Positions 1 to 64,000 of a stretch of 64,000 bases of DNA are shown here, one piece after another; position 1 is the stretch's first letter; each line of letters begins with the position of its first letter. The notes below the pieces were generated by a model. That model was given only the letters and a program-made list of their open reading frames with translations. It had not been told where the DNA came from and did no database searches. Made by a program: the position numbers and the translations under genes. This DNA comes from Myxococcales bacterium (GTDB lineage: Bacteria > Myxococcota_A > Polyangia > Polyangiales > Polyangiaceae): contig JACRDA010000093.1 in the NCBI GenBank assembly GCA_016212965.1, positions 1 to 64,000 on the forward strand, given 5' to 3'.

Positions 1-173
1 TACTCGTGGGGCTCCGGATCCACCTGATCTGCGGGCTCGCAGCACCAAGAAGCGACCGATCTCGGCGCCGGCACCCGACCACGCTACCCGAGTTTCATCC
101 GACGCGAGTCGAGCCACCTTCGGTGACCACCTGATCTGAGCTCGCGCAATCGCAAAAGGTCTAGACTCCCCGG

Positions 174-1532
174 ATGTCGCCCGCGCCCGCACCGCCGTCC
201 GGACCCGAGATCGTGCCCACGACCGAGCTCCACCCCCTGCCGGACGGGGAGCTCCGCCTGCTCGGCGCCGTGCGCCAGGTGACGGGCGCCATGACGCGCC
301 TCGAGCTCGGCGGTCGCCGGCTGCTCGTCGACTGCGGGATCGCGCAAGGCCGGGAGCGGATGGTGTTCCCGGAAGCGGCGCGCGACGTCGACGCCGTCGT
401 CCTCACGCACGGTCACCTCGACCACATCGGCAGCGTGCCGACGCTGCTCGAGCACGGCTTCGACCGGCCGCTCTACGCCACGCAGGCCACGCTGCAGATC
501 GCGCGCCTGTCGCTCGAGGACAGCCTCGGCATGGAGCGCGTGAGCGACCGCGAGATGGCCGCCTTCCTGCGGCGCTTCGACGCTCTGGCGCGGCCGCTGC
601 CGTACGAGCGCCGGAGCGAGGTGCTGCCCGGCGTCGCGCTCACCTTCCACGACGCGGGGCACATCCTCGGCTCGGCGAGCGCCGAGATCGAGAGCGAGCG
701 CAGCCGCGTCATCCTCTCCGGCGATCTCGGCCGGCGCGACAGTCCGCTCCTCTGCGACCCCAACACGCGCTGGGCCGCCGGCAGGCCCGTCGACGTGGTC
801 GTGATGGAGTCGACCTACGGCTCGCGCGAGCACGGCCACAGCCACGCCGACATCGAGCGCGACCTCGAGGCCATCGTGCGCGACGCCGTCCTGCGCAAGG
901 CCAAGGTGCTCGTTCCCGCCTTCGCCATCGGTCGCACCCAGACCCTGCTCTACTTTCTCAACCACCTCGTCGAGAACCACCGCATCCCCGAGGTCCCGGT
1001 CGCGATCGACACGCCCATGGGCCTCGCCGTGACGGAGACCTACGCGAAGTTCCGGCGCCTGTTCGACAAGGAGTCGCTCGACCAGCTCGCCCGCGGCGAC
1101 GATCCGCTCGACTTCGAGTCGCTCTTCCAGGTGCGGCGCGGCCAGGACTCGGCGCGCCTGCACGACGCCCCGGGCCCGATCCTCATCATCGCGGGCTCGG
1201 GTATGTGCACCGGCGGGCGCATCCTCGGCCACCTGCGCGAGGGCCTGCCGAGCCCGCAGACGACCGTGCTCTTCGTCGGCTACCAGGGTGAAGGCACGCC
1301 GGGCCGCCGCATCCAGGAGGCGGCCGAGCGCGGGGGCCGCGTGCGCATCGACGGCGAGGAGGTGACGGTGCGGGCGCGCATCGCGACCTTGAAGGGCCTG
1401 TCCGCTCACGCCGACCGGCGGGAGCTCCGCGACTGGCTCGGTCACATCCCCGGCGTGCGGCGGGTCGCCCTGCACCACGGCGACGTCGAGGCGCAGGAGG
1501 CGTTCGCCACCTTCGCCCACGCCGGAGGCTGA
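174..1532 (+). CDS. MBL-fold beta-CASP hydrolase (CPSF73/RNase-like)
   Basis: 452 aa metallo-beta-lactamase-fold protein of the beta-CASP group, which contains RNA-processing nucleases (bacterial YSH1/CPSF73 homologues). The zinc motif HGHLDH is at residues 79-84, with further metal or fold motifs GHILGSA (about 161-167), SGDLGR (about 181), ESTYGSREH (about 211), GSGMCTGGRI (about 340) and a C-terminal LSAHADRREL His motif (about 408). These match the family order from end to end, so the gene looks intact. RNA cleavage is known for relatives; the substrate here is unknown. It stands alone, convergent with the lipoprotein gene downstream. The ATG lies just after an A-rich stretch; no strong Shine-Dalgarno is visible. 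Confidence 0.93.
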   Translation: MSPAPAPPSGPEIVPTTELHPLPDGELRLLGAVRQVTGAMTRLELGGRRLLVDCGIAQGRERMVFPEAARDVDAVVLTHGHLDHIGSVPTLLEHGFDRPLYATQATLQIARLSLEDSLGMERVSDREMAAFLRRFDALARPLPYERRSEVLPGVALTFHDAGHILGSASAEIESERSRVILSGDLGRRDSPLLCDPNTRWAAGRPVDVVVMESTYGSREHGHSHADIERDLEAIVRDAVLRKAKVLVPAFAIGRTQTLLYFLNHLVENHRIPEVPVAIDTPMGLAVTETYAKFRRLFDKESLDQLARGDDPLDFESLFQVRRGQDSARLHDAPGPILIIAGSGMCTGGRILGHLREGLPSPQTTVLFVGYQGEGTPGRRIQEAAERGGRVRIDGEEVTVRARIATLKGLSAHADRRELRDWLGHIPGVRRVALHHGDVEAQEAFATFAHAGG

Positions 1533-1573
1533 AAGGCGCCGCCGGGAAAGGAGCGGCCGCGGGAGCTGCTCGC

Positions 1574-2149
1574 TCAGTCGAACGCTTCGAACGCGAAGGT
1601 CGTCTGCAGCACGGCCTCGGCGCCCTTGCCGGAGAAGCCCGCGGCGCTCGGCCCGCGCAGCACCACCTTGAAGTTGCCGCCGAGCAGCCGCGCGCGGTCC
1701 ACGCCGGCGAAGGCCTCGGGGTCGAGGTCGAGGTCGAGCGCGACCGGGCCGCCCCCCGGCACGCTCGCGTCGATGACGGTGTGCGCGACCGGGTAGCTGT
1801 TGTGGCTGTCGTCCACGACGAACAGCACGGCGACCTCGCCGTCGAAGACCTCGGAGAGCGCCGTGACCTGCGTCGATTTCCCGCCGAGCAAGAGGGACGC
1901 GTCCGCGAGCTCGATGGTGGCCGGGTCGTGGCCGAGCTCGGCCCGCGCCGCGTGGACGAACGCACCGTAGGGGTTGCCCGACTCGGTCGTGATGCCCTTC
2001 TCCTCGCTCACGACGCCGTTCGCCGCGTCGGACGACTTGGCCTTGAGCTCGATGGCGACGGGCTCCGAGTAGGCCGCGGGCTGCGTGCAGGCCGCGAGCG
2101 AGGGGACGGTGGCGGCGACGACGAAGGCCAAGGGGCGAAGCGAGTGCAT
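1574..2149 (-). CDS. putative lipoprotein of unknown function
   Basis: 191 aa. The N-terminus is a lipoprotein signal ending in the lipobox SLAAC with Cys21, so the mature protein should be lipid-anchored on the periplasmic side or outer membrane. The rest has alternating hydrophobic residues and Gly turns, suggesting a beta-rich fold; I recognise no family. The ATG was chosen because AGGAG sits about 6 bases upstream and the signal peptide starts there; the frame stays open further upstream but gives only Arg-rich noise. It is divergent from the Omp85 gene across a 319-base spacer. Confidence 0.75.
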   Translation of the reverse strand: MHSLRPLAFVVAATVPSLAACTQPAAYSEPVAIELKAKSSDAANGVVSEEKGITTESGNPYGAFVHAARAELGHDPATIELADASLLLGGKSTQVTALSEVFDGEVAVLFVVDDSHNSYPVAHTVIDASVPGGGPVALDLDLDPEAFAGVDRARLLGGNFKVVLRGPSAAGFSGKGAEAVLQTTFAFEAFD

Positions 2150-2468
2150 GGGTGACTCCTCTCGGGTGTGTTGCCCGTGGGTAGAGCACGAAGCGTTCCT
2201 ACCCTCGGCGCCGGCGCGCGCGCGGCCCGAACCGCGCCAAGTACCCGATGTCGCTCGCGTGCCGCGCTCGCCGGTCCCGGGCCGACCGTGATCCGGCCGT
2301 CCGGGGTGCGGCGCGGGCGCCGCACGCGTCGGCGCGCCGGTATCGCGGCGCAGCCCGGCGTGCGAGTGTGCAGCCGTCTGCACGCTTCGGGCGCGGGGCT
2401 GCACGATCCGGGGCCTTCCGGCGCGCGAAACACGCGGCACGTGCGGTGCAAAGGCCACGGGGGCGGCC
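2150..2468. promoter_or_regulatory. divergent intergenic region with two perfect inverted repeats
   Basis: Non-coding spacer between the divergent lipoprotein and Omp85 genes. It contains a perfect 8-4-8 inverted repeat at 2306-2325 (GTGCGGCG, loop CGGG, CGCCGCAC) and a perfect 6-4-6 repeat at 2368-2383 (GTGCAG, CCGT, CTGCAC). A further CTGCAC half-site is at 2399-2404 and a GCACGTGC palindrome lies near 2439. These could be operators. I see no clear -35/-10 pair on either strand and no sensible small ORF. Confidence 0.4.
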
Positions 2469-3875
2469 ATGAAGATCGACGACTGCACGAGGCGCTCGGG
2501 ACACGGTTGGGGCGCGCGTCGCCGCGGCGGGGTGCTCGTGGGGGCGCTCGGTGCGCTCCTCGCGTGGGCGCCGGCCGCGCGCGCCCAGCCGACCGACGCG
2601 GAGACCGAGGCGGAGGCCGAGGCCGAGACCGAGGTGCCCCCCGCGCCGCCCGACCCCGACCGCTGGGAGCCCGGCGCCTTCCCGGCGCTCAACTACGACA
2701 GCGACATCGGCTTCGGCTTCGGGGCGGTGGGCTCGGTGGCGAAGTTCGAGCAGGGCTACAACCCCTACCGCCTGCGCGTGGAGGCGCAGCTCTTCATGAG
2801 CGCCGCGCTCGACGCCGAGAAGAAGCCGTACATCGCCTACCACGACCACTACGTGAAGCTCGATCTGCCGGGCCTCCTCGACGGTGCCCTGCGACTCGAG
2901 GCGAAGCTCGCCTTCGGCAAGTTCTCGAACACCGGCTACTACGGCCTCGGCGCGGGGTCGATCGCGCGCTCCGTGAGCGACGAGGAGCTCGAGGCGAACG
3001 AGGCGCTCGCGCGCTACCACACCTACGGCCACACCTACCCGAGCGCGGTCGTGAACGCGCGCGTGACGCTGTTCGATCACCCCGTCGCGCGAGGCAAGGA
3101 GCGGCTCGAGGCGCTCCTCGGCACGCGCGCGTCCTACGACTGGTACTCGGTCTACGAGGGCAGCAAGCTCGCCGAAGACCTCGCGCTGCGTGCGACCGAA
3201 GGCGACGACGGGAGCACGCTCGCGGCCCTGCTGCCCGACGGGCGCGACCACGCCGTGCTCGGCTTCAACGTGGGCCTCTTGTGGGACAGCCGGGACGACG
3301 AGTACGCGCCCACGCGCGGCGTCTTCACGGAGCTCGCGGCGCGCATCTCCCCCGGCGTCGACGCCGGGCTCGCCTACGTGGGCGGCTACCTCGGGACCAG
3401 TGTCTACGCGCCGCTCGTGCCCGAGCACCTCGTCCTCGCGACGCGCGCCTCGGGCGACGTGCTCGGCGGCGCGCCGCCGCTCTACGAGCTCAGCCAGTCG
3501 GGCGTGCTGACGCCGCGCGACGGTCTCGGCGGCTCGTTCTCGGTGCGCGGCGTGCCGCTCCGCCGCTACCAGGGCAAGGTCAAGGTGCTCTCGAGCCTCG
3601 AGCTCCGCGGCAACTTCCCCTGGTTTGCCGCCGGCGAGGAGCGCATGCGCTTCGGAGCGGTCGCCTTCGCGGACGCCGGGCGCGTCTGGGCCGACGTCGA
3701 GGGTCGCTCGGTCGGCGGTCGCGCGCTCGACGGGCCCCACGCGCCCGTGGCGCTCGGCGTGGGAGGCGGCGCGCGCTTCCAGTGGGGCGACACCTTCATC
3801 CTGCGCGCCGACGGCGCGGGCTCGCCCACCGAGGGCACGAGCGGCTTCTACATCGACGTCGGGCAGACGTTCTAG
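2469..3875 (+). CDS. Omp85/D15-type outer-membrane beta-barrel protein
   Basis: 468 aa. An N-terminal signal peptide (Arg-rich start, hydrophobic core about residues 20-35, cleavage near ARA-QP) is followed by an acidic Glu/Thr linker and a long beta-barrel-like region. The C-terminal half carries the D15/Omp85 (bacterial surface antigen) signature: LLWDSRDDEYAPTRG around residue 273 and the barrel-lumen SVRG motif near 358, ending GQTF with the aromatic terminus usual for outer-membrane barrels. It has no obvious POTRA repeats, so it is shorter than BamA or TamA and more like patatin-associated or orphan D15 barrels. The role (protein secretion, assembly or lipid transport) cannot be assigned. 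It is convergent with the Popeye-like gene 25 bases downstream. Confidence 0.8.
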   Translation: MKIDDCTRRSGHGWGARRRGGVLVGALGALLAWAPAARAQPTDAETEAEAEAETEVPPAPPDPDRWEPGAFPALNYDSDIGFGFGAVGSVAKFEQGYNPYRLRVEAQLFMSAALDAEKKPYIAYHDHYVKLDLPGLLDGALRLEAKLAFGKFSNTGYYGLGAGSIARSVSDEELEANEALARYHTYGHTYPSAVVNARVTLFDHPVARGKERLEALLGTRASYDWYSVYEGSKLAEDLALRATEGDDGSTLAALLPDGRDHAVLGFNVGLLWDSRDDEYAPTRGVFTELAARISPGVDAGLAYVGGYLGTSVYAPLVPEHLVLATRASGDVLGGAPPLYELSQSGVLTPRDGLGGSFSVRGVPLRRYQGKVKVLSSLELRGNFPWFAAGEERMRFGAVAFADAGRVWADVEGRSVGGRALDGPHAPVALGVGGGARFQWGDTFILRADGAGSPTEGTSGFYIDVGQTF

Positions 3876-3900
3876 CGCGCCCGTTACCGCCTTGGCGGCC

Positions 3901-4551
3901 TCACGCCCGGCCCGTCGGGGCGCGCAGCTTGCCCGCGAGATCGGCGCCGAGGATGCCCTGCACCGCCGCGCGAAGCTCGGCGTCGTGCGCCACCGAGCGG
4001 CGCAGGCCCGCGGCGTCGAGCGACGCCAGCCGCGCCGGCTCGACCACGACCACGTCCGCCTTCGGGAGCTCGCGCGTGAGGAACGCCATCTCGCCCACGA
4101 ACTGCCCGGGTCCGAGCGCCGCCACCGACGCGCCCGCCACGCGCACCTCGAGTCGGCCCTCGAGCACCACGAGGAGGCGCTCGGGGTCGCGGCCCGCCGC
4201 CACCAGGACCTCGCCCGGCGCGGCGTCGACGAAGCGCGTGGCGCCGAGCAGGCGCAGCATCTCGCGCGGCCGCAGCGCGCGAAACGCGAGCCGGTGCAGC
4301 TCGTGCTCCTCGGGGCGCAGGTGCACCGGTCGCCGCTCGAGCAAGAGGCGCGTGATCTGGACGCCGTTGATGAGCGCGAAGACGAGGTTCCACGCGAGCG
4401 ACGCCCAGCCCACGGGGCTCGCGAGCAGGCACACGGACAGGAACATGCCGCCGGCGACCACGCTCAGCATGCGCAGCTTCAGGATGTCGCGCACCAGGAA
4501 CGACACGAGCAGCGTGGCGTTGGCGGCGTGGATCAGGAGATCGACGTGCAT
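3901..4551 (-). CDS. Popeye-like membrane protein with cyclic-nucleotide-binding fold
   Basis: 216 aa. The N-terminal ~70 residues hold three hydrophobic segments with the LLVSFLVRDILKLRMLS pattern of bacterial Popeye-domain proteins. The C-terminal part reads as a cyclic-nucleotide-binding beta-roll (APGEVLVAAG, LVVLEGRLEV, GPGQFVGEMAFL). In the phosphate cassette the Glu of FVGEM is kept, but the usual Arg position reads K-A-D, so binding of cAMP or cGMP is not assured. The start MHVDLL was chosen because upstream sequence in frame is Arg-rich and overlaps the neighbour. It follows the peroxiredoxin-like gene by 11 bases on the same strand, so the two are probably co-transcribed. Animal Popeye proteins bind cAMP; the bacterial role is unknown. 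Confidence 0.75.
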   Translation of the reverse strand: MHVDLLIHAANATLLVSFLVRDILKLRMLSVVAGGMFLSVCLLASPVGWASLAWNLVFALINGVQITRLLLERRPVHLRPEEHELHRLAFRALRPREMLRLLGATRFVDAAPGEVLVAAGRDPERLLVVLEGRLEVRVAGASVAALGPGQFVGEMAFLTRELPKADVVVVEPARLASLDAAGLRRSVAHDAELRAAVQGILGADLAGKLRAPTGRA

Positions 4552-4562
4552 GGCTACCCCGG

Positions 4563-5144
4563 TCAGACGAGGGCGCCCGAGCGCGCGGCGGCGCGCGCGA
4601 GAGCCCGGTCGACGATGTCGTTGAGCGAGAGGTGATCGCCGAGGTCGCGGTTGGCGTGGTGCCAGGCGAGCACCCCGCCGCGCAGCACGAAGGCGACCCC
4701 GCCCTGTTGCGTGACGTCGCCGTCGTCCGGCCGACGCTTCGCCCCGTGGCCGAGCGCGTAGAGGCGGAGGGCCGCCCACAGCGAGCGCGGGCCGTAGGTC
4801 GAGCGGCGCGAGCGCACGAGCTCAGCGGCGCGGTAGGCGGCGAGGTCGGGGCTCACCACGAGCTCGACGCGCGGGTCGTCGAGGCGGAGGCGCGTCCGGA
4901 AGGCCGCCGCCGCTTCCGGCGAGCCGGCTCCGACGATCCACACGCCGACGTCGAGCGCGGCGAGCTCGGGCACGCGCGGCGCGAGCTCGGCCGCGAGCGC
5001 CGAGCAGCTCGGGCAGGCGAAGTGTCGCAGGAACACGAGCAGGCAGTCGCGCTCGGCCCACGCGCGCGCGAGCCCGAGGGTCGTCCCGTCGACGCCCGTC
5101 ACGAGCGTCGCGCCCAGCACCGCCACATCCACGCGGGCGAGCAT
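4563..5144 (-). CDS. AhpC/TSA-family (peroxiredoxin-like 2) protein
   Basis: 193 aa thioredoxin-fold protein. A CxxC-type motif, FLRHFACPSC, occurs at about residues 38-47 where peroxiredoxin-like PRXL2/SelU proteins carry their redox pair. The later segments SPDLAAYRAAEL and TQQGGVAFVLRGG fit the same AhpC/TSA_2 family. No signal peptide, so cytoplasmic. Predicted to reduce peroxides or act in thiol redox control. First gene of a likely two-gene unit with the Popeye-like protein, an unusual pairing that might couple redox sensing to a membrane cyclic-nucleotide sensor (inference). Confidence 0.82.
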   Translation of the reverse strand: MLARVDVAVLGATLVTGVDGTTLGLARAWAERDCLLVFLRHFACPSCSALAAELAPRVPELAALDVGVWIVGAGSPEAAAAFRTRLRLDDPRVELVVSPDLAAYRAAELVRSRRSTYGPRSLWAALRLYALGHGAKRRPDDGDVTQQGGVAFVLRGGVLAWHHANRDLGDHLSLNDIVDRALARAAARSGALV

Positions 5145-5202
5145 ACAGGCGGGCGCGCGCTCCGCGCCAACTCGCTCGCCGTCGGCCGCCGGCCGCCTGC
5201 GC

Positions 5203-6480
5203 TCAGACGACGGTGCCGTCGCGCAGCGCTGCGTCCTTCGGCACGATGACGATGCCGTCGCGCACGTACCAGCCGTCGCCGTCCTCGTCGGGCCGGTCGG
5301 GCCGGCCGCGGAGCACGCACCCCGCCCCGACGCGCGCGTTCTTGTCGATGATGGCGCGCTCGATGACGCACTCGCGGCCGATGCCGCAGGCCGCGATGCC
5401 GAGCGCGGCGTTCGCGGCGCGCACGTCGTCCTCCTCGTAGTAGTCGGCGCCCATGATGATGGCGTCGCGCACCCGGGCGCCCTGCGCCACCCGGCTGCGG
5501 ATGCCGAGCACGCTGTGCTCGATGCTGGCGCCGTAGAGCAGGCAGCCCTCGCTGACGATGCTGTGGCTCACCTGCGCGTCGAGGAAGCGGGTGGCGGGCA
5601 GGAAGCGCTGGCGCGTGTAGATGGGCGCGTTCGGCAGGAACAGGCGGAATTGCGGCTTTTCCTCGGTCAAGGCGAGGTTCGCGTCGAAGAAGGCGCCGAT
5701 GGTGCCGATGTCGCGCCAGTAGCCCGAGAAGTAGTGCGCGATGACGCGCTTGTCGGTCACCATGCGGGGCAGGATGTCCTTGCCGAAGTCGACGAGCGCC
5801 GGGTCCGAGAGCGCCTCGCGCAGCGAGTCGAGGCGGAACAGGTAGACGCCCATGTTGACGAGGTAGTCCTCGGGGCCGAGCCCCCAGCGCTCGCGCAGGG
5901 CAGGTGGCGGCAGCACGTCGCGGATGTCGTCGTCCGGCTGCGGCTTCTCGCGGAAGGTGCGGATGCGGCCGTCCTCGTCGGCGTAGAGCACGCCGAGGCC
6001 GGTCACCTCGGGGCGGGGTACCCGGATGACCGAGACCGTGGCGTCGGCCTGCATGTCGACGTGGCGCTCGTAGATCTCGCGGTAGTCCATCCGGTAGAGG
6101 TGGTCGCCGCTCAGGATGAGCACGTGCTCGACACCCGCGGCCGCGAAGCGCCGGAGCTGCTTGCGCACGGCGTCGGCGGTCCCCCGGAACCAGTCGGAGG
6201 TGTCGTCGTCGGTCTGCTCGGCGGCGAGCACGTCCACCTGACCCTCGCCGAAGATGTCGAAGCGGTAGGTGCGGGCGATGTGGGCGTTGAGCGAGGCGCT
6301 GTTGAACTGGGTCAGGACGGCGATGTGGCGGAAGCCCGAGTTGATGGCGTTCGAGATGGTGATGTCGACGAGCCGGTACTTGCCGCCGAGCGGCACCGCC
6401 GGCTTGGCGCGATGGCGGGTCAAGGGGAACAGCCGGGCGCCACGCCCGCCGCCGAGGATCACCGTGAACACGCGCGTCAT
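5203..6480 (-). CDS. glgC: glucose-1-phosphate adenylyltransferase
   Basis: 425 aa. Makes ADP-glucose from glucose-1-phosphate and ATP for glycogen synthesis. The pyrophosphorylase loop GGGRGARLFPLT is at residues 10-21, followed by the KPAVPLGGKYRLVD core, LSGDHLYRMDY, and a C-terminal left-handed beta-helix domain with hexapeptide-like repeats. Length matches bacterial GlgC. The ATG at 6480 has GGAGG six bases upstream; an in-frame start 21 bases further up lacks this. It lies 61 bases downstream of the flavin monooxygenase gene on the same strand, so co-transcription is possible but functionally unrelated. Confidence 0.95.
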   Translation of the reverse strand: MTRVFTVILGGGRGARLFPLTRHRAKPAVPLGGKYRLVDITISNAINSGFRHIAVLTQFNSASLNAHIARTYRFDIFGEGQVDVLAAEQTDDDTSDWFRGTADAVRKQLRRFAAAGVEHVLILSGDHLYRMDYREIYERHVDMQADATVSVIRVPRPEVTGLGVLYADEDGRIRTFREKPQPDDDIRDVLPPPALRERWGLGPEDYLVNMGVYLFRLDSLREALSDPALVDFGKDILPRMVTDKRVIAHYFSGYWRDIGTIGAFFDANLALTEEKPQFRLFLPNAPIYTRQRFLPATRFLDAQVSHSIVSEGCLLYGASIEHSVLGIRSRVAQGARVRDAIIMGADYYEEDDVRAANAALGIAACGIGRECVIERAIIDKNARVGAGCVLRGRPDRPDEDGDGWYVRDGIVIVPKDAALRDGTVV

Positions 6481-6541
6481 GCCGACCTCCGTCGCAGCCA
6501 CATCGTAGTACAGCCCCGAGGTCCGGGCGCGGCTATCGGGG

Positions 6542-8008
6542 CTAGACGAGCATGCGGAAGTCGGCCGGATCGGGGCGCCGGGTGCGGAACCGGTAGTCGA
6601 AGGTGAAGCCGGGCCAGTTGTTGGTCTGCACCCCGTCGCTCGTCTTGTACCAGCTCGTGCAGCCGGCGCCCCACACCGAGCGGCGCAGGCGCGCCTGCAG
6701 GTCGGCGTGAAAGCGGGCCTGCACGGCGGGCCGCACGTCGAGCGCGCGCGCGCCCGTGCGGCGTGCGAGCGCGAGGCAGCCCATCACGTAGCGCACCTGG
6801 CTCTCGAGCATGAAGACGATGGAGCTGTGGCCGAGATTCGTGTTCGGCCCGTAGAGCAGAAACAGGTTCGGAAAGCCGCTCACCGCCATGCCGAGGTAGG
6901 CCTGGGCCCCCGCGCGCCAGGCCTCCGTGAGCTGTCGACCCGCGCTGCCCGTCACCGCGATGGGGCCGAGGAAGTCGGTGGCCTGGAAGCCGGTGCCGTA
7001 CACGAGCGCGTCGCAGGGGCGCCGCCGTCCGTCCGCGGTGACGACGTCGGCGCCCGCGACGCTCACGATGGGCTCGGTGACGAGCTCCACGTGCGGCAGC
7101 GCGAGCGCCGGGTAGTAGTCGCTCGAGATGAGCACGCGCTTGCAGCCCATCGGGTAGTCGGGCGTGAGCTTGTGGCGGAGCTCGAGGTCGCGCACCTCGG
7201 CCTCGAGGTGGCGACGCCACAGCCACCGCCCGAAGCGCTGCAGCGGTCCGCTCGGCCGCATGAAGCCGAGCGCGCGCCACTCGTGGCTCGCGTACACCCA
7301 GGCGCGGGAGAGCTTCTGTGCCGCGGGCAGGCGCTCGTAGAGCGCGCGCTCGGCCGGCCCGTAGGCGCGGTCGTGGCGCGGCACCACGTAGGGCGCCGAG
7401 CGCTGGAAGACCGCGAGCGACGCCGCCGTCTGCGCCAGCGCGGGCACGACCTGGATGGCGCTCGCCCCGGTGCCGATGACCGCGACGCGCTGGCCGCGGG
7501 GGTCGAAGTGCCGATCCCAGCGCGCGGTGTGGAAGGCGCGGCCGGTGAACGTGTCGAGCCCGGGAATCGACGGGTAGGCCGGCCGGCCGAGCTGGCCGCA
7601 AGCGGCGACGACGAAGCGCGCGCTGGCGCGGTGGCCGTCCTGGCACTCGAGCTCCCAGCGCCGCCGGGGCTCGTCGAAGCGTGCCCGCACGAGCTCGCGC
7701 CCGAGCTCGATGTGCGCGGCGAGCCCGTGATGCCGCGCCACCTCGTGCAGGTACGCGAGGATCTCGTCGTGCGGGGCGTACTTGTGGCTCCAGTCGGGCT
7801 TCGGCGCGAACGAGAAGCTGTAGAGGTGGCTCGGGATGTCGCAGGCCGCGCCCGGATAGGCATTGTCGCGCCACGTGCCGCCGAGCTCCCGGGCCTTCTC
7901 GAAGATCGCGAAGTCGTGGACGCCCGCGCGCCGGAGCGCGACGGCCATGCCGAGGCCGCCGAAGCCGCTGCCCACGATCACGACCTCGTGCTCTGCATCG
8001 CTCGCCAT
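6542..8008 (-). CDS. flavin-containing monooxygenase, Baeyer-Villiger type
   Basis: 488 aa. FAD-binding Rossmann motif GSGFGGLG at residues 13-20, GGTWRDNAYPGAACD at 43-57, the class B monooxygenase fingerprint FTGRAFHTARW at 154-164, and an NADPH-binding motif GTGASA at 179-184. This order is typical of Baeyer-Villiger monooxygenases, which insert oxygen next to ketones or oxidise soft nucleophiles. Substrate unknown. Its promoter region of 78 bases is shared with a divergent short-chain dehydrogenase that could provide or remove a ketone. GAGGAG precedes the ATG. Confidence 0.9.
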   Translation of the reverse strand: MASDAEHEVVIVGSGFGGLGMAVALRRAGVHDFAIFEKARELGGTWRDNAYPGAACDIPSHLYSFSFAPKPDWSHKYAPHDEILAYLHEVARHHGLAAHIELGRELVRARFDEPRRRWELECQDGHRASARFVVAACGQLGRPAYPSIPGLDTFTGRAFHTARWDRHFDPRGQRVAVIGTGASAIQVVPALAQTAASLAVFQRSAPYVVPRHDRAYGPAERALYERLPAAQKLSRAWVYASHEWRALGFMRPSGPLQRFGRWLWRRHLEAEVRDLELRHKLTPDYPMGCKRVLISSDYYPALALPHVELVTEPIVSVAGADVVTADGRRRPCDALVYGTGFQATDFLGPIAVTGSAGRQLTEAWRAGAQAYLGMAVSGFPNLFLLYGPNTNLGHSSIVFMLESQVRYVMGCLALARRTGARALDVRPAVQARFHADLQARLRRSVWGAGCTSWYKTSDGVQTNNWPGFTFDYRFRTRRPDPADFRMLV

Positions 8009-8086
8009 GCCTCTGGCTCCTCGCGCCGCGGGCCCCTCGCCGCAAGAGGGCGGCGCCGCGGCCGGGGCGCGCTAGCATGGCCGGCG

Positions 8087-8869
8087 ATGACACACGTGGT
8101 CGTGACCGGCGCGTCGGCCGGCATCGGGGAGGGCATGGTGCGCGAGTGGGTGCGCGCGGGCGCGTCCGTGACGATGGTGGCGCGCCGCCGCGAGCTCATG
8201 CAGTCGCTCGCCGACGAGGTCGGCGGCACGACGCGCGTCGTCGCGGCCGATCTCGGCGATCCGGGGCAGGCGACGCGCTGGCTCGCCGACGCCGAGGCGG
8301 AGCTCGGCCCGGTGGACGTGCTCGTGAACAACGCCGGCGTGCAGATCGTGGCGGCCTCGTCGAGCGTCTCGCTCGAGCGGGCCCGCGCCCTGCTCGAGGT
8401 GGATCTGCTCGCGCCCCTGGCCCTCGCGCACGCCGTGTTGCCGGCCATGCTGCGCCGCGGCGCCGGCGCGATCGTGAACATCGCCTCGGTCGCGGCGCTC
8501 GGCCCGACGCCGGGCATGCTCCACTACAACGCCGCCAAGGCCGGGCTCGCCGCCGCCTCCGAGAGCCTGCGCGGCGAGCTCCGGCGCACCGGCGTGCACG
8601 TCGTGACCGTGTACCCGGGCCCCGTCGACACGCCGATGTCGCGCGCCGCCTACGAGGTCGTCCCGCCCTCGCCGGCCGTGCGCCTGCTGCCCATCGGCAA
8701 CACCGCCACCCTCGCGCGCCGGGTCCGCCGCGCGGTCGAGCGCCGGCGTGCGCGCGTCATCTACCCCTGGCTCTACACGCTCTCGCGCCACTTCCCGGCC
8801 CTCACGCGCTGGATGCTCGACCGCTTCACGCCGCCGCTGCCCGCGCCCGAGGACCCGAGCGCTCGGTAG
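8087..8869 (+). CDS. short-chain dehydrogenase/reductase
   Basis: 260 aa classical SDR. NAD(P)-binding motif TGASAGIG at residues 7-14, NNAG near 85, the catalytic Ser region NIASVAALG, and the Tyr-Lys pair Y147/K151 in YNAAK. It ends with a basic region (RRRARVIYP) and a hydrophobic segment (LYTLSRHFPALTRWML) seen in membrane-associated SDRs. Predicted NAD(P)H-dependent alcohol/ketone oxidoreductase, substrate unknown. Divergently arranged with the Baeyer-Villiger-type monooxygenase, suggesting a shared ketone or alcohol substrate (inference). Confidence 0.93.
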   Translation: MTHVVVTGASAGIGEGMVREWVRAGASVTMVARRRELMQSLADEVGGTTRVVAADLGDPGQATRWLADAEAELGPVDVLVNNAGVQIVAASSSVSLERARALLEVDLLAPLALAHAVLPAMLRRGAGAIVNIASVAALGPTPGMLHYNAAKAGLAAASESLRGELRRTGVHVVTVYPGPVDTPMSRAAYEVVPPSPAVRLLPIGNTATLARRVRRAVERRRARVIYPWLYTLSRHFPALTRWMLDRFTPPLPAPEDPSAR

Positions 8870-8956
8870 CGGCGCCGCGCGCCCACCGGGGACTTGGCTC
8901 GGCGCCCCGCACGCGCGGTACCATGTGGGTCATCGTCCTACCTCGCGAGGATCCCC

Positions 8957-9325
8957 ATGAGCACGACCGAACGGCGAACGAAGCGCAGCAACGTCCCGGG
9001 CCTCGCCCTGCAGCACTGGCTCGCGGCCGTCGCCGAGCGGGAAGGCCTCTTCGGGCTCGTGCTCGCCGACGACTCCGGCCTGCTCATCGGGGCGAGCCTG
9101 CCGGACGCGGAGGCCGCGGAGCTCGCGGCGCTCGCGCCCGGTCTCGCGCCCCCCACCGACGACGGCGCGCGGCTCGACAAGTGGTACCAGACGCAGATGC
9201 TGATCGAGCCCGTCGAGATCGACCGGAGCCGCCTCTGGCTCTGGGCCCTCGGCGACCGCGCTCGCGGCCGCGCGTCTCTGCCGGTGGCCGCCCGCGGTGT
9301 GCGCCGCATCCTCGCCGCGGCCTGA
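8957..9325 (+). CDS. small protein of unknown function (weakly Roadblock-like)
   Basis: 122 aa, no signal peptide or membrane segment. The core LADDSGLLIGASLPDAEAAELAALAPGLA faintly resembles the Roadblock/LC7 pattern of small regulators that work with Ras-like GTPases, but the match is by eye and weak. The start follows a CGAGGA Shine-Dalgarno-like stretch; a longer in-frame version starting at 8894 has no support. It is followed by the oppositely oriented tRNA-Ser gene. Confidence 0.6.
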   Translation: MSTTERRTKRSNVPGLALQHWLAAVAEREGLFGLVLADDSGLLIGASLPDAEAAELAALAPGLAPPTDDGARLDKWYQTQMLIEPVEIDRSRLWLWALGDRARGRASLPVAARGVRRILAAA

Positions 9326-9383
9326 GCGCGGCGCGCGCCGGCAGCGGGGCGGGGCGCCACGCACGCCCGTCCCCGGCGATCGG

Positions 9384-9470
9384 CGGAGGAGGAGGGATTC
9401 GAACCCCCGGTACCCTTGCGGGCACGCCGGTTTTCAAAACCGGTGCCATCGACCACTCGGCCACTCCTCC
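9384..9470 (-). tRNA. tRNA-Ser (anticodon UGA)
   Basis: The complement folds as a class II tRNA: acceptor GGAGGAG pairs with CTCCTCC, the anticodon arm CCGGT-TTTGAAA-ACCGG places UGA at positions 34-36, there is a long variable arm, and the T-arm GGGGG-TTCGAAT-CCCTC follows. The discriminator base is G and no CCA is encoded (CCG follows). Length 87. No integrase or repeated 3' end is nearby, so there is no sign that it serves as an island attachment site. Confidence 0.95.
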
Positions 9471-9534
9471 AAGGGTCTGAGATTTCAGCGTTCGCGCCCG
9501 TCTCCTGGCCCGCCCATCCCGCCGAGACCGCCGG

Positions 9535-9576
9535 CTCGACGAGGCATCGTCGAGTCTCGGGACCGGCATCGTCGAG
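9535..9576. promoter_or_regulatory. inverted and direct repeat cluster upstream of the polysaccharide locus
   Basis: CTCGACGA (9535-9542), spacer GGCA, then TCGTCGAG (9547-9554) form a perfect 8-4-8 inverted repeat. The right arm with its spacer, GGCATCGTCGAG, is repeated exactly at 9565-9576, 22 bases after its first copy at 9543-9554, about two helical turns. The block lies between tRNA-Ser and the first polysaccharide gene, and could be an operator for either. The rest of the 292-base gap shows no gene. Confidence 0.4.
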
Positions 9577-9762
9577 CGCCGCGAGTGTACCGCCCGCGGC
9601 CGTCCCGGCTCCAGACCGTTCGGCAGTCCACGGTCGACGGCTCGATCGCTCGGGTAAACGCCCGCCTTGCCGCCACAGCCCCATGCCCCATCCTTGTGCC
9701 AGCGCACCCGACCCGCCGTCGCGGTCGCGATCGCCGGTCGTCCGAACGCGAGGAGAACCGAC

Positions 9763-11079
9763 ATGACACCGTTCCAGGACGTGCTGAGCTCGGGACGCGC
9801 CCAGGTGGGCGTGATCGGCCTCGGCTACGTGGGCCTGCCGCTCGCGCTCGTGTTCGCGGAGGCCGGCCTCCGGGTGACGGGCTTCGACGTCGACGCGAAG
9901 AAGGTCGAGGCCATCTCGGCCGGGCGCTCGTACATCCAGCACATCGACGCCGCGCGCGTCGCCACGGCGGTCGGCCAGGCGCGGCTCCGCGCCAGCGGAG
10001 ACTTCCGCCACCTCGTCGAGTGCGACGCCGTCATCATCTGCGTCCCGACGCCGCTCGGCCGGCACCGCGAGCCCGACAACTCCTTCATCCACCGCACCGC
10101 CGAGCAGATCGCGCGCACCCTGCGCCCCGGGCAGCTCGTGGTGCTCGAGTCGACGACCTACCCCGGCACGACCGACGAGGAGGTGCGGGCGATTCTCGAG
10201 CGCGGCGGGCTGCAAACGCCCCGGGACTTCCTCCTGGCCTTCTCGCCCGAGCGCGAGGATCCGGGCAACCCCACCTACTCCACCCGGACGATCCCCAAGA
10301 TCGTCGGGGGCGTGAACCCCGAGTCCACCGCGGCCGCCGCCGCGCTCTACGCGCTGGCCGTCGAGCGCGTCGTGCCGGTGGCGAACGCCCGCGTGGCCGA
10401 GGCCGCCAAGCTGCTCGAGAACACCTACCGCTCGGTGAACATCGCGCTCGTGAACGAGCTCAAGATCACCTTCGAGCGCATGGGCATCGACGTGTGGGAG
10501 GTCATCGAGGCGGCCAAGACGAAGCCCTTCGGGTTCACCGCCTTCTACCCGGGCCCCGGCCTCGGGGGGCACTGCATTCCCATCGACCCGTTCTACCTGT
10601 CGTGGAAGGCCGCTGAGTACGGCGTGCAGGCCCGCTTCGTGGAGCTCGCGGGCGAGATGAATCGCGCCATGCCGCGCTGGGTGGTCTCGAAGGTGGTGGA
10701 GGGGCTCAACGAGGCCGAGAAGAGCGTCAAGGGCTCGAGGATCGTCGTCCTCGGTCTGTCCTACAAGGCGGACATCGACGACGACCGCGAGTCGCCTTCC
10801 TACGAGGTGCTCGACCTGCTGCGCGAGATGGGCGCCGAGATCGCGTACTGCGACCCGCACTTCGCCGAGATGCCGCAGAAGCGAGCCTACGATCTGCGCC
10901 TGCGGTCGGTGGCCTGCAACGCCGAGACGCTCGCCGGCTTCGACGCCGTCGTGCTCTGCACCGCGCACCGCGAGTTCAAGGACCCGGCGCTCTACGCGGG
11001 CGTGCGCCTGCTCGTCGACACGCGGCATGCGGTCGCCGCAGCGTCACCCGAGGGCCCGATGCGGCTGGTTCGGGCGTGA
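9763..11079 (+). CDS. UDP-N-acetylhexosamine 6-dehydrogenase (WbpA/TviB type)
   Basis: 438 aa. Oxidises a UDP-N-acetylhexosamine at C6 to the uronic acid with two NAD+. NAD-binding GLGYVGLPLA at about residues 17-26 and catalytic Cys271 in GLGGHCIPIDPFYL, the form typical of WbpA, WbpO and TviB rather than UDP-glucose dehydrogenase (GGSCFPKD). AGGAGA six bases before the ATG fixes the start. It is the first gene of the polysaccharide region and is followed by a 4-epimerase, the same pair that makes UDP-GalNAcA in Vi antigen and O-antigen pathways. Whether the substrate is UDP-GlcNAc or UDP-GalNAc cannot be told. Confidence 0.93.
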   Translation: MTPFQDVLSSGRAQVGVIGLGYVGLPLALVFAEAGLRVTGFDVDAKKVEAISAGRSYIQHIDAARVATAVGQARLRASGDFRHLVECDAVIICVPTPLGRHREPDNSFIHRTAEQIARTLRPGQLVVLESTTYPGTTDEEVRAILERGGLQTPRDFLLAFSPEREDPGNPTYSTRTIPKIVGGVNPESTAAAAALYALAVERVVPVANARVAEAAKLLENTYRSVNIALVNELKITFERMGIDVWEVIEAAKTKPFGFTAFYPGPGLGGHCIPIDPFYLSWKAAEYGVQARFVELAGEMNRAMPRWVVSKVVEGLNEAEKSVKGSRIVVLGLSYKADIDDDRESPSYEVLDLLREMGAEIAYCDPHFAEMPQKRAYDLRLRSVACNAETLAGFDAVVLCTAHREFKDPALYAGVRLLVDTRHAVAAASPEGPMRLVRA

Positions 11080-11159
11080 GCCGGCGCCGCTCCTCCGGTG
11101 AATCCCCGAGGATGCGCGCGCGAATGACCCGAGGCGGAGCGCCGCGAAGGTGGCGCGCG

Positions 11160-11187
11160 TTGACAGCGGTGCGGTCGGGCGTACCAA
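11160..11187 (+). promoter_or_regulatory. candidate promoter for a leaderless epimerase transcript
   Basis: TTGACA at 11160-11165 is a perfect -35 match. After 16 bases TACCAA (11182-11187) is a weak -10. The predicted start of transcription falls at or next to the epimerase ATG at 11195, and no Shine-Dalgarno precedes that ATG, so a leaderless message is possible. Confidence 0.3.
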
Positions 11188-11194
11188 CCTCTAC

Positions 11195-12142
11195 ATGACA
11201 CCGAAGTATCTGGTCACGGGCGGGGCAGGCTTCATCGGCAGCCACCTGGTGCACGCGCTCGTCGCGCGGGGCGACGGCGTGCGCGTCCTCGACAACCTGT
11301 CGACGGGGCGCCGCGAGAATCTCGCGGCGGTGCTGCCGCAGATCGAGCTCGTCATCGGGGACATCACCGACCGCCCGACGGTCGAGGCGGCCGTGCGCGG
11401 CATCGACTGCGTGCTCCACGAGGCGGCGCTGCCCTCGGTGCCGCGCTCGGTGCGCGATCCCCTCGCGACCGACTTCAACAACGTCCACGGCACGCTCGAG
11501 CTCTTGGTGGCGGCTCGCGACGCGAAGGTGCGGCGCGTCGTGCAGGCCTGCTCCTCGTCGGCCTACGGCGAGACCCCCACGCTGCCCAAGCAAGAGGGCA
11601 TGAAGCCGGCGCCGCTGTCGCCCTACGCCTGCTCGAAGGTGGCCGGAGAGCTGTATGGCTGCGCTTTCTACCACACCTATGGCCTCGAGTACGTCGGGCT
11701 GCGCTACTTCAACGTCTTCGGACCGCGGCAGGATCCGGCGTCGCAGTACGCGGCCGTGATCCCGAAGTTCGTCACGGCGTACCTCGAGGGCCGGCCGCCG
11801 CTCGTGTACGGCGACGGTTCGCAGTCCCGCGATTTCGCCTACGTGGACAACGTGGTGCAGGCCAACCTCGCGGCCTGCACCGCCCCCGAGGCACCGGGCC
11901 AGGTGCTCAACATCGCCTGCGGCGAGCGCACGAGCCTGCTCGAGGTGCTCGACCTCCTCGCGGGTGCCTTCGGACGCCGGCTCGAGCCGCGCTTCGAGGA
12001 GGCGCGCGCCGGCGACGTGAAGCACTCGCTCGCCGACATCTCGCACGCCCGCCGGTACCTCGGCTACGAGCCGCGGGTGCAGTTCGCGGAGGGCCTCGCG
12101 CGCACCGTGGCCTGGTTCCGCGAGGAGCGCGCGCGCCGCTAG
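11195..12142 (+). CDS. NAD-dependent UDP-sugar 4-epimerase (WbpP/TviC type)
   Basis: 315 aa extended SDR. TGGAGFIGSHL at residues 8-18, ACSSSAYGE, and catalytic Y144/K148 in YACSK. The sequence around NVFGPRQDP and VYGDGSQSRDF matches UDP-N-acetylglucosamine(uronate) 4-epimerases. It likely interconverts gluco and galacto UDP-HexNAc or HexNAcA next to the 6-dehydrogenase. The ATG at 11195 starts right at the Rossmann strand; an in-frame GTG at 11150 would add 15 residues of no clear value. It is convergent with the barrel gene 28 bases away. Confidence 0.92.
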   Translation: MTPKYLVTGGAGFIGSHLVHALVARGDGVRVLDNLSTGRRENLAAVLPQIELVIGDITDRPTVEAAVRGIDCVLHEAALPSVPRSVRDPLATDFNNVHGTLELLVAARDAKVRRVVQACSSSAYGETPTLPKQEGMKPAPLSPYACSKVAGELYGCAFYHTYGLEYVGLRYFNVFGPRQDPASQYAAVIPKFVTAYLEGRPPLVYGDGSQSRDFAYVDNVVQANLAACTAPEAPGQVLNIACGERTSLLEVLDLLAGAFGRRLEPRFEEARAGDVKHSLADISHARRYLGYEPRVQFAEGLARTVAWFREERARR

Positions 12143-12170
12143 CGCCGGGGCCGGGGGCGGGGGCGGCCGG

Positions 12171-13592
12171 CTACCAGAACACCCGCTGCCCGAAGAAGAC
12201 CGTGACCTCCTGGTAGGAGAGCGGATCTTCGGCCGGGCCGCCCGGGTCGATCACCTGCTCGCTCGCGTAGCCGCCGTAGGTGACGCCGGCGTCGAGCCCG
12301 AGCCACGACACGGGCCGCCACTCGCCCGTGAACGTGAGGTCGACCCGGGTGTCGACCCAGCTGCTCGCGATGGCGGCCGACGGCAGGGGTGTCGCCGGGA
12401 AGGCGACGGCCCCCACCACGAGCTCGGCCACGATCGAGTACCGCCCCGCGAAGAGGGCGCTCAGGCGCGCGTAGCCCTGGCTGCGGGCGAGGTAGCTGCC
12501 GAGGTAGCTGTCCTCGAAGTCGCGCTCGAACCCGACTGCGACGTAGGGCGTGCCGGTGCCGACGGGGTCGCTCTCGACGAGCGGCTCGAGAAAGAAGCGC
12601 AGCTCCGCGCCGCCGATGACGCTCTGGAAGTCGGTGAGCGAGCCGGCGTAGAGGCCCGAGCCCCAGCCCGCGAGCCCGACGAGCCCCACGCGGCGCGTGA
12701 GGAGGTGCGCGACCCCGCGGCGCGCGCGCAGCTGGTAGGAGGTGCTCTTCGGAGCGCTCGGCGCACCCGCGACCGCGTCGGCTCCGTGGACGTAGCTCGT
12801 GACGCCGAGCCCGGCCTCGCCGAGCAGGGCGGTCCGGCGCGCGACGTGCCAGCGCGCCGTGAGCGACGAGCCGTTGAGCAGCGCGTCGTCGCCGCGCAGG
12901 GCTTCGTCCTCGAAGATCGTGCCGGTCAGGCGGTGGGCCACGCCGAGCACCCAGCGGCCGTGGTCCAGGGTGGCACCCAGGCCCGCCGCCACCTCCGGGG
13001 CCAGCCGGCTCTCGTTCACCGCCAGGTCGCCCTCGGTGTTCGGGCGCGTGGTGCGGGCCAGGCCGAGCTTGAGCGTGCCCGAGAGGTCGCGGCCCGGGGC
13101 GAGCTCGAGCGCGGCGCGCACGGCCCCCTCGAGGTCGCGTCGCAACGGGATGGCCTCCCAGGGCGCCTCGTCCGGGCTCTTCAGCCAGCGCAGCTCGCGG
13201 TAGCTCGCTTCCACGTCCACGCGCAGGGCGTAGCCGCGCCGCTCCACCGTCGCGGGGCCGAGATCGGCGGTGGCGAGGGCGAAGCTCGGTCGCAGCCGCA
13301 GGCGCAGGGCGCCTTCGACGCCCTCGCTCGGAGCGGCGCGCGCGAAGTTCGAGTCGTAGCCGAGGTCGAGGCCGAGCGCCGGGTGGAACACGAAGTCTCC
13401 GGCGCGGAGCGGGCTCTCGGTGCGCGGATCCGGCTCGGTCGGCACGTGCTGCGCCAGGGCGGCCGGCGCCACGGTCCCGCAGGCGAGCGCCGCTCCCGCG
13501 ACCCAGCCGAGCCGCGCCGGCGCCGCGCGACGGGGGCGCGGTGCCGCGGGCACACGCGGTCGGCCAGACGGCCATGGTCGCGGATGGGTCAT
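12171..13592 (-). CDS. outer-membrane beta-barrel, putative polysaccharide secretin partner (WzpX-like)
   Basis: 473 aa. A long basic signal region ends near ALAQ (about residue 48), followed by LGLDLGYDSNFARAAP, the start pattern of BBP2-type outer-membrane barrels. Many amphipathic strands follow, with a C-terminal aromatic (RVFW). It is divergent from the NusG-OPX-PCP operon. In myxobacteria, short OPX proteins that lack their own membrane-spanning domain need a separate barrel porin; the short OPX protein here and this barrel fit that arrangement. The assignment as an export porin is inference from position and length; it could also be an unrelated barrel. Confidence 0.72.
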   Translation of the reverse strand: MTHPRPWPSGRPRVPAAPRPRRAAPARLGWVAGAALACGTVAPAALAQHVPTEPDPRTESPLRAGDFVFHPALGLDLGYDSNFARAAPSEGVEGALRLRLRPSFALATADLGPATVERRGYALRVDVEASYRELRWLKSPDEAPWEAIPLRRDLEGAVRAALELAPGRDLSGTLKLGLARTTRPNTEGDLAVNESRLAPEVAAGLGATLDHGRWVLGVAHRLTGTIFEDEALRGDDALLNGSSLTARWHVARRTALLGEAGLGVTSYVHGADAVAGAPSAPKSTSYQLRARRGVAHLLTRRVGLVGLAGWGSGLYAGSLTDFQSVIGGAELRFFLEPLVESDPVGTGTPYVAVGFERDFEDSYLGSYLARSQGYARLSALFAGRYSIVAELVVGAVAFPATPLPSAAIASSWVDTRVDLTFTGEWRPVSWLGLDAGVTYGGYASEQVIDPGGPAEDPLSYQEVTVFFGQRVFW

Positions 13593-13859
13593 GTACTACC
13601 GTTGGCATGGCCACGGGACCGGGTGCGCGGCACCGGGTGAAGGCCCGAGGCGGCGGCGCCGCGATGCCCGAAGCGAGCGCACGGCGCCCGGCCGCGCGGC
13701 CCGCGCCGGCGCTTCCGGGGGGCCGGCGACGGTGTGCCGTACGGACTTCGCACCCGCCCGACCCAGGGATTTGCCCGAATGCGAGCGGGCTTGCGTCGGG
13801 CGATGTTTGCCGAGGACGTGCGGTAGGCGTGCACCAGCGCACCGAAAGGGGCGAAGCCC
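13593..13859 (+). promoter_or_regulatory. leader region of the polysaccharide operon
   Basis: 267 bases between the divergent barrel and NusG-like genes. It holds a hairpin-capable repeat GCCCG (13773-13777) / CGGGC (13786-13790) and, just before the NusG-like ATG, GGGC-GAA-GCCC. NusG paralogues such as RfaH and LoaP act through DNA or RNA elements in such leaders, so these are candidate recruitment elements. No ops or JUMPStart consensus and no convincing sigma-70 or sigma-54 promoter was found. Confidence 0.3.
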
Positions 13860-14435
13860 ATGAACAGCGCAGCGATGACGGTCGTGGGGGCGGGCGCATG
13901 TGGCGCCGTGCTCCCGCCCGTCGAGCTCGGAGGCGGCGGCAAGTGGCACGCCCTCTGGACGCGGAGCCACTTCGAGCAGCGCGTGTTCGACCAGCTCGCC
14001 GGCAAGGGTTACCACCCGTTTCTCCCCAAGATCGAGGTCTGGTCCCAGCGCGGCCGCGAGCCCCACCGCGTGTCGCTGCCGATGTTCCCGGGGTACCTGT
14101 TTCTGCACGATGCGCTCGACCAGCACAGCTACGCCGAGGTCCGCGACACGCGGGGTCTCGTGTCGCTGATCGGCCAGCGCTGGGACCGGCTGGCCGAGAT
14201 CCCGGACCGCGAGATGGCGGCCGTCGTGCAGCTCGAGCGGGTGGACCTGCCCAAGCGCCCCCACCCGTTCCTGCACACGGGCGAGCGCGTGAGGATCACG
14301 CGTGGGCCGCTGACCGGCGTCGAGGGCTGCCTGCTCGAGCTCAGAGCCGACCGCCAGCTGCTCGTGGTGTCGATCGAGCTACTGCGCCGAAGCGTGGCGG
14401 TGGAGGTTGAGTATGGCTCCGCGGTCTCTGCTTGA
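13860..14435 (+). CDS. NusG-paralogue transcription antiterminator (RfaH/LoaP/UpxY type)
   Basis: 191 aa. NGN domain from KWHALWTRSHFEQRVFDQL (about residue 27) through MFPGYLFLH to about 130, then a KOW motif GERVRITRGPLTGVEG at about 143-158. It lacks the length and neighbours of housekeeping NusG (no secE or ribosomal genes). Such paralogues travel with RNA polymerase and suppress termination in long surface-polysaccharide operons. Its place as first gene of a ~17 kb operon supports that role. The 3' end overlaps the OPX gene by 23 bases. Its first 20 residues are a non-conserved extension. Confidence 0.92.
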   Translation: MNSAAMTVVGAGACGAVLPPVELGGGGKWHALWTRSHFEQRVFDQLAGKGYHPFLPKIEVWSQRGREPHRVSLPMFPGYLFLHDALDQHSYAEVRDTRGLVSLIGQRWDRLAEIPDREMAAVVQLERVDLPKRPHPFLHTGERVRITRGPLTGVEGCLLELRADRQLLVVSIELLRRSVAVEVEYGSAVSA

Positions 14436-15018
14436 GCGTCTGCTCGCGCCCTGTCTCCTGTTCGGGCTCGTGCTCGGGCTCGCGGCCTGCGGCGCCACGG
14501 CCCACCGTCTGCCGGCCGACGTCGCCTGGGTGGCGCCCACCGAGTACCGGATCGGTCCGGGCGACGTGCTCGAGATCGCGGTGTGGAACGACCCTGCCGT
14601 GAGCCGCAAGGTCCCGGTGCGCCCCGACGGCCTGATCTCGCTGCCGCTCGTCGACGACGTCCCGGCTGCCGGGCTCACGCCGATGGAGCTGCGCGAGGCG
14701 CTCGCCGTGCGGCTGCGACGCTTCCTGCCGGACCCCGCCGTGTCCGTGCTGGTGCAGGAGGTCCACAGCACCAAGTTCTCCGTGATGGGCGAGGTGGAGG
14801 CACCGGGGCGCTTCGAGCTCATCTGCCCCACGACGCTGCTCGACGCCATCGCGATGGCCAAGGGCTTCACCGTGTGGGCCTCGAGCGCGGAGCTCTTCCT
14901 CATCCGGCCCGAGGCCGGCCGCGCCAAGCGCTACCGCATCGAGCGGGACACGCTCGTCGATGACGCGAGCAACCAGAACATCCTGCTGCGTCCAGGCGAC
15001 ATCGTGATGGTGCCGTGA
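14413..15018 (+). CDS. polysaccharide export (OPX/Wza-family) lipoprotein, short form
   Basis: 201 aa. Lipobox LAAC with Cys26; Poly_export domain YRIGPGDVLEIAVWND...RPDGLISLPLVDDV (about 46-95) and one SLBB domain (KFSVMGEVEAPGRFEL, about 120-190). At half the size of Wza it lacks the second SLBB and the C-terminal amphipathic helix that forms the outer-membrane pore, so it should sit in the periplasm and need a separate barrel. The ATG at 14413 is 6 bases after TGGAGG; an in-frame TTG two codons earlier is less likely. Overlaps the next gene by GTGA. Confidence 0.93.
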   Translation: MAPRSLLERLLAPCLLFGLVLGLAACGATAHRLPADVAWVAPTEYRIGPGDVLEIAVWNDPAVSRKVPVRPDGLISLPLVDDVPAAGLTPMELREALAVRLRRFLPDPAVSVLVQEVHSTKFSVMGEVEAPGRFELICPTTLLDAIAMAKGFTVWASSAELFLIRPEAGRAKRYRIERDTLVDDASNQNILLRPGDIVMVP

Positions 15019-16640
15019 CGGAAGGGCTAACCAACGTGAAAGCGAGCCACTCGACCTCGAGGATGGCCGCGCTCCGCGCGGTCCTGCGCCGCCGCTTGCC
15101 CGTGGGCCTCGCTGCCTTCGCGCTCGCGGCTTGCGCCGTGCTCGGGTTCGTCCTCGCCGTGCCGCCGCTCTACCGCGCGAAGGCCGTGCTCGTCATCGAC
15201 CCGCCGCTCGTGCCCGGCACGGGTCGCGCGGAGATCGAGGCGCAGGTCCAGGCCCTCACGCTCGAGAACCTGAGCCGTCCGCGGCTGCAGGTGCTGGCCG
15301 CGGACCTCGGCTTGACGCGGGCCGGGGTCACCCCGGCGCTCGCCGCCGAGGCGCTGCTGCGCGACATCGACATCGTCAACGCCTCGGCCGACCTCTCGGG
15401 GGCCAAGACGAGCATCTCGATCACGGTCAACCTGCGCGGCAGCAAGCCCGCGCTCGTCGCCGACGCCGCCAACACGCTCGTGGCGTTCTACGTGGACGCC
15501 GAGCGCGAGCGCATGGTGCGCCGGACCAGCGCGCTCGCCGAGCAGCTCGAGGCGCTCGGGTCGCGTCTCGATGCCGAGGACGAGCGCATGGCCGCGATCC
15601 GGCGGGGTCAGGTGGGGGAGCTGCCTCCGGAGCTCGTCGCGCGCCTGGCGTCGCTCGAGCGGCTCAACGCCGAGCTCGCCCGGCTTCGCGCGCGGGGTCA
15701 GGACCTCGAGCGGCGCCGCGTCGTCACCGCGCCGCTGCCGCCGGGGGCCGCCGCGGAGGCCACGCCGAGCCCGCCACCCGCCCCACCGCCGCCCGCGGCG
15801 TCCCCGCCGACCGTGCCGCCGAGCCTGCCCGAGGCCGAGGCCGAGCTCACCCGTCTGCAGGCGGAGCTGCGCGATCTGCGCAGCCGCTACACCGACGAGC
15901 ACCCGGCGGTGGTCCAGGTCAAGCGCCAGCTCGAGGTCGTCAAGGGCCACCTCGCGGCCCTGCGGGCGTCGCGCTACGCACCGCGCGTCGCCGACGTCAG
16001 CCCGGCACCGTCTCCGACGAAGGCCGCGCCCGACGGGCGCCCGCGCCCGAGGGTGCGCGCGATCGTCCTGCCCGAGGTCGAGGGCGAGCTCCAGAGCCTG
16101 CTCGACGAGGAGCGGATGGTCGAGCAGCGCATCGCGTTCATCGAGAAGATGGGCCTCGCGGCGCCGGGCGGGCTCGATGCGCTCTCCGCGCTCCTGCCGC
16201 GCTACGACGGGCTGCGTGCCGCGTACCTGGCGCTCTTGCAGCGCTACGAGGAGACGCGCGCCGCGCTCGGCGCCGACGGGCAGTTCACGCCGTTCCGGGT
16301 GGTGGAGGAGGCCGTCCCGCCCGCGAGCCCGGCCGGCCCCAACCGCTTCCGTCTGCTGGCGGTCGGCCTGGTGCTCGCGCTGTTCGGCGCCGGGCTCGCC
16401 GTCCTTGCCGCCGAGCACCTGGACGGCTCGTTCCACTCGGCCGGCGATCTGCGCAAGTTCACCCGCGTCCCCGTGCTGGCGACCATTCCGCACATCGCCA
16501 CCGGCAGGGACGCGCGGCACAAGCTGCTCGTCCGCGGCCTCTACCTTGCCGCCATCGTCGCGGTGTCGGCGGCGGCCTTCGGTGCGGCGTACGCCGTCGC
16601 GAACGACAACCAGAGCATCGCCCGGATGCTCGTGAAGTAG
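15015..16640 (+). CDS. polysaccharide co-polymerase / chain-length protein (Wzc/GumC-like, no kinase domain)
   Basis: 541 aa inner-membrane protein. First TM about 29-52, Wzz-type periplasmic domain with LYRAKAVLVIDPP, a coiled-coil-like middle with repeated Leu/Glu/Arg, and a second TM near 440-462. It ends with an extra hydrophobic segment near 508-530. A low-complexity Pro/Ala-rich stretch (about residues 245-280) interrupts the coiled coil. The kinase is encoded separately next door, as in CpsC/CpsD systems. Starts with GTG in a GTGA overlap with the OPX gene. It would set chain length and link the inner-membrane polymerase to the OPX protein. Confidence 0.88.
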   Translation: MTEGLTNVKASHSTSRMAALRAVLRRRLPVGLAAFALAACAVLGFVLAVPPLYRAKAVLVIDPPLVPGTGRAEIEAQVQALTLENLSRPRLQVLAADLGLTRAGVTPALAAEALLRDIDIVNASADLSGAKTSISITVNLRGSKPALVADAANTLVAFYVDAERERMVRRTSALAEQLEALGSRLDAEDERMAAIRRGQVGELPPELVARLASLERLNAELARLRARGQDLERRRVVTAPLPPGAAAEATPSPPPAPPPPAASPPTVPPSLPEAEAELTRLQAELRDLRSRYTDEHPAVVQVKRQLEVVKGHLAALRASRYAPRVADVSPAPSPTKAAPDGRPRPRVRAIVLPEVEGELQSLLDEERMVEQRIAFIEKMGLAAPGGLDALSALLPRYDGLRAAYLALLQRYEETRAALGADGQFTPFRVVEEAVPPASPAGPNRFRLLAVGLVLALFGAGLAVLAAEHLDGSFHSAGDLRKFTRVPVLATIPHIATGRDARHKLLVRGLYLAAIVAVSAAAFGAAYAVANDNQSIARMLVK

Positions 16641-16647
16641 GTGCTCC

Positions 16648-17358
16648 GTGAGCGACATGCAGCCACTCGGTGTGGGCGAGCGCGCGGTGGTGCTCTTGCG
16701 CCCGGCGTCGTGGGAGGCCGATCGCTACCGGACCGTGCGCCGCTCCCTCACGCACTTCGACCGGGAGCGCTGGCACATCCTCGCCATCGCGAGCCCCTCC
16801 GCCCGCGAGGGCAAGACCACGACGGCGATCAACCTCGCGGCGGCGCTGGCCGAGCTCCCCGGGGCCTCCGTGCTCCTGGTCGACGCCGACTTCCGCTGCA
16901 GCGCGGTCGCGGGCGCGCTCGGCATGGAGCCGTTCCCGGGGCACGACCTAGGCGAAGTGGCGAGCAATGGCGCGCTCGGCCTCGACGACGTCGTGGTCCG
17001 CATCCCGGAGCTCTTCCCCTTTGCCGTGGTCCCGTCGCGCAGTCGCACCGACGCGGCGCACGAGATCGTCGAGTCGCCACGGATCGCCGAGCTCCTCGCC
17101 GCGGCCCGCAAGACCTACGACTACGTGATCGTGGACGCTCCGCCGATCGTCCCGATGGCGGACTGCCGCGCCCTCGCGCCCCTCTGCGACGGCTTCCTCA
17201 TCGTCGTACGGGCCCACCGTACCTCCCACCACCTGCTCGGCGAGGCCCTGAGCTCCCTGCCGCCGCGCCAGGTCCTCGGCCTGGTCCTGAACGAGGCCGA
17301 CGAGCCCGCTTGGGCGCGCTCGCATCGCTACTACTCGCACTACGGCCGCCCGCATTGA
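16648..17358 (+). CDS. CpsD/CapB-family bacterial tyrosine kinase
   Basis: 236 aa. Walker A SPSAREGKTTT (about 49-59), Walker A' VLLVDADF (about 75-82), Walker B YVIVDAPP (about 159-166), and a short tyrosine cluster near the C-terminus (Y228, Y229, Y232). These are the hallmarks of BY-kinases that autophosphorylate on a Tyr tail and control polymer length with a cognate PCP, here the preceding gene. GTG at 16648 was preferred because AGGTG lies 5 bases upstream; an in-frame ATG three codons later is possible. Confidence 0.93.
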   Translation: MSDMQPLGVGERAVVLLRPASWEADRYRTVRRSLTHFDRERWHILAIASPSAREGKTTTAINLAAALAELPGASVLLVDADFRCSAVAGALGMEPFPGHDLGEVASNGALGLDDVVVRIPELFPFAVVPSRSRTDAAHEIVESPRIAELLAAARKTYDYVIVDAPPIVPMADCRALAPLCDGFLIVVRAHRTSHHLLGEALSSLPPRQVLGLVLNEADEPAWARSHRYYSHYGRPH

Positions 17359-17473
17359 GCTCGCGGCGGCCGTCCGGTCGTCGGCCCGCGCCGACCCCGC
17401 GCGCTCGCATCCCCGAGGCGCCCGCGCGCCCGGCGCGGCGGCGATCGAGCCGAGAAAGGATCGGTCCTCCACC

Positions 17474-19297
17474 ATGTGCGGCATCGTCGGATATGCGGGC
17501 GCAGAGAACGCCGTGCCAGTCCTGCTCGAGTGCCTGCGGCGTCTCGAGTATCGCGGCTACGATTCCGCCGGGATGGCCGTGGTGGACCAGGGCAAGACCC
17601 TGGTGCGGCGCAGCGTGGGCAAGCTCGCGGCGCTCGAGACGATGCTCGGGCGCGAGCCCCTCGCCGGCGCGACGGGCATCGGTCACACGCGCTGGGCGAC
17701 CCACGGCGCACCGTCGCTGAAGAACGCGCACCCGCAGCAGGTGAACGACGTCGCGCTGGTGCACAACGGCATCGTCGAGAACTTCCTCGAGCTGCGCCAC
17801 GAGCTCGGCGACGAAGGCTGCGTCTTCGGCTCGGACACCGACACGGAGGTCATCGCGCAGCTCGTCGCGCAGGCGATGGCGCGGGGCGCCACCCTGAGGG
17901 AGGGGGTGCGCGCCGCGCTCCGCCGGATGCGCGGGTCGTATGCGCTCGCCGTGCTGTGCGCGCGCGAGCCCAACCAGATCATCGCAGCCGCCAACGGTCT
18001 GCCGCTCGTGCTCGGTCTGGGCTGCGGCGAGGTTCTGCTCGGCTCCGACGTCACCGCGCTGCTCGGGCGCACCGAGGACGCGATCTTCCTCGAGGACGGC
18101 GAGGTCGCCGAGCTCACGAGCGGCGGTGCTCGCATCTGGAACGCAGCGGGCCGGTTGGTGGAGCGCGGGCCGCGCCACGTCGCCTGGTCGGTCGAGCAGG
18201 CCGCGCGCGGTGGCTACAAGCACTTCATGCTGAAGGAGATCCACGAGCAGCCCCGCGTCCTCGGCGACGCGCTCGGCGCCTACCTCGTGGGCGACCGCGT
18301 CGCGCTCGGGCCCGAGCCCGTCGACGCCGCGCTGGCGCGCCGGGTGAACCGGGTGGTCATCGCCGCGTGCGGCACCAGCTGGCACGCGGCGCTGTCGGGG
18401 CGCATCGCGATCGAGAGCCTGGCGCGGTTGCCCTGCGAGGCCGCCTGGGCACACGAGCTGCGCTACGCCGACTCGGTGGTCGACGGTGCCACGCTGGCGC
18501 TCTGCGTCTCGCAGTCGGGCGAGACCGCCGACACGCTGGCCGCGGCCCGCGAGCTGCGCCACCGCGGCACGCCCCTCTGGGCCGTGTGCAACGTCGTGAG
18601 CTCGTCGTTGACGCGGGCGGCGGACCGCACGCTGTGCATGCACGCCGGACCGGAGATCAGCGTCGCTTCGACCAAGACCTACCTCGCCTCCATGGCCGTC
18701 CTCCACCTCGTGGCGCTCGAGCTCGGACACGCCCGGGGCGTGGTGGCGCCGGAGACGCTGCGCGCCGCGGTGCGCGCGTTGCGCGACATCCCGCGGGCGC
18801 TCGAAGCGGCGCTGCAGGGCGAGGAGGCGATCGCGCGCGTGGCAGCGCGCTACGCCGACAGCGAGCACTTCCTGTTCCTCGGGCGAGGTCGCAACGTAGG
18901 CACGGCCCTCGAAGGCGCGCTCAAGCTGAAGGAGCTCGCCTACACGCACGCCGAGGGCTACCCGGCCGGCGAGATGAAGCACGGCCCGATCGCCCTCATC
19001 GACGACAAGATGCCGGTCGTGGTGGTGGCGCCGCGCGACCACCTGCGCGAGAAGCTGCGCTCCAACCTCATCGAGGCGCGCGCCCGCGGCGGACGCATCA
19101 TCGGCGTGTGCGAGCTCGAGGATCGCGACACGGTCGAGCTGTGCGACGACGTGCTGCCGCTCCCGTCCGTCGATCCCTTGATCAGCCCCTTCGCAGCGGT
19201 CGTGCCGCTGCAGCTCTTTGCCTACTACGTCGCCGACGCGCGGGGCCTCGACGTGGACCGGCCTCGCAACCTCGCCAAGAGCGTGACGGTCGAATAG
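17474..19297 (+). CDS. glmS: glutamine-fructose-6-phosphate aminotransferase (isomerizing)
   Basis: 607 aa, full length. Cys2 nucleophile in MCGIVGYAG, glutaminase motifs LEYRGYDSAG and HTRWATHG, two SIS domains (AACGTSWHAAL, SQSGETADT, LGRGRNVGTALEGALKLKE) and a C-terminal SVTVE. It makes glucosamine-6-phosphate from fructose-6-phosphate and glutamine, the first step to UDP-GlcNAc. Its place between the tyrosine kinase and the phosphoglycosyl transferase suggests a dedicated copy supplying amino-sugar precursor for this polymer. There is no glmS ribozyme-like leader in the 115-base gap before it. Confidence 0.97.
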   Translation: MCGIVGYAGAENAVPVLLECLRRLEYRGYDSAGMAVVDQGKTLVRRSVGKLAALETMLGREPLAGATGIGHTRWATHGAPSLKNAHPQQVNDVALVHNGIVENFLELRHELGDEGCVFGSDTDTEVIAQLVAQAMARGATLREGVRAALRRMRGSYALAVLCAREPNQIIAAANGLPLVLGLGCGEVLLGSDVTALLGRTEDAIFLEDGEVAELTSGGARIWNAAGRLVERGPRHVAWSVEQAARGGYKHFMLKEIHEQPRVLGDALGAYLVGDRVALGPEPVDAALARRVNRVVIAACGTSWHAALSGRIAIESLARLPCEAAWAHELRYADSVVDGATLALCVSQSGETADTLAAARELRHRGTPLWAVCNVVSSSLTRAADRTLCMHAGPEISVASTKTYLASMAVLHLVALELGHARGVVAPETLRAAVRALRDIPRALEAALQGEEAIARVAARYADSEHFLFLGRGRNVGTALEGALKLKELAYTHAEGYPAGEMKHGPIALIDDKMPVVVVAPRDHLREKLRSNLIEARARGGRIIGVCELEDRDTVELCDDVLPLPSVDPLISPFAAVVPLQLFAYYVADARGLDVDRPRNLAKSVTVE

Positions 19298-19310
19298 CGG
19301 AGGTAAGGCC

Positions 19311-20477
19311 ATGGTACATCGCAGCAAGTCGATGGAACGTGTCGCCCTCGCGGCGACGCTCGCGGCGCTCTGCGCGAGCGGAGCCCTCATCGCGAGCGCC
19401 AGCCGGACCGCGGGCGTGCTCGCCCTTGCGCTCACCCTTGCCCTCGCCATCTGGGTCCTGTTGCAGAAGACGCGCCGCACGCAGCCCGAGCGGGTCCTCG
19501 TGCTCGGCTGGGGCCCCCACGTGGCCCGCCTGCTGCAAGCCGTGGCCGCGCGACCCGAGCTCGGGTGGCAGATCATCCGCCTGCCCGAGGCGCAGAGTCT
19601 CGCGGCCGCTCCCGAGAGCGACGCCGAGGCGGCCTGGGCCGCGCGGATCCGCGCGCACCACGCCGACCGCATCATCGTGTCGCTGCACGATCCCCACGGC
19701 CGTCTCCCGCTCTCCGCCGTCCTCGCGGAGCGCGCGCGCGGCGTCCCGGTCGAGGACGCCGCGATGGTGTGGGAGCGGCTCACCGGCAAGGTCGACTTCA
19801 GCGCTCTCGAGCCGCACGAGCTCCTGTTCGAGCCGGGCCTCGGGAGCCGGCGCCTCGACCGGGCGGTGGCGCGCCTGCTCGGCGTCACGGCCGCGGTCCT
19901 CGGCCTCGTCTTCCTCGCGCCGCTCTTTCCGCTCGTCGCGCTGGCGATCCGGCTCGACTCGCGCGGCCCGGTGTTCTTCCGACAGGCGCGCCTGGGGCTC
20001 CACGGCAAGACGTTCGAGCTCGTCAAGTTCCGCACGATGCATCCCGCCGCAGAGCCCCACTCCGAGTGGGAGAACGACAATCGCGGCCGCGTGACGCGCG
20101 TGGGGCGGGTGCTGCGCAAATTGCACCTCGACGAGCTGCCCCAGCTCTGGAACATCGTGCGCGGCGACATGAACCTCGTGGGGCCTCGACCGCACCCCGT
20201 GGCGAATGCGCGGCTGTTCCGCGAGCGCATCCCCTTCTATGCGCTCCGCTCGCTCGTGCGCCCCGGGCTCACCGGTTGGGCCCAGGTCCATTACCACTAC
20301 GCCAACGGGCTCGCGGAGGAGACCGAGAAGGTGCGCTACGACCTCTACTACCTGAAGCACCGCTCCGCGTGGCTCGATCTCGGTCTCGTGCCCGCGACGC
20401 TGCTCAGCCTGGTGCGGCGCCGCAAGGCGCCCGGGGCGCTTCCACTGACGGAGCTGACCGCGAGGGCATCACGATGA
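19311..20477 (+). CDS. undecaprenyl-phosphate sugar phosphotransferase (initiating)
   Basis: 388 aa. The C-terminal catalytic domain (about 180-380) has a membrane hairpin, PVFFRQARLGLHGKTFELVKFRTM, LRKLHLDELPQLWNIVRGDMNLVGPRP, and LRPGLTGWAQV, classic for polyprenyl phosphoglycosyl transferases (PF02397) that load the first sugar phosphate on the lipid carrier. The N-terminal part has only two hydrophobic segments plus a nucleotide-fold-like region (VLVLGWGPHVARLLQAV), shorter than the four-to-five-TM WbaP/EpsB type. It overlaps the methyltransferase gene by ATGA. Confidence 0.92.
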   Translation: MVHRSKSMERVALAATLAALCASGALIASASRTAGVLALALTLALAIWVLLQKTRRTQPERVLVLGWGPHVARLLQAVAARPELGWQIIRLPEAQSLAAAPESDAEAAWAARIRAHHADRIIVSLHDPHGRLPLSAVLAERARGVPVEDAAMVWERLTGKVDFSALEPHELLFEPGLGSRRLDRAVARLLGVTAAVLGLVFLAPLFPLVALAIRLDSRGPVFFRQARLGLHGKTFELVKFRTMHPAAEPHSEWENDNRGRVTRVGRVLRKLHLDELPQLWNIVRGDMNLVGPRPHPVANARLFRERIPFYALRSLVRPGLTGWAQVHYHYANGLAEETEKVRYDLYYLKHRSAWLDLGLVPATLLSLVRRRKAPGALPLTELTARASR

Positions 20478-21463
20478 AACAGCAACTCCTCTCGTCGCTC
20501 GTGTGTGTCCGGTGTCATGGCGCGCTCGAGCTGCGCCATGCCGTGCGCCTCGGTCGCGAGATCGCCCGGGGGGAGCTCGTGTGCGGCGCCTGCGGCCAGA
20601 GCTACCCGGTGCGCGACGGGATCCCGCGCTTCGTCGCGAACGGCGCGTATGCCGCGAGCTTCGGACGCGAGTGGCACTGGTTTCGACGCGTGCAGATCGA
20701 CGCGCGGAACGGCGCGGACGACTCGGAACGCCAGCTCGCGGCCACGACCGGCTACGGCGACGCCGACTACGCCGGCCGACGCATGCTCGACGCGGGCGTC
20801 GGAGCGGGGCGCTTCGCCGAGGTGGCGGCGCGCAAGGGCGCCGAGGTCGTCGGCATCGACCTGACCGAGGCCGTGGACGCGGCCGCCCAGAACCTGCGGG
20901 GCTACGAGCGCGTGGACCTCGTGCAGGCGGACATCTTCGCGCTGCCGTTCCGTCCCGAGTCCTTCGACACCGTGTACTCGATCGGCGTCCTGCACCACAC
21001 GCCCGACCCGGCGCGCGCCTTTCGCTGCGTCGCCGAGCTCTGCCGGTCGGGCGGCGACGTGGCGATCTACGTCTACGCGCGCAACGGGATCGCGGACAAG
21101 GCGCCCGACCTCATCCGCAAGGTCACGACGAAGCTCCCCCCGCAGGTGATGCTCGCCGTCGCGAGCTACGCGGTCTTCGCCTATCCGCTGTACCGCGCGC
21201 CGCTGCTCGGCAAGGCGTTGCGATTGGTGGCACCGATCTCCGAGGAGCCGCGCTGGCGCTGGCGCTGGCTCGACACCTTCGACTGGTACACGCCCACCTA
21301 CCAGTGGAAGCACACCTATCCCGAGGTCCTGGGCTGGTTCCGCGCCGCCGGGGTGGGCGACCTCGTCGCCGACGCGCAGCCGATTCGTATCCACGGACGC
21401 CGGCAGCTCCCGGCGGGAGCCCCGACACCGGCGGCGCGCGCACCCGCGCGACGTGCCGCGTGA
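20474..21463 (+). CDS. class I SAM methyltransferase with N-terminal zinc-ribbon (Trm112-like)
   Basis: 329 aa. Two CxxC knuckles (C11/C14 and C37/C40) form a Trm112-like ribbon followed by YPVRDGIPRFV. The SAM-binding motif LDAGVGAGRFAE lies near 110, VVGIDLTEAVDAA follows, and VLHHTPDP is near 174. The C-terminal part (DTFDWYTPTYQWKHTYPEVLGWFRAAG) occurs in methyltransferases of glycan clusters. Likely methylates a sugar or a precursor of the polymer; acceptor unknown. Confidence 0.87.
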   Translation: MKQQLLSSLVCVRCHGALELRHAVRLGREIARGELVCGACGQSYPVRDGIPRFVANGAYAASFGREWHWFRRVQIDARNGADDSERQLAATTGYGDADYAGRRMLDAGVGAGRFAEVAARKGAEVVGIDLTEAVDAAAQNLRGYERVDLVQADIFALPFRPESFDTVYSIGVLHHTPDPARAFRCVAELCRSGGDVAIYVYARNGIADKAPDLIRKVTTKLPPQVMLAVASYAVFAYPLYRAPLLGKALRLVAPISEEPRWRWRWLDTFDWYTPTYQWKHTYPEVLGWFRAAGVGDLVADAQPIRIHGRRQLPAGAPTPAARAPARRAA

Positions 21464-21537
21464 GAGGTGAGCCGCACACGTGCGTCGCCGGTGGGTGGGG
21501 CCGGGCAACGGAGCCGCACCCCTCGCTGGAGGACGAG

Positions 21538-22629
21538 ATGGCAGTCGCTGGATCAGCCGAGGTTGCGAGGCCGCGTCGCGGGCGCGGCGCCGTCGTCGGG
21601 CCGCGCATCGTCGCGATCGGCGGAGGCACGGGGCTGTCCGCCACGCTCCGCGGCCTCAAGACCGCGATGTTCGCCGGGGAGCGGCGGCAGCGGGCGCGGG
21701 AGGACGCGTGTCTCACCGCCATCGTGAACGTCGTGGACGACGGCGGCAGCTCCGGCCGGCTGCGCGCGAGCTCGGCCTTGCCTGCGCCGGGCGACGTGCG
21801 GCGCTGCCTCGTGGCGCTCGCGGCGTGCGACCCTCTGGTGAGCGCTCTGTTCGAGTTCCGCTTCGACGGAGAGGACGACGTCGGCGGGCACTCGCTCGGC
21901 AACCTCGTCATCGCGGCGCTGTCGCACATCGGCGGCGGCGATTTCCACCGCGCCGTGGCGCTGGCCGGCAAGTTGCTGCACGTGCGAGGGCGCGTCTTGC
22001 CCTGCACGGACGACGACGTCGCGCTGGCGGCAGAGCTCGAGGACGGCACCTGGGTAGAGGGCGAGTCTCGGATCCCCCGGGCGCACGGACGCATCCAGCG
22101 CGTGCGTCTGCGCCCGAGCGCGGTGCGGGCGCTGCCCGAGTCGTGCGACGCCGTGCGCGACGCCGATCTCGTCGTGATCGGTCCGGGCAGCGTGTATACG
22201 AGCCTCATCCCGCCGCTGCTCCTCGGCGAGCTCTGCCTCGGCATCGCTCGCTCGCACGCCTCGGTCGTGCTCGTCGCGAACCTGATGACGGAGCCCGGTG
22301 AGACCGACGACCACAGCGCGGCCGACATGGTGCGTGCCATCCTCCGCCACGCGCCCTGCTTGCGGATCGACCACGTGCTCGTCAACCGGACGCCGCTCGC
22401 GGCGCCGGTGGTGGCGAGCTACCGCGAGGCCGGGGCGGTGCCGGTCGAGATCGACCGCGCCGAGCTCCGGGCGCTCGGCTGCGAGGTGGTCGAGGCGGAC
22501 CTCGCGGCACCCGGGCACCTCGTGCGCCACGACCCCGTCAAGCTGGGGCAGGCCATCCTGGCCCTGCTGCCGGCCGTGACGGCCACCTCCTCGAGCGAGC
22601 ACACCCACCCATGCAAGAGCCCGTCTTGA
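21538..22629 (+). CDS. yvcK: YvcK/CofD-like gluconeogenesis factor family protein
   Basis: 363 aa. Nucleotide-binding GGGTGLS (about 27-33), VVDDGGSSGRLR, GGHSLGNL, GPGSVYTSLIP and NLMTEPGETDDHS are all diagnostic of YvcK. In firmicutes and mycobacteria YvcK proteins bind UDP-GlcNAc and help regulate cell-envelope precursor flow; they normally sit beside rapZ and whiA. Here the gene is inside a polysaccharide operon and overlaps the polymerase gene by 19 bases, so a role in sensing UDP-sugar for this pathway is plausible (inference). ATG chosen from GGAGGA upstream. Confidence 0.88.
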   Translation: MAVAGSAEVARPRRGRGAVVGPRIVAIGGGTGLSATLRGLKTAMFAGERRQRAREDACLTAIVNVVDDGGSSGRLRASSALPAPGDVRRCLVALAACDPLVSALFEFRFDGEDDVGGHSLGNLVIAALSHIGGGDFHRAVALAGKLLHVRGRVLPCTDDDVALAAELEDGTWVEGESRIPRAHGRIQRVRLRPSAVRALPESCDAVRDADLVVIGPGSVYTSLIPPLLLGELCLGIARSHASVVLVANLMTEPGETDDHSAADMVRAILRHAPCLRIDHVLVNRTPLAAPVVASYREAGAVPVEIDRAELRALGCEVVEADLAAPGHLVRHDPVKLGQAILALLPAVTATSSSEHTHPCKSPS

Positions 22630-23936
22630 CGGCCGTGAGTCGGCGCGGCGCGCCCCGCGCGCGCGCCGGCGTGCCGTGGTGGGGCCGCGAAGAGCGCACG
22701 CCGCGGTCGAGCGCCGTGCCCGTGTTCGCGCTCGGCGCCTTCACCTTCGTGCTGCTCACGGCTCCGCAGACGACCTTCCCGGTGCTCGCGACGCTGCGCA
22801 TCGCGCTCCTCACGGCGGGCTTCGCCATCGCGGCGCACCTCGTCGACCGCCTCGCCCGTGGCCAGTCGGTGCTGGCGCTGCCGCGTGGGACCCTGCCGGC
22901 GCTGCTGCTCGGGCTCTGGGCCATCGCGACGACGCCCATCTCCGTCTGGCCTGGAGGGAGCGTCGAGCTCTTCCGCGACCTCTTCGTGAAGTCGCTCCTC
23001 GTCTTGTGGCTGATCGCCGGGGTCGTCGACACGACGCGCCGGCTGCGCGGGCTCTTCTGGCTCTTGAGCGGGCTCGGGGCGATGCTCGCCGTGACCGCGC
23101 TCCGCAACTTCGCCACGGGCAAGCACCTCGAGGGCGGCGCGCCGGGGCTCGAGCGCATCGCGGGCTTCGACGCGCCGCTGACCGCCAACCCGAACGACCT
23201 CGCCCTGGTCCTCAACCTCCTCCTGCCGCTCACGCTGGCCCTGTTCCACGCGCACAAGCGCTGGAGCGTGCGCGCGCTCCTGCTCGGGGTCATGGGTCTC
23301 GAGGCGGCGGGCATCGTCGCGACCTTCTCGCGCGCGGGTTTCCTGACGCTGCTCGTCGTGGCCGTGGCGCACGTCCTGTCGACGCTGCGCGGGGCGCGGC
23401 GCATCTGGGGCGCCGTCGGCGTCGCGGGCGCGCTCGTCCTCGTGGCGGTCCTGCCCGGCAACTACGGTCAGCACCTCGGCACCGTGACCGACATCTCTTC
23501 GGACCCGACGGGCTCCGCGCAGGAACGCTGGACGCTCATGGGCGCGGCCCTGCGCGTGGTGGTGGCCCACCCCGTGTGCGGCGTCGGGCTCGGCATGAAC
23601 ATCATCCCCATCACCGAGGACGTGGGCGGCTGGCGCATGGTGCACAACGTGTACCTGCAGGTGGCGGCGGACCTCGGCCTCGTGGGCCTGGCGCTGTTCC
23701 TCGCGCTGTTCCTCGGGTGCTGGTGGCGCCTGCGGACGCTGCTGCGGGAGCGGGCGGGACGCGGCGGCGCACGCGCCGGACTCGCGCACCTGGCCCGCGG
23801 CCTCGAGCTCTCGCTCCTCGCCTTCGCGGTCGCGGCGCTGTTCCACCCCGCCGCCTACCACTTCTACGTGTTCTACGTGGGCGGCCTCGCCCTCGCCGCC
23901 CGAGGCATTCACGATCGCGAGGCCGCACATGGATGA
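22611..23936 (+). CDS. O-antigen polymerase/ligase-family membrane protein (Wzy-like)
   Basis: 441 aa with about ten hydrophobic segments from residue 36 to 430. The Wzy_C core is marked by TANPNDLALVLNLLLPL, ATFSRAGFLTLLV and the large loop GSAQERWTLMGAALRVVVAHPVCGVGLGMN...VHNVYLQVAADLGLVG, characteristic of Wzy polymerases and O-antigen ligases. With the initiating transferase, flippase and PCP in the same operon it is most likely the polymerase. Its start overlaps yvcK and its end overlaps the next glycosyltransferase, so the three are translationally coupled. Confidence 0.9.
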   Translation: MQEPVLTAVSRRGAPRARAGVPWWGREERTPRSSAVPVFALGAFTFVLLTAPQTTFPVLATLRIALLTAGFAIAAHLVDRLARGQSVLALPRGTLPALLLGLWAIATTPISVWPGGSVELFRDLFVKSLLVLWLIAGVVDTTRRLRGLFWLLSGLGAMLAVTALRNFATGKHLEGGAPGLERIAGFDAPLTANPNDLALVLNLLLPLTLALFHAHKRWSVRALLLGVMGLEAAGIVATFSRAGFLTLLVVAVAHVLSTLRGARRIWGAVGVAGALVLVAVLPGNYGQHLGTVTDISSDPTGSAQERWTLMGAALRVVVAHPVCGVGLGMNIIPITEDVGGWRMVHNVYLQVAADLGLVGLALFLALFLGCWWRLRTLLRERAGRGGARAGLAHLARGLELSLLAFAVAALFHPAAYHFYVFYVGGLALAARGIHDREAAHG

Positions 23937-25113
23937 CCGCATTCGCGTCCTGCAGTTCACGACGATGTTCGAGGTCGGAGGCACCGAGCGGCAGCACCTG
24001 GCGCTGCTCCAGGGCATGGACCCGACGCGCTTCGACGTGAGCGTCGCCTGTCTGCGGCGTCAGGGTGCGTTGCTCGCCGACGTGGTCGCCTGCGGTGTGC
24101 GCGTGAGCGAGTTCCCGATCCGCCGCCTGTACGGGCTCCACACCATGGGCCAGCAGCTGCGCTTCGCCGAGCACCTCTGGGCCCAGCGCGTCGATGTCGT
24201 GCACACCTTCGGCCTGTACGCCAACGTGTTCGCCCTGCCGGCCGCGCGCCTGGGGAGCCGGGCCGTGACCATCGGCTCGGTGCGCGAGCAGAGCTCGCTG
24301 CTGAGCCCCGCCAAGCGGCATGCGAATCGCCTGGCGCTCGCGCTCGCGGACCGCGTCATCGTCAACGCCGCCTCCGTGCGGGACGAGCTCGTCACGAGCG
24401 CCCTGCAGGCGGATCGGGTGTGTCTCATCCCGAACGGCGTCGACACGGCCCGCTACGCGGCCGCCGCGGGATCGACGGGCCTGCGGGCGGAGCTCGGCTG
24501 GGCGCCGACGGCGCCCATCGTCGCCGTCGTCACGCGGCTCGCGCCGCAGAAGGGGCTCGAGGACTTCATCGACGCGGCCAAGCGGCTCGAAGAGAGTCAT
24601 CCCGAGGCGCGCTTCCTCGTCGTGGGCGACGCCTGCACCATGCGCGAAGGGCGCGCGCTGCCCGGCGCGTACCGCACCGAGCTCGAGCGGCGAGCCACGG
24701 AGCTCGGGCTCGGCGACCGGCTCCACTTCACCGGTCGTCGCGCCGACATTCCCGAGATCCTCGGCGACGCAGCGGTGTCGGTGCTGCCCTCGTGCTCGGA
24801 GGCGCTGTCGAACTCGCTGCTCGAGTCGATGGCGGCGGGCGTGGCCCTCGTTGCGACGCGCGTCGGCGACCATGCCCGCGCGGTCGAGGACGGTCGCTCG
24901 GGCCTCCTCGTGCCGCCCCACGACGCGGCGGCACTCGCACACGCGGTCGGGCGCCTGCTCGACGAGCCGCTGCTCCGCATGCGCCTCGGCGCCGAGGCCC
25001 GGCGCGTGGCGTGCGAGCGCTACTCCCTGCAGCGCATGGTGAGCGACACGGAGGCGCTCTACGCCGAGCTCGCCCTGCGGGTGCGGGGACGCAGGCTTCC
25101 GCAAGCAGCGTGA
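23929..25113 (+). CDS. GT4-family glycosyltransferase
   Basis: 394 aa GT-B fold. The N-terminal domain begins FTTMFEVGGTERQHLALL, and the C-terminal nucleotide-sugar domain has VTRLAPQKGLEDFIDA, FTGRRADIPEIL and the E-x7-E motif SEALSNSLLESMAAG. No membrane segment; acts on the cytoplasmic face. Sugar donor unknown. Starts 8 bases inside the polymerase gene. Confidence 0.94.
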   Translation: MDDRIRVLQFTTMFEVGGTERQHLALLQGMDPTRFDVSVACLRRQGALLADVVACGVRVSEFPIRRLYGLHTMGQQLRFAEHLWAQRVDVVHTFGLYANVFALPAARLGSRAVTIGSVREQSSLLSPAKRHANRLALALADRVIVNAASVRDELVTSALQADRVCLIPNGVDTARYAAAAGSTGLRAELGWAPTAPIVAVVTRLAPQKGLEDFIDAAKRLEESHPEARFLVVGDACTMREGRALPGAYRTELERRATELGLGDRLHFTGRRADIPEILGDAAVSVLPSCSEALSNSLLESMAAGVALVATRVGDHARAVEDGRSGLLVPPHDAAALAHAVGRLLDEPLLRMRLGAEARRVACERYSLQRMVSDTEALYAELALRVRGRRLPQAA

Positions 25114-25170
25114 CCCGAGCGCACCGCCCCGACGGCGGGGCCTACCCCGCCAGCCACCTTCGAGGATCCC

Positions 25171-26346
25171 ATGACCCCTCTCGTCGTCGCCGCAGTCCGT
25201 GAACCGCAGGAGCTGGAGCGCCTCGGCCCCGAATGGCAGGCGCTGCTCGCGCGCAGCAGCAGCGACCGGCTCTTCTCGACCTTCGAGTGGCTGCACACCT
25301 GGTGGCAGCACCTCGGCGCCGGCCACCGGCTGTGCGTGCGCACGGTGCGGCGCGGCGGCGAGCTCGTGGCCATCGCGCCGTTCGCCTTCCGGGCGGCGAC
25401 CCCCGCGGCCCATCCCGCCTTCGGTTGCATCGAGCTGCTCGGCGCCGGCGACGTGGGCTCCGACCATGGTGATCTCGTCGTGGCGCGCGACTGCGAGGCG
25501 GCGTGCCTCGAGGCGCTCGCGCAGCACCTCGCGTCCGAGCACCACGTCTTCGCCTTCCGGCGGCTGCGCGACGAGTCGTGCCTCCTCGCGACGCTGTGCC
25601 GGCGGCTCGCCGCGCAGCGCTTCACGCTCGAGGCGCGGCCGGACGAGCTCTCGCCCTACGTCCGCTTCGAGTCGCAGAGCTTCGAGGGGTACCTCGCGAC
25701 GCTCTCGCACGGCCACCGCCATGCCTACCGGCGCTACCTGCGGGTCCTGTCGCGCAAGCACCGCGTCTCCTTCGACACGGTGCGCTCCGAGGCGGAGCGC
25801 GGCCCCGCCCTCGCGACCTTCCTCACTCTGCATGCTGCCCGCTGGCAGACACGTGGCGACGTCGGCGCCTTCGCGCGGCCCGAGCTTCGCGCCTTCCACG
25901 AGGCCCTGAGCGCGCTCGCGCTCCGGCGCGGTTGGCTGCGGCTGCAGCTGCTGCGGCTCGACGGTCGCGCGGTCGCGGGGGTGTACGGCTTCCGCTACGG
26001 CGACGTGTTCTACTACTACCAGACCGGCTTCGACCCCGCGTTCGCGGCGGACAGCGTCGGGCTCGTGGCGTGCGGGCTGTCGATCGAGAGCGCTATCGCG
26101 GAGGGGGCGGCCGAGTTCGACTTCCTGCACGGGACCGAGGACTACAAGCGGCGCTGGGCACCCGCGGCGCGGCGCCTCGTGCGCCTCGAGCTCTATCCCC
26201 CCGGGCCGCGCGGCTGGGCGTACCGCGGGGTGGCGCACGCCGAGCGCAGCGGTCGCACCCTCGCGCGCCGGGCGCTCGATGCCCTGGACCGGGCGCGCGA
26301 GCGGCGCCGGGGCGGGCCGCTCGAGGGCCAGGCAGGTGCGCCATGA
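25171..26346 (+). CDS. GNAT/FemAB-like acyl or aminoacyl transferase (first copy)
   Basis: 391 aa double-GNAT protein of the type often named CelD/BcsL-like in polysaccharide loci. Key stretches: FSTFEWLHTWWQHLG near residue 36, HGHRHAYRRYLRVLSRKH about 179-196, GVYGFRYGDVFYYYQTGFDPAF near 271, and EFDFLHGTEDYKRRWAP near 313, the final-domain signature of this family. Members may transfer acyl or aminoacyl groups to glycans; the reaction is unproven. Overlaps the deacetylase gene by ATGA. Confidence 0.85.
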   Translation: MTPLVVAAVREPQELERLGPEWQALLARSSSDRLFSTFEWLHTWWQHLGAGHRLCVRTVRRGGELVAIAPFAFRAATPAAHPAFGCIELLGAGDVGSDHGDLVVARDCEAACLEALAQHLASEHHVFAFRRLRDESCLLATLCRRLAAQRFTLEARPDELSPYVRFESQSFEGYLATLSHGHRHAYRRYLRVLSRKHRVSFDTVRSEAERGPALATFLTLHAARWQTRGDVGAFARPELRAFHEALSALALRRGWLRLQLLRLDGRAVAGVYGFRYGDVFYYYQTGFDPAFAADSVGLVACGLSIESAIAEGAAEFDFLHGTEDYKRRWAPAARRLVRLELYPPGPRGWAYRGVAHAERSGRTLARRALDALDRARERRRGGPLEGQAGAP

Positions 26347-27434
26347 TCCGGCGGATCATCAAGACAGCCGTGTGCGAGGCGGCGACCTGGGCGCGCCTCG
26401 ACGCCTGGCTCGAAGAGCGCGGGCCCATCGTCATCGGTTACCACCGAGTGGTCGAGGACCCGCGGGCACCGGACCTCATGCCCGGCATCGCCATCGGCGT
26501 GGCCACGCTGGCGCGTCAGCTCGAGTACCTCGGTCGCCGGCGGCGCTTCGCCTCGCTCGACGAGGTCGGTGCGCTGCTGGCGCGCCGGGTCGACGCGCCC
26601 GTCTGCGCCGTCACTTTCGACGACGCCTACCGCGACGTGCTCACCCATGCCCTGCCGGTCCTCCGGCGCCTCGGCGTGCCGGCGGCTGTCTTCGTCGTGT
26701 CCGGCGCCGTCGCCGGCGGCAAGGCGCTGCTGCACGACCGGCTCTTCGCCGCCCTGTGCTGGCTGCGCGCCACCCGGCGCGAGCCGCCGCCCTCCGTGCC
26801 TGCGTCGCTGCGACCGCTGCTCGGCGCCGTGGCGCTGGGGCGCCGCCACCCCTACGAAGCGCTGCGCACCCTGCTCGAGTCGTGCGAGAACGAGCCGCTC
26901 GAGGCGACCGCGAGCTGCGTGGAGCGTGCCGCCGGGCCCGCCCTCGTCGCGCGCGAGCGGGAGAGCGCGACCGTCGACGGCGAGGCGCTGCGCGCGCTCT
27001 CGGAAGCCGGCCTGACGATCGGCTCGCACTCGCGCTCGCACCGGCGCCTGGTCGGCGAGAGCCTCCCCAGCCTGGCGCTCGAGGTCACGGCCTCGCGGCG
27101 CGAGCTCGCCGCCATGCTCGGGCGCCCGGTCGAGCACTTCGCCTACCCCGACGGCGACTTCGACGAGACGGTGGTGCGGGCGGTCGCCGACGCGGGCTAC
27201 GCCTATGCCTACACGGCGTGTCTGCACCGCGACCCCGAGGAGCCGATGCTCACCATTCCGAGGAGGATCCTCTGGGAGCAGTCGGCCGCCGGCTACGACG
27301 GCGCTTTCTCGGAGGCCATCTTCGGTCTGCAGACGCACTGCGGTGTGCCGTGGTTCGACCCGTGCAGGCGCGACCACGGACAGAGCGGCCTCGCCGCGAC
27401 CGCCCGCGCACGCCGCGCGCGGCTCGGCGCGTGA
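26343..27434 (+). CDS. polysaccharide deacetylase (NodB/CE4 family)
   Basis: 363 aa. NodB motif 1 TFDDAYRD (about 95-102; the usual Gly after DD is Ala) and motif 2 GSHSRSHRRL (His pair spaced by three) near 226, then YPDGDFDETVV near 263. These supply the Asp-His-His metal site. An insertion (about 150-215) lies between motifs 1 and 2. It starts with a short hydrophobic/amphipathic stretch without a clear signal peptide, so it may act in the cytoplasm or at the membrane. Predicted to remove N-acetyl groups from HexNAc residues of the polymer or its precursor. Confidence 0.88.
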   Translation: MIRRIIKTAVCEAATWARLDAWLEERGPIVIGYHRVVEDPRAPDLMPGIAIGVATLARQLEYLGRRRRFASLDEVGALLARRVDAPVCAVTFDDAYRDVLTHALPVLRRLGVPAAVFVVSGAVAGGKALLHDRLFAALCWLRATRREPPPSVPASLRPLLGAVALGRRHPYEALRTLLESCENEPLEATASCVERAAGPALVARERESATVDGEALRALSEAGLTIGSHSRSHRRLVGESLPSLALEVTASRRELAAMLGRPVEHFAYPDGDFDETVVRAVADAGYAYAYTACLHRDPEEPMLTIPRRILWEQSAAGYDGAFSEAIFGLQTHCGVPWFDPCRRDHGQSGLAATARARRARLGA

Positions 27435-27459
27435 GCCCGGAACACGAGGACCCGAACCG

Positions 27460-28941
27460 ATGGAGACGAGGCGCCCCGTGCCCTGGCTCGTCGCTGGCCG
27501 CCTGGGCGGCCAGGTCGGGACTTTCCTCATTCCGGTGGTGCTGGCGCGGGTGCTCGGCACCGACGACTTCGGCGCCTACCGGCAGCTCTTCCTCGTCTTC
27601 GGCTCGCTCTACCTCATCGCCCAGCTCGGGTTCGCCGAGTCGCTCTACTACTTCCTGCCGCGCGCCGGGCAGGCGAGCGGGCGCTACGTCGGCAACGCGC
27701 TGACGATCCTCGCGGGGGCCGGCCTGTGCTGCGCCCTCGCGCTCACGCTCGGGGCGCGGCCGCTCGCGGCTCTGCTCGGCAACGCGCGCATCGCCGCGCA
27801 CCTGCCCGCGATCGGCGTGTTCCTGTTCTGCATGCTGTGCTCGTCGGTGCTCGAGATCGTGCTCGTGTCCGAGCGGCGCTTCCGCACCGCCGCCGGCGCC
27901 TACTGCGTGTCCGATCTCGCGCGCGCCGTCCTCCTCGTGGCGCCCGCGGCGCTCGTGGGCAGCGTCTCCGCCCTGCTCGTGGGTGCGGTCGCCTTCGCCG
28001 TGCTGCGTCTGCTCGTCACCCTCGTCGTGGTCGGACGCCGCTACCGCGGCGGGTTCCGGCTCTCGCGCCCGCTCGCGGCGACGCAGTTCCGCTACACCTT
28101 CCCCTTCGCCCTGGCCGTCGTCATCGACACGGTGCAGGCGCAGGCGCACCTCTACGTCGTCTCGAACCAGTTCGACGTCGCCACCTTCGCGATCTACTCG
28201 GTGGCGTGCTTCCAGATCCCGCTCGTCGACTACGTGGCCACCGCGGCGGGCAACGTGCTCATGGTGCGCATGGGCCAGAGCCCGACCGACCGGCCGCTGG
28301 CGCTCGGGCTGTGGCGCGAGACCACGGCGCGCCTCGCCTACGTGCTCGTGCCGCTGCTCGCCCTCATCGTGGCGCTCGGGCCGGACCTCATCGTGTTCCT
28401 CTTCGGCACGCGCTACGCGGCGAGCGGGCCGCTGTTCGTGCTCGCGTCGCTGCCGATCCTGTGCGCGTGCCTGCCGAGCGACTCCTCGCTGCGGGCCGCC
28501 GGGGACACGTGGTTCCTGCTGGTGCAGGGCCTGCTGCGCCTGGTGGCGGCGGCGGTCCTGCTCGCGCTCCTGTTCGGGCCGCTCGGGCTCGTCGGTGCGG
28601 TCGTGAGCACCATCGGGGCGGCCGCCGTCGCCAAGGTGGCGGCGGTGGCTCGGGTCGCGCACCACCTCGCGGGGCCCCTCGGCGAGCTCCTGCCGTGGGG
28701 CCGCCTGCTCGCGACGCTCGGTGCGAGCGCCGGGGCAGGCGCAGCGGCGTTCGTCCTCGCGAGCGCCGCAGCGAACGCGCCGCGCCTCGCGCGGCTCGCG
28801 GCGAGCGGCACGGTCTTCCTCGTCGTCTACCTGGCGCTCGGCGCGCGCCTCGGCCTGGGTGCGCCCGTGCGCGAGCTCTACCGGCGCTGTGGCGCGCTCC
28901 TGCGCCGGCGCACGACGGAACGTACCGGAAGGAGGTCCTAG
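27460..28941 (+). CDS. Wzx-type polysaccharide flippase
   Basis: 493 aa with about 12-14 hydrophobic helices over the whole length. RLGGQVGTFLIPVVLARVLGTDDFGAYRQLF at the N-terminus is the standard opening of Wzx/MurJ-like flippases. Moves lipid-linked repeat units across the inner membrane for the Wzy-like polymerase. Start follows ACGAGGA. The next gene follows after 2 bases. Confidence 0.93.
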   Translation: METRRPVPWLVAGRLGGQVGTFLIPVVLARVLGTDDFGAYRQLFLVFGSLYLIAQLGFAESLYYFLPRAGQASGRYVGNALTILAGAGLCCALALTLGARPLAALLGNARIAAHLPAIGVFLFCMLCSSVLEIVLVSERRFRTAAGAYCVSDLARAVLLVAPAALVGSVSALLVGAVAFAVLRLLVTLVVVGRRYRGGFRLSRPLAATQFRYTFPFALAVVIDTVQAQAHLYVVSNQFDVATFAIYSVACFQIPLVDYVATAAGNVLMVRMGQSPTDRPLALGLWRETTARLAYVLVPLLALIVALGPDLIVFLFGTRYAASGPLFVLASLPILCACLPSDSSLRAAGDTWFLLVQGLLRLVAAAVLLALLFGPLGLVGAVVSTIGAAAVAKVAAVARVAHHLAGPLGELLPWGRLLATLGASAGAGAAAFVLASAAANAPRLARLAASGTVFLVVYLALGARLGLGAPVRELYRRCGALLRRRTTERTGRRS

Positions 28942-28943
28942 TC

Positions 28944-30083
28944 ATGGCGTGGACGACCGTGAGCAGCGGTGGGCCCCGGACGCCCGCGCGGCGGCGCGCG
29001 CCGGACGGAGTCGTGACGCGCGTGGCCCGCAACCCCGACGAGCTCGCCGAGCTCGCGCCCGTCTGGGACGGGCTCGCGGCTCGGCCGGGCACGGGCGTCA
29101 CGCAGGATCGCGCCTGGAGCGAGGCCTACGCCGCGACCTTCGGGCCCCCGGGCGGGCTCGAGGTCCTCGCGGTGACGAGTCCGGTGCACGGGATGGCCAT
29201 GGCGCCGCTCGAGCGCCGCGACGGCGTGCTCGGGCGGCTCGAGCTGCCCGGCGTGAAGGAGCTCTACGAGCCGATGGACCTGCTCTACGAGGACGCGGCG
29301 GCGCTGCCGGCGCTCGCAGAGGCCCTGCTCCGCATCGGGCGCCCCATCTTCCTGCGCCGCGTGCCGGCCGACTCCCCCGTCGTGGCGGCGCTGCGGCAGG
29401 CGTCCGAGGGGCGGGGGGTCTTCGTCGCGCGGCCGGTGGTCGCCGCGCCCTTCATCGCCCTCGACGCGGGCTGGCTCGAGCCGGACAAGAAGCTCGTCGG
29501 TCGCTACCGCTCGGATCTGCGGCGCGCTCGACGGCATGCCACGGCGCTCGGAACCGTCCGTTGCGAGGTTCTCGCTCCCACCCCCGAAGAGGTCGATCGC
29601 CTGCTCGACGAGGTCTACGAGGTGGAGGCGGCAAGCTGGAAGGGCGCTGCCGATAGCGCGCTCTCGATCGATCGGGCGCGGGGCCTCTTCTACCGCCGCT
29701 ACGGGCGCGCCGCCGCTCGCAAGGGGATCCTGCGCGTGGCCTTCCTGCGCATCGACGAGCGGGCGGCAGCCACGCAGCTGGCGGCCGAATGGGACCACGG
29801 CTACTGGCTGCTCAAGATCGGCTATCGCGACGAGTTCGCGCGCTGCTCGCCGGGCAGCCTGCTCGTGGCGGAGACCCTCCGCTACGCCGCGGAGCGCGGC
29901 CTGTCTCATTACGAGTTTCTCGGCGGCGTCGAGCCGTGGACCCGGACGTGGACCGACGCCGAGCGGGCCTGCGTCTCGGTGCGCGTGTACCCCTACGGCT
30001 GGGCGGGTATGGCTGCCTTGGCGCTCGACGCCGGCGAGCGGGCGGCCCACGACGTCGGTGAGCGAATGGGGGTGCGGTCGTGA
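28944..30083 (+). CDS. GNAT/FemAB-like acyl or aminoacyl transferase (second copy)
   Basis: 379 aa. Same double-GNAT architecture as the gene at 25171 but only distantly similar: SDLRRARRHATALG near 192, AAWKG-like EAASWKGAADSALS near 230, and EWDHGYWLLKIGYRDEFARCSPGSLL near 279, ending HYEFLGGVEPWTRTW. GGAGG lies 8 bases before the ATG. Probably modifies the polymer or a nucleotide-sugar with an acyl or amino-acid group; donor and acceptor unknown. Overlaps the next gene by GTGA. Confidence 0.83.
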   Translation: MAWTTVSSGGPRTPARRRAPDGVVTRVARNPDELAELAPVWDGLAARPGTGVTQDRAWSEAYAATFGPPGGLEVLAVTSPVHGMAMAPLERRDGVLGRLELPGVKELYEPMDLLYEDAAALPALAEALLRIGRPIFLRRVPADSPVVAALRQASEGRGVFVARPVVAAPFIALDAGWLEPDKKLVGRYRSDLRRARRHATALGTVRCEVLAPTPEEVDRLLDEVYEVEAASWKGAADSALSIDRARGLFYRRYGRAAARKGILRVAFLRIDERAAATQLAAEWDHGYWLLKIGYRDEFARCSPGSLLVAETLRYAAERGLSHYEFLGGVEPWTRTWTDAERACVSVRVYPYGWAGMAALALDAGERAAHDVGERMGVRS

Positions 30084-30943
30084 ACGCCGCGGTCGAGAAG
30101 GTCCTGCGGCCGCTGTGGCAGCCGGTCGCCGCTCGGGCGGCGCGCGCCTACATCGCCGGGCCGGAGCTCTCCGACGGCGTGCGGGTGTGCCGCGAGCTGT
30201 GGCAGCGCGGTCTCGCCAGCACGCTCGGGTTCTGGGACGGGGCGGGCGAGTCGCCGCGGCAGGTGATCGACGTCTACCTCGCGTCGCTCGCGGCCATGGC
30301 GTCGCTCGATGTCGCCGCGGACCAGTCCTTCGACTGCTACCGGTCCGTCAAACCCGACGCCTTCGGGTTCGACGCGGCGCTGCTCGGCGAGGTCGTCCTT
30401 CGCGCGCACGCGACCGGGCGCCGCGTCCACTTCGACTCGCTCGGGCCGGAGGGCGTCGAGCGCACGTTCGCGCTCATCGCCGGCGCGGCGGCGCGCCACG
30501 ACGACTTCGGCTGCACCCTGCCCGGCGGGTGGCGGCGCAGCGTCGCCGACGCGGACCGCGCGGTGGAGATGGGCCTCTCCGTGCGCGTGGTCAAGGGGCA
30601 GTGGCCCGACCTCGAGGGGCCACCGATCGACCCCCGCGCCGGCTTCCTCGGCGTCGTCGACCGGCTCGCCGGCCGCGCTCGCCACGTGGGGGTGGCGACG
30701 CACGACCTCGAGCTCGGCCGCGAGGCGCTGCGCCGCCTGCGGGAACGCGGGACGCCCTGCAGCCACGAGCTGCTCACCGGCCTGCCGTCGCGCCAGGCCC
30801 TCGCCGAGGCCCGCACGCTGGGCACGCCCGTGCGCTTCTACGTCGCCTACGGCAATGCCTGGCTGCCCTACGCGCTGTCGCAGGCGGCTCACAAGCCACG
30901 CATCCTGTGGTGGATCGTGCGCGACACGCTGCTGCGCAAATGA
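30080..30943 (+). CDS. proline-dehydrogenase-like TIM-barrel protein
   Basis: 287 aa. The (beta/alpha)8 PRODH pattern is recognisable: VHFDSLGPEGVE, SVRVVKGQW (canonical RLVKGAYW), HVGVATHDLEL, HELLTGLPSRQA and RFYVAYGNAWLPYAL (canonical RVYVPYGxxWxPY). At the place where true proline dehydrogenases have the Arg-Arg pair that holds the proline carboxylate, this one reads SQAAHKP, so the substrate may not be proline. About 287 aa is also short. It is the last gene of the operon and overlaps the GNAT gene; its role in polysaccharide production is unknown. FAD dependence is inferred only from family. Confidence 0.75.
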   Translation: MNAAVEKVLRPLWQPVAARAARAYIAGPELSDGVRVCRELWQRGLASTLGFWDGAGESPRQVIDVYLASLAAMASLDVAADQSFDCYRSVKPDAFGFDAALLGEVVLRAHATGRRVHFDSLGPEGVERTFALIAGAAARHDDFGCTLPGGWRRSVADADRAVEMGLSVRVVKGQWPDLEGPPIDPRAGFLGVVDRLAGRARHVGVATHDLELGREALRRLRERGTPCSHELLTGLPSRQALAEARTLGTPVRFYVAYGNAWLPYALSQAAHKPRILWWIVRDTLLRK

Positions 30944-30953
30944 GGGAGCAGTG

Positions 30954-30981
30954 GTCAGTTATCAGTTGTCAGTTATCAGTA
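30954..30981. repeat. two tandem 14-bp copies of GTCAGTTATCAGT(T/A)
   Basis: GTCAGTTATCAGTT is followed directly by GTCAGTTATCAGTA. The block is AT-rich compared with the surrounding sequence and lies between the convergent ends of the polysaccharide operon and the toxin gene. Similar TCAGT-type intergenic repeats are common in several phyla; function unknown. Confidence 0.75.
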
Positions 30982-30991
30982 GTCGCCGGGG

Positions 30992-31285
30992 CTAGCCCGG
31001 GTAGTCGAGCTCCCGCTGGTGGCGAATCGCCAGAACCCGAACCTCGTCGCGCGACGGCTCGAATCGGTAGAGGGCGACGTAGCCGGTGTGGCCGAACGAG
31101 ATCACGAGCTCTCGGAGGTCCGCCTTCACGCGCCGGCCGATCAGAGGATGGTGCGCGAGCATTTCGACGGCGCCCCGGATGGCCTCGACGGCCGCGAGCG
31201 CCGCGTCGGGCGCTCGGGTCGCCACGAACGCGAACCGGTGCTCCAGGTTCGCGAGGGCGTTCGCCGCGTAGACTACCCGCGCCAC
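30992..31285 (-). CDS. ParE/RelE-superfamily toxin
   Basis: 97 aa from a GTG. YAANALANLEHRFAFVATRAPDAALAAVEAI, then HPLIGRRVKADLRELVISFGHTGYVALYRFEP and VLAIRHQRELDY: the fold and the final IRHQRE.xY are diagnostic of ParE/RelE-type toxins (gyrase poison or ribosome-dependent RNase). The start overlaps the antitoxin gene end by 13 bases, so translation is coupled. Length is normal; looks intact. Confidence 0.88.
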   Translation of the reverse strand: MARVVYAANALANLEHRFAFVATRAPDAALAAVEAIRGAVEMLAHHPLIGRRVKADLRELVISFGHTGYVALYRFEPSRDEVRVLAIRHQRELDYPG

Positions 31286-31554
31286 GGCTTCGGCCGCGCC
31301 GGGCTCTCGCCGCGCGCGAGGCGCTCGAGCCACGCGTGGACGTCCGCGGCGGCGTAGACTTCGCCTCCAGCCTCGAGCGCTCGATCGGACGCGAGCGCTT
31401 CCGTGACGAATTCCTCCAGCCGTTCCTCGCGGTCCGTCTGTCGCTCGAGGGCGTCGAGCATGAACGCGTGCGGGGTCCGGCCGATCTTCTTCGCGACGCG
31501 AGCGATGCGCGTCTTGAGCTCGCGGGGCAGCTTGATCGTCGTCGACGTCTTCAC
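31273..31554 (-). CDS. ribbon-helix-helix antitoxin
   Basis: 93 aa from a GTG. The N-terminus TSTTIKLPRELKTRIARVAKKIGRTPHAFML is a ribbon-helix-helix (CopG/ParD-like) DNA-binding motif; the acidic C-terminal half would wrap the toxin. It should bind its own promoter and neutralise the downstream ParE/RelE-type toxin. The module sits between the two polysaccharide blocks with no other tie to them. Confidence 0.85.
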   Translation of the reverse strand: MKTSTTIKLPRELKTRIARVAKKIGRTPHAFMLDALERQTDREERLEEFVTEALASDRALEAGGEVYAAADVHAWLERLARGESPARPKPWRG

Positions 31555-31563
31555 GGTGACACC

Positions 31564-31592
31564 AAAGTAACACCCAGGGACGCGCCCGACAA
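31564..31592 (-). promoter_or_regulatory. candidate promoter of the toxin-antitoxin operon
   Basis: Reading the minus strand, TTGTCG (31592-31587), a 17-base spacer and TACTTT (31569-31564) make a modest -35/-10 pair ending 9 bases before the antitoxin GTG. The inverted repeat GGTG-T-CACC (31563-31555) between the -10 and the start codon is a plausible operator for the ribbon-helix-helix protein. Confidence 0.35.
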
Positions 31593-31822
31593 CCCGCCCC
31601 GGCCGCCGTGCCGCCCGTCTTCCGCTCAGCCTGCCATCCGCGCTGGCTCGTGCGGCAGCGGCCGAAGTCGAACAGGAAGGCGGTAGGGCTCGCGGCCGCC
31701 GCCACGAGTCAGTGAAAACTCGGCCCCGCAGGCAGGAGCAGGGGCGGTAGCCGTGAACGGTTACCCTCCCCGAAGCCCGCAGGCCGTGGTCTGGAGCCTT
31801 CGCGCTCGCGCGAAGTCGAGGC

Positions 31823-33154
<1,332 letters not shown>

Positions 33155-33206
33155 CTACGCGGCGAAGCATAGCGCGCGCCGCGCAGTGCCGCCGTCACGG
33201 CGCCGT

Positions 33207-34724
33207 TCAGCGCAGCTGCAGGACGAACACGTCGCGCCGCCCGCTGCCGCCCCAGTTGCTGGTGAAGGCGATGCGGCAGCCGTCGCGGCTGACGTTGGCG
33301 CGCGGCGCGTCCTCGTAGCTGTTCATGACCGAGCGATGGTGCGCCAGGCGGTAGACGCTGCCGCTGCCGTCGGTTGCCACGGCGATGATCTCGTTGTGGA
33401 ACAGGCCCGTCGAATGCGAGCCATAGAGGCTCACGTAGGCGTGGGTGTCGCCGTCGGCGAGGAGCGAGGTGTGCATGGCCTGGGACCAGTCGTTGCCGTA
33501 CGAGAGCAGGGTCTGCACGTCGTGCGGCGTGGCGAGGCTCCGGTAGGTGACCCGGTTCAGCCAGTTGTCGTTGCCGACCATGATGCCGACGCCCGAGTCG
33601 CCGTGCGCCGGCGCGTAGTCGGGGCCGTTGTCGGTGAGATCGACCATGGTGCCGTGCACGAGGTCCGCCACGCGCACCTGGACGGTGCCGGCGCCCTGCA
33701 GGCCGGTCTGCACGGTGAGGAAGTTGCCGCTCTTGTCGATCTGCACCTCGTCGAGCGAGCTCGACTCGTGGATCAGCATGGTGTCGGTGTCGCGTTGCCA
33801 CGCGGCGTAGCCGACGAAGGCCCAGGAGGTGTCCTCTACCGTGAAGGCGAACACGTTGTCGTCCATGCTGCGGCTCATCTGCCAGAGGTAGCCGGGGGGC
33901 AGCACGCCGGCGAAGCTCTTCACGAGCGTCCAGGCGTGCGTCACCACGTTGTAGGCCCAGATCCGCAGCCCCTCGTGGGCGTAGATCACGTTCGGATCGA
34001 CGCCGCTCCAGATCGCGTCCTCGGCGCTCGGCATGCCTCCGCCCGGGGGCGCCGCGGCGAACAGGGGCTGGGAGGCGCCGAGCACGAGGTTCACCGGATC
34101 GAGGTCGAAGAGCTTGGCGCCGGACGAGCACGTCGCCTGCAGGCGGGTGCCGTCGACGTTGAACGAGGGCCAGTACGAGTAGGCGACGGAGCAGTTGCTG
34201 CCGTCGCCGGAGTCGGTCACGCGCAAGATCTCGGTGCCGAAGGTCGGGTCGAACAGGGTGCCGCCGGCTGCGGGCAGCGCCGGCAAGGCGGGCTCCGCGT
34301 AGATGGCGTTGCCCTCGATGAGCGACAGGGCCGCCGGGTCGCAGACCCCGGCGCTGCCGCCGCTGCCGGTCCCGCTGCTCGTCGTGCCCGTGGTCGTGGT
34401 CGTGGTCGTGCTCGTGCTGGTCGAGGTCGACGTGCTGGTCGAGGTCGACGTGCTGGTCGAGGTCGTCGTGGTGCCGCCGCTGCCTCCCGTGCCGTGGCCA
34501 CGGACATGCCCGCTCGGAATGCCGCTGCGCTTCTCCGGGGTCACGTCGACGTCGCTCTGGTCGGCCGCACCGCCGTCGAAGCAGCCCGCGGCGAACACGC
34601 TCGCGAGCACGCCCGCTGCCACCAGCAGGGCACCCCGTCGCTCTCGCAGCGGCAGGTCGCCGCTTCGCCCCGCCTCGTACCGTCCCGTGCTCCGACCAGC
34701 CTGCTCGAGTTTCCGTTGCGTCAT
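33207..34724 (-). CDS. lipoprotein with Thr/Ser-repeat linker and beta-propeller-like domain
   Basis: 505 aa. Signal peptide with lipobox FAAGC (Cys about 48), then a Thr/Ser low-complexity linker (about 84-118) and a Gly/Ser-rich stretch. The rest has repeated blades such as GTEILRVTDSGDGSNCSVAYSYWPSFNVDGTRLQA and NVSRDGCRIAFTSNWGGSGRRDVFVLQL, resembling TolB/WD40-type propellers. Surface lipoproteins with such T/S linkers are common in Polyangia. The ATG at 34724 was chosen over a TTG two codons earlier. Function unknown; could bind a polymer at the surface. Confidence 0.82.
   Translation of the reverse strand: MTQRKLEQAGRSTGRYEAGRSGDLPLRERRGALLVAAGVLASVFAAGCFDGGAADQSDVDVTPEKRSGIPSGHVRGHGTGGSGGTTTTSTSTSTSTSTSTSTSTSTTTTTTTGTTSSGTGSGGSAGVCDPAALSLIEGNAIYAEPALPALPAAGGTLFDPTFGTEILRVTDSGDGSNCSVAYSYWPSFNVDGTRLQATCSSGAKLFDLDPVNLVLGASQPLFAAAPPGGGMPSAEDAIWSGVDPNVIYAHEGLRIWAYNVVTHAWTLVKSFAGVLPPGYLWQMSRSMDDNVFAFTVEDTSWAFVGYAAWQRDTDTMLIHESSSLDEVQIDKSGNFLTVQTGLQGAGTVQVRVADLVHGTMVDLTDNGPDYAPAHGDSGVGIMVGNDNWLNRVTYRSLATPHDVQTLLSYGNDWSQAMHTSLLADGDTHAYVSLYGSHSTGLFHNEIIAVATDGSGSVYRLAHHRSVMNSYEDAPRANVSRDGCRIAFTSNWGGSGRRDVFVLQLR
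34414..34467. repeat. three 18-bp tandem units encoding the Thr/Ser linker
   Basis: Units at 34414-34431 and 34432-34449 are identical (plus strand GTGCTGGTCGAGGTCGAC); the third at 34450-34467 differs at one base. On the coding strand they give alternating Ser and Thr. In-frame expansion or loss would change linker length without breaking the protein. Confidence 0.9.
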
Positions 34725-35058
34725 GGGCAACCGCTAAAGCAAGCGCGGTGCCGAACGTTATTGCTAGTCATTCCAACTAGTTAAACTTGCGGGTGTCACC
34801 CACCCGGAGACATCCGTCGCCCCGGGAGCGACGCCCGGGTGTCGGGCCGACACCCGATGGCGGGTAGGTGATCATCCTGGCTGACCGACCCGGGTATGCC
34901 GGAATGCCCCCTGCCCGGCGAGCGGGTAGCTTGTGGTTAGCGGCGGACGGCGTCCTCGCGCCAGCGCTTCGCGCGGGCGCCCCAGGTGTCCGGACCGCGG
35001 GCGTCGCGGCGCAGCGACGGGGGCGAAGCCTGCCCGATGTCCGGGCGAGGGGCCTGAG
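34725..35058. promoter_or_regulatory. divergent intergenic region with three CGGGTGTC sites
   Basis: The 334-base spacer between the lipoprotein and first asnB gene has no gene. Near the lipoprotein it is AT-rich (about 34755-34790). The octamer CGGGTGTC occurs at 34790-34797 and 34836-34843, and inverted as GACACCCG at 34849-34856. The last two are the outer parts of a perfect 10-1-10 inverted repeat (34836-34856). Beside it is a 6-7-6 repeat CGTCGC / GCGACG (34815-34820, 34828-34833). This looks like an operator array controlling one or both genes. No clear sigma-54 site. Confidence 0.5.
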
Positions 35059-36969
35059 ATGTGCGGCATTGCTGGCATCATGAGTCTCGACGGGACGCCC
35101 GTCTCCGCCGTGGACCTCGGCTCGATGTGCGCCGCGATGCGGCACCGCGGGCCCGACGACGAGGGCTTCCACGTCGATGCCGACGTCGGCCTCGGGATGC
35201 GCCGGCTCAGCATCATCGATCTCGCCGGCGGCCATCAGCCGATCTCGAACGAGAACGGTCGCGTGTGGGCCGTGCTCAACGGCGAGATCTACAACTACCG
35301 CGAGCTGCGCGCCGACCTCGAGCGCCGCGGCCACCGCTTCGCCACCGCGAGCGACACCGAGACCATCGTTCACCTGTACGAGGACGAGGGCAGTCGCTGC
35401 GTGGAGCGCCTGCGCGGCATGTTCGCCTTCGCGGTGTGGGACGCGCCGAAGAGGACGCTGCTCGTCGCGCGCGACCGGCTGGGCATCAAGCCCCTGTACT
35501 TCGCCTCCACCGGGGCGCGCCTGTGCTTCGCCTCCGAGCTCAAGGCGCTTTGCGCGCTGCCCGACCTCCCGCGCCGCGTCGACCCCGCCGCCCTGAACCA
35601 CCTGCTCGCCTTCCTCACCACGCCCGCCGACCGCAGCATCCTCGCCGGCGTTCGCAAGCTCGAGCCGGCGCACCTCTTCGTGGCCGAGCCCGGGCGTGAG
35701 CCGCGCATCGAGCGCTACTGGGACGTGCGCTTCGAGCCCGACACGCGCTCCTCGCCCGCGGAGCTCGAGGCCGAGCTCGTGCACCGGCTCGAGGAGGCGA
35801 CGCGCCTGCACATGGTGAGCGACGTGCCCGTGGGCGCCTTCCTCAGCGGGGGCATCGACTCGAGCACGGTGGTCGCCATGATGGCGCGCGCCAGCAGCCG
35901 GCCCGTCAAGACGTTCAGCGTGGGCTTCGCCGAGCCCGACTTCGACGAGCTCGGCTACGCCCGCCTGGTCGCTCGAGCCTTCGGCACCGAGCACCACGAG
36001 ATGGTGCTCGAGCCCGACGTGCTGCCGTCGCTCGAGGACCTGGTGTGGCACCTCGACGAGCCCTTCGGGGACTCGTCGGCCATCCCGACCTACCTCGTGT
36101 CGAAGATGGCGGGCGCCGAGGTCCGCGTGGTGCTGTCGGGCGACGGCGGCGACGAGCTCTTCGCCGGCTACGAGCGCTACCTCGTCGAGAAGCGCGAGCG
36201 CCGCTTCGACCCGCTGCCGCGCGCGGTGCACCGCCTCTCGGGGCAGGTCTCGGCCGCGCTGCCGTCCTGGGCACGGGGACGCCGCCTGCTCGGGCACCAC
36301 GCTCTCGTGGGCAGCGAGCGCTACCTCGACGCGGGGACGCTGTTCCCGCTCGCCGAGCGGCGGCGGCTGATCGGCAGCGACCTCGTGGCCGCGCTCGACG
36401 CCGACGAGCCGGCGCGGCTCGCGACGGCCCTCTTGCGCCCGGGAGCGCACTGGCTGTCCGCGCTGCAGGAGTTCGACCTCCACGCCTACCTGCCCCTCGA
36501 CATCCTCACCAAGGTCGACCGCATGAGCATGGCGCACTCGATCGAGGCGCGCGTGCCGCTGCTCGACCACGAGCTCGTCGAGCTCTGCGCCCGCATCCCG
36601 CCCGACCTGCAGCTCCACGGCACGACCAGCAAATACCTGTTGAAGCGCGCCATGCGCGGCGTGCTGCCCGAGTCGATCCTCACCCGCCCGAAGCAGGGCT
36701 TCGCGGTCCCGCTCGGGCGCTGGTTCCGCGGCAAGCTCCACGACGTCGCGCGCGACGTGCTGCTCTGCGACACCGCGCGGCAGCGCGGCTTCCTCGAGCC
36801 CGAGGCCGTGCGCGAGGTCCTCGACGCACCCCTGCGCGGGCGCGACCTCGATCTGCACACCTGGACGTTGCTCAACTTCGAGCTCTGGTGCCGACAGTAT
36901 CTCGACGGCGGCGGCCGGGCGCCCAGCCACGCGACCATCCCGGCCGTCACCCTCGCGGCGAGCGCATGA
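35059..36969 (+). CDS. asnB: asparagine synthase-type amidotransferase (first copy)
   Basis: 636 aa. N-terminal Ntn glutaminase with Cys2 (MCGIAG), RHRGPD, NGEIYNY and SDTETIVH; C-terminal synthetase with the PP-loop FLSGGIDSS near 261, LSGDGGDELFAGY and RPKQGFAVPLGRW. Complete on both domains. In polysaccharide loci such proteins usually amidate uronic acids or other acids on the glycan rather than making asparagine (known for Francisella WbtH). First gene of the second polysaccharide block, overlapping the next gene by ATGA. Confidence 0.93.
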   Translation: MCGIAGIMSLDGTPVSAVDLGSMCAAMRHRGPDDEGFHVDADVGLGMRRLSIIDLAGGHQPISNENGRVWAVLNGEIYNYRELRADLERRGHRFATASDTETIVHLYEDEGSRCVERLRGMFAFAVWDAPKRTLLVARDRLGIKPLYFASTGARLCFASELKALCALPDLPRRVDPAALNHLLAFLTTPADRSILAGVRKLEPAHLFVAEPGREPRIERYWDVRFEPDTRSSPAELEAELVHRLEEATRLHMVSDVPVGAFLSGGIDSSTVVAMMARASSRPVKTFSVGFAEPDFDELGYARLVARAFGTEHHEMVLEPDVLPSLEDLVWHLDEPFGDSSAIPTYLVSKMAGAEVRVVLSGDGGDELFAGYERYLVEKRERRFDPLPRAVHRLSGQVSAALPSWARGRRLLGHHALVGSERYLDAGTLFPLAERRRLIGSDLVAALDADEPARLATALLRPGAHWLSALQEFDLHAYLPLDILTKVDRMSMAHSIEARVPLLDHELVELCARIPPDLQLHGTTSKYLLKRAMRGVLPESILTRPKQGFAVPLGRWFRGKLHDVARDVLLCDTARQRGFLEPEAVREVLDAPLRGRDLDLHTWTLLNFELWCRQYLDGGGRAPSHATIPAVTLAASA

Positions 36970-38036
36970 ACCACCGACCGACGATCGCGCTCTGCGCGCC
37001 GAGCTCCGACATCCTCGGTGGGCAGTCGGTGCAGGCGGCGACGCTGTGCCGCGCGCTCCGCGCCGACGGCTGGTCCGTCGACTTCGTACCGGTGAATCCG
37101 CGCTTTCCGCGCGGGCTCGGCTGGCTGCGCCGCATCCCCTACGCCCGCACCGTGCTCAACGAGGCGCTCTACGCGGCCGCGTGCCGCGCCCTTCGCCGCG
37201 CCGACGTGGTCCACATCTTCACGGCCTCGTACGTCTCGTTCCTGCTCGTCGCCGTGCCGGCGTTGCTCGCGGCGCGGCGCTTCGGCAAGCGCACCATCCT
37301 CAACTACCACAGCGGCGAGGCCGACGATCACCTGCGCCGCTACGGGCCGCTCGTGCACCCGTGGCTCCGGCTCGCCGACACGATCGTCGTGCCCTCCGCG
37401 TACCTCGAGCGGGTGTTCGCGCGCCACGGTCACGTGGCCGCGGTCGTCCCGAACGCGATCGACGTCGAGCGCTTCCGTTTCCGAGAGCGTTCGACCCTGC
37501 GACCGCTGTGCCTGTCGAACCGCAACCTCGAGCCGCACTACCGCGTCGCGGACATCGTCGCGGCGCACGCCCTCTTGTGCCGCGCCCACCGCGACGCCGA
37601 GCTCGTCATCGCGGGCACCGGCAGCGAGCGCGAGCGCCTGGCGAGCCTCGCCAGCACCCTGCCACCCGGCGCGGCGCGCTTCGTCGGGCGCGTGGAGCCC
37701 GAGCGCATGCCGGCCCTCTACGACTCGTGCGACGTGTTCGTCAACGCCTCGGTGGTCGACAACCAGCCGCTCTCCATCCTCGAGTCCTTCGCCGCGGGGC
37801 TGCCGGTCGTCACGACCGCCACCGGCGACATCGAGGCGATGGTGCGGCACGGCGACACGGGCTTGCTCGTGCCGCCGCGGCAGCCGGGCGCCCTCGCCGG
37901 CGCCGTCGAGTCGTTGCTCGCCGCCCCGGTCCGCGCGCGCGACATGACCCGCCGCGCGCGCGCCGAGGTCGAGCGTTACCGCTGGCCCGCGGTGCGGCAG
38001 CGCTGGGCAGCGGTCTATGCCGGAGGTGCAGCGTGA
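36966..38036 (+). CDS. GT4-family glycosyltransferase
   Basis: 356 aa. LGGQSVQAATLCRAL in the N-terminal domain, NYHSGEADDHLRRYG in the middle, VVPNAIDVERFRF, then FVGRVEPERMPALYDSCDVFVNASVVDNQPLSILESFAAGLPVV with the family's E-x7-E-like motif. Cytoplasmic GT-B enzyme, donor unknown. Overlaps genes on both sides by 4 bases. Confidence 0.92.
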   Translation: MNHRPTIALCAPSSDILGGQSVQAATLCRALRADGWSVDFVPVNPRFPRGLGWLRRIPYARTVLNEALYAAACRALRRADVVHIFTASYVSFLLVAVPALLAARRFGKRTILNYHSGEADDHLRRYGPLVHPWLRLADTIVVPSAYLERVFARHGHVAAVVPNAIDVERFRFRERSTLRPLCLSNRNLEPHYRVADIVAAHALLCRAHRDAELVIAGTGSERERLASLASTLPPGAARFVGRVEPERMPALYDSCDVFVNASVVDNQPLSILESFAAGLPVVTTATGDIEAMVRHGDTGLLVPPRQPGALAGAVESLLAAPVRARDMTRRARAEVERYRWPAVRQRWAAVYAGGAA

Positions 38037-40063
38037 GGCTCGAGAGGCTCATGACGATGGGTCCGGCCGAGCTCGCCGGACGCTCGCGCCAGGCGCTCTT
38101 CGGTGCGCTCGAGCGCGTGTCGGGCACCGATCTCGCGCGCCCGCTGCCGGACGGCTTCGTCGCGCGCTGGTGCCGCGCCGCTCGGCCGACTGCGCGCTTC
38201 TTCCTCGGCGCGACCGACGCCGCGACGCCGCGCGTTCTCGCCGCGCTCCTGCCCGAGGCCCGTGCGGCCATCCTCGGGGCCGCCGAGGAGCTCCTCGCCG
38301 GACGCTTCGCGCTGCTCGGCTACCGCGACCTCGACTTCGGCCGGCCCGTCGACTGGCACCTCGACCCGGTCTCGGGCCAGCGCGCCCCGCGCCGGCACTT
38401 CACCCGGCTCGATCCGCTCGACGTGGCCGCGGTGGGCGACGTCAAGGTCACCTGGGAGCTCAGCCGTCACCAGTGGCTCGTCACGCTCGCCCAAGCCTAT
38501 GCCTTCGAGCACGACGAGCGCTACGCCCGCTCGGCGCTCGACCACCTCGACGCCTGGATCGAGTCGAATCCGCCCGGTCGAGGCATCCACTGGACGAGCA
38601 GTCTCGAGATCGCGCTCCGCCTCGTGTCGTGGAGCTGGGTCCTGCACCTCTGCGCGCGCTCGGCTGCCCTCGAGCCGGCGCGCCGCGCGCGCATCGTGCG
38701 CATGCTGGCGGCGCACGCCACCCACGCGGCGCGCTACCTGTCGCACTACTTCTCACCGAACACCCACATCACCGGCGAGGCGCTCGGGCTCTACTACGCC
38801 GCGGCGTGCCTCGACGAGCTGCCGCGGGCGCGGCGCTGGCGTGCCGAGTCGGAGCGCATCCTCGCGCGCGAGATCGACCGGCAGGTACTGCCCGACGGGG
38901 CGCACTTAGAGCTGTCGCCGAGCTACGCGCGCTACACGGCCGAGATGTACCTGCACTGGCTTGTGCTCGCCGAGCGGCTCGGGCACCCGGTGCCGGACGG
39001 CGTGCGCGCTGGCCTCGTGCGCCTGCTCGACTTCCTGCTCGGCGTGGCGCTCCCCGACGGCTCGATGCCGGCGATGGGCGACGCCGACGGCGGCTCGCTC
39101 CTGCCGCTCGCGCGCCGCGGGCGCGACGATCTGCGGGGCGTGTTCTCCACGGCGGCTGCCGTGCTCGCGCGCCCCGACTACGCGTGGGCGGCGCGGGGCC
39201 TGCAGCCCGAGACGCTGTGGCTGCTCGGCCCGGCGGGCGCCGAGCGCTTCCGCGCGCTCCGTCCGGCGCCACCCGCGACCTCGCCCGCGCGCGTGTTCCG
39301 CGACGGCGGCGTGGCCGTCGTGCGCGACAGCTGGCGCGACGACGCGCACCAGTTGCTCTTCGACGTGGGGCCGCTCGGCTGTCCGGTGTCGAGCGGGCAC
39401 GGCCACGCCGACTTGCTCGCGATCCAGGGTGCCTTCTTCGGTGCGCCCCTGCTCGTCGACGCCGGCACCTACACGTACGCCCGAGGCCCGTGGCGCGACG
39501 CCTTCCGCTCGAGCCAGTTCCACGGCACCGTGACCGTCGACGGCCTGTCGCAGGCCGAGCCCACCGGCCCGTTCGCGTGGCGCGAGCGACCCCGGGCGCG
39601 GCTCGAGCGCTGGGAGTCCTCGCCTGGCCGGGTGCTCGTCTCCGCATCCCACGGGGCCTACCGTCGCCTCGCCGATCCGGTGGAGCACCGGCGCACGGTC
39701 CGCTTCGTCGCCCCCGACCGCTTCCTCGTCGAGGACGTCCTCGAAGGCGCCGCGGAGCACCTCGTCGAGCTGCGCTTCCAGCTCGCAGCGGGCGCGCGGC
39801 TCGAGCGTCGAGGGCCCTGGCTCGAGATCACGGTCGGGGACGGTCGCGGGGTCGATCTCAGGACCGCCGCCCGGGTCCCGCTCGCGCTCGCGCTCCACGC
39901 GGGAGAGCTCGAGCCGCCACTCGGCTGGGTGTCGCCCGACTACGGACAGCGGCTCGCGGCGCCGCTCGTCGTCTTCTCGGCCCGGGCGCAACTGCCGCTC
40001 CGCGTCGTCACCGTGCTGCGGCCCCGCCGGCGTCCGCCCGACGCCACGGGGACAGGAGCCTGA
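38033..40063 (+). CDS. heparinase II/III-family protein
   Basis: 676 aa. An (alpha/alpha)-toroid N-terminal domain with WHLDPVSGQRAPRRHFTRLDP near 104 and FSPNTHITGEALGLYYAA near 241 (the Asn/His catalytic region of polysaccharide lyases). A beta-sandwich C-terminal half has DVGPLGCPVSSGHGHADLL near 443 and VDAGTYTYARGPWRDAFRSS near 467. No signal peptide at the GTG start (GTGA overlap, GGAGGT upstream), as in many export-operon homologues. Predicted to cleave uronic-acid glycosidic bonds by beta-elimination, perhaps trimming or quality-controlling the polymer; catalysis is unproven. Confidence 0.88.
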   Translation: MRLERLMTMGPAELAGRSRQALFGALERVSGTDLARPLPDGFVARWCRAARPTARFFLGATDAATPRVLAALLPEARAAILGAAEELLAGRFALLGYRDLDFGRPVDWHLDPVSGQRAPRRHFTRLDPLDVAAVGDVKVTWELSRHQWLVTLAQAYAFEHDERYARSALDHLDAWIESNPPGRGIHWTSSLEIALRLVSWSWVLHLCARSAALEPARRARIVRMLAAHATHAARYLSHYFSPNTHITGEALGLYYAAACLDELPRARRWRAESERILAREIDRQVLPDGAHLELSPSYARYTAEMYLHWLVLAERLGHPVPDGVRAGLVRLLDFLLGVALPDGSMPAMGDADGGSLLPLARRGRDDLRGVFSTAAAVLARPDYAWAARGLQPETLWLLGPAGAERFRALRPAPPATSPARVFRDGGVAVVRDSWRDDAHQLLFDVGPLGCPVSSGHGHADLLAIQGAFFGAPLLVDAGTYTYARGPWRDAFRSSQFHGTVTVDGLSQAEPTGPFAWRERPRARLERWESSPGRVLVSASHGAYRRLADPVEHRRTVRFVAPDRFLVEDVLEGAAEHLVELRFQLAAGARLERRGPWLEITVGDGRGVDLRTAARVPLALALHAGELEPPLGWVSPDYGQRLAAPLVVFSARAQLPLRVVTVLRPRRRPPDATGTGA

Positions 40064-40068
40064 CAGCC

Positions 40069-41994
40069 ATGTGCGGCATCGCCGGCATCGTCGCGCTCGA
40101 TCCGCGGGCGCAGCCGAGCGCGGAGCGCCTGGTGCGTATGCGGGACGCGCTCGCCCACCGGGGGCCCGACGGCGCCGGCACGTGGATCGAAGGACCCGTC
40201 GGCCTCGCGCACCGGCGCCTCGCCATCGTCGACGTCGCGGCCGGCGCCCAGCCGATGTCGAACGAGGACGGGCGCGTGTGGATCGCCTTCAACGGCGAGA
40301 TCTACAACCACGCCGCGCTGCGCCCGGCGCTCGAGCGCCGCGGCCACCGCTACCGCACGAGGAGCGACACCGAGACCATCGTGCACCTCTACGAGGAGCA
40401 CGGCCCCCGCTGCGTCGAGCGACTCCAGGGCATGTTCGCCTTCGCCCTCTGGGACTGTGCCCGAGAGCGGCTGCTGCTCGCGCGCGACCGTCTCGGCATC
40501 AAGCCGCTCTACTACGCGCTCACCGCCGACGAGCTCCTCTTCGCCTCGGAGGTCAAGGCGCTCGTCGCCGCAGGGGTCGGGGTCGCGCTCGCCGACGAGG
40601 TCCTGCCGGAGTTCCTCGCGAGCGGCTTCGTGGCCGGCGAGCAGACGCTGTTTCGCGGCGTGAAGAAGCTCCTGCCCGGACGCATCCTCACCTGGACGCG
40701 CGCCCATGGCGTCGAAGAGGCGCGCTACTGGCGGCCCCCCACCCGGACCGACGCCCGGCCGACCGAGCCGCTCGCCGTCGCGGCGCGCGACCTCCGCGCG
40801 CGCCTCGCGGCTTGCGTGAAGAGCCACCTCATGAGCGACGTGCCGCTCGGCGTGTTCCTCTCGGGAGGCCTCGACTCGACGGGCATTGCCGCGCTCGCGG
40901 CCCGCGAGGTGACGGGCAAGCTCAACACCTTCTCCGTCGGTTTCGACGCCCCGGAAGGCAACGAGCTCTCCTACGCGCGGCTCGCGGCCGACGCCATCGG
41001 CACCGAGCACCGCGAGGTCGTCGTGTCCCCGGCCGAGTTCAAGGCGGCGCTGCCGCGGCTCGTGTGGCACGAGGACGAGCCGCTCGCCTTTCCTTCGAGC
41101 GTCCCGCTCTACTTCGTGTCGCGGCTGGCGCGGGACCACGTGAAGGTCGTGCTCACCGGCGAGGGCGCCGACGAGCTCTTCCTCGGCTACAACCGCTATC
41201 GCGTGACGGCCTGGAATCGGCGCCTCGGGGCGCTCTACTGGGGCGCCACGCCCGGCTGGCTGCGCCGGGCCGTCGCGCGCGCGGCTCCGGCCTTGAGCGG
41301 CCCGGGACGGCGCTGGGTGCGCCGCAGCTTCCTCGTGCTCGAGCCGAGCGCGCGCAGCCTCTTCTGCGAGAACTTCGCGGTGTTCCCGAGCGAGCAGCAA
41401 GCGGAGCTGCTCGTCGACGGGCGCCTGCTCGCCGCGCGCGACCCGTTCGCGGCGTCGCTCCGAGCCTTCGCCGCCGCCGACGGCGACGAGCTCGACGCCA
41501 TGAGCCGCGCCGACCTGGAGACCTACCTCGTCGAGCTGCTCATGAAGCAGGACCAGATGAGCATGGCGGCGTCGGTCGAGAGCCGCGTGCCCTTCCTCGA
41601 CCACGAGCTGGTCGAGCACGCCATGCAGATCCCGTCCGGGCTCAAGCTGCGCGGGCTGCGCACGAAGGCCGTCCTGCGCGCCGCGCTCGCCGACGTCGTG
41701 CCGCGCGCCATCCTCACCCGCCCCAAGTGGGGCTTTCCCGTGCCGCTGGCGCGCTGGATGCGCGGGCCGTTCCGGCCGTTCGTGCACGAGCTCGTCCTGT
41801 CGCCGCGCGCGCGCGCGCGCGGCCTCTTCCGCGACGCCGCCCTGCGGGCGCTCGTCGCCGAGCACGAGAGCGGACGGCGCGATCACAGCGCGCGGCTGTG
41901 GCTGCTCTCGGGCCTCGAGCTCTGGCACCGGCTGTTCGTCGACGGGGAGGCGCCCGCGCTCGTCGCCGAGCGGTCCTTCGCGGCGGCCGCCTGA
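40069..41994 (+). CDS. asnB: asparagine synthase-type amidotransferase (second copy)
   Basis: 641 aa. Same architecture as the gene at 35059: Cys2 glutaminase, HRGPDGAGTW, NGEIYNH, SDTETIVH, PP-loop FLSGGLDST, LTGEGADELFLGYNRY, RPKWGFPVPLARWM. The two copies are clearly diverged (for example GDGGDELFAGY against GEGADELFLGY), so they may amidate different substrates. ATG six bases after the heparinase-like gene ends, with CAGGAG upstream. Part of the second polysaccharide operon. Confidence 0.93.
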   Translation: MCGIAGIVALDPRAQPSAERLVRMRDALAHRGPDGAGTWIEGPVGLAHRRLAIVDVAAGAQPMSNEDGRVWIAFNGEIYNHAALRPALERRGHRYRTRSDTETIVHLYEEHGPRCVERLQGMFAFALWDCARERLLLARDRLGIKPLYYALTADELLFASEVKALVAAGVGVALADEVLPEFLASGFVAGEQTLFRGVKKLLPGRILTWTRAHGVEEARYWRPPTRTDARPTEPLAVAARDLRARLAACVKSHLMSDVPLGVFLSGGLDSTGIAALAAREVTGKLNTFSVGFDAPEGNELSYARLAADAIGTEHREVVVSPAEFKAALPRLVWHEDEPLAFPSSVPLYFVSRLARDHVKVVLTGEGADELFLGYNRYRVTAWNRRLGALYWGATPGWLRRAVARAAPALSGPGRRWVRRSFLVLEPSARSLFCENFAVFPSEQQAELLVDGRLLAARDPFAASLRAFAAADGDELDAMSRADLETYLVELLMKQDQMSMAASVESRVPFLDHELVEHAMQIPSGLKLRGLRTKAVLRAALADVVPRAILTRPKWGFPVPLARWMRGPFRPFVHELVLSPRARARGLFRDAALRALVAEHESGRRDHSARLWLLSGLELWHRLFVDGEAPALVAERSFAAAA

Positions 41995-42063
41995 CGCCGA
42001 GCGCCGCGCGCACGCAGAGCGAGGCGGGGCGCCCCCTCCCAAGGACGGAGACGGACACGAACC

Positions 42064-43287
42064 ATGCGAATCCTGTGGATCAAGATAGGCGGCCTCTGGC
42101 CGGTCGATCGCGGCGGGCGGCGGCGGAGCTTCGAGACGGTGCGCGCCCTCGCCGAGCGGCACGCGGTGACCGTCGCCACGACGCACGTCGCCGAGGACGA
42201 GGTCGCCGGCCTGCGCGGCGCCCTGCCAGGGAGCGAGGTGCTCTCGTGGCCGTGGCAGATCCCGAAGCACGGCTCGGCCGGGTTCGCCCTCGCCCTCGGG
42301 CGCTCGTGGGCGTCGGAGCTGCCGGTCGACATCTGGCGCTGCGTGGTGCCGGAGCTCCGCCGCGAGGTCGCAGAGCGGCTGCGGCGCGGAGCCTGCGACG
42401 TGTGCGTGGTCGACTTCCTCGCGGCGGCACCCAACGTGTCGCTCCGCTCGGCGGGCCCGCTCGTGCTCTTCTCGCACAACGTCGAGCACCAGATCTGGCG
42501 ACGCCTGGCCAAGGTCGAGACGCGGCTCGCCAGGCGTGCGCTGCTCGAGGTCGAGTGGCGCAAGATGCGCCGCTACGAGGACCGCGTCGTAGGCGCAGTG
42601 GCCCGCACCATCGCGGTGTCCGAGGCGGACCGTGCGATGCTCGCCAGCCGTGTGCCCGGCGCGAGCGTGTGCGCCGTGCCGACCGGCGTCGATCTGTCCT
42701 ACTTCCGGTCGGAGGGCGCCTCCGAGGCGCCGGGCTCGATCGTCTTCGTGGGTGCCATGGACTGGTACCCGAACGAGGATGCGGTCCTCCACTTTGCAGC
42801 GGAGATCCTGCCGCGCGTGCAGCGGGCCGTGCCCGACGCGACGCTGACGGTGGTGGGCCGCAACCCGAGCGCGCGCCTGCGCGCCCTCGGCCCGGCGGTG
42901 CGCGTGACCGGCACGGTGGACGACGTGCGACCGCATCTGGGCGCGGCGAGCGTCGTGGTCGTGCCCCTGCGCGTCGGCGGCGGCACGCGGCTCAAGATCT
43001 TCGAGGCGCTCGCCATGCAGAAGGCGGTCGTCTCCACCGCCATCGGCGCCGAGGGGCTGCCGCTCCGGACGGGCGAGCACTTCGTCTGCGCCGACGAGCC
43101 CGCGGCCTTCGCCGACGCGGTCGTCGCGCTCTTGCGCGACCCCGGGCGGCGCACGGCCCTCGGCGTGGCCGGCAGGGGCCTGGTGGAGACGCGATTCGGA
43201 TGGGCGGCCGTCGCCCGTGCATTCGAGCGAGAGCTCGAGGAGGTGCATCATGCACGTAGCAGTCTTCGGAATGGGATACGTCGGTAG
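42064..43287 (+). CDS. glycosyltransferase, GT4-like (WcaI/PEP-CTERM Stp1-like)
   Basis: 407 aa GT-B enzyme. Starts RILWIKIGGLWPVDRGGRRRSFETVRAL, has FSHNVEHQIWRRLAK near 140 and VPTGVDLSYF near 206, and ends with FVGAMDWYPNEDAVLHFAAEILP and PLRVGGGTRLKIFEALAMQKAVVST. This is the pattern of sugar transferases found with exported glycans. No membrane segments. Overlaps the dehydrogenase gene by 38 bases. Confidence 0.9.
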   Translation: MRILWIKIGGLWPVDRGGRRRSFETVRALAERHAVTVATTHVAEDEVAGLRGALPGSEVLSWPWQIPKHGSAGFALALGRSWASELPVDIWRCVVPELRREVAERLRRGACDVCVVDFLAAAPNVSLRSAGPLVLFSHNVEHQIWRRLAKVETRLARRALLEVEWRKMRRYEDRVVGAVARTIAVSEADRAMLASRVPGASVCAVPTGVDLSYFRSEGASEAPGSIVFVGAMDWYPNEDAVLHFAAEILPRVQRAVPDATLTVVGRNPSARLRALGPAVRVTGTVDDVRPHLGAASVVVVPLRVGGGTRLKIFEALAMQKAVVSTAIGAEGLPLRTGEHFVCADEPAAFADAVVALLRDPGRRTALGVAGRGLVETRFGWAAVARAFERELEEVHHARSSLRNGIRR

Positions 43288-46219
43288 CGTGACGGCCGCG
43301 AAGCTCGCTGCCTCCGGGCACGAGGTGATCGGCGTCGACCTCGACGCGAGCAAGGTCGCGAGCATCGAGCGCGGGCGCCCGCCGGTGACCGAGCCGGGGC
43401 TCGACGACCTGATGCACAAGGCCTGGGCGGCCGGGCGCTTGCGGGCGACCACCTCGGTGAAGGCGGCGCTCGAGCACGCCGAGCTGGCGCTCATCTGCGT
43501 CGGGACGCCGACGGGCGCGACCGGCGGGCCGGACCTCGGCGCGCTCGAGCGGGTGGGCGTCGAGATCGGTGCCGCGCTCGGCAACCGGATGGACTGCGCG
43601 GTCGTGCTGCGCAGCACCGTGCTGCCGGGCACGACCGAGGGCGAGCTCGCGGCCGCCCTCGCGGCCGGCGCGCCGCACCAGGACTTTCGGGCCCCGCTCG
43701 CCTTCGTGCCGGAGTTCATGCGCGAGGGCGCGGCGCTCCGGGACTTCACCTGCCCGCCCTTCTCGCTGCTCGGCTGCTCGGACGCGCAGACGGACCAGAA
43801 GCTGCGGCGCCTGTTCGTCGACGTCGACGCGCCATTCGTGGCGGCGACCATCCGCGTGGCCGAGACCGTGAAGTACGCCGCCAACGCCTACCACGCGCTC
43901 AAGATCTGCTTCGCCAACGAGATCGGCGCCCTCTGTGCTGCCCGCGGGGTCGACGGCGACGAGGTGATGCGCATCTTCCGCCTCGATCGCAAGCTCAACG
44001 TCTCGGACGCGTACCTGCGCCCGGGCTTCGCCTTCGGCGGCTCGTGCCTCGGCAAGGACGTGCGCGCGCTCGCCTACGCGGCCGAGGCCGGCGGCGTCAC
44101 GCTGCCCATCATCACCTCGATGCTGCCCTCGAACGACGCGCACGTGAACCGCGCCGTCGCGGCCATCGTGCGCACGGGCGAACGCAAGGTGGGTGTCCTC
44201 GGTCTGGCCTTCAAGCCGGGCACGGACGACGTGCGCGAGAGCCCGCTCGTGACGCTCGTCACGCGCCTGCAGGATGCCGGCTGCGAGGTGCGCGTCTTCG
44301 ACCGCGTGCTGAAGCAGGCGACCCTCATCGGGCGCAACCGCGAGTTCCTCGAGACGCACATCCACGACTTCGGCAAGGTGCTGTGCAGCGACGTGCGCGA
44401 GCTCGTGGCCCACGCCCGCACGCTGGTGCTCGGCCACGACGGTCCCGATGCCGACCAGGCCCGGTCGCTCGCCCGCCGCGGGTGCGAGATCATCGATCTG
44501 ACCCGCGGGACGCCGCCGGTCCCCGTCGAGGACGTCGAGGCGAAGCGCGGCGACCGCGGCGCTCGCGCGACGGTGATGCGTCGGCTTCTCGGCCTGCTCT
44601 GCGTGGGTACGGCCCTCGGCTGCTCCTCGGTGGCGCCGTTCGCGCCGACGGATGCCGGCAGCGCGGCCGGAGTGCCGCCGCCGACGGCCGCGCCGAGCTA
44701 CGCGGCGGCGGCTCCGAGCGACGTGCAGAGCGTCGAGCTGCCGCCTCCGGGGCTCGGCAGCGGTCCCATGCGTACCCTCGCCGAGGACGCCGACCTGCAG
44801 CGCGCGCTCGACGACGCACGGCCGGGCGACGTGCTCGTGCTCGCATCGGGTGCGAGCTACGTCGGGCCGTTCGTGCTGCCGCGCAAGGTCGGCGATGGCT
44901 GGATCACCATCGCCGGACCGACGCCGAGCGCGCGCGGCGTCCGCGTCGCTCCCGCGCAGGCGGGCGCGATGCCGAAGCTCTCGGCCGCAGCGGGGGCGGT
45001 GCTCTCGGCCGAGCCGGGCGCCCACCACTACCGCTTCGTCGGGCTCGAGATCCGACCGACCCCGGGCGCCTTCCTCCACAACCTCGTCGTGCTCGGCGAC
45101 GCGAGCATGGCCGCGGACGCCGTGCCCCACCACCTGTCCTTCGAGGGCTGCTATCTGCACGGGGATCCGGCGCTGGGTACGCGCCGGGGCGTGGCGCTGA
45201 ACTCGGCCTACACCGCCGTCGTCGACTCCTACCTCGCCGACTTCAAGGAGCAGGGGGCCGACTCGCAGGCGATCGCCGGCTGGGCCGGGCCGGGACCGTT
45301 CCTCATCGAGAACGACTACCTCGAGGCCGCCGGCGAGAACGTGATGTTCGGCGGCGCCGACGCCCCCGACGCGACGCGCATCCCGTCCGACATCGTGGTT
45401 CGGGGCAACCACTTCTCGAAGCCCCTCGCGTGGAAGCGCGGCGAGAGCGGTTACGGCGGGGAGCGCTGGAGCGTGAAGAACATCTTCGAGCTCAAGAGCG
45501 CGCGGCGCGTCTTCGTGGCCGACAACCTCTTCGAGCACAACTGGCCGGACTCCCAGAACGGCTTCGCCATCCTCTTCACCGTGCGCAACCAGGAGGGGGG
45601 CGCGCCGTGGTCGACCGTCGAGGACGTGACCTTCCGCGGCAACATCGTGCGCGGCAGCGCCTCGGCGGTGAACGTGCTCGGGCGCGACGACGCGCGCGGC
45701 GGCGCCAGCGGTCGCGCGCAGCGGATCCTCGTGCGCGACAACCTGTTCCTCGACATCGGGGGCGCTCGCTGGGGCGGCGGAGGCACGCTCTTCCAGCTGC
45801 TCGAGGGCACGCGCGACGTCGTGATCGAGCACAACACGGCGTTCCACGCCGGCAACGTGATCACGGCCGACGGTGCGCGGCACGAGGGCTTCGTCTTCCG
45901 CGACAACGTCGTGGCGGTCAACCGCTACGGCATCTTCGGCAGCGGCGCCGGGAGCGGCACGTCGGCGCTCGCCGCGTTCTTCCCGGGGGCCGACGTGCGC
46001 CGCAACGTGTTCGCCGGCGGGCGCGCCGAGGACTACCCCGCCGACAACTTCTTCCCGGCGACGCTCGACGCGGTCGTGCGCGTCGAGCCGGGCAGTGCCG
46101 TCCGCCTCGTCGCCGACGGGTTCCGGCGCGCCGGCACCGACGGCAAGGATCTCGGCGCCGACCCGGCGGCGCTCGTCGCGGCCGTGCGCGCCGGCGGCGG
46201 CGGGGAGTCGTCGCCGTGA
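43250..46219 (+). CDS. AlgD-like nucleotide-sugar 6-dehydrogenase in frame with a beta-helix lipoprotein
   Basis: One 989-codon frame. Residues 1-430 are a complete dehydrogenase: NAD motif FGMGYVGSVTAA, STVLPGTTEGEL, and Cys266 in RPGFAFGGSCLGKDVRAL, then KVGVLGLAFKPGTDDVRESPLV. This wording is closest to GDP-mannose 6-dehydrogenase (AlgD), although UDP-glucose dehydrogenase cannot be excluded. No stop follows; the frame continues through about 20 linker residues to an internal Met443 that begins a lipoprotein signal (LGC lipobox) and then a right-handed beta-helix. Either a true fusion or a lost stop between two coupled genes; an out-of-frame TGA overlaps the internal ATG. GAGGAGG six bases before the ATG sets the start. 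Confidence 0.8.
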   Translation: MHVAVFGMGYVGSVTAAKLAASGHEVIGVDLDASKVASIERGRPPVTEPGLDDLMHKAWAAGRLRATTSVKAALEHAELALICVGTPTGATGGPDLGALERVGVEIGAALGNRMDCAVVLRSTVLPGTTEGELAAALAAGAPHQDFRAPLAFVPEFMREGAALRDFTCPPFSLLGCSDAQTDQKLRRLFVDVDAPFVAATIRVAETVKYAANAYHALKICFANEIGALCAARGVDGDEVMRIFRLDRKLNVSDAYLRPGFAFGGSCLGKDVRALAYAAEAGGVTLPIITSMLPSNDAHVNRAVAAIVRTGERKVGVLGLAFKPGTDDVRESPLVTLVTRLQDAGCEVRVFDRVLKQATLIGRNREFLETHIHDFGKVLCSDVRELVAHARTLVLGHDGPDADQARSLARRGCEIIDLTRGTPPVPVEDVEAKRGDRGARATVMRRLLGLLCVGTALGCSSVAPFAPTDAGSAAGVPPPTAAPSYAAAAPSDVQSVELPPPGLGSGPMRTLAEDADLQRALDDARPGDVLVLASGASYVGPFVLPRKVGDGWITIAGPTPSARGVRVAPAQAGAMPKLSAAAGAVLSAEPGAHHYRFVGLEIRPTPGAFLHNLVVLGDASMAADAVPHHLSFEGCYLHGDPALGTRRGVALNSAYTAVVDSYLADFKEQGADSQAIAGWAGPGPFLIENDYLEAAGENVMFGGADAPDATRIPSDIVVRGNHFSKPLAWKRGESGYGGERWSVKNIFELKSARRVFVADNLFEHNWPDSQNGFAILFTVRNQEGGAPWSTVEDVTFRGNIVRGSASAVNVLGRDDARGGASGRAQRILVRDNLFLDIGGARWGGGGTLFQLLEGTRDVVIEHNTAFHAGNVITADGARHEGFVFRDNVVAVNRYGIFGSGAGSGTSALAAFFPGADVRRNVFAGGRAEDYPADNFFPATLDAVVRVEPGSAVRLVADGFRRAGTDGKDLGADPAALVAAVRAGGGGESSP
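44576..46219 (+). CDS. right-handed beta-helix lipoprotein (alternative internal start)
   Basis: If translated from ATG 44576 this is a 547 aa lipoprotein: signal MRRLLGLLCVGTALGC with lipobox Cys16, a Pro/Ala linker, then a parallel beta-helix (AAGVPPPTAAPS linker; RFVGLEIRPTPGAF, LSFEGCYLHGD, FLIENDYLEAAGENVMFGG, FRGNIVRGSASAVNVLG, RILVRDNLFLDIGG, VIEHNTAFHAGNVI, FRDNVVAVNRYGIFG). Beta-helix proteins in polymer loci include lyases and alginate-type C5-epimerases, but no catalytic motif is certain. No strong Shine-Dalgarno precedes this ATG. It overlaps the GT2 gene by GTGA. Confidence 0.65.
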   Translation: MRRLLGLLCVGTALGCSSVAPFAPTDAGSAAGVPPPTAAPSYAAAAPSDVQSVELPPPGLGSGPMRTLAEDADLQRALDDARPGDVLVLASGASYVGPFVLPRKVGDGWITIAGPTPSARGVRVAPAQAGAMPKLSAAAGAVLSAEPGAHHYRFVGLEIRPTPGAFLHNLVVLGDASMAADAVPHHLSFEGCYLHGDPALGTRRGVALNSAYTAVVDSYLADFKEQGADSQAIAGWAGPGPFLIENDYLEAAGENVMFGGADAPDATRIPSDIVVRGNHFSKPLAWKRGESGYGGERWSVKNIFELKSARRVFVADNLFEHNWPDSQNGFAILFTVRNQEGGAPWSTVEDVTFRGNIVRGSASAVNVLGRDDARGGASGRAQRILVRDNLFLDIGGARWGGGGTLFQLLEGTRDVVIEHNTAFHAGNVITADGARHEGFVFRDNVVAVNRYGIFGSGAGSGTSALAAFFPGADVRRNVFAGGRAEDYPADNFFPATLDAVVRVEPGSAVRLVADGFRRAGTDGKDLGADPAALVAAVRAGGGGESSP

Positions 46220-47418
46220 GCGCCACGCTGCTCGCCGTCGCCTTCTGGTCGTCGCTCGGGCTGCTCGCCTACACGTACCTCGGCTACCCCGTGCTGCTCT
46301 GGGTCTGGGCCCGGCTGCGCACGCGGCCGGTGCGGCGCGACCCCGCACTCTTGCCGTCCGTGACCGTGCTCGCGGTCGTCCAGGACGAGGCCGCGCAGAT
46401 CGAGCGACGCATCCTGAACCTGCTCGATCTCGACTATCCACGCGACCTGCTCGAGCTCGTGATCGCCTCCGACGGCTCGCGCGACGACACCGTGGCGCGG
46501 GCGCGGGCGTACGCCCACGAGGGCGTCCTCGTGCTCGATTTCGCCGAGCGGCGCGGCAAGCCGGCGGCGCTGGCCGATGCCGGCCGCGTCGCCCGCGGCG
46601 AAGTCCTGGTCCTGTGCGACGCCCGGCAGCGCATCGAGCCCCAGGCGCTGCGCCTGCTCGTGGCGCCGTTCGCCGACCCGCGCGTGGGCGTCGTGAGCGG
46701 TGCGATCGTGCTCGGCCGTACGGGGGCGGCCGTGGGCCGTGGCCTCGGCCTCTACGCTCGTTACGAGACCTTCGTGCGGGCCTGCGAGAGCCGCATCGAC
46801 TCCATGCTCGGGGCGACGGGCGCGCTCTACGCCGTCCGGCGCCGGTTGTTCGCGCCGCTTCCGATCGACACCTTGGCCGACGATCTGGTCCTGCCTTGCC
46901 GCGTCCTGCGAGGCGGCTACCGCGTCGTGCTCGAGGCCGAGGCGCGGGCGGTGGACGAGGCGCCCCGAAGCGCAAGAAAAGAGTTTGCGCGCAAAGTTCG
47001 CACCCTCGCCGGGGTCTGTCAGCTCTTCGCGCGCGAGCGCTGGCTCCTCGTGCCGTGGCGCAATCGGGTCTGGCTGCAGACCCTTTCCCACAAGGGGCTG
47101 CGGCTGCTCGGGCCGTGGCTCATCCTGGTCCTCGTGGCAGCGAGCGCCGTCCACCCCGGGCCGTTCTACCGCGTGGCGTTCGGGGCCGAGCTCGTCTTCT
47201 TCGCCACGGCGCTGCTCGGTCTCGGCGCACAGCGCCTCGGGCGTGGTGGACCGCTCTCGGTGCCCTACACCTTCTGCCTGCTGCAGGTCGCCGCGGTGGT
47301 GGGCCTCTTGCGCTTCGCGACTCACCGGCAGCCCGTGTGCTGGAAGCCGGTGCCCGCCAAGCCCGGCCCCGCACCGAGCGAAGATTCGCTCGCCTCCGGA
47401 CGCTGGCCCCCGCGGTGA
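46216..47418 (+). CDS. membrane GT2-family glycosyltransferase
   Basis: 400 aa. One N-terminal TM, then a GT-A catalytic domain: VIASDGSRDDT near 96, CDARQ (D-x-D position) near 138, GATGALYAVRRRLF near 199 and TLADDLVLPCRVL near 221, followed by three TM segments. Resembles processive or hyaluronan/cellulose-type GT2 enzymes, but the processivity motif QxxRW is not obvious. It begins with a GTG in a GTGA overlap and is the last gene of the second polysaccharide block. Confidence 0.88.
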   Translation: MSATLLAVAFWSSLGLLAYTYLGYPVLLWVWARLRTRPVRRDPALLPSVTVLAVVQDEAAQIERRILNLLDLDYPRDLLELVIASDGSRDDTVARARAYAHEGVLVLDFAERRGKPAALADAGRVARGEVLVLCDARQRIEPQALRLLVAPFADPRVGVVSGAIVLGRTGAAVGRGLGLYARYETFVRACESRIDSMLGATGALYAVRRRLFAPLPIDTLADDLVLPCRVLRGGYRVVLEAEARAVDEAPRSARKEFARKVRTLAGVCQLFARERWLLVPWRNRVWLQTLSHKGLRLLGPWLILVLVAASAVHPGPFYRVAFGAELVFFATALLGLGAQRLGRGGPLSVPYTFCLLQVAAVVGLLRFATHRQPVCWKPVPAKPGPAPSEDSLASGRWPPR

Positions 47419-47436
47419 CGCTGCCCCGAGGCGCGG

Positions 47437-47451
47437 TGGCACGTCGGTTGC
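47437..47451 (+). promoter_or_regulatory. sigma-54 promoter (-24/-12)
   Basis: TGGCACG, 4 bases, TTGC. GG (47438-47439) and GC (47450-47451) are exactly 10 bases apart, matching the sigma-54 consensus TGGCACG-N4-TTGCW except for the last base. Transcription would start near 47462, about 20 bases before a small ORF and 140 before the RsbS-RsbT gene. Confidence 0.75.
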
Positions 47452-47482
47452 CTGTCCGTGGAGCGTCCCAGGAGGCAGTCCG

Positions 47483-47590
47483 ATGCACCAACCTCACGAA
47501 TCTCACGGGACGACTTCTACCCTGCGCGGGGCGCTGGCCCGACCGGCGCCGCAGGGCGACGCGCGCGTGGCGCTCGCGCCGCGTTCTTGA
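47483..47590 (+). CDS. small ORF (35 aa) between sigma-54 promoter and RsbS-RsbT gene
   Basis: ATG preceded by a perfect AGGAGG (47470-47475) with 7-base spacing. The peptide begins MHQPHESHGTTSTLRG, is Arg/Ala/Pro-rich and has no membrane segment. Its TGA is 13 bases before the next ATG. The SD is stronger than that of most genes in the window, which argues for real translation as a leader or small protein; there is no homology evidence. Confidence 0.45.
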   Translation: MHQPHESHGTTSTLRGALARPAPQGDARVALAPRS

Positions 47591-47603
47591 GCGGGGGGTC
47601 ACC

Positions 47604-48374
47604 ATGGAGGCGATTCTCAAGCAAGGACGTTACGTCATTGCCACTTTGCAGCCGAGCTTCAGCGACGACGAGCTCCGGGGTCTGTGCGACGCGCTCGTCG
47701 CGCAGGTGGTCCAGCACCGCGTCCGGGGCGTCATCGTGGACGTCACGGCCGTCGACGTCATGGACTCCTGCGCCACGCGCACGGTCCGGGACATCGGCCG
47801 CATGGCGCGCGAGTGCGGTGCCGACACCATCGTGTGCGGGATGCGCCACGACGTCGCCTTCGCGATGGACCAGCTCGGCCTGTCCTTCGACGGCATCGCC
47901 ACCGTGGCGGACCGGTACGAGGGCGTGCTGCTGCTCGAGAGCCGCGCGAGCGAGCGGGGCGCCGTGGCGATGGGCGACGGCAAGGTGTGCGTGCCGATCG
48001 CCCGGAGCGAGGACATCGTTCGGGCGCGCCAGCTCGGGCGCACGATGGCCGGCGAGCTCGGGTTCTCGCCGCGGGACGTCACGCTGATCGCCACGGCGAT
48101 CTCGGAGCTGGCCCGCAACATCCTGCAGTACGCCGGCGAGGGCGAGATCGAGCTGTCGGCGATCGCGAGCGGGCAGGAGCAGGGGCTCGCGGTGGTGGCC
48201 ACCGATCGCGGTCCCGGCATCGAGAACGTGCAGCGCGCGCTGCAGCGCGGCTACTCCACCTCGGGGGGCCTCGGGCTGGGGCTGCCGGGCGTGCGGCAGC
48301 TGGTCGACGATTTCCGGATCGAGTCCACGCCGGGGCGGGGGACGACCGTCTCGACGCAGAAGTGGCGCCGGTAG
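47604..48374 (+). CDS. RsbS-RsbT fusion: STAS antagonist joined to switch kinase
   Basis: 256 aa. Residues 1-112 are an RsbS-like STAS domain: RGVIVDVTAVDVMDSCATRTV with Ser55 at the phosphorylation site, then TIVCGMRHDVAFAMDQLGLSFDGIATV. Residues ~123-256 are an RsbT-like GHKL kinase: CVPIARSEDIVRARQLGR, N-box ISELARN (E168, R171, N172), G1 box DRGPGI at 201-206, G2 box GGLGLGLPG at 221-229, end KWRR. In bacilli RsbS and RsbT are separate; RsbS holds RsbT in the stressosome until phosphorylated. An internal ATG (47970) could give free RsbT but lacks a Shine-Dalgarno. Upstream GGGGGG precedes the ATG. Next genes: RsbU_N-type histidine kinase and response regulator. Confidence 0.88.
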   Translation: MEAILKQGRYVIATLQPSFSDDELRGLCDALVAQVVQHRVRGVIVDVTAVDVMDSCATRTVRDIGRMARECGADTIVCGMRHDVAFAMDQLGLSFDGIATVADRYEGVLLLESRASERGAVAMGDGKVCVPIARSEDIVRARQLGRTMAGELGFSPRDVTLIATAISELARNILQYAGEGEIELSAIASGQEQGLAVVATDRGPGIENVQRALQRGYSTSGGLGLGLPGVRQLVDDFRIESTPGRGTTVSTQKWRR

Positions 48375-48414
48375 GCGGCCCGGCGGCAACCGCCATGCCG
48401 AGGGGAGCGACGTG

Positions 48415-48492
48415 ATGCGAACGACGAGCAGTGCACGCTACCGGTCGAGGGTACCGCGCCCCCGCCGCGGCCGAGCCCCGGGGGGACCATGA
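48415..48492 (+). CDS. possible small ORF (25 aa) coupled to the histidine kinase
   Basis: ATG preceded by AGGGGAG (7 bases upstream); a 25 aa Arg-rich peptide whose TGA overlaps the kinase ATG as ATGA. It may serve only to carry ribosomes into the kinase start, or may be chance in such GC-rich sequence. Confidence 0.25.
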   Translation: MRTTSSARYRSRVPRPRRGRAPGGP

Positions 48493-49469
48493 TGGCACCC
48501 CCGAGAGCTCCCGTGCAGGGCGCCGTCGCCCGCTTCCACGACGCCACCCAGACGCTCGAGAAGGAGTATCGGGCGGCCCTCGGGCGGGCCCTCGACGGCA
48601 TCGACGAGGCCTTGCTCGAGCGCGCCTACGAGCTCGGTCGCTCCGCGCTCGGCATCAACCTCGGCATCATCGATCTCGCCCACATCCACCACGAGGCGCT
48701 GACGAAGGTGCTGGTCGCCCGCGGTGCCGGCCAGGTGCCCGATGGCGTGCTCGACGCAGCGGCTCGCTTCTTCATGGAGAGCCTGTCCCCCTTCGAGATG
48801 AGCCACCGCGGCTTCGGCGAGACCACCGAGGCGCTGCGCCACCTGAACCAGGTGCTCGAGGACGAGGCGCGTCGCGTCGCGCGCGCGCTGCACGACGATG
48901 CCGCGCAGCTGCTCGTGTCCGTGTACCTGGAGCTCGAGACCGTGGCGCGCGACCTCGGTCCCGTGGCGGTGGGGCGCTTCGACACGCTGCGCGAGCTGCT
49001 CGGCGGCATCCAGGAGCAGCTGCGCCGGCTGTCGCACGAGATTCGCCCGCCGGTGCTCGACGACCTCGGCCTCGCGCCGGCGCTCGAGTTCCTGGCCGAG
49101 GGCGTGGCGGCCCGCGCCCACCTCGAGGTGCGCATCGCGAGCCACCTCGAGGGTCGGCTGCCGCCGAACGTGGAGATCGCCCTGTACCGCATCGTGCAGG
49201 AGGCCCTGAACAACGTCGTGCGGCACGCCCGCGCCAGCCGTGCGACGGTGGAGCTGGCACGGACGCCGGGCGAGGTGACCTGCACGGTCGCCGACAACGG
49301 CGTCGGCTTCGAGACCACGACGCTCGTGCAGTCGGGTCTGGATCGCGGCATCGGGCTGCTCAGCATCCGCGAGCGCCTGCAGGCGCTGAGCGGGACGTTC
49401 ACGATACGGAGCTCCGCGGGCGGTGGAACGGAGCTCCGGGTCACCATTCCCCTGGAGGAACGACCATGA
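48489..49469 (+). CDS. sensor histidine kinase with RsbU N-terminal (RsbT-binding) domain
   Basis: 326 aa, soluble. Residues ~15-118 match the RsbU_N pattern: LLERAYELGRSAL, IIDLAHIHHEAL, AARFFMESLSPFEMSHRGF. HisKA_3 dimerisation helix ARALHDDAAQLLVS with phospho-acceptor His135, then LSHEIRPPVLDDLGLAPALEFL and a HATPase domain with N-box EALNNVVRHA and G box DNGVGFE. No transmembrane sensor. In B. subtilis the RsbU_N domain is where RsbT binds to switch on a PP2C phosphatase; here it sits on a NarL-type kinase just downstream of RsbS-RsbT. Overlaps the regulator gene by ATGA. Confidence 0.9.
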   Translation: MMAPPRAPVQGAVARFHDATQTLEKEYRAALGRALDGIDEALLERAYELGRSALGINLGIIDLAHIHHEALTKVLVARGAGQVPDGVLDAAARFFMESLSPFEMSHRGFGETTEALRHLNQVLEDEARRVARALHDDAAQLLVSVYLELETVARDLGPVAVGRFDTLRELLGGIQEQLRRLSHEIRPPVLDDLGLAPALEFLAEGVAARAHLEVRIASHLEGRLPPNVEIALYRIVQEALNNVVRHARASRATVELARTPGEVTCTVADNGVGFETTTLVQSGLDRGIGLLSIRERLQALSGTFTIRSSAGGGTELRVTIPLEERP

Positions 49470-50095
49470 CGCGCATTCTGCTCGCGGACGACCACCAGCT
49501 CGTGCGACAGGGCCTGCGCTCGCTGCTCGAGCGCGACGGCTTCGAGATCGTCGGCGAGGCGTCGAACGGCCGCGAGGCCGTGGATCTCGCCAAGACCCTG
49601 CGCCCGGACGTGGCCGTGCTCGACCTTGCCATGCCGGTGATGAACGGCATCGACGCCGCACGCGCGATCGCCGCGGCCTCGAGCCGCACGCAGTGCATCG
49701 TCCTGACGATGTACGAGGAGAGTCGCTACGTGCTCGAGGCGCTGCAGGCCGGGGTACGCGGGTACCTCCTGAAGTCGCGCGCCGCGGCCGACCTCGTCCA
49801 GGCGATCCGCGAGGTCGCGGGGGGCGCCACGTACCTGAGCCCCGGCATCTCCGAGACCGTCGTACAGGCCTACCTGCACAAGACCGGCCCCACGGACGAC
49901 GTGCTGACCTCGCGCGAGCGCCAGGTGCTGCAGCTCATCGCCGAGGGGAAGTCGACCAAGGAGGCGGCGTCGGTGCTCGGCATGAGCGTGAAGACGGCCG
50001 AGAGCCACCGCACGCACCTCATGAAGAAGCTCGGCATCCACGAGACGGCGAGCCTCGTGCGCTACGCGATCCGACGCGGTCTCGTGCAGGCCTGA
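49466..50095 (+). CDS. NarL/LuxR-family response regulator
   Basis: 209 aa. Receiver domain with phospho-acceptor Asp53 in VLDLAMP, acidic pair ADDH, conserved Thr (LTMYEES) and Lys (LLKSRAA). C-terminal LuxR helix-turn-helix LTSRERQVLQLIAEGKSTKEAASVLGMSVKTAESHRTHLMKKLGI. Cognate partner of the preceding kinase. DNA targets unknown. Confidence 0.95.
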   Translation: MTRILLADDHQLVRQGLRSLLERDGFEIVGEASNGREAVDLAKTLRPDVAVLDLAMPVMNGIDAARAIAAASSRTQCIVLTMYEESRYVLEALQAGVRGYLLKSRAAADLVQAIREVAGGATYLSPGISETVVQAYLHKTGPTDDVLTSRERQVLQLIAEGKSTKEAASVLGMSVKTAESHRTHLMKKLGIHETASLVRYAIRRGLVQA

Positions 50096-50140
50096 CGGAC
50101 GCGCCGCTTCGCGCCGGGCGGCCGTGGCCGGTGCGCGACG

Positions 50141-50776
50141 CTACGGCGCCGGGCGCCCGTCGTCCGCGAACGCGAGCTCGAGGTCGCGCATGGACTTGAA
50201 GCGCTCTTTGCGGTTCTTGCGGAAGGCGCGGTCGAAAAAGACGTCGAGAGATTCGGGCAGGCCGAGGTCGAGCGAGCTCGGAGGCGCGAAGCGCCCGTGC
50301 ACCACGGAGAGACACGTCTGCACGACGCTCGGTCCCTTGAAGGGCGGCGTGCCGGTGAGCGCCTCGTAGAGCAGGACGGCCACGGTCCAGAGGTCGGCGT
50401 ACACGCCGTGCGCGTCGACGCCGCGGAGCTGCTCGGGGCTCCGGTACGCGGGCGCGACGGGTCCACGCGGGCGGGGCGCGGCGCCGGGGCTCGTGGGCCC
50501 GGCGTCCGTCCGGGGAACCAGGCGCGCCACGCCGTCGCCGCGCAGCCAGACGAGCCCGGGGTCGAGCGCCCCGTGGAAGCGGCCCCGCGCGTGGGCGGGC
50601 CCGAGCGCACGGGCGAGCGCCCCGGCCAGGCTCCGGGCAGCCGCCAGGCCGAGCGGGCCGGTGCTCGCCAGCCGGTCGCGCAGCGTCTGCAGCGGCGCCG
50701 CCGCGGCGGCGTCCTCGACGTCCTGCACGTCGCCGCGGGGCCACGCGCCCGCCGCATCTAGGTACGTGGTCACCAT
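50141..50776 (-). CDS. Ser/Thr pseudokinase-like protein (N-lobe missing)
   Basis: 211 aa. The C-lobe of a Hanks kinase is clear: YRSPEQLRGVDAHGVYADLWTVAVLLYEALTGTPPF and FDRAFRKNRKERFKSMRDLELAF. But the Gly-loop and the lysine of the N-lobe are absent, the catalytic loop reads FHGALDPGLV (HRD and Asn lost) and no DFG is present. It should not phosphorylate; it may act as a scaffold or decoy. Start chosen at the ATG (50776) with a short N-terminal region. Divergent from the intact kinase and convergent with the response regulator gene. Confidence 0.75.
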   Translation of the reverse strand: MVTTYLDAAGAWPRGDVQDVEDAAAAAPLQTLRDRLASTGPLGLAAARSLAGALARALGPAHARGRFHGALDPGLVWLRGDGVARLVPRTDAGPTSPGAAPRPRGPVAPAYRSPEQLRGVDAHGVYADLWTVAVLLYEALTGTPPFKGPSVVQTCLSVVHGRFAPPSSLDLGLPESLDVFFDRAFRKNRKERFKSMRDLELAFADDGRPAP

Positions 50777-50864
50777 CTCGCTGCTACCACCGTGCGACCG
50801 CGCGGCCCGGCCGTCCATGGGGCGTGTGCCGGTCGCGGCGTGGGTCCTCGCCGGGTCTGGGCCC

Positions 50865-50876
50865 GGGTGATCACCC
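50865..50876. promoter_or_regulatory. perfect 12-bp palindrome GGGTGATCACCC
   Basis: Lies in the 197-base divergent spacer between the pseudokinase and kinase genes, about midway. A dimeric repressor could act on both promoters from here. No other copy was noticed in the window. Confidence 0.4.
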
Positions 50877-50973
50877 AGGGGCCGTTGCGGGTCGCGTCGC
50901 CGATGACGAACTTCGAGGGGCGAGCAGCCCGCGGCAGGCGCAAGTGTCCGCCCGAGCCTCGGCAGGAGAGCCA

Positions 50974-52011
50974 GTGGACCACGTCGCACACCCGCGGTGG
51001 ATTGCGGGCCGGTACGGCCTCGCACACCTGCTCGGGCGCGGTGGCATGGGCTCGGTCTGGGCTGCGCGCCGCCGCGACGACGGGCGGTCCGTCGCGGTCA
51101 AGCTGATGGCCCCGGCGCAGGCGGCCTCGTTGCCCGCGCGCCGTCGCTTCGCCCGCGAGGCGCAGGCCGCGATGCGCCTCTGCAGCCTGCACGTCGTGGA
51201 GGTGCTCGACTACGGCATCGACGGCGACGTGCCCTTCATCGTCATGGAGCTGCTGACGGGCGAGGACCTGCGCGCGCGGCTCCGGCGCAAGCGCCGCCTG
51301 TCGGTGGCGGCGGCGGCCGAGATCACGGCGCAAACCTGCGAGGCGCTCGAGCTCGCCCACGGCGCCGGCATCGTCCACCGCGACCTCAAGCCGGCCAACG
51401 TGTTCCTCACCCGCGTCGGCGACCGCGAGGTGGTGAAGATCCTCGACTTCGGCCTCGCCTTCGACGTCGAGCCGAGCGAGGCGAGCGACCGCACCGACGG
51501 CGTCCTTTTGGGGTCACCGCACTACATGAGCCCCGAGCAGGCGCTGGGCCGGCCCCTCGACCATCGCACCGATCTGTGGTCGATGGGCGTCTTGCTTTAC
51601 CGGATGCTCACGGGTGCGAAACCCTTCGGGGGCATGACGGTCACCGAGGTGCTGCTCCGCATTTGCACCGACCCCGTTCCCTCGGCGCGGGCCGTCGTGC
51701 CGGAGCTGCCCACCGGGATCGACGCCTTCTTCGAGCGGGCGCTGGCGCGCGACCCCGGCGCGCGGTTCCAGAGCGCGCACGAGCTCTGCGCGGCGTTCGC
51801 CGCGGTCGTCGGCGTCGAGGCGGAGCGCCGCGAGGCGCTGACGATCCCGCCACCGATGGCGGGCATCGTCGAGTCCGTGCCGCCGCCTTCGGGCGACGAC
51901 GAGCCGCCGGACACGGACGACACCGACTCCTTCGACCCCCAGCACGATTGCCAGGGCACCCCGCTCTACCGAGTGGCGCGGCCGGTGAGCCGTTCGAAAG
52001 GCCTTCTATGA
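50974..52011 (+). CDS. Hanks-type serine/threonine protein kinase
   Basis: 345 aa from GTG (AGGAG 5 bases before). Gly-loop GRGGMGSV at 21-28, Lys43 in AVK, catalytic HRDLKPAN at 135-142, DFG at 158-160, SPEQ in the APE region, and the rest of the C-lobe to about 290: an active-looking kinase. The tail (about 295-345) is Pro/Asp-rich and disordered, with no transmembrane segment or sensor. Its stop overlaps the ATG of glutamine synthetase III by ATGA, so the two are translationally coupled. Could also drive the FHA activator, whose domain binds phosphothreonine (inference). Confidence 0.92.
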   Translation: MDHVAHPRWIAGRYGLAHLLGRGGMGSVWAARRRDDGRSVAVKLMAPAQAASLPARRRFAREAQAAMRLCSLHVVEVLDYGIDGDVPFIVMELLTGEDLRARLRRKRRLSVAAAAEITAQTCEALELAHGAGIVHRDLKPANVFLTRVGDREVVKILDFGLAFDVEPSEASDRTDGVLLGSPHYMSPEQALGRPLDHRTDLWSMGVLLYRMLTGAKPFGGMTVTEVLLRICTDPVPSARAVVPELPTGIDAFFERALARDPGARFQSAHELCAAFAAVVGVEAERREALTIPPPMAGIVESVPPPSGDDEPPDTDDTDSFDPQHDCQGTPLYRVARPVSRSKGLL

Positions 52012-54206
52012 GCACAGGAGTCAGTGCGGGCGCGCGCTTCAGCGCCATTCGTGAGCTCTCGGCGCGTGTCCCGAGGAAGTACGAGCCCCCGAAGGACGAG
52101 ACCGGGCGCGATCTCCGGATGGCGGCCTATTTCGGCAGCAACGTCCTCGACCGGGCCAAGCTCGAAACGAGGCTTCCGCGCGACGCCTACGCGAAGCTCG
52201 TCCAGACCATCGAGCAGGGCAAACGGCTCGACCCCGAGACCGCCGCCGCCGTGGCGGGCGCGATCAAGGAATGGGCCCTCGGCTGCGGCGTCACGCACTT
52301 CTGCCACTGGTTCCAGCCGCAGACGGGGAGCACGGCCGAGAAGCACGACGCGTTCCTGTCGTTCGACGAGCGCGGGCGCACGATCGAGAAATTCTCGGGC
52401 TCGCAGCTCATCCAGAGCGAGCCGGACGCCTCGAGCTTCCCTTCGGGCGGCATGCGCACGACCTTCGAGGCGCGCGGCTACACCGCCTGGGATCCCTCGA
52501 GCCCCGTCTTCATCGTCGAGCACACCAACGGCAAAACGCTCTGCGTGCCGTGCGTGTTCATCAGCTACCACGGCGACGCGCTCGACGAGAAGACCGCGCT
52601 CCTGCGCAGCATCGACGCCCTGTCGGCGGCCACCGGCGAGCTCCTGAAGCTGCTCGGGGACCCGCCCCGCAAGGTCGTGGCCATGCTCGGTGTGGAGCAG
52701 GAGTACTTCCTCATCGACCGCGCGTGGAACAGCCTCCGACCCGACCTGCTCATGTCGGGGCGTACCCTGATCGGCGGGCAGCCGCCGAAGGGGCAGCAGC
52801 TCGAGGACCACTACTTCGGCAGCATTCCGGCACGGGTGCTCGCCTTCATGACCGAGGTCGAGCACGAGCTCTGCAAGCTCGGCGTGCCGGTCAAGACGCG
52901 CCACAACGAGGTCGCTCCGAGTCAGTTCGAGACGGCGCCGATCTTCGAGGAGGCGAGCATCGCGACGGACCACAACCAGCTCACGATGGAGGTGCTGCGC
53001 AAGGTGGCGCTGCGCCACTCCTTCGCGTCGCTGCTGCACGAGAAGCCCTTCGCGGGGATCAACGGCAGCGGCAAGCACTGCAACTGGTCCTTGTGCCTGA
53101 CGGGCACGGGCGGGTCGGCCGCGACCGAGAACCTGCTCGAGCCGGGCAAGACGCCCCACGAGAACCTGCGCTTCCTCCTCGTGCTGATGGGGGTGCTGAA
53201 GGGCGTCCACCAGCACGCCGGGCTCCTGCGCGCGGGCATCGCCTCGAGCGGCAACGATCATCGTCTCGGCGCCAACGAGGCCCCGCCCGCGATCATCTCC
53301 GTCTTTCTCGGGGATCTCTTGACGCGCATCCTCACGGAGCTCGAGGCAGGCAGCATCAACGGCCAGGCGGCCGAGCAGGTGGCGATCCGACTCGGCGTGG
53401 GCAAGCTCCCCGAGATCATGAAGGACAACACGGACCGGAACCGCACCTCGCCGTTCGCCTTCACCGGCAACCGGTTCGAGTTCCGCGCGGTGGGCTCCTC
53501 GGCGTCGCCGGCATTTCCGGTGACGCTGCTCAACGCGGCCGTGGCGGACGGGCTCGGCGCGCTCGTGCGCGCGCTCGAGGCGAAGGTGGCGGCGGGCAAG
53601 ACCCGCGACCACGCGATCCTCGAGGTGATCAAGGACGCGATCCAGCAGACCCGTGCCATCCGCTTCGAGGGGAACAACTACTCCGAGGACTGGGTGCACG
53701 AGGCCGACAAACGCGGGCTGCCCCACCTGCGCAAGACACCCGAGGCGCTCGAGCAGCTCGTGAGCGAGCGCTCGCGGGAGATGCTCACGCGTCTCGGCAT
53801 CTTCAGCGAGGAGGAGCTCGTGTCGCGCTTCCACGTTCGCACCGAGCGCTACGTGAAGAACCTCCTCATCGAGGTCGACACGCTGATCGCCATGGTGGAC
53901 ACCCAGGTCCTGCCCGCGAGCTACAGCTACGCGGCGGTGCTCGAGCAGGCCGGTCCCGTGGCCCACGGCGCGCTCGAGCGCCTCTGCGTGCTCGCCGGCG
54001 AGCTCGCGGCGCGACGCGACCGCCTCGAGGCGGCGACCCGGGGGATCGGCAAGGGCGCGAGCGAGATCGACCGGGCGCACTACATCGCGCGCGCCGTGGC
54101 GCCGGTCATGCTCGAGGTGCGCGAGAGCTGTGACCGGCTCGAGGCCATCGTGGCGGACGACCACTGGCCGTTGCCGAAGTACCGCGAGATGCTGTTCCTG
54201 GCCTGA
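52008..54206 (+). CDS. glnN: glutamine synthetase type III
   Basis: 732 aa, the length of the GSIII family (types I and II are 350-470). Family motifs: VAMLGVEQEYFLID near 225, RHNEVAPSQFETAPIFEEAS near 302, NGSGKHCNWSL near 349, DNTDRNRTSPFAFTGNRFEFRAVGSS near 474. Makes glutamine from glutamate, ammonia and ATP. No type I-style adenylylation Tyr motif was looked for. Coupled to a Ser/Thr kinase upstream, so phosphorylation control is possible. Could feed the GlmS and AsnB enzymes of the polysaccharide loci. Confidence 0.96.
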   Translation: MSTGVSAGARFSAIRELSARVPRKYEPPKDETGRDLRMAAYFGSNVLDRAKLETRLPRDAYAKLVQTIEQGKRLDPETAAAVAGAIKEWALGCGVTHFCHWFQPQTGSTAEKHDAFLSFDERGRTIEKFSGSQLIQSEPDASSFPSGGMRTTFEARGYTAWDPSSPVFIVEHTNGKTLCVPCVFISYHGDALDEKTALLRSIDALSAATGELLKLLGDPPRKVVAMLGVEQEYFLIDRAWNSLRPDLLMSGRTLIGGQPPKGQQLEDHYFGSIPARVLAFMTEVEHELCKLGVPVKTRHNEVAPSQFETAPIFEEASIATDHNQLTMEVLRKVALRHSFASLLHEKPFAGINGSGKHCNWSLCLTGTGGSAATENLLEPGKTPHENLRFLLVLMGVLKGVHQHAGLLRAGIASSGNDHRLGANEAPPAIISVFLGDLLTRILTELEAGSINGQAAEQVAIRLGVGKLPEIMKDNTDRNRTSPFAFTGNRFEFRAVGSSASPAFPVTLLNAAVADGLGALVRALEAKVAAGKTRDHAILEVIKDAIQQTRAIRFEGNNYSEDWVHEADKRGLPHLRKTPEALEQLVSERSREMLTRLGIFSEEELVSRFHVRTERYVKNLLIEVDTLIAMVDTQVLPASYSYAAVLEQAGPVAHGALERLCVLAGELAARRDRLEAATRGIGKGASEIDRAHYIARAVAPVMLEVRESCDRLEAIVADDHWPLPKYREMLFLA

Positions 54207-54243
54207 GAAATCCCCTCATTCCCTTCTGGATTCCCAGCGGATT

Positions 54244-54365
54244 CACAAGAAGAACAGAAGGACAGAAGGCGGCGCTGGGGACAGCGCCGCGGGGAACGAG
54301 GAGTCTCGAGCTCGAAGCATCCAGCACGCTTGGTTCTGGGCTTCTGGTCTTCTGGCCTTCGTGTG
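54244..54365. repeat. 122-bp inverted-repeat element with central hairpin
   Basis: Left arm (54244-54269, built of AGAAG/CAGAAGG steps) pairs with right arm (54340-54365, CTTCTGG/CTTC steps) at about 20 of 26 positions. Between them is a perfect 8-6-8 hairpin (GCGGCGCT 54269-54276, AGCGCCGC 54283-54290). It lies in the 208-base convergent gap between glnN and the antiporter gene. Could be a MITE-like element or act as a bidirectional terminator. Confidence 0.6.
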
Positions 54366-54414
54366 ACCTCTGCTCCTCCCGGGACCACCGTGCGCGCGCG
54401 CCTGCGCGCGTCGC

Positions 54415-56130
54415 TCAGCTGCGCGTGGCGGGCAGGTGCGCGAGCGGCGCCGTCCGGATCGTCGCCAGGAACTCGGTCAGAGTGCCGACCGTCGCGATGC
54501 TCGCGCGCACGGAGTCGATGCGCAGCGTCCGGGCGATGTCGGCGAGGATCTCGAGCTGCGCCTCGTCGGCCCCGGGTGGCGTCAGGACGAGGATGACGAC
54601 CGTCACGCTCGAGCCGTCGACCGTCTCGAAGGACACGCCGTGCTCGCTCAAACCCACCGCGATCGCGGGGGCGCTCACCTCGGCGATGCGCGCGTGCGGC
54701 ACGGCGAGCCCGAGCTCGAGCCCCGTCGGCATCATGGCCTCGCGCTCGAGCACGGCCGCGGCGATCGTGTCGGCGTCGCGGCCGAGCGCGCCCGCGAGCA
54801 CGAGGGAGAGCTCGCGGATGGCGGCCTCCGGGGTCGTGCCCGCGAGCCGGTGCACGAACGCCTTCGGGTGCAGGTAGTCGACGAAGCGCCGCGCCTTCCG
54901 CAGGCGCAGGATGCGTTGCAGCAGGGGTCCGCTCATGAGCGAGGTCGCGAGCGCCAGCACGACGAGCGCCACGAACATGCGCTCGCGGATGATGCCGAGC
55001 TGGAGCGCCAGGACACCGAGGATGATCTCCATCGCGCCGCGGGCGTTCATGGCGAAGCCGACCGCCCAGGCCTGGCGGGTCGGCATGCCGCCGAGGCGGG
55101 CCCCTAGACCGGCGCCGAGCACCTTGCCCACGCTGCCGACGCCGAGCACCGTGAAGACGAGCGTCGCGTCGAAGTGCCGGACGAAGTTCACGTGCAGGCC
55201 GATGCTCGCGAAGAAGACGGGTGCGAACACGAAGGACACGAACTGCTCGAGGGTCGCGCGCGTGCGGTCGCGCAGGTGGCGGCTGTCGCCGAGCGCGACC
55301 CCGAACACGAAGGCCCCGAAGATGGCGTGGATGCCGATGCGCTCGGTGAAGGCCGCGCACAACAGGGCCACCGTGGCGGTGAAGCCGAGCACGCCGCCGG
55401 GCCAGCTGGCGAAGGCCTGGAGCCACGGCAGCGCCTTGTTGATGGCCCAGCGGCCGACCGTGAGCATGCCGACCGCGAAAACGAGCGTGAGCAGCACCGT
55501 GTAGCCGACCGGCAGGGCCTCGCCGCTGCCGCCCATCAGGCCGAGCACGATGGCGAAGATCATCCAGCCGGCGAGGTCCTGCACGATCGCGGCCGCCACC
55601 ACGACCATCCCGAGGTCGCTGCGCAGGAGGTTGAGATCCATCAGCGTCTTGACGATGACCGGCAGGGCCGAGATGCCGAGCGCCGTCGCGAAGAAGAGCG
55701 CGAAGATGGTCGGGTCGGCGTCGGGCTCCATCCCCATCGCGCCCGGCGCGAGGCGCGCGAGCACGAAGCCGAGCCCGAACGGCACCGCGAGCCCGAGCAG
55801 GCTCACGCCGAGCGCGGAGCGACCCTGCTTCCACACGGTCGACAGATCGACCTCCATACCGGCGACGAGCAAGAAGAGGACGACGGCGACCGTCGCGAAG
55901 CCACTGAGGACGATGGGCACGGGCCCGGACGCCGGGAAGAGGTAGCTCTGCGCGTCGGGCGCGAGCGCGCCGAGCACGGTGGGGCCGAGGAGCACGCCCG
56001 CGAGCAGCTCACCGAGGACGGCGGGCTGGTGCAGGCGGCGCGCGAGCTCGCCGAGCAGCCGCGCCGTGCCGAGGAGCGCGGCGATGGCGAGCAGCACCAC
56101 CGTGACGTCCCCTGCGGCGAGCGTGCTCAT
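54415..56130 (-). CDS. cation:proton antiporter (CPA2) with C-terminal PTS-IIA domain
   Basis: 571 aa. About 12 hydrophobic segments (residues ~10-400) of the CPA2/KefB-like family: LGELLAGVLLGPTVLG, GISALPVIVKTLMDLNLL, and NARGAMEIILGVLALQ. Residues ~430-565 are an EIIA(Ntr)-type domain with active His in LAVPHARI. Fused antiporter-IIA proteins may be controlled by phosphorylation from the nitrogen or sugar PTS. The start MSTLAAG was chosen; the frame is open 10 codons upstream. The preceding gene on the same strand is a small lipoprotein. Confidence 0.9.
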   Translation of the reverse strand: MSTLAAGDVTVVLLAIAALLGTARLLGELARRLHQPAVLGELLAGVLLGPTVLGALAPDAQSYLFPASGPVPIVLSGFATVAVVLFLLVAGMEVDLSTVWKQGRSALGVSLLGLAVPFGLGFVLARLAPGAMGMEPDADPTIFALFFATALGISALPVIVKTLMDLNLLRSDLGMVVVAAAIVQDLAGWMIFAIVLGLMGGSGEALPVGYTVLLTLVFAVGMLTVGRWAINKALPWLQAFASWPGGVLGFTATVALLCAAFTERIGIHAIFGAFVFGVALGDSRHLRDRTRATLEQFVSFVFAPVFFASIGLHVNFVRHFDATLVFTVLGVGSVGKVLGAGLGARLGGMPTRQAWAVGFAMNARGAMEIILGVLALQLGIIRERMFVALVVLALATSLMSGPLLQRILRLRKARRFVDYLHPKAFVHRLAGTTPEAAIRELSLVLAGALGRDADTIAAAVLEREAMMPTGLELGLAVPHARIAEVSAPAIAVGLSEHGVSFETVDGSSVTVVILVLTPPGADEAQLEILADIARTLRIDSVRASIATVGTLTEFLATIRTAPLAHLPATRS

Positions 56131-56269
56131 CGTGGGCCCATCTTTGCCGGTGGCGGGCACCCGTCAAGGACCCCTCGCGTGGGGGCGGCGCGCGCGACCC
56201 AGGGTTCCGGCCGGTTTGTGGCGCGCGGCTGCGACCTCGCGCCGTCAGCGCTGGGCCCGCGCGGCGGGC

Positions 56270-56536
56270 CTACTCTTTGCGCAGCACCAAGCCCAGCTTC
56301 CTGAAGCAAGCCGCGGCTTGGTCCCAGGCGTCCTTCGCGGGAACCGGGGCGTCCGCCCCGCCGCCATACGGCTTCGTGGCTAGCCGGAAAGCCGTGCGTT
56401 CTTGCTCGGCGCAAGGTGCGTCCGCGCAGGCGCAGACCCGGTCGCGGACTGCCCGCAGCGTTTCGAGCTCTTCGGCACCGGGGCCACAGCCCGCAAGGAC
56501 GGCGACGACCACGAGGGCAAGGAGCGTATCGAGCAT
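56270..56536 (-). CDS. small Cys-rich lipoprotein
   Basis: 88 aa. Signal with lipobox VLAGC (Cys17), then a short helical region with CACADAPCAEQE and one further Cys (AAACFRK). Four Cys in the mature part could form disulphides. No known family; such small Cys lipoproteins are frequent in Polyangia. It is 139 bases upstream of the antiporter gene on the same strand and divergent from the GGDEF gene. Confidence 0.7.
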   Translation of the reverse strand: MLDTLLALVVVAVLAGCGPGAEELETLRAVRDRVCACADAPCAEQERTAFRLATKPYGGGADAPVPAKDAWDQAAACFRKLGLVLRKE

Positions 56537-56678
56537 GTGGCACGGTAGCCGGACTGGGCGACAGGTAGAAGCTCCTGTCGCCTCCGGACGGCGCAAGGGC
56601 GCGGCTCCTTCGCGAAGGCACGGCCGCGCTCGGCCGTCCGCGCGTCGCGCGTCCCGTCGTCGTATGCTGCGCCGGCCC

Positions 56679-58145
56679 ATGGCGAGCCCGCTCGACAGCC
56701 TGCCCGAGGAGACCCTGCGCGCCGTGCGCAGGGCCTTCGTGCCGCCCGAGGTGCGGGCGCTGCTCGCGCACCTGCCGACGCCGCTCCGGCTCGAGGCGAC
56801 GGTGCCCGCGACGGACACCCTGCCGACGGCGCTCGCGCAGCTCTTGAAGGCGACGACCTTCGGCGGCGCGCTCGCGGGCGAGATCGCGCCGGGCGAGCTC
56901 GGGGCGACCCTGTGCCACGCCGAGCGGCGGCGCGCGCTCGGCCCGGACGAGCTCGCGGGCGACATCGCAGCCCTGCTGCACACCGCGCTGCCCGAGCTGC
57001 TGCCGCCCGCGGCCTGGGTCGCGGCGCTCGAGGCTTTCGCCGCGCACGCGGCCAAGCTCGCGGCGCTGCGCGACCTCACCGCGCACATGCTGCGCGCCGA
57101 CAGCGTCGATCTCGTGGTCCACGCGATGCTGTCGGGCATCAGCTCGGGCCACGGTCTCGGCTTCCACCGCGTCGCCCTGTTCGAGCTCGACGAGGCGCGC
57201 GGCGCCTACGTCGGCAGCCGCGCCATCGGTCCGGCGGACGCGCACGAGGCGCACCGCATCTGGGAGGCCATCGAGTACGACGGCACCGGCCTCGACGGCC
57301 TCTTGTCGCCGCACGCACGGCGCGACGTGGACGCGCGCTTCGAGCGCGAGGTGCGCGCGATCGCCCTCACGCCCGGGAGCGACCCGGCCGACGAGGTCAC
57401 GCGCGCGCTCGGCGCCGCGGGTCCGCTCCGCTGCGCGGGCGGCGCGCTCGTGAACGGCTCGCTCGCGGCTCTCGCCCCGGCCGACGACTTCCTGCTCGCC
57501 GCGATCCGGCCCCACGGACAGGTGCGGGGCCTGCTCTTCGCCGACGACAAGTACGGCGCCGCCGGGCTCGAGGACGAGCGCGTCGCCCTGCTCGCGGGCT
57601 TTCTCGAGCCGATGGCGCTCGTGTGGGAGAACCTCACGCTCCTGCGGCGCGTGGAGCAGCTCGCGCGCTACGACGTGCTCACGGCCGTGCTCACGCGGCG
57701 CGCCTTCGAGGAGCGGCTCGCGGCCGAGGCGGAGCAGGCGGTGCCGGGCGAGGTGCCGCTCGCGCTGCTCGTCCTCGACGTCGATCACTTCAAGCACACG
57801 AACGACGCGCGCGGCCACGCCGCGGGCGACGCCGTCCTGCGCACGCTCGGGGCCATTCTGCGGAGCGATCTGCGCAGCGAGGACGTGCCGGGCCGGCTCG
57901 GTGGCGACGAGTTCGCGGTCCTCTTGCCGCACACCGGCGCCGAGGATTGCGTCCGGGTCGCGCGCCGCATCGGCGCGGAGGCCTACCGCCACGGCATCTC
58001 GCTCAGCATGGGGATCGCCTGCTTTCCGGGCGACGCCGCGACGCCGCAGGCGCTCGTCCCGACGGCCGACGAGCGGCTCTACCAGGCCAAGCGCGGCGGC
58101 CGCGCGCGGGTGTGCTTCGCGGGCGGCGTCGTGCGCTTCGACTGA
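56679..58145 (+). CDS. GGDEF diguanylate cyclase with GAF-like domain
   Basis: 488 aa. An N-terminal helical region (1-135), a GAF-like sensor (about 140-315), and a C-terminal GGDEF domain (about 325-480): RYDVLTAVLTRRAFEERL, LDVDHFKHTNDARGHAAGD, then the inhibitory RSED I-site five residues before an intact GGDEF, and SMGIACFPGD. Should make cyclic di-GMP with product inhibition. No membrane segment. Two in-frame ATGs lie 15 bases apart (56664, 56679); no Shine-Dalgarno distinguishes them. Could influence the polysaccharide loci through c-di-GMP, but no receptor is visible in the window. Confidence 0.9.
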   Translation: MASPLDSLPEETLRAVRRAFVPPEVRALLAHLPTPLRLEATVPATDTLPTALAQLLKATTFGGALAGEIAPGELGATLCHAERRRALGPDELAGDIAALLHTALPELLPPAAWVAALEAFAAHAAKLAALRDLTAHMLRADSVDLVVHAMLSGISSGHGLGFHRVALFELDEARGAYVGSRAIGPADAHEAHRIWEAIEYDGTGLDGLLSPHARRDVDARFEREVRAIALTPGSDPADEVTRALGAAGPLRCAGGALVNGSLAALAPADDFLLAAIRPHGQVRGLLFADDKYGAAGLEDERVALLAGFLEPMALVWENLTLLRRVEQLARYDVLTAVLTRRAFEERLAAEAEQAVPGEVPLALLVLDVDHFKHTNDARGHAAGDAVLRTLGAILRSDLRSEDVPGRLGGDEFAVLLPHTGAEDCVRVARRIGAEAYRHGISLSMGIACFPGDAATPQALVPTADERLYQAKRGGRARVCFAGGVVRFD

Positions 58146-58161
58146 GCGCCCGACGCCTGGG

Positions 58162-61038
58162 CTAGGCGTCGCTCGTCGCCACCTCGGCCACGGCCTCGAT
58201 CGCGATCGCGGTCAGGGCGGCCGTGTAGTCGAGGTCGATGTTCTTCATCGTGTCGTGCGTGTCGTGGTAGCCGGTGCGCGCGATGTCGTAGTTCTCCATG
58301 AGGAGCACGACCGGGATGCCCACGTCCGAGAAGATCTGGCCGTCGGTGTTGTAGAGCGCCGAGCGCGGCTCCCACTCGGCGCGCACCTCGCCGGCGAGCT
58401 CGAGGTGGGCGAACGGGGGCGGGGGCGTGCTGCCGTCGGGCATGCGCGCCGCCCGACCCTTGCCGCGCCGCTCGGGCGCGCGGTTCCGGGCGCGCGCCTC
58501 GCGGTTCCAGCGCTCGTTCGCGCGGTGGGTCGCGAGGGCGAGCCGCGCCGCGCCGCGGCCCTCGCCCGGCGCGATCTGGAAGACGTCGCGCTCGGAATCG
58601 GCGTTGTGGCCGATCATGTCGAGGATGAACGCTCCGACGACCTGCACGTCGGAGACGTCGCGCGCCGCGCCCGCGGCGTCCCGGAGCACGAGGCTCCGCT
58701 CGACGAGCGCCTGGCAGAGCGCCCGGGCGCCGAGGCAGTCGGCCGGGAACTCTTCGCCCGTCAGGTGCACGAGCCACACGTCGCGCTCGAGCTGGCCGTC
58801 GCGCGCCAGGGGCAGGAGCACCTCGGCCGCCGCGAGGAGCGCGGTCGTCGCCGAGTGGTTGTCGTCGGCACCGTGGGCCGCGGCGCGCAGCCGATCGCCG
58901 CCGCGCGCGGGCTCGTAGACGTCCTCCATGTAGGCCGTGTCGTAGTGGTCGCCCATGACGACGGCCTCGCGCCGGTTCCGGCCCGGGATGCGCACGACGA
59001 GGTTGCGCTCGCGCTCGGGTCCATCCTGGCTCCGCCGCCAGCCGGCCGACCACGAGAAGTCGAAGTCGGTCTGCCAGCGGAACAGGTGCTCGAGCACCTC
59101 GGCCCGGTCCGCCATGCCGTGGCGCAGGCAGAGCTCGCGGTAGCGCGCCGCGAGCTCGTCCGCGAGCCGGTCGAGGTCGCGGGTCGCCCCGAGGCGGAGC
59201 TGCGCCGCGGCGGCCGCAGGCCCGCCGGTCTTGCCCGCGTTGCCCGCGATCGTGTCGGCGTTGTCCTTCTCGCGGAAGGGCCCCTCGGCGAGGTGCGCGA
59301 TGCTGCGCCACAGACCCTCCTCGAAGGCGCGCGTCGCGGTCGCCTCGAAGGTGCGCGCCGGGCCCGGATCGGCCTCGGGCCCAACCTGCGCGCGCACCTC
59401 GGCGACGAGCCCCTCGGCCGCCGCGCGCTCGGTCGCGAGCGCGGGCAGAGCGCCTAGCCAGCCTTCGAGGCTCTCGGTCCTCGCGATGCGTACGGCGCGC
59501 CGCGCGAACGAGGGCGGCAGCGGGGCGCCGAGCAGCTCCCGGAGCTCGAGGAGCTTGCGGAGGTTGTTCGTCGTCGTGTTGCGCGCGCGGCCCGGATCGC
59601 GCGGGAAGAGCGTCGCGGCGGCGCGGTGCCCGGGGCGCGCGAGCCGGCGCGGCGCGAGGAGCCAGGCGTCGGCGCGCGGGTCGCGCACCGACTCGGCGCT
59701 CACGTAGCCCTCGAGGGGCGCGCCCTCGAAGAGCGCGGCTTCCCCGCCGCCCGGATCGAGGCGCGCGACGAGCGGCAGGTGCCAGTAGAGCTCGCGCAGG
59801 CCCGCGCGCATGGCCGGGTAGAGGAAGCGGTAGCCGTGCGCGCCGCCCGCCCGGACGAGGGCCGCGGCGCGGTCGAGCTCGGCCGCCGTGGCCTCGGGGC
59901 CGTCGAGCACGAGCGTGTAGTCGGCGCGCCAGATCTGCGCGTTCCGCGCCATCGGCTTGCCGTAGAGGCCGAGATCGTCCGGGTCGGTCGAGAGGAGCGC
60001 CACGGCGATCTTGTCGGCCGCGTCGTCCTCGCCGATGCCGTGATCGCGCGCCACGCGCTGCCAGCGGTGGCTGCGCACGACGGCGGGCACGATGCGGTGG
60101 CCGCGGGGCTCGCCCTCCTTCGGGCGCTCGGGGTCGATCCAGCCCGACTGCGGGATGCGCAGGGCGTAGCTCCGCTCCGAGCGCGGGAAGAGGTGCAGGA
60201 GCGCGATTTGGCTCGCGCGCCGGAGCGTGCGCGCGAGCTCGTGGTAGCGCGGGTGGTGGAAGAAGACGAGGCTGGCCGGGCTCGGCACGAGTCGCAGGGT
60301 ACGGGCGAGGTAGGCGGCCCGGACGCGCTCCGGCAGGGCCGCGAAGGGCCGCAGCGTGACGAGCGTGTGCACGTCGGCGAGCGGCATGTCGTCGGCGAGC
60401 AAGAGCGGCCGGGCGAACGCCGGGAGCAGGCCCGGGTCGGCGAGCACGCGCACGCCCGCGAGGCTGGCCCCGGTCGCCGTGCCCGCCGTGGCCCAGCGGA
60501 CGAGCGCCGCGAGCCGCCCCTCGTCGCTCGGGCCGAGACTGCGCCAGAACGGCGCCTCCGCGCCGTCGTGGCTCGCGCCGAACAGGGTCCAGCGCACGTT
60601 GCCCTTGTCGTCCTGCGTGCGCGACAGCGCGAGCGGCAGGGCGAGCACGAGCGGCTCGTCCCGGAACCGGTCGGCGCGCGCCGCCTCCGCGAGCGCCTCG
60701 GGCCACGCGGGGTTGTCGCGGAGCAGGGCGCGCGACAGCGCCTCGGGCGAGCCGCGCCGGAGCGCGGCGAGCTCGCGCGCGATGCGACTCGCGAGGCGCG
60801 GCAGGCCCGGCCCGAGCTCCTGCGCCTGCTCGTACTCGCTCACGTCGAGCCACCCGTCCTCGAGCGCGGGGGGCGGCGCGCCCGGGTGCGCACCCGAGGG
60901 GGCGTAGGGCTTGCGCCCCACCCACGGAGGCGGCATCCGCTCGGAGTAGGCGCGGATGGGGAAGCGGCCCGCGCCCGTGAAGGCGCCCTCGGCCTCGGCT
61001 GCGATGCGGGACCAGGCGTCGCGTGTCCGGTGGGTCAT
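58162..61038 (-). CDS. M28-family zinc metallopeptidase, large
   Basis: 958 aa. The last ~320 residues carry the M28 zinc site: VVMGDHYDTAYMEDVY (His and Asp), GADDNHSATTALL (Asp), HLTGEEFPADCLGARAL (catalytic Glu-Glu), ILDMIGHNAD and YHDTHDTMKNIDLDY (final His). The first ~640 residues are a family-specific extension I cannot assign; one part (HRIVPAVVRSHRWQRVARDHGIG) is not repeat-like. No signal peptide at the ATG; a further upstream start is possible but is Arg/His noise. Predicted aminopeptidase; substrate unknown. Divergent from the GNAT gene. Confidence 0.85.
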   Translation of the reverse strand: MTHRTRDAWSRIAAEAEGAFTGAGRFPIRAYSERMPPPWVGRKPYAPSGAHPGAPPPALEDGWLDVSEYEQAQELGPGLPRLASRIARELAALRRGSPEALSRALLRDNPAWPEALAEAARADRFRDEPLVLALPLALSRTQDDKGNVRWTLFGASHDGAEAPFWRSLGPSDEGRLAALVRWATAGTATGASLAGVRVLADPGLLPAFARPLLLADDMPLADVHTLVTLRPFAALPERVRAAYLARTLRLVPSPASLVFFHHPRYHELARTLRRASQIALLHLFPRSERSYALRIPQSGWIDPERPKEGEPRGHRIVPAVVRSHRWQRVARDHGIGEDDAADKIAVALLSTDPDDLGLYGKPMARNAQIWRADYTLVLDGPEATAAELDRAAALVRAGGAHGYRFLYPAMRAGLRELYWHLPLVARLDPGGGEAALFEGAPLEGYVSAESVRDPRADAWLLAPRRLARPGHRAAATLFPRDPGRARNTTTNNLRKLLELRELLGAPLPPSFARRAVRIARTESLEGWLGALPALATERAAAEGLVAEVRAQVGPEADPGPARTFEATATRAFEEGLWRSIAHLAEGPFREKDNADTIAGNAGKTGGPAAAAAQLRLGATRDLDRLADELAARYRELCLRHGMADRAEVLEHLFRWQTDFDFSWSAGWRRSQDGPERERNLVVRIPGRNRREAVVMGDHYDTAYMEDVYEPARGGDRLRAAAHGADDNHSATTALLAAAEVLLPLARDGQLERDVWLVHLTGEEFPADCLGARALCQALVERSLVLRDAAGAARDVSDVQVVGAFILDMIGHNADSERDVFQIAPGEGRGAARLALATHRANERWNREARARNRAPERRGKGRAARMPDGSTPPPPFAHLELAGEVRAEWEPRSALYNTDGQIFSDVGIPVVLLMENYDIARTGYHDTHDTMKNIDLDYTAALTAIAIEAVAEVATSDA

Positions 61039-61107
61039 CGGTCCCCAGCATAGCCGGCTCGCGCGGCGTTTGACGGGCGCCGAGCCTTCGGGCCAGAGTC
61101 CGGGGCG

Positions 61108-61692
61108 ATGCTCCCGCGCTACCGCGTCAGCTGGATCCGGCAGGGCGAGCGGCTCGTCGCGCTCGAGCCGACGCCCGAGGAGGTACGGGCGTGCGCCGAG
61201 GAGCTCGCCGCGGCGTACAACGAGGAGCACAACCGCACCATGATGGCGAACACCGTGGCCGCCACGCCCGCGGAGGTGGTCACGTTGTACGCCGACATGC
61301 AGCGCGCGGGTGGCCGGCCGTTCCTGCTCTATCGCGAGGACACGCTCATGGGCGACGCCGACCTCCGGCGGGTCGGCGAGGGCCGCGCGGAGTTCGCCAT
61401 CATGGTGGGCTCGCGCACCGAGCAGGGGCGCGGCTGGGGCACGCGCTTCGGCGTGATGCTGCACCGGCTCGCCTTCGAAGAGCTCCGCCTCGAGCGCATC
61501 TACGCGACGATCCTCCCGAAGAACACGGCCTCGCTGCGCCTCTTCGCGCGGCTCGGCTACGTGCGCGACGACAGCGGCGTGGCGCGCGCGTTCGCGGACT
61601 ACGCCGACGACGTCGCGATGAGCGTGTCGCGGCACGAGTTCGAGCGGGCGCACGGCGCGGCGCTCCCCGAGATCGCGTGGACCGTGCGCTGA
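61108..61692 (+). CDS. GNAT-family N-acetyltransferase (RimJ/RimL-like)
   Basis: 194 aa. Acetyl-CoA loop EQGRGWGTRFG (about 108-118) and C-terminal motif LEELRLERIYATILPKNTASLRLFARLGY-like sequence (EELRLERIYATILPKNTASL). Usual RimJ/RimL-type acetyltransferase; substrate unknown. ATG begins after an open spacer of 69 bases shared with the M28 gene. The next gene starts 16 bases before its stop. Confidence 0.88.
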   Translation: MLPRYRVSWIRQGERLVALEPTPEEVRACAEELAAAYNEEHNRTMMANTVAATPAEVVTLYADMQRAGGRPFLLYREDTLMGDADLRRVGEGRAEFAIMVGSRTEQGRGWGTRFGVMLHRLAFEELRLERIYATILPKNTASLRLFARLGYVRDDSGVARAFADYADDVAMSVSRHEFERAHGAALPEIAWTVR

Positions 61693-64000
61693 AGCCGGCT
61701 CGCGGCGCGGCGCTGCCGTGGCTCGCCGCGCTCGCCGCGCTCGCCGCGCTCGCCGCGCTCGTGCTCTCGGTCGGCTGCGCGAGCGGCGCGCTCTCCCCGC
61801 TCGCCGAGGGTCCGCCGGGCGATCTGCTCTTCGGGCGCGCGCCGGTCGAGGTCGTGGGCACCCGCCGCGCCGACCGCCTCACCGACGGGCGCGCCGTGCC
61901 CGACGGCGACGGCTGGGACACCGACCGCACGGCCCGGCTGCTCGACGCGCACGCCAGCGTCACGTGGGACCTCGGCGCGTCCGTGCCGGTCGTGGCCGTG
62001 TGGTTGCAGGGCGACAACAACGACCGCTACACGGTCTCGGGCTCGCTCGACGGCGTCGCCTACGAGCCCATCTACGCCGCGGGCACCGTGCAGGGTGGCG
62101 GTCTGCGCGCGCGCCTCGGGCGCGGCCTGCGCGCGCACGCTCGCTACCTCCGGCTCACGGCGACGGGCGGCGACGGGGCCTTCGGGGTCGCCGAGCTCGC
62201 GGTCTTCGCCGAGCGCTCGGACCCCGTCCCGCCGCGCCTCGAGGTCGCCCCGGGCGGCCCCGTCGACGACCCCCTGCGCGTGCGCGTCGTCCTGCTCGGC
62301 GTGGCGCTCTGCCTCTTCGCCGGCCTCGCGCGCCGCGGCATGCCCGCGCTCCGGCTCGGTGCGCTCGCGCTCCTGCCGCTCGCGGCCCTCGGCTGGCTCG
62401 CGCTCGGTCTCGCCACCCTGTGGCCGCCCGACTCGAGCCTCGTGTCGCTCGTGCGCGCCACGATGGCGGGGGTCGGCCTCTTCGTCCTCGCGCGCGAGGC
62501 CTTTGCGCCCGCGCGACACCCCGCCGAGCCGCGCGCCACGGTTCCGGCGCTCGGCGTCGCGGCGCTCGTCGCGGCCGCGTGCTTCTGGAACCTCGGGCAC
62601 CCGCAGTTCTACGACAGCGCGCGCGACCGCTCGACCTTCGTCCACTATCGCGATCTGCGCGTCTACTACCCGAGCGCCAAGTACCACGACGAGCTCGGCT
62701 ACGACGGCGTCTACCTCGCGAGCCTGGCCGCCTACGCGGACGACGTGCCGGGCGCGGCCATCGCCGACAAGGAGGTGCGCGATCTGCGCGACCACGAGCT
62801 CCGCCGCGGAGCGGACCTCGCCGCCGAGATCCCGGCCGTGCGCGCGCGCTTCTCGGACGCGCGCTGGGCGAGCTTCCGCGCCGACATGCGCTACTTCCGC
62901 GAGGCGATGGGCGTCGACGATTACCTCGACAGCCTGCGCGACCACGGCGCCAACGCGACGCCGCTCTGGATGGCGCTCGCGAAGCTGGTCTTCGCGCCGA
63001 CCGAGGCGAGCCACACGACGCTGCTCCTCTCGGCGCTCCTCGATCCCTTGCTCCTCGGCCTCATGTTCGTCTGCATCGGGCGCTCTTTCGGGTGGCGCAC
63101 GATGCTCGTCGCCCTGCTCGTATTCGGTGCGACGGACTTCTACATGTACGGCTCGAACTGGGGCGGCGCGACGCTGCGCCACGACTGGATGGTCGCGCTC
63201 GGCCTCGGCCTCTGTGCCCTCGAGCGCCGGCGCTTCGTGCTCGGCGGGGCCCTGCTCGCCTGGGCGGGAATGCTGCGCGCCTTCCCCGCGCTCGCGCTCG
63301 TCGCGCTCCTCGTTGCCTCCCTGCACTTCTGGCGCACCGAGTGGCGGCGGACGGGTCACCGTCCGACGCTCGCCGCCTGGCGCGTGGCCGAGCGTCCGAC
63401 GCTACGCGCCCTCGCGGGCGCAGCCCTCGCCGTGGCCGTCGGCTGGCTCTTGTCGTCGCTCGTGCTCGGCTTCGGCGCCTGGCCCGCCTGGTTCCACAAG
63501 GTGCTGCTCCTCGAGGGCGGCATGCACGTCAACCACCTCGGCCTCCGCAGTCTGTTCGCGCTCGACCCCGGCGAGGCCTGGGCCGCCATCCGCCACGGTG
63601 GCCCGAGGACGCTGATGCTCGTCGGGCGCCTCGGCGCCTATCTCGTCGCGCTCCTCGCCTACCTCGTCGCGGCGGTCGTCGCGCTCCGCGGCAAGCGGCC
63701 GGTCGCGGCGGCCGTCCTCGGCCTCGTGCTCATCCCGGTCGTCTTCTACCCGGCCAACTACTACAGCCACGGCGTCTTCTTGTGGGCGCTCCTGGTGCAC
63801 GGCGACGCGCCGGATCCGGCGGGCCGAGGCGCGAGCCCGAGCGCGACCGCGAGCCCGGGCGCGACCGCGAGCCCGAGCGCGCGCCTGCGCTTCGTCGTGT
63901 GGGCGATCCTGTGCGCGATGTGCATCGCGCAGTACCCGACGACGATCGATCTGCCGATCCACCAGCACTTCTACTGGGCGGGGATCATCCTCTTCGCGGG
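61677..64000 (+). CDS. partial multi-pass membrane protein with discoidin-like domain
   Basis: Frame from GTG 61677 stays open to the window edge (774 codons seen). N-terminus: a run of Ala-Leu-Ala repeats, then LVLSVGCASG that may be a lipobox. Residues ~50-180 look like a galactose-binding (F5/8 type C/discoidin) fold: WDLGASVPVVAVWLQGDNNDRYTVSGSLDG and ARYLRLTATGGDGAFGVAELAVF. After that, about ten TM segments with a loop DRSTFVHYRDLRVYYPSAKYHDELGYDGVYL, like GT-C-type or mannosyltransferase-related membrane proteins of Polyangia. Start uncertain; C-terminus lies outside the window. Confidence 0.7.
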   Translation, partial: MDRALKPARGAALPWLAALAALAALAALVLSVGCASGALSPLAEGPPGDLLFGRAPVEVVGTRRADRLTDGRAVPDGDGWDTDRTARLLDAHASVTWDLGASVPVVAVWLQGDNNDRYTVSGSLDGVAYEPIYAAGTVQGGGLRARLGRGLRAHARYLRLTATGGDGAFGVAELAVFAERSDPVPPRLEVAPGGPVDDPLRVRVVLLGVALCLFAGLARRGMPALRLGALALLPLAALGWLALGLATLWPPDSSLVSLVRATMAGVGLFVLAREAFAPARHPAEPRATVPALGVAALVAAACFWNLGHPQFYDSARDRSTFVHYRDLRVYYPSAKYHDELGYDGVYLASLAAYADDVPGAAIADKEVRDLRDHELRRGADLAAEIPAVRARFSDARWASFRADMRYFREAMGVDDYLDSLRDHGANATPLWMALAKLVFAPTEASHTTLLLSALLDPLLLGLMFVCIGRSFGWRTMLVALLVFGATDFYMYGSNWGGATLRHDWMVALGLGLCALERRRFVLGGALLAWAGMLRAFPALALVALLVASLHFWRTEWRRTGHRPTLAAWRVAERPTLRALAGAALAVAVGWLLSSLVLGFGAWPAWFHKVLLLEGGMHVNHLGLRSLFALDPGEAWAAIRHGGPRTLMLVGRLGAYLVALLAYLVAAVVALRGKRPVAAAVLGLVLIPVVFYPANYYSHGVFLWALLVHGDAPDPAGRGASPSATASPGATASPSARLRFVVWAILCAMCIAQYPTTIDLPIHQHFYWAGIILFA
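61721..61756. repeat. four perfect 9-bp units GCTCGCCGC
   Basis: In-frame repeat encoding Leu-Ala-Ala steps in the signal region of the membrane protein. Changes in copy number would lengthen or shorten the hydrophobic core without a frameshift. Confidence 0.85.
63831..63884. repeat. three 18-bp units encoding ASPSAT-type repeats
   Basis: Units at 63831-63848, 63849-63866 and 63867-63884 differ by one to three bases and give ASPSAT, ASPGAT, ASPSAR in a loop between two membrane segments. Confidence 0.8.

Follow-up and report, generated by a model that had tools for sequence, protein, structure and literature searches.

A single open reading frame in a Myxococcales genome joins a complete AlgD-type nucleotide-sugar dehydrogenase to a lipoprotein signal peptide and a predicted right-handed beta-helix, and we favour, at a probability of about 0.6, a genuine gene fusion that would give rise to a precursor with a working internal lipoprotein signal. 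The frame lies within the window, which is the whole stretch of 64,000 nucleotides analysed here (contig JACRDA010000093.1, positions 1 to 64,000). In favour of a fusion, our comparisons show one shared frame in two species, conservation of both halves and separate, overlapping genes in a genome of another family (G051). Against it, a cytosolic enzyme ahead of a signal peptide makes for an awkward topology, and the fusion is carried by two genomes, with its ancestral state read from a single operon copy in another family. The features concerned are the following:

38033-40063, + strand: heparinase II/III-like lyase, same operon
42064-43287, + strand: upstream neighbour, GT4 glycosyltransferase, TIGR03087-like, overlapping the dehydrogenase start
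43250-46219, + strand: single open reading frame of 989 aa (dehydrogenase, linker, lipoprotein signal, beta-helix), from translation and the same frame in the sister species
43250-44509, + strand: AlgD-type nucleotide-sugar 6-dehydrogenase with three domains and the FGGSCLxKD motif, from Pfam, TIGR03026 and the match to 1mfz
44510-44575, + strand: linker of 22 residues, variable and charged, TPPVPVEDVEAKRGDRGARATV, from translation and from frame-0 codon and GC3 signals
44573-44578, + strand: GTGATG, a relic-like GTGA stop/start overlap with TGA 44574-44576 in the +1 frame; compare the overlap in G051
44576-44620, + strand: putative internal lipoprotein signal peptide MRRLLGLLCVGTALG, preceding the lipobox Cys, from translation and the Cys column in relatives
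44621-46216, + strand: predicted mature lipoprotein, a low-complexity linker and then a right-handed beta-helix of lyase/epimerase-like fold, from profile and fold matches
46216-47418, + strand: downstream neighbour, GT2 glycosyltransferase, in a GTGA overlap with the stop of the fusion

From the ATG at 43250 to the TGA at 46219, translation yields 989 residues with zero in-frame stops. The length of the frame is weak evidence, because the GC-rich DNA of the window carries many long stop-free frames. The feature that is not due to chance is a dehydrogenase without a stop of its own, conserved in a second species. This is the sister Polyangiaceae MAG SJ101 (contig JADLAB010000453.1, L042; G001), an independent assembly with 5.3% DNA difference, which carries the identical uninterrupted 989-codon frame at the same place. 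A sequence-only reading of this DNA had described the uninterrupted frame, a GTGATG in which an out-of-frame TGA lies over the ATG at 44576, and a complete dehydrogenase followed by a lipoprotein signal and a beta-helix. The frame and the GTGATG were found as described, with the TGA standing in the +1 frame, and domain matches, lipobox and fold agree with the proposed composition.

The complete dehydrogenase occupies residues 1-420 of the fusion. Pfam searches returned PF03721, PF00984 and PF03720 in that order, all above cut-off and within residues 1 to about 393, and the NCBIfam model TIGR03026 matched with 344.8 bits (cut-off 189.8). In a search against solved structures, GDP-mannose 6-dehydrogenase AlgD (1mfz/1muu/1mv8) proved alike over residues 1-418 (1mfz, E = 2e-105), including the active-site Cys in the motif FGGSCLxKD, and was far ahead of any UDP-glucose dehydrogenase, the next-best structure reaching E = 2e-61. 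These matches identify the half as AlgD-type, closer to AlgD than to UDP-glucose dehydrogenases. AlgD, however, is a free enzyme (436 aa in the solved structure), whereas the window protein runs on into linker, signal peptide and beta-helix. Elsewhere in the window (9667-11079) lies a further nucleotide-sugar dehydrogenase gene from this superfamily, adjoining a gene for an NAD-dependent epimerase.

By inspection, the residues from M443 (the ATG at 44576) onwards, MRRLLGLLCVGTALG followed by CSS, fit a lipobox, and the segment has the Arg/Lys n-region, short hydrophobic stretch and lipobox Cys of a lipoprotein signal. The Cys is residue 458 of the fusion (codon 44621-44623), and its column is identical across 13 aligned relatives. 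Lipoprotein signals are assumed to act at the N-terminus. In the primary product the signal begins well inside the chain, at residue 443, and it would be N-terminal only if translation began internally at 44576. Most relatives of the beta-helix half are stand-alone proteins, and those whose N-terminus was read each start with a signal of their own, in most cases of the lipoprotein type.

A structure model of this half gave a right-handed parallel beta-helix at moderate to low confidence (pLDDT 55); the model of the entire fusion, at pLDDT 31, was too poor for use. The best fold matches of the former were the epimerase modules AlgE4/AlgE6, PL6 alginate lyases and the Vibrio lyase RbmB (VIA Z 22-25, rmsd 3.3-4.3, 314-367 positions aligned). 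The family profile picked up solved PL31/PL6 alginate lyase chains as partial matches only, among them 6kfn with E = 7e-8 over just 55 positions, and the score for Pfam Beta_helix in the fusion remained below cut-off. These matches suggest a polysaccharide lyase/epimerase-like fold; a common fold is no proof of activity. The half thus appears to be alike in fold to PL6/PL31 alginate lyases and the mannuronan C-5 epimerases AlgE, but is just 12-16% identical to the fold matches in sequence.

Unless it shifts frame, a ribosome initiating at 43250 meets no stop before the 989-residue chain is complete, and every ribosome making the dehydrogenase must make the beta-helix as well. A dehydrogenase free of the tail would, barring a frame shift, be obtainable only by cleavage. 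It is conceivable, if rather unlikely, that the fusion is made but that ATG 44576 (or GTG 44573) is the start of much, or even all, of the lipoprotein that functions, which would leave the fusion as a by-product or an anchored form. Both species retain the ATG together with a complete lipoprotein signal, the relatives are mostly free-standing lipoproteins, and some coupled genes use weak starts; coupled downstream genes may carry weak ribosome sites (PMC3711429). However, no Shine-Dalgarno sequence was detected at ATG 44576 in either species: complementarity to the 16S rRNA there is -1.7 kcal, which equals background, compared to -13.1 kcal at the dehydrogenase start, -7.6 kcal at the next gene and -5.6 kcal at the beta-helix start of G051. 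RNA folding around this ATG is ordinary, with no reduction relative to background, and frame 0 has no nearby stop for re-initiation. Equally weak Shine-Dalgarno sites occur, however, at about 15% of the 27 overlapping starts that were collected as candidates from about 0.3 Mb of the genome, so that the evidence speaks against internal initiation without being decisive. The earlier proposal that both products arise from one frame by this route survives as a possible addition to the fusion; as a full account it suffers from the missing Shine-Dalgarno site and from a dehydrogenase that would remain attached to its tail.

The same reading had also considered an assembly frameshift near the end of the dehydrogenase, in which case the genes would really be separate and meet in a GTGA overlap. 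GTGATG does resemble an ordinary overlap, and G051 has such an overlap. The comparison with SJ101, however, gave 158 substitutions and 0 indels over 2970 nt, and an assembly frameshift is rejected because this independent assembly shows the same frame without an indel. The differences are biased to third positions along the entire frame, and pN/pS values of about 0.23 for the dehydrogenase and about 0.25 for the beta-helix point to purifying selection on both halves. Codon log-likelihoods marked frame 0 as coding across the join in SJ101 and, in the window, as far as 44563. The only room for a hidden slip is at about 44564-44573 (about ten bases), where SJ101 differs in bases and not in length. 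We therefore regard a sequencing or assembly slip as very improbable, while a true fusion, also envisaged in the sequence-only reading, gains support at the DNA level from the frame shared by two species. The comparison with orthologues that had been proposed as a check showed a fused frame in SJ101 and two genes in the distant G051. Marginally less probable still is programmed +1 frameshifting that terminates the dehydrogenase at TGA 44499 or TGA 44574, with frame-0 read-through giving the fusion: both species carry the two TGAs in the +1 frame, but no slippery motif was seen by eye, the bases directly 5' of 44574 differ between the two species, and +1-frame stops are common all along the gene (20).

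G051 belongs to the same order as the window but to a different family. Its operon, GNAT-Wzx-AsnB-GT-HepII/III-AsnB2-GT4-DH-bh-GT2, matches the window in order over ten genes at 42-61% identity, the dehydrogenase and beta-helix genes being 52% and 55% identical to the two halves. In contrast to the one frame of the window, G051 has two genes: the TGA of the dehydrogenase overlaps the GTG start (GTGA) of a separate beta-helix gene, which has GGAG upstream as its Shine-Dalgarno site. The window retains GTGA at 44573-44576, with the TGA shifted by one frame. Most likely, a small frame change at this overlap fused both genes in the ancestor of the genus. If the last dehydrogenase codons gained one base net (or changed in an equivalent way), the dehydrogenase TGA would have fallen out of frame, with read-through as the result; this is the simplest history, which we infer from one outgroup operon of another family. 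The earlier idea that the upstream frame had 'slipped' may thus hold as natural history, in view of the overlap in G051, but not as an error. The gene would then be an example of a four-base overlap turning into a fusion through a single small frame change. Fusion of neighbouring genes is an already known process, found here with an odd topology, and homologues of adjacent genes occur fused in other genomes (PMC3711429).

The genus is represented by two genomes, both with the fusion. Relatives of the beta-helix half are few both in the class (318 genomes) and in the phylum (379 genomes), and among those whose flanks were examined only G051 has an adjacent dehydrogenase. Occurrence in one genus only would suit a recent, slightly harmful accident, tolerated as one half is dispensable and decaying, but with pN/pS near 0.25 in both halves and no stop or indel over 5% divergence, we consider this most improbable. 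A seemingly identical beta-helix gene was found in MAGs of different families (L043, JAKLKA010000088.1; L044, JAKLJY010000262.1; L059, G348:C180), which suggests a contig shared through mis-binning.

Taken together, the missing stop, the weak internal start and the invariant lipobox Cys favour a precursor with its N-terminus inside that is cut before C458. In such a fused precursor, the dehydrogenase part would fold in the cytosol and the internal signal would engage Sec, upon which the beta-helix would be exported and lipidated at C458. Signal peptidase II would most likely cleave before C458, so that a short hydrophobic tail would stay on the dehydrogenase, and internal initiation could be a second source of free lipoprotein. 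Because the lipobox Cys column is invariant in 13 relatives, the exported, lipidated beta-helix is probably still the functional form. More tentatively, at somewhat less than even odds, the product may be a polyprotein in which Lgt and signal peptidase II process an internal signal behind a complete cytosolic enzyme, giving a 1:1 ratio of dehydrogenase to surface lipoprotein, or else a membrane-tethered dehydrogenase. FbcH of Bradyrhizobium, a cytochrome b/c1 polyprotein, is likewise a single precursor from which cleavage at an internal signal peptide releases an exported protein. In FbcH, however, the signal is of type I and follows a membrane protein, whereas that of the fusion is a lipoprotein signal behind a soluble enzyme; a search of the open-access literature for this precedent gave nothing usable. 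With a whole folded enzyme before the lipoprotein signal, the conserved frame would offer a natural test of Sec, Lgt and signal peptidase II with internal signals.

The neighbours scanned comprise Asn-synthase-like amidotransferases, several glycosyltransferases, GNAT, Wzx, a Wzy-like ligase and a heparinase. Among the genes scanned, the neighbourhood is by sequence a Wzx/Wzy-type exopolysaccharide cluster that resembles XrtA-type loci. The likeness to alginate loci drawn earlier is borne out for the enzyme family, with AlgD closest, and for the fold, and the heparinase-like lyase that it named lies at 38033-40063; among the neighbours scanned, set against the alg8/alg44/algK/algE/algG genes of an alginate biosynthesis operon, it is not apparent. 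A dehydrogenase supplying a uronic-acid sugar nucleotide for the exopolysaccharide and a surface beta-helix protein that trims, binds or epimerises the resulting polymer would fit together.

Within one operon of this cluster, a glycosyltransferase gene and the heparinase II/III gene lie between two Asn-synthase-like amidotransferase genes (34933-36966 and 40069-41991), whose products share about 43% identity; the duplication appears to be old, as both copies are kept in G051. At 20503-22626, a YvcK/CofD-like match (TIGR01826) is confined to the C-terminal half of a frame of 708 aa, whose first 368 residues are unmatched. Three frames of the exopolysaccharide cluster (26279-27700, 28721-29653 and 30080-30940) gave no Pfam match, and some of them may be spurious, out-of-frame ORFs that arise by chance where DNA is GC-rich.
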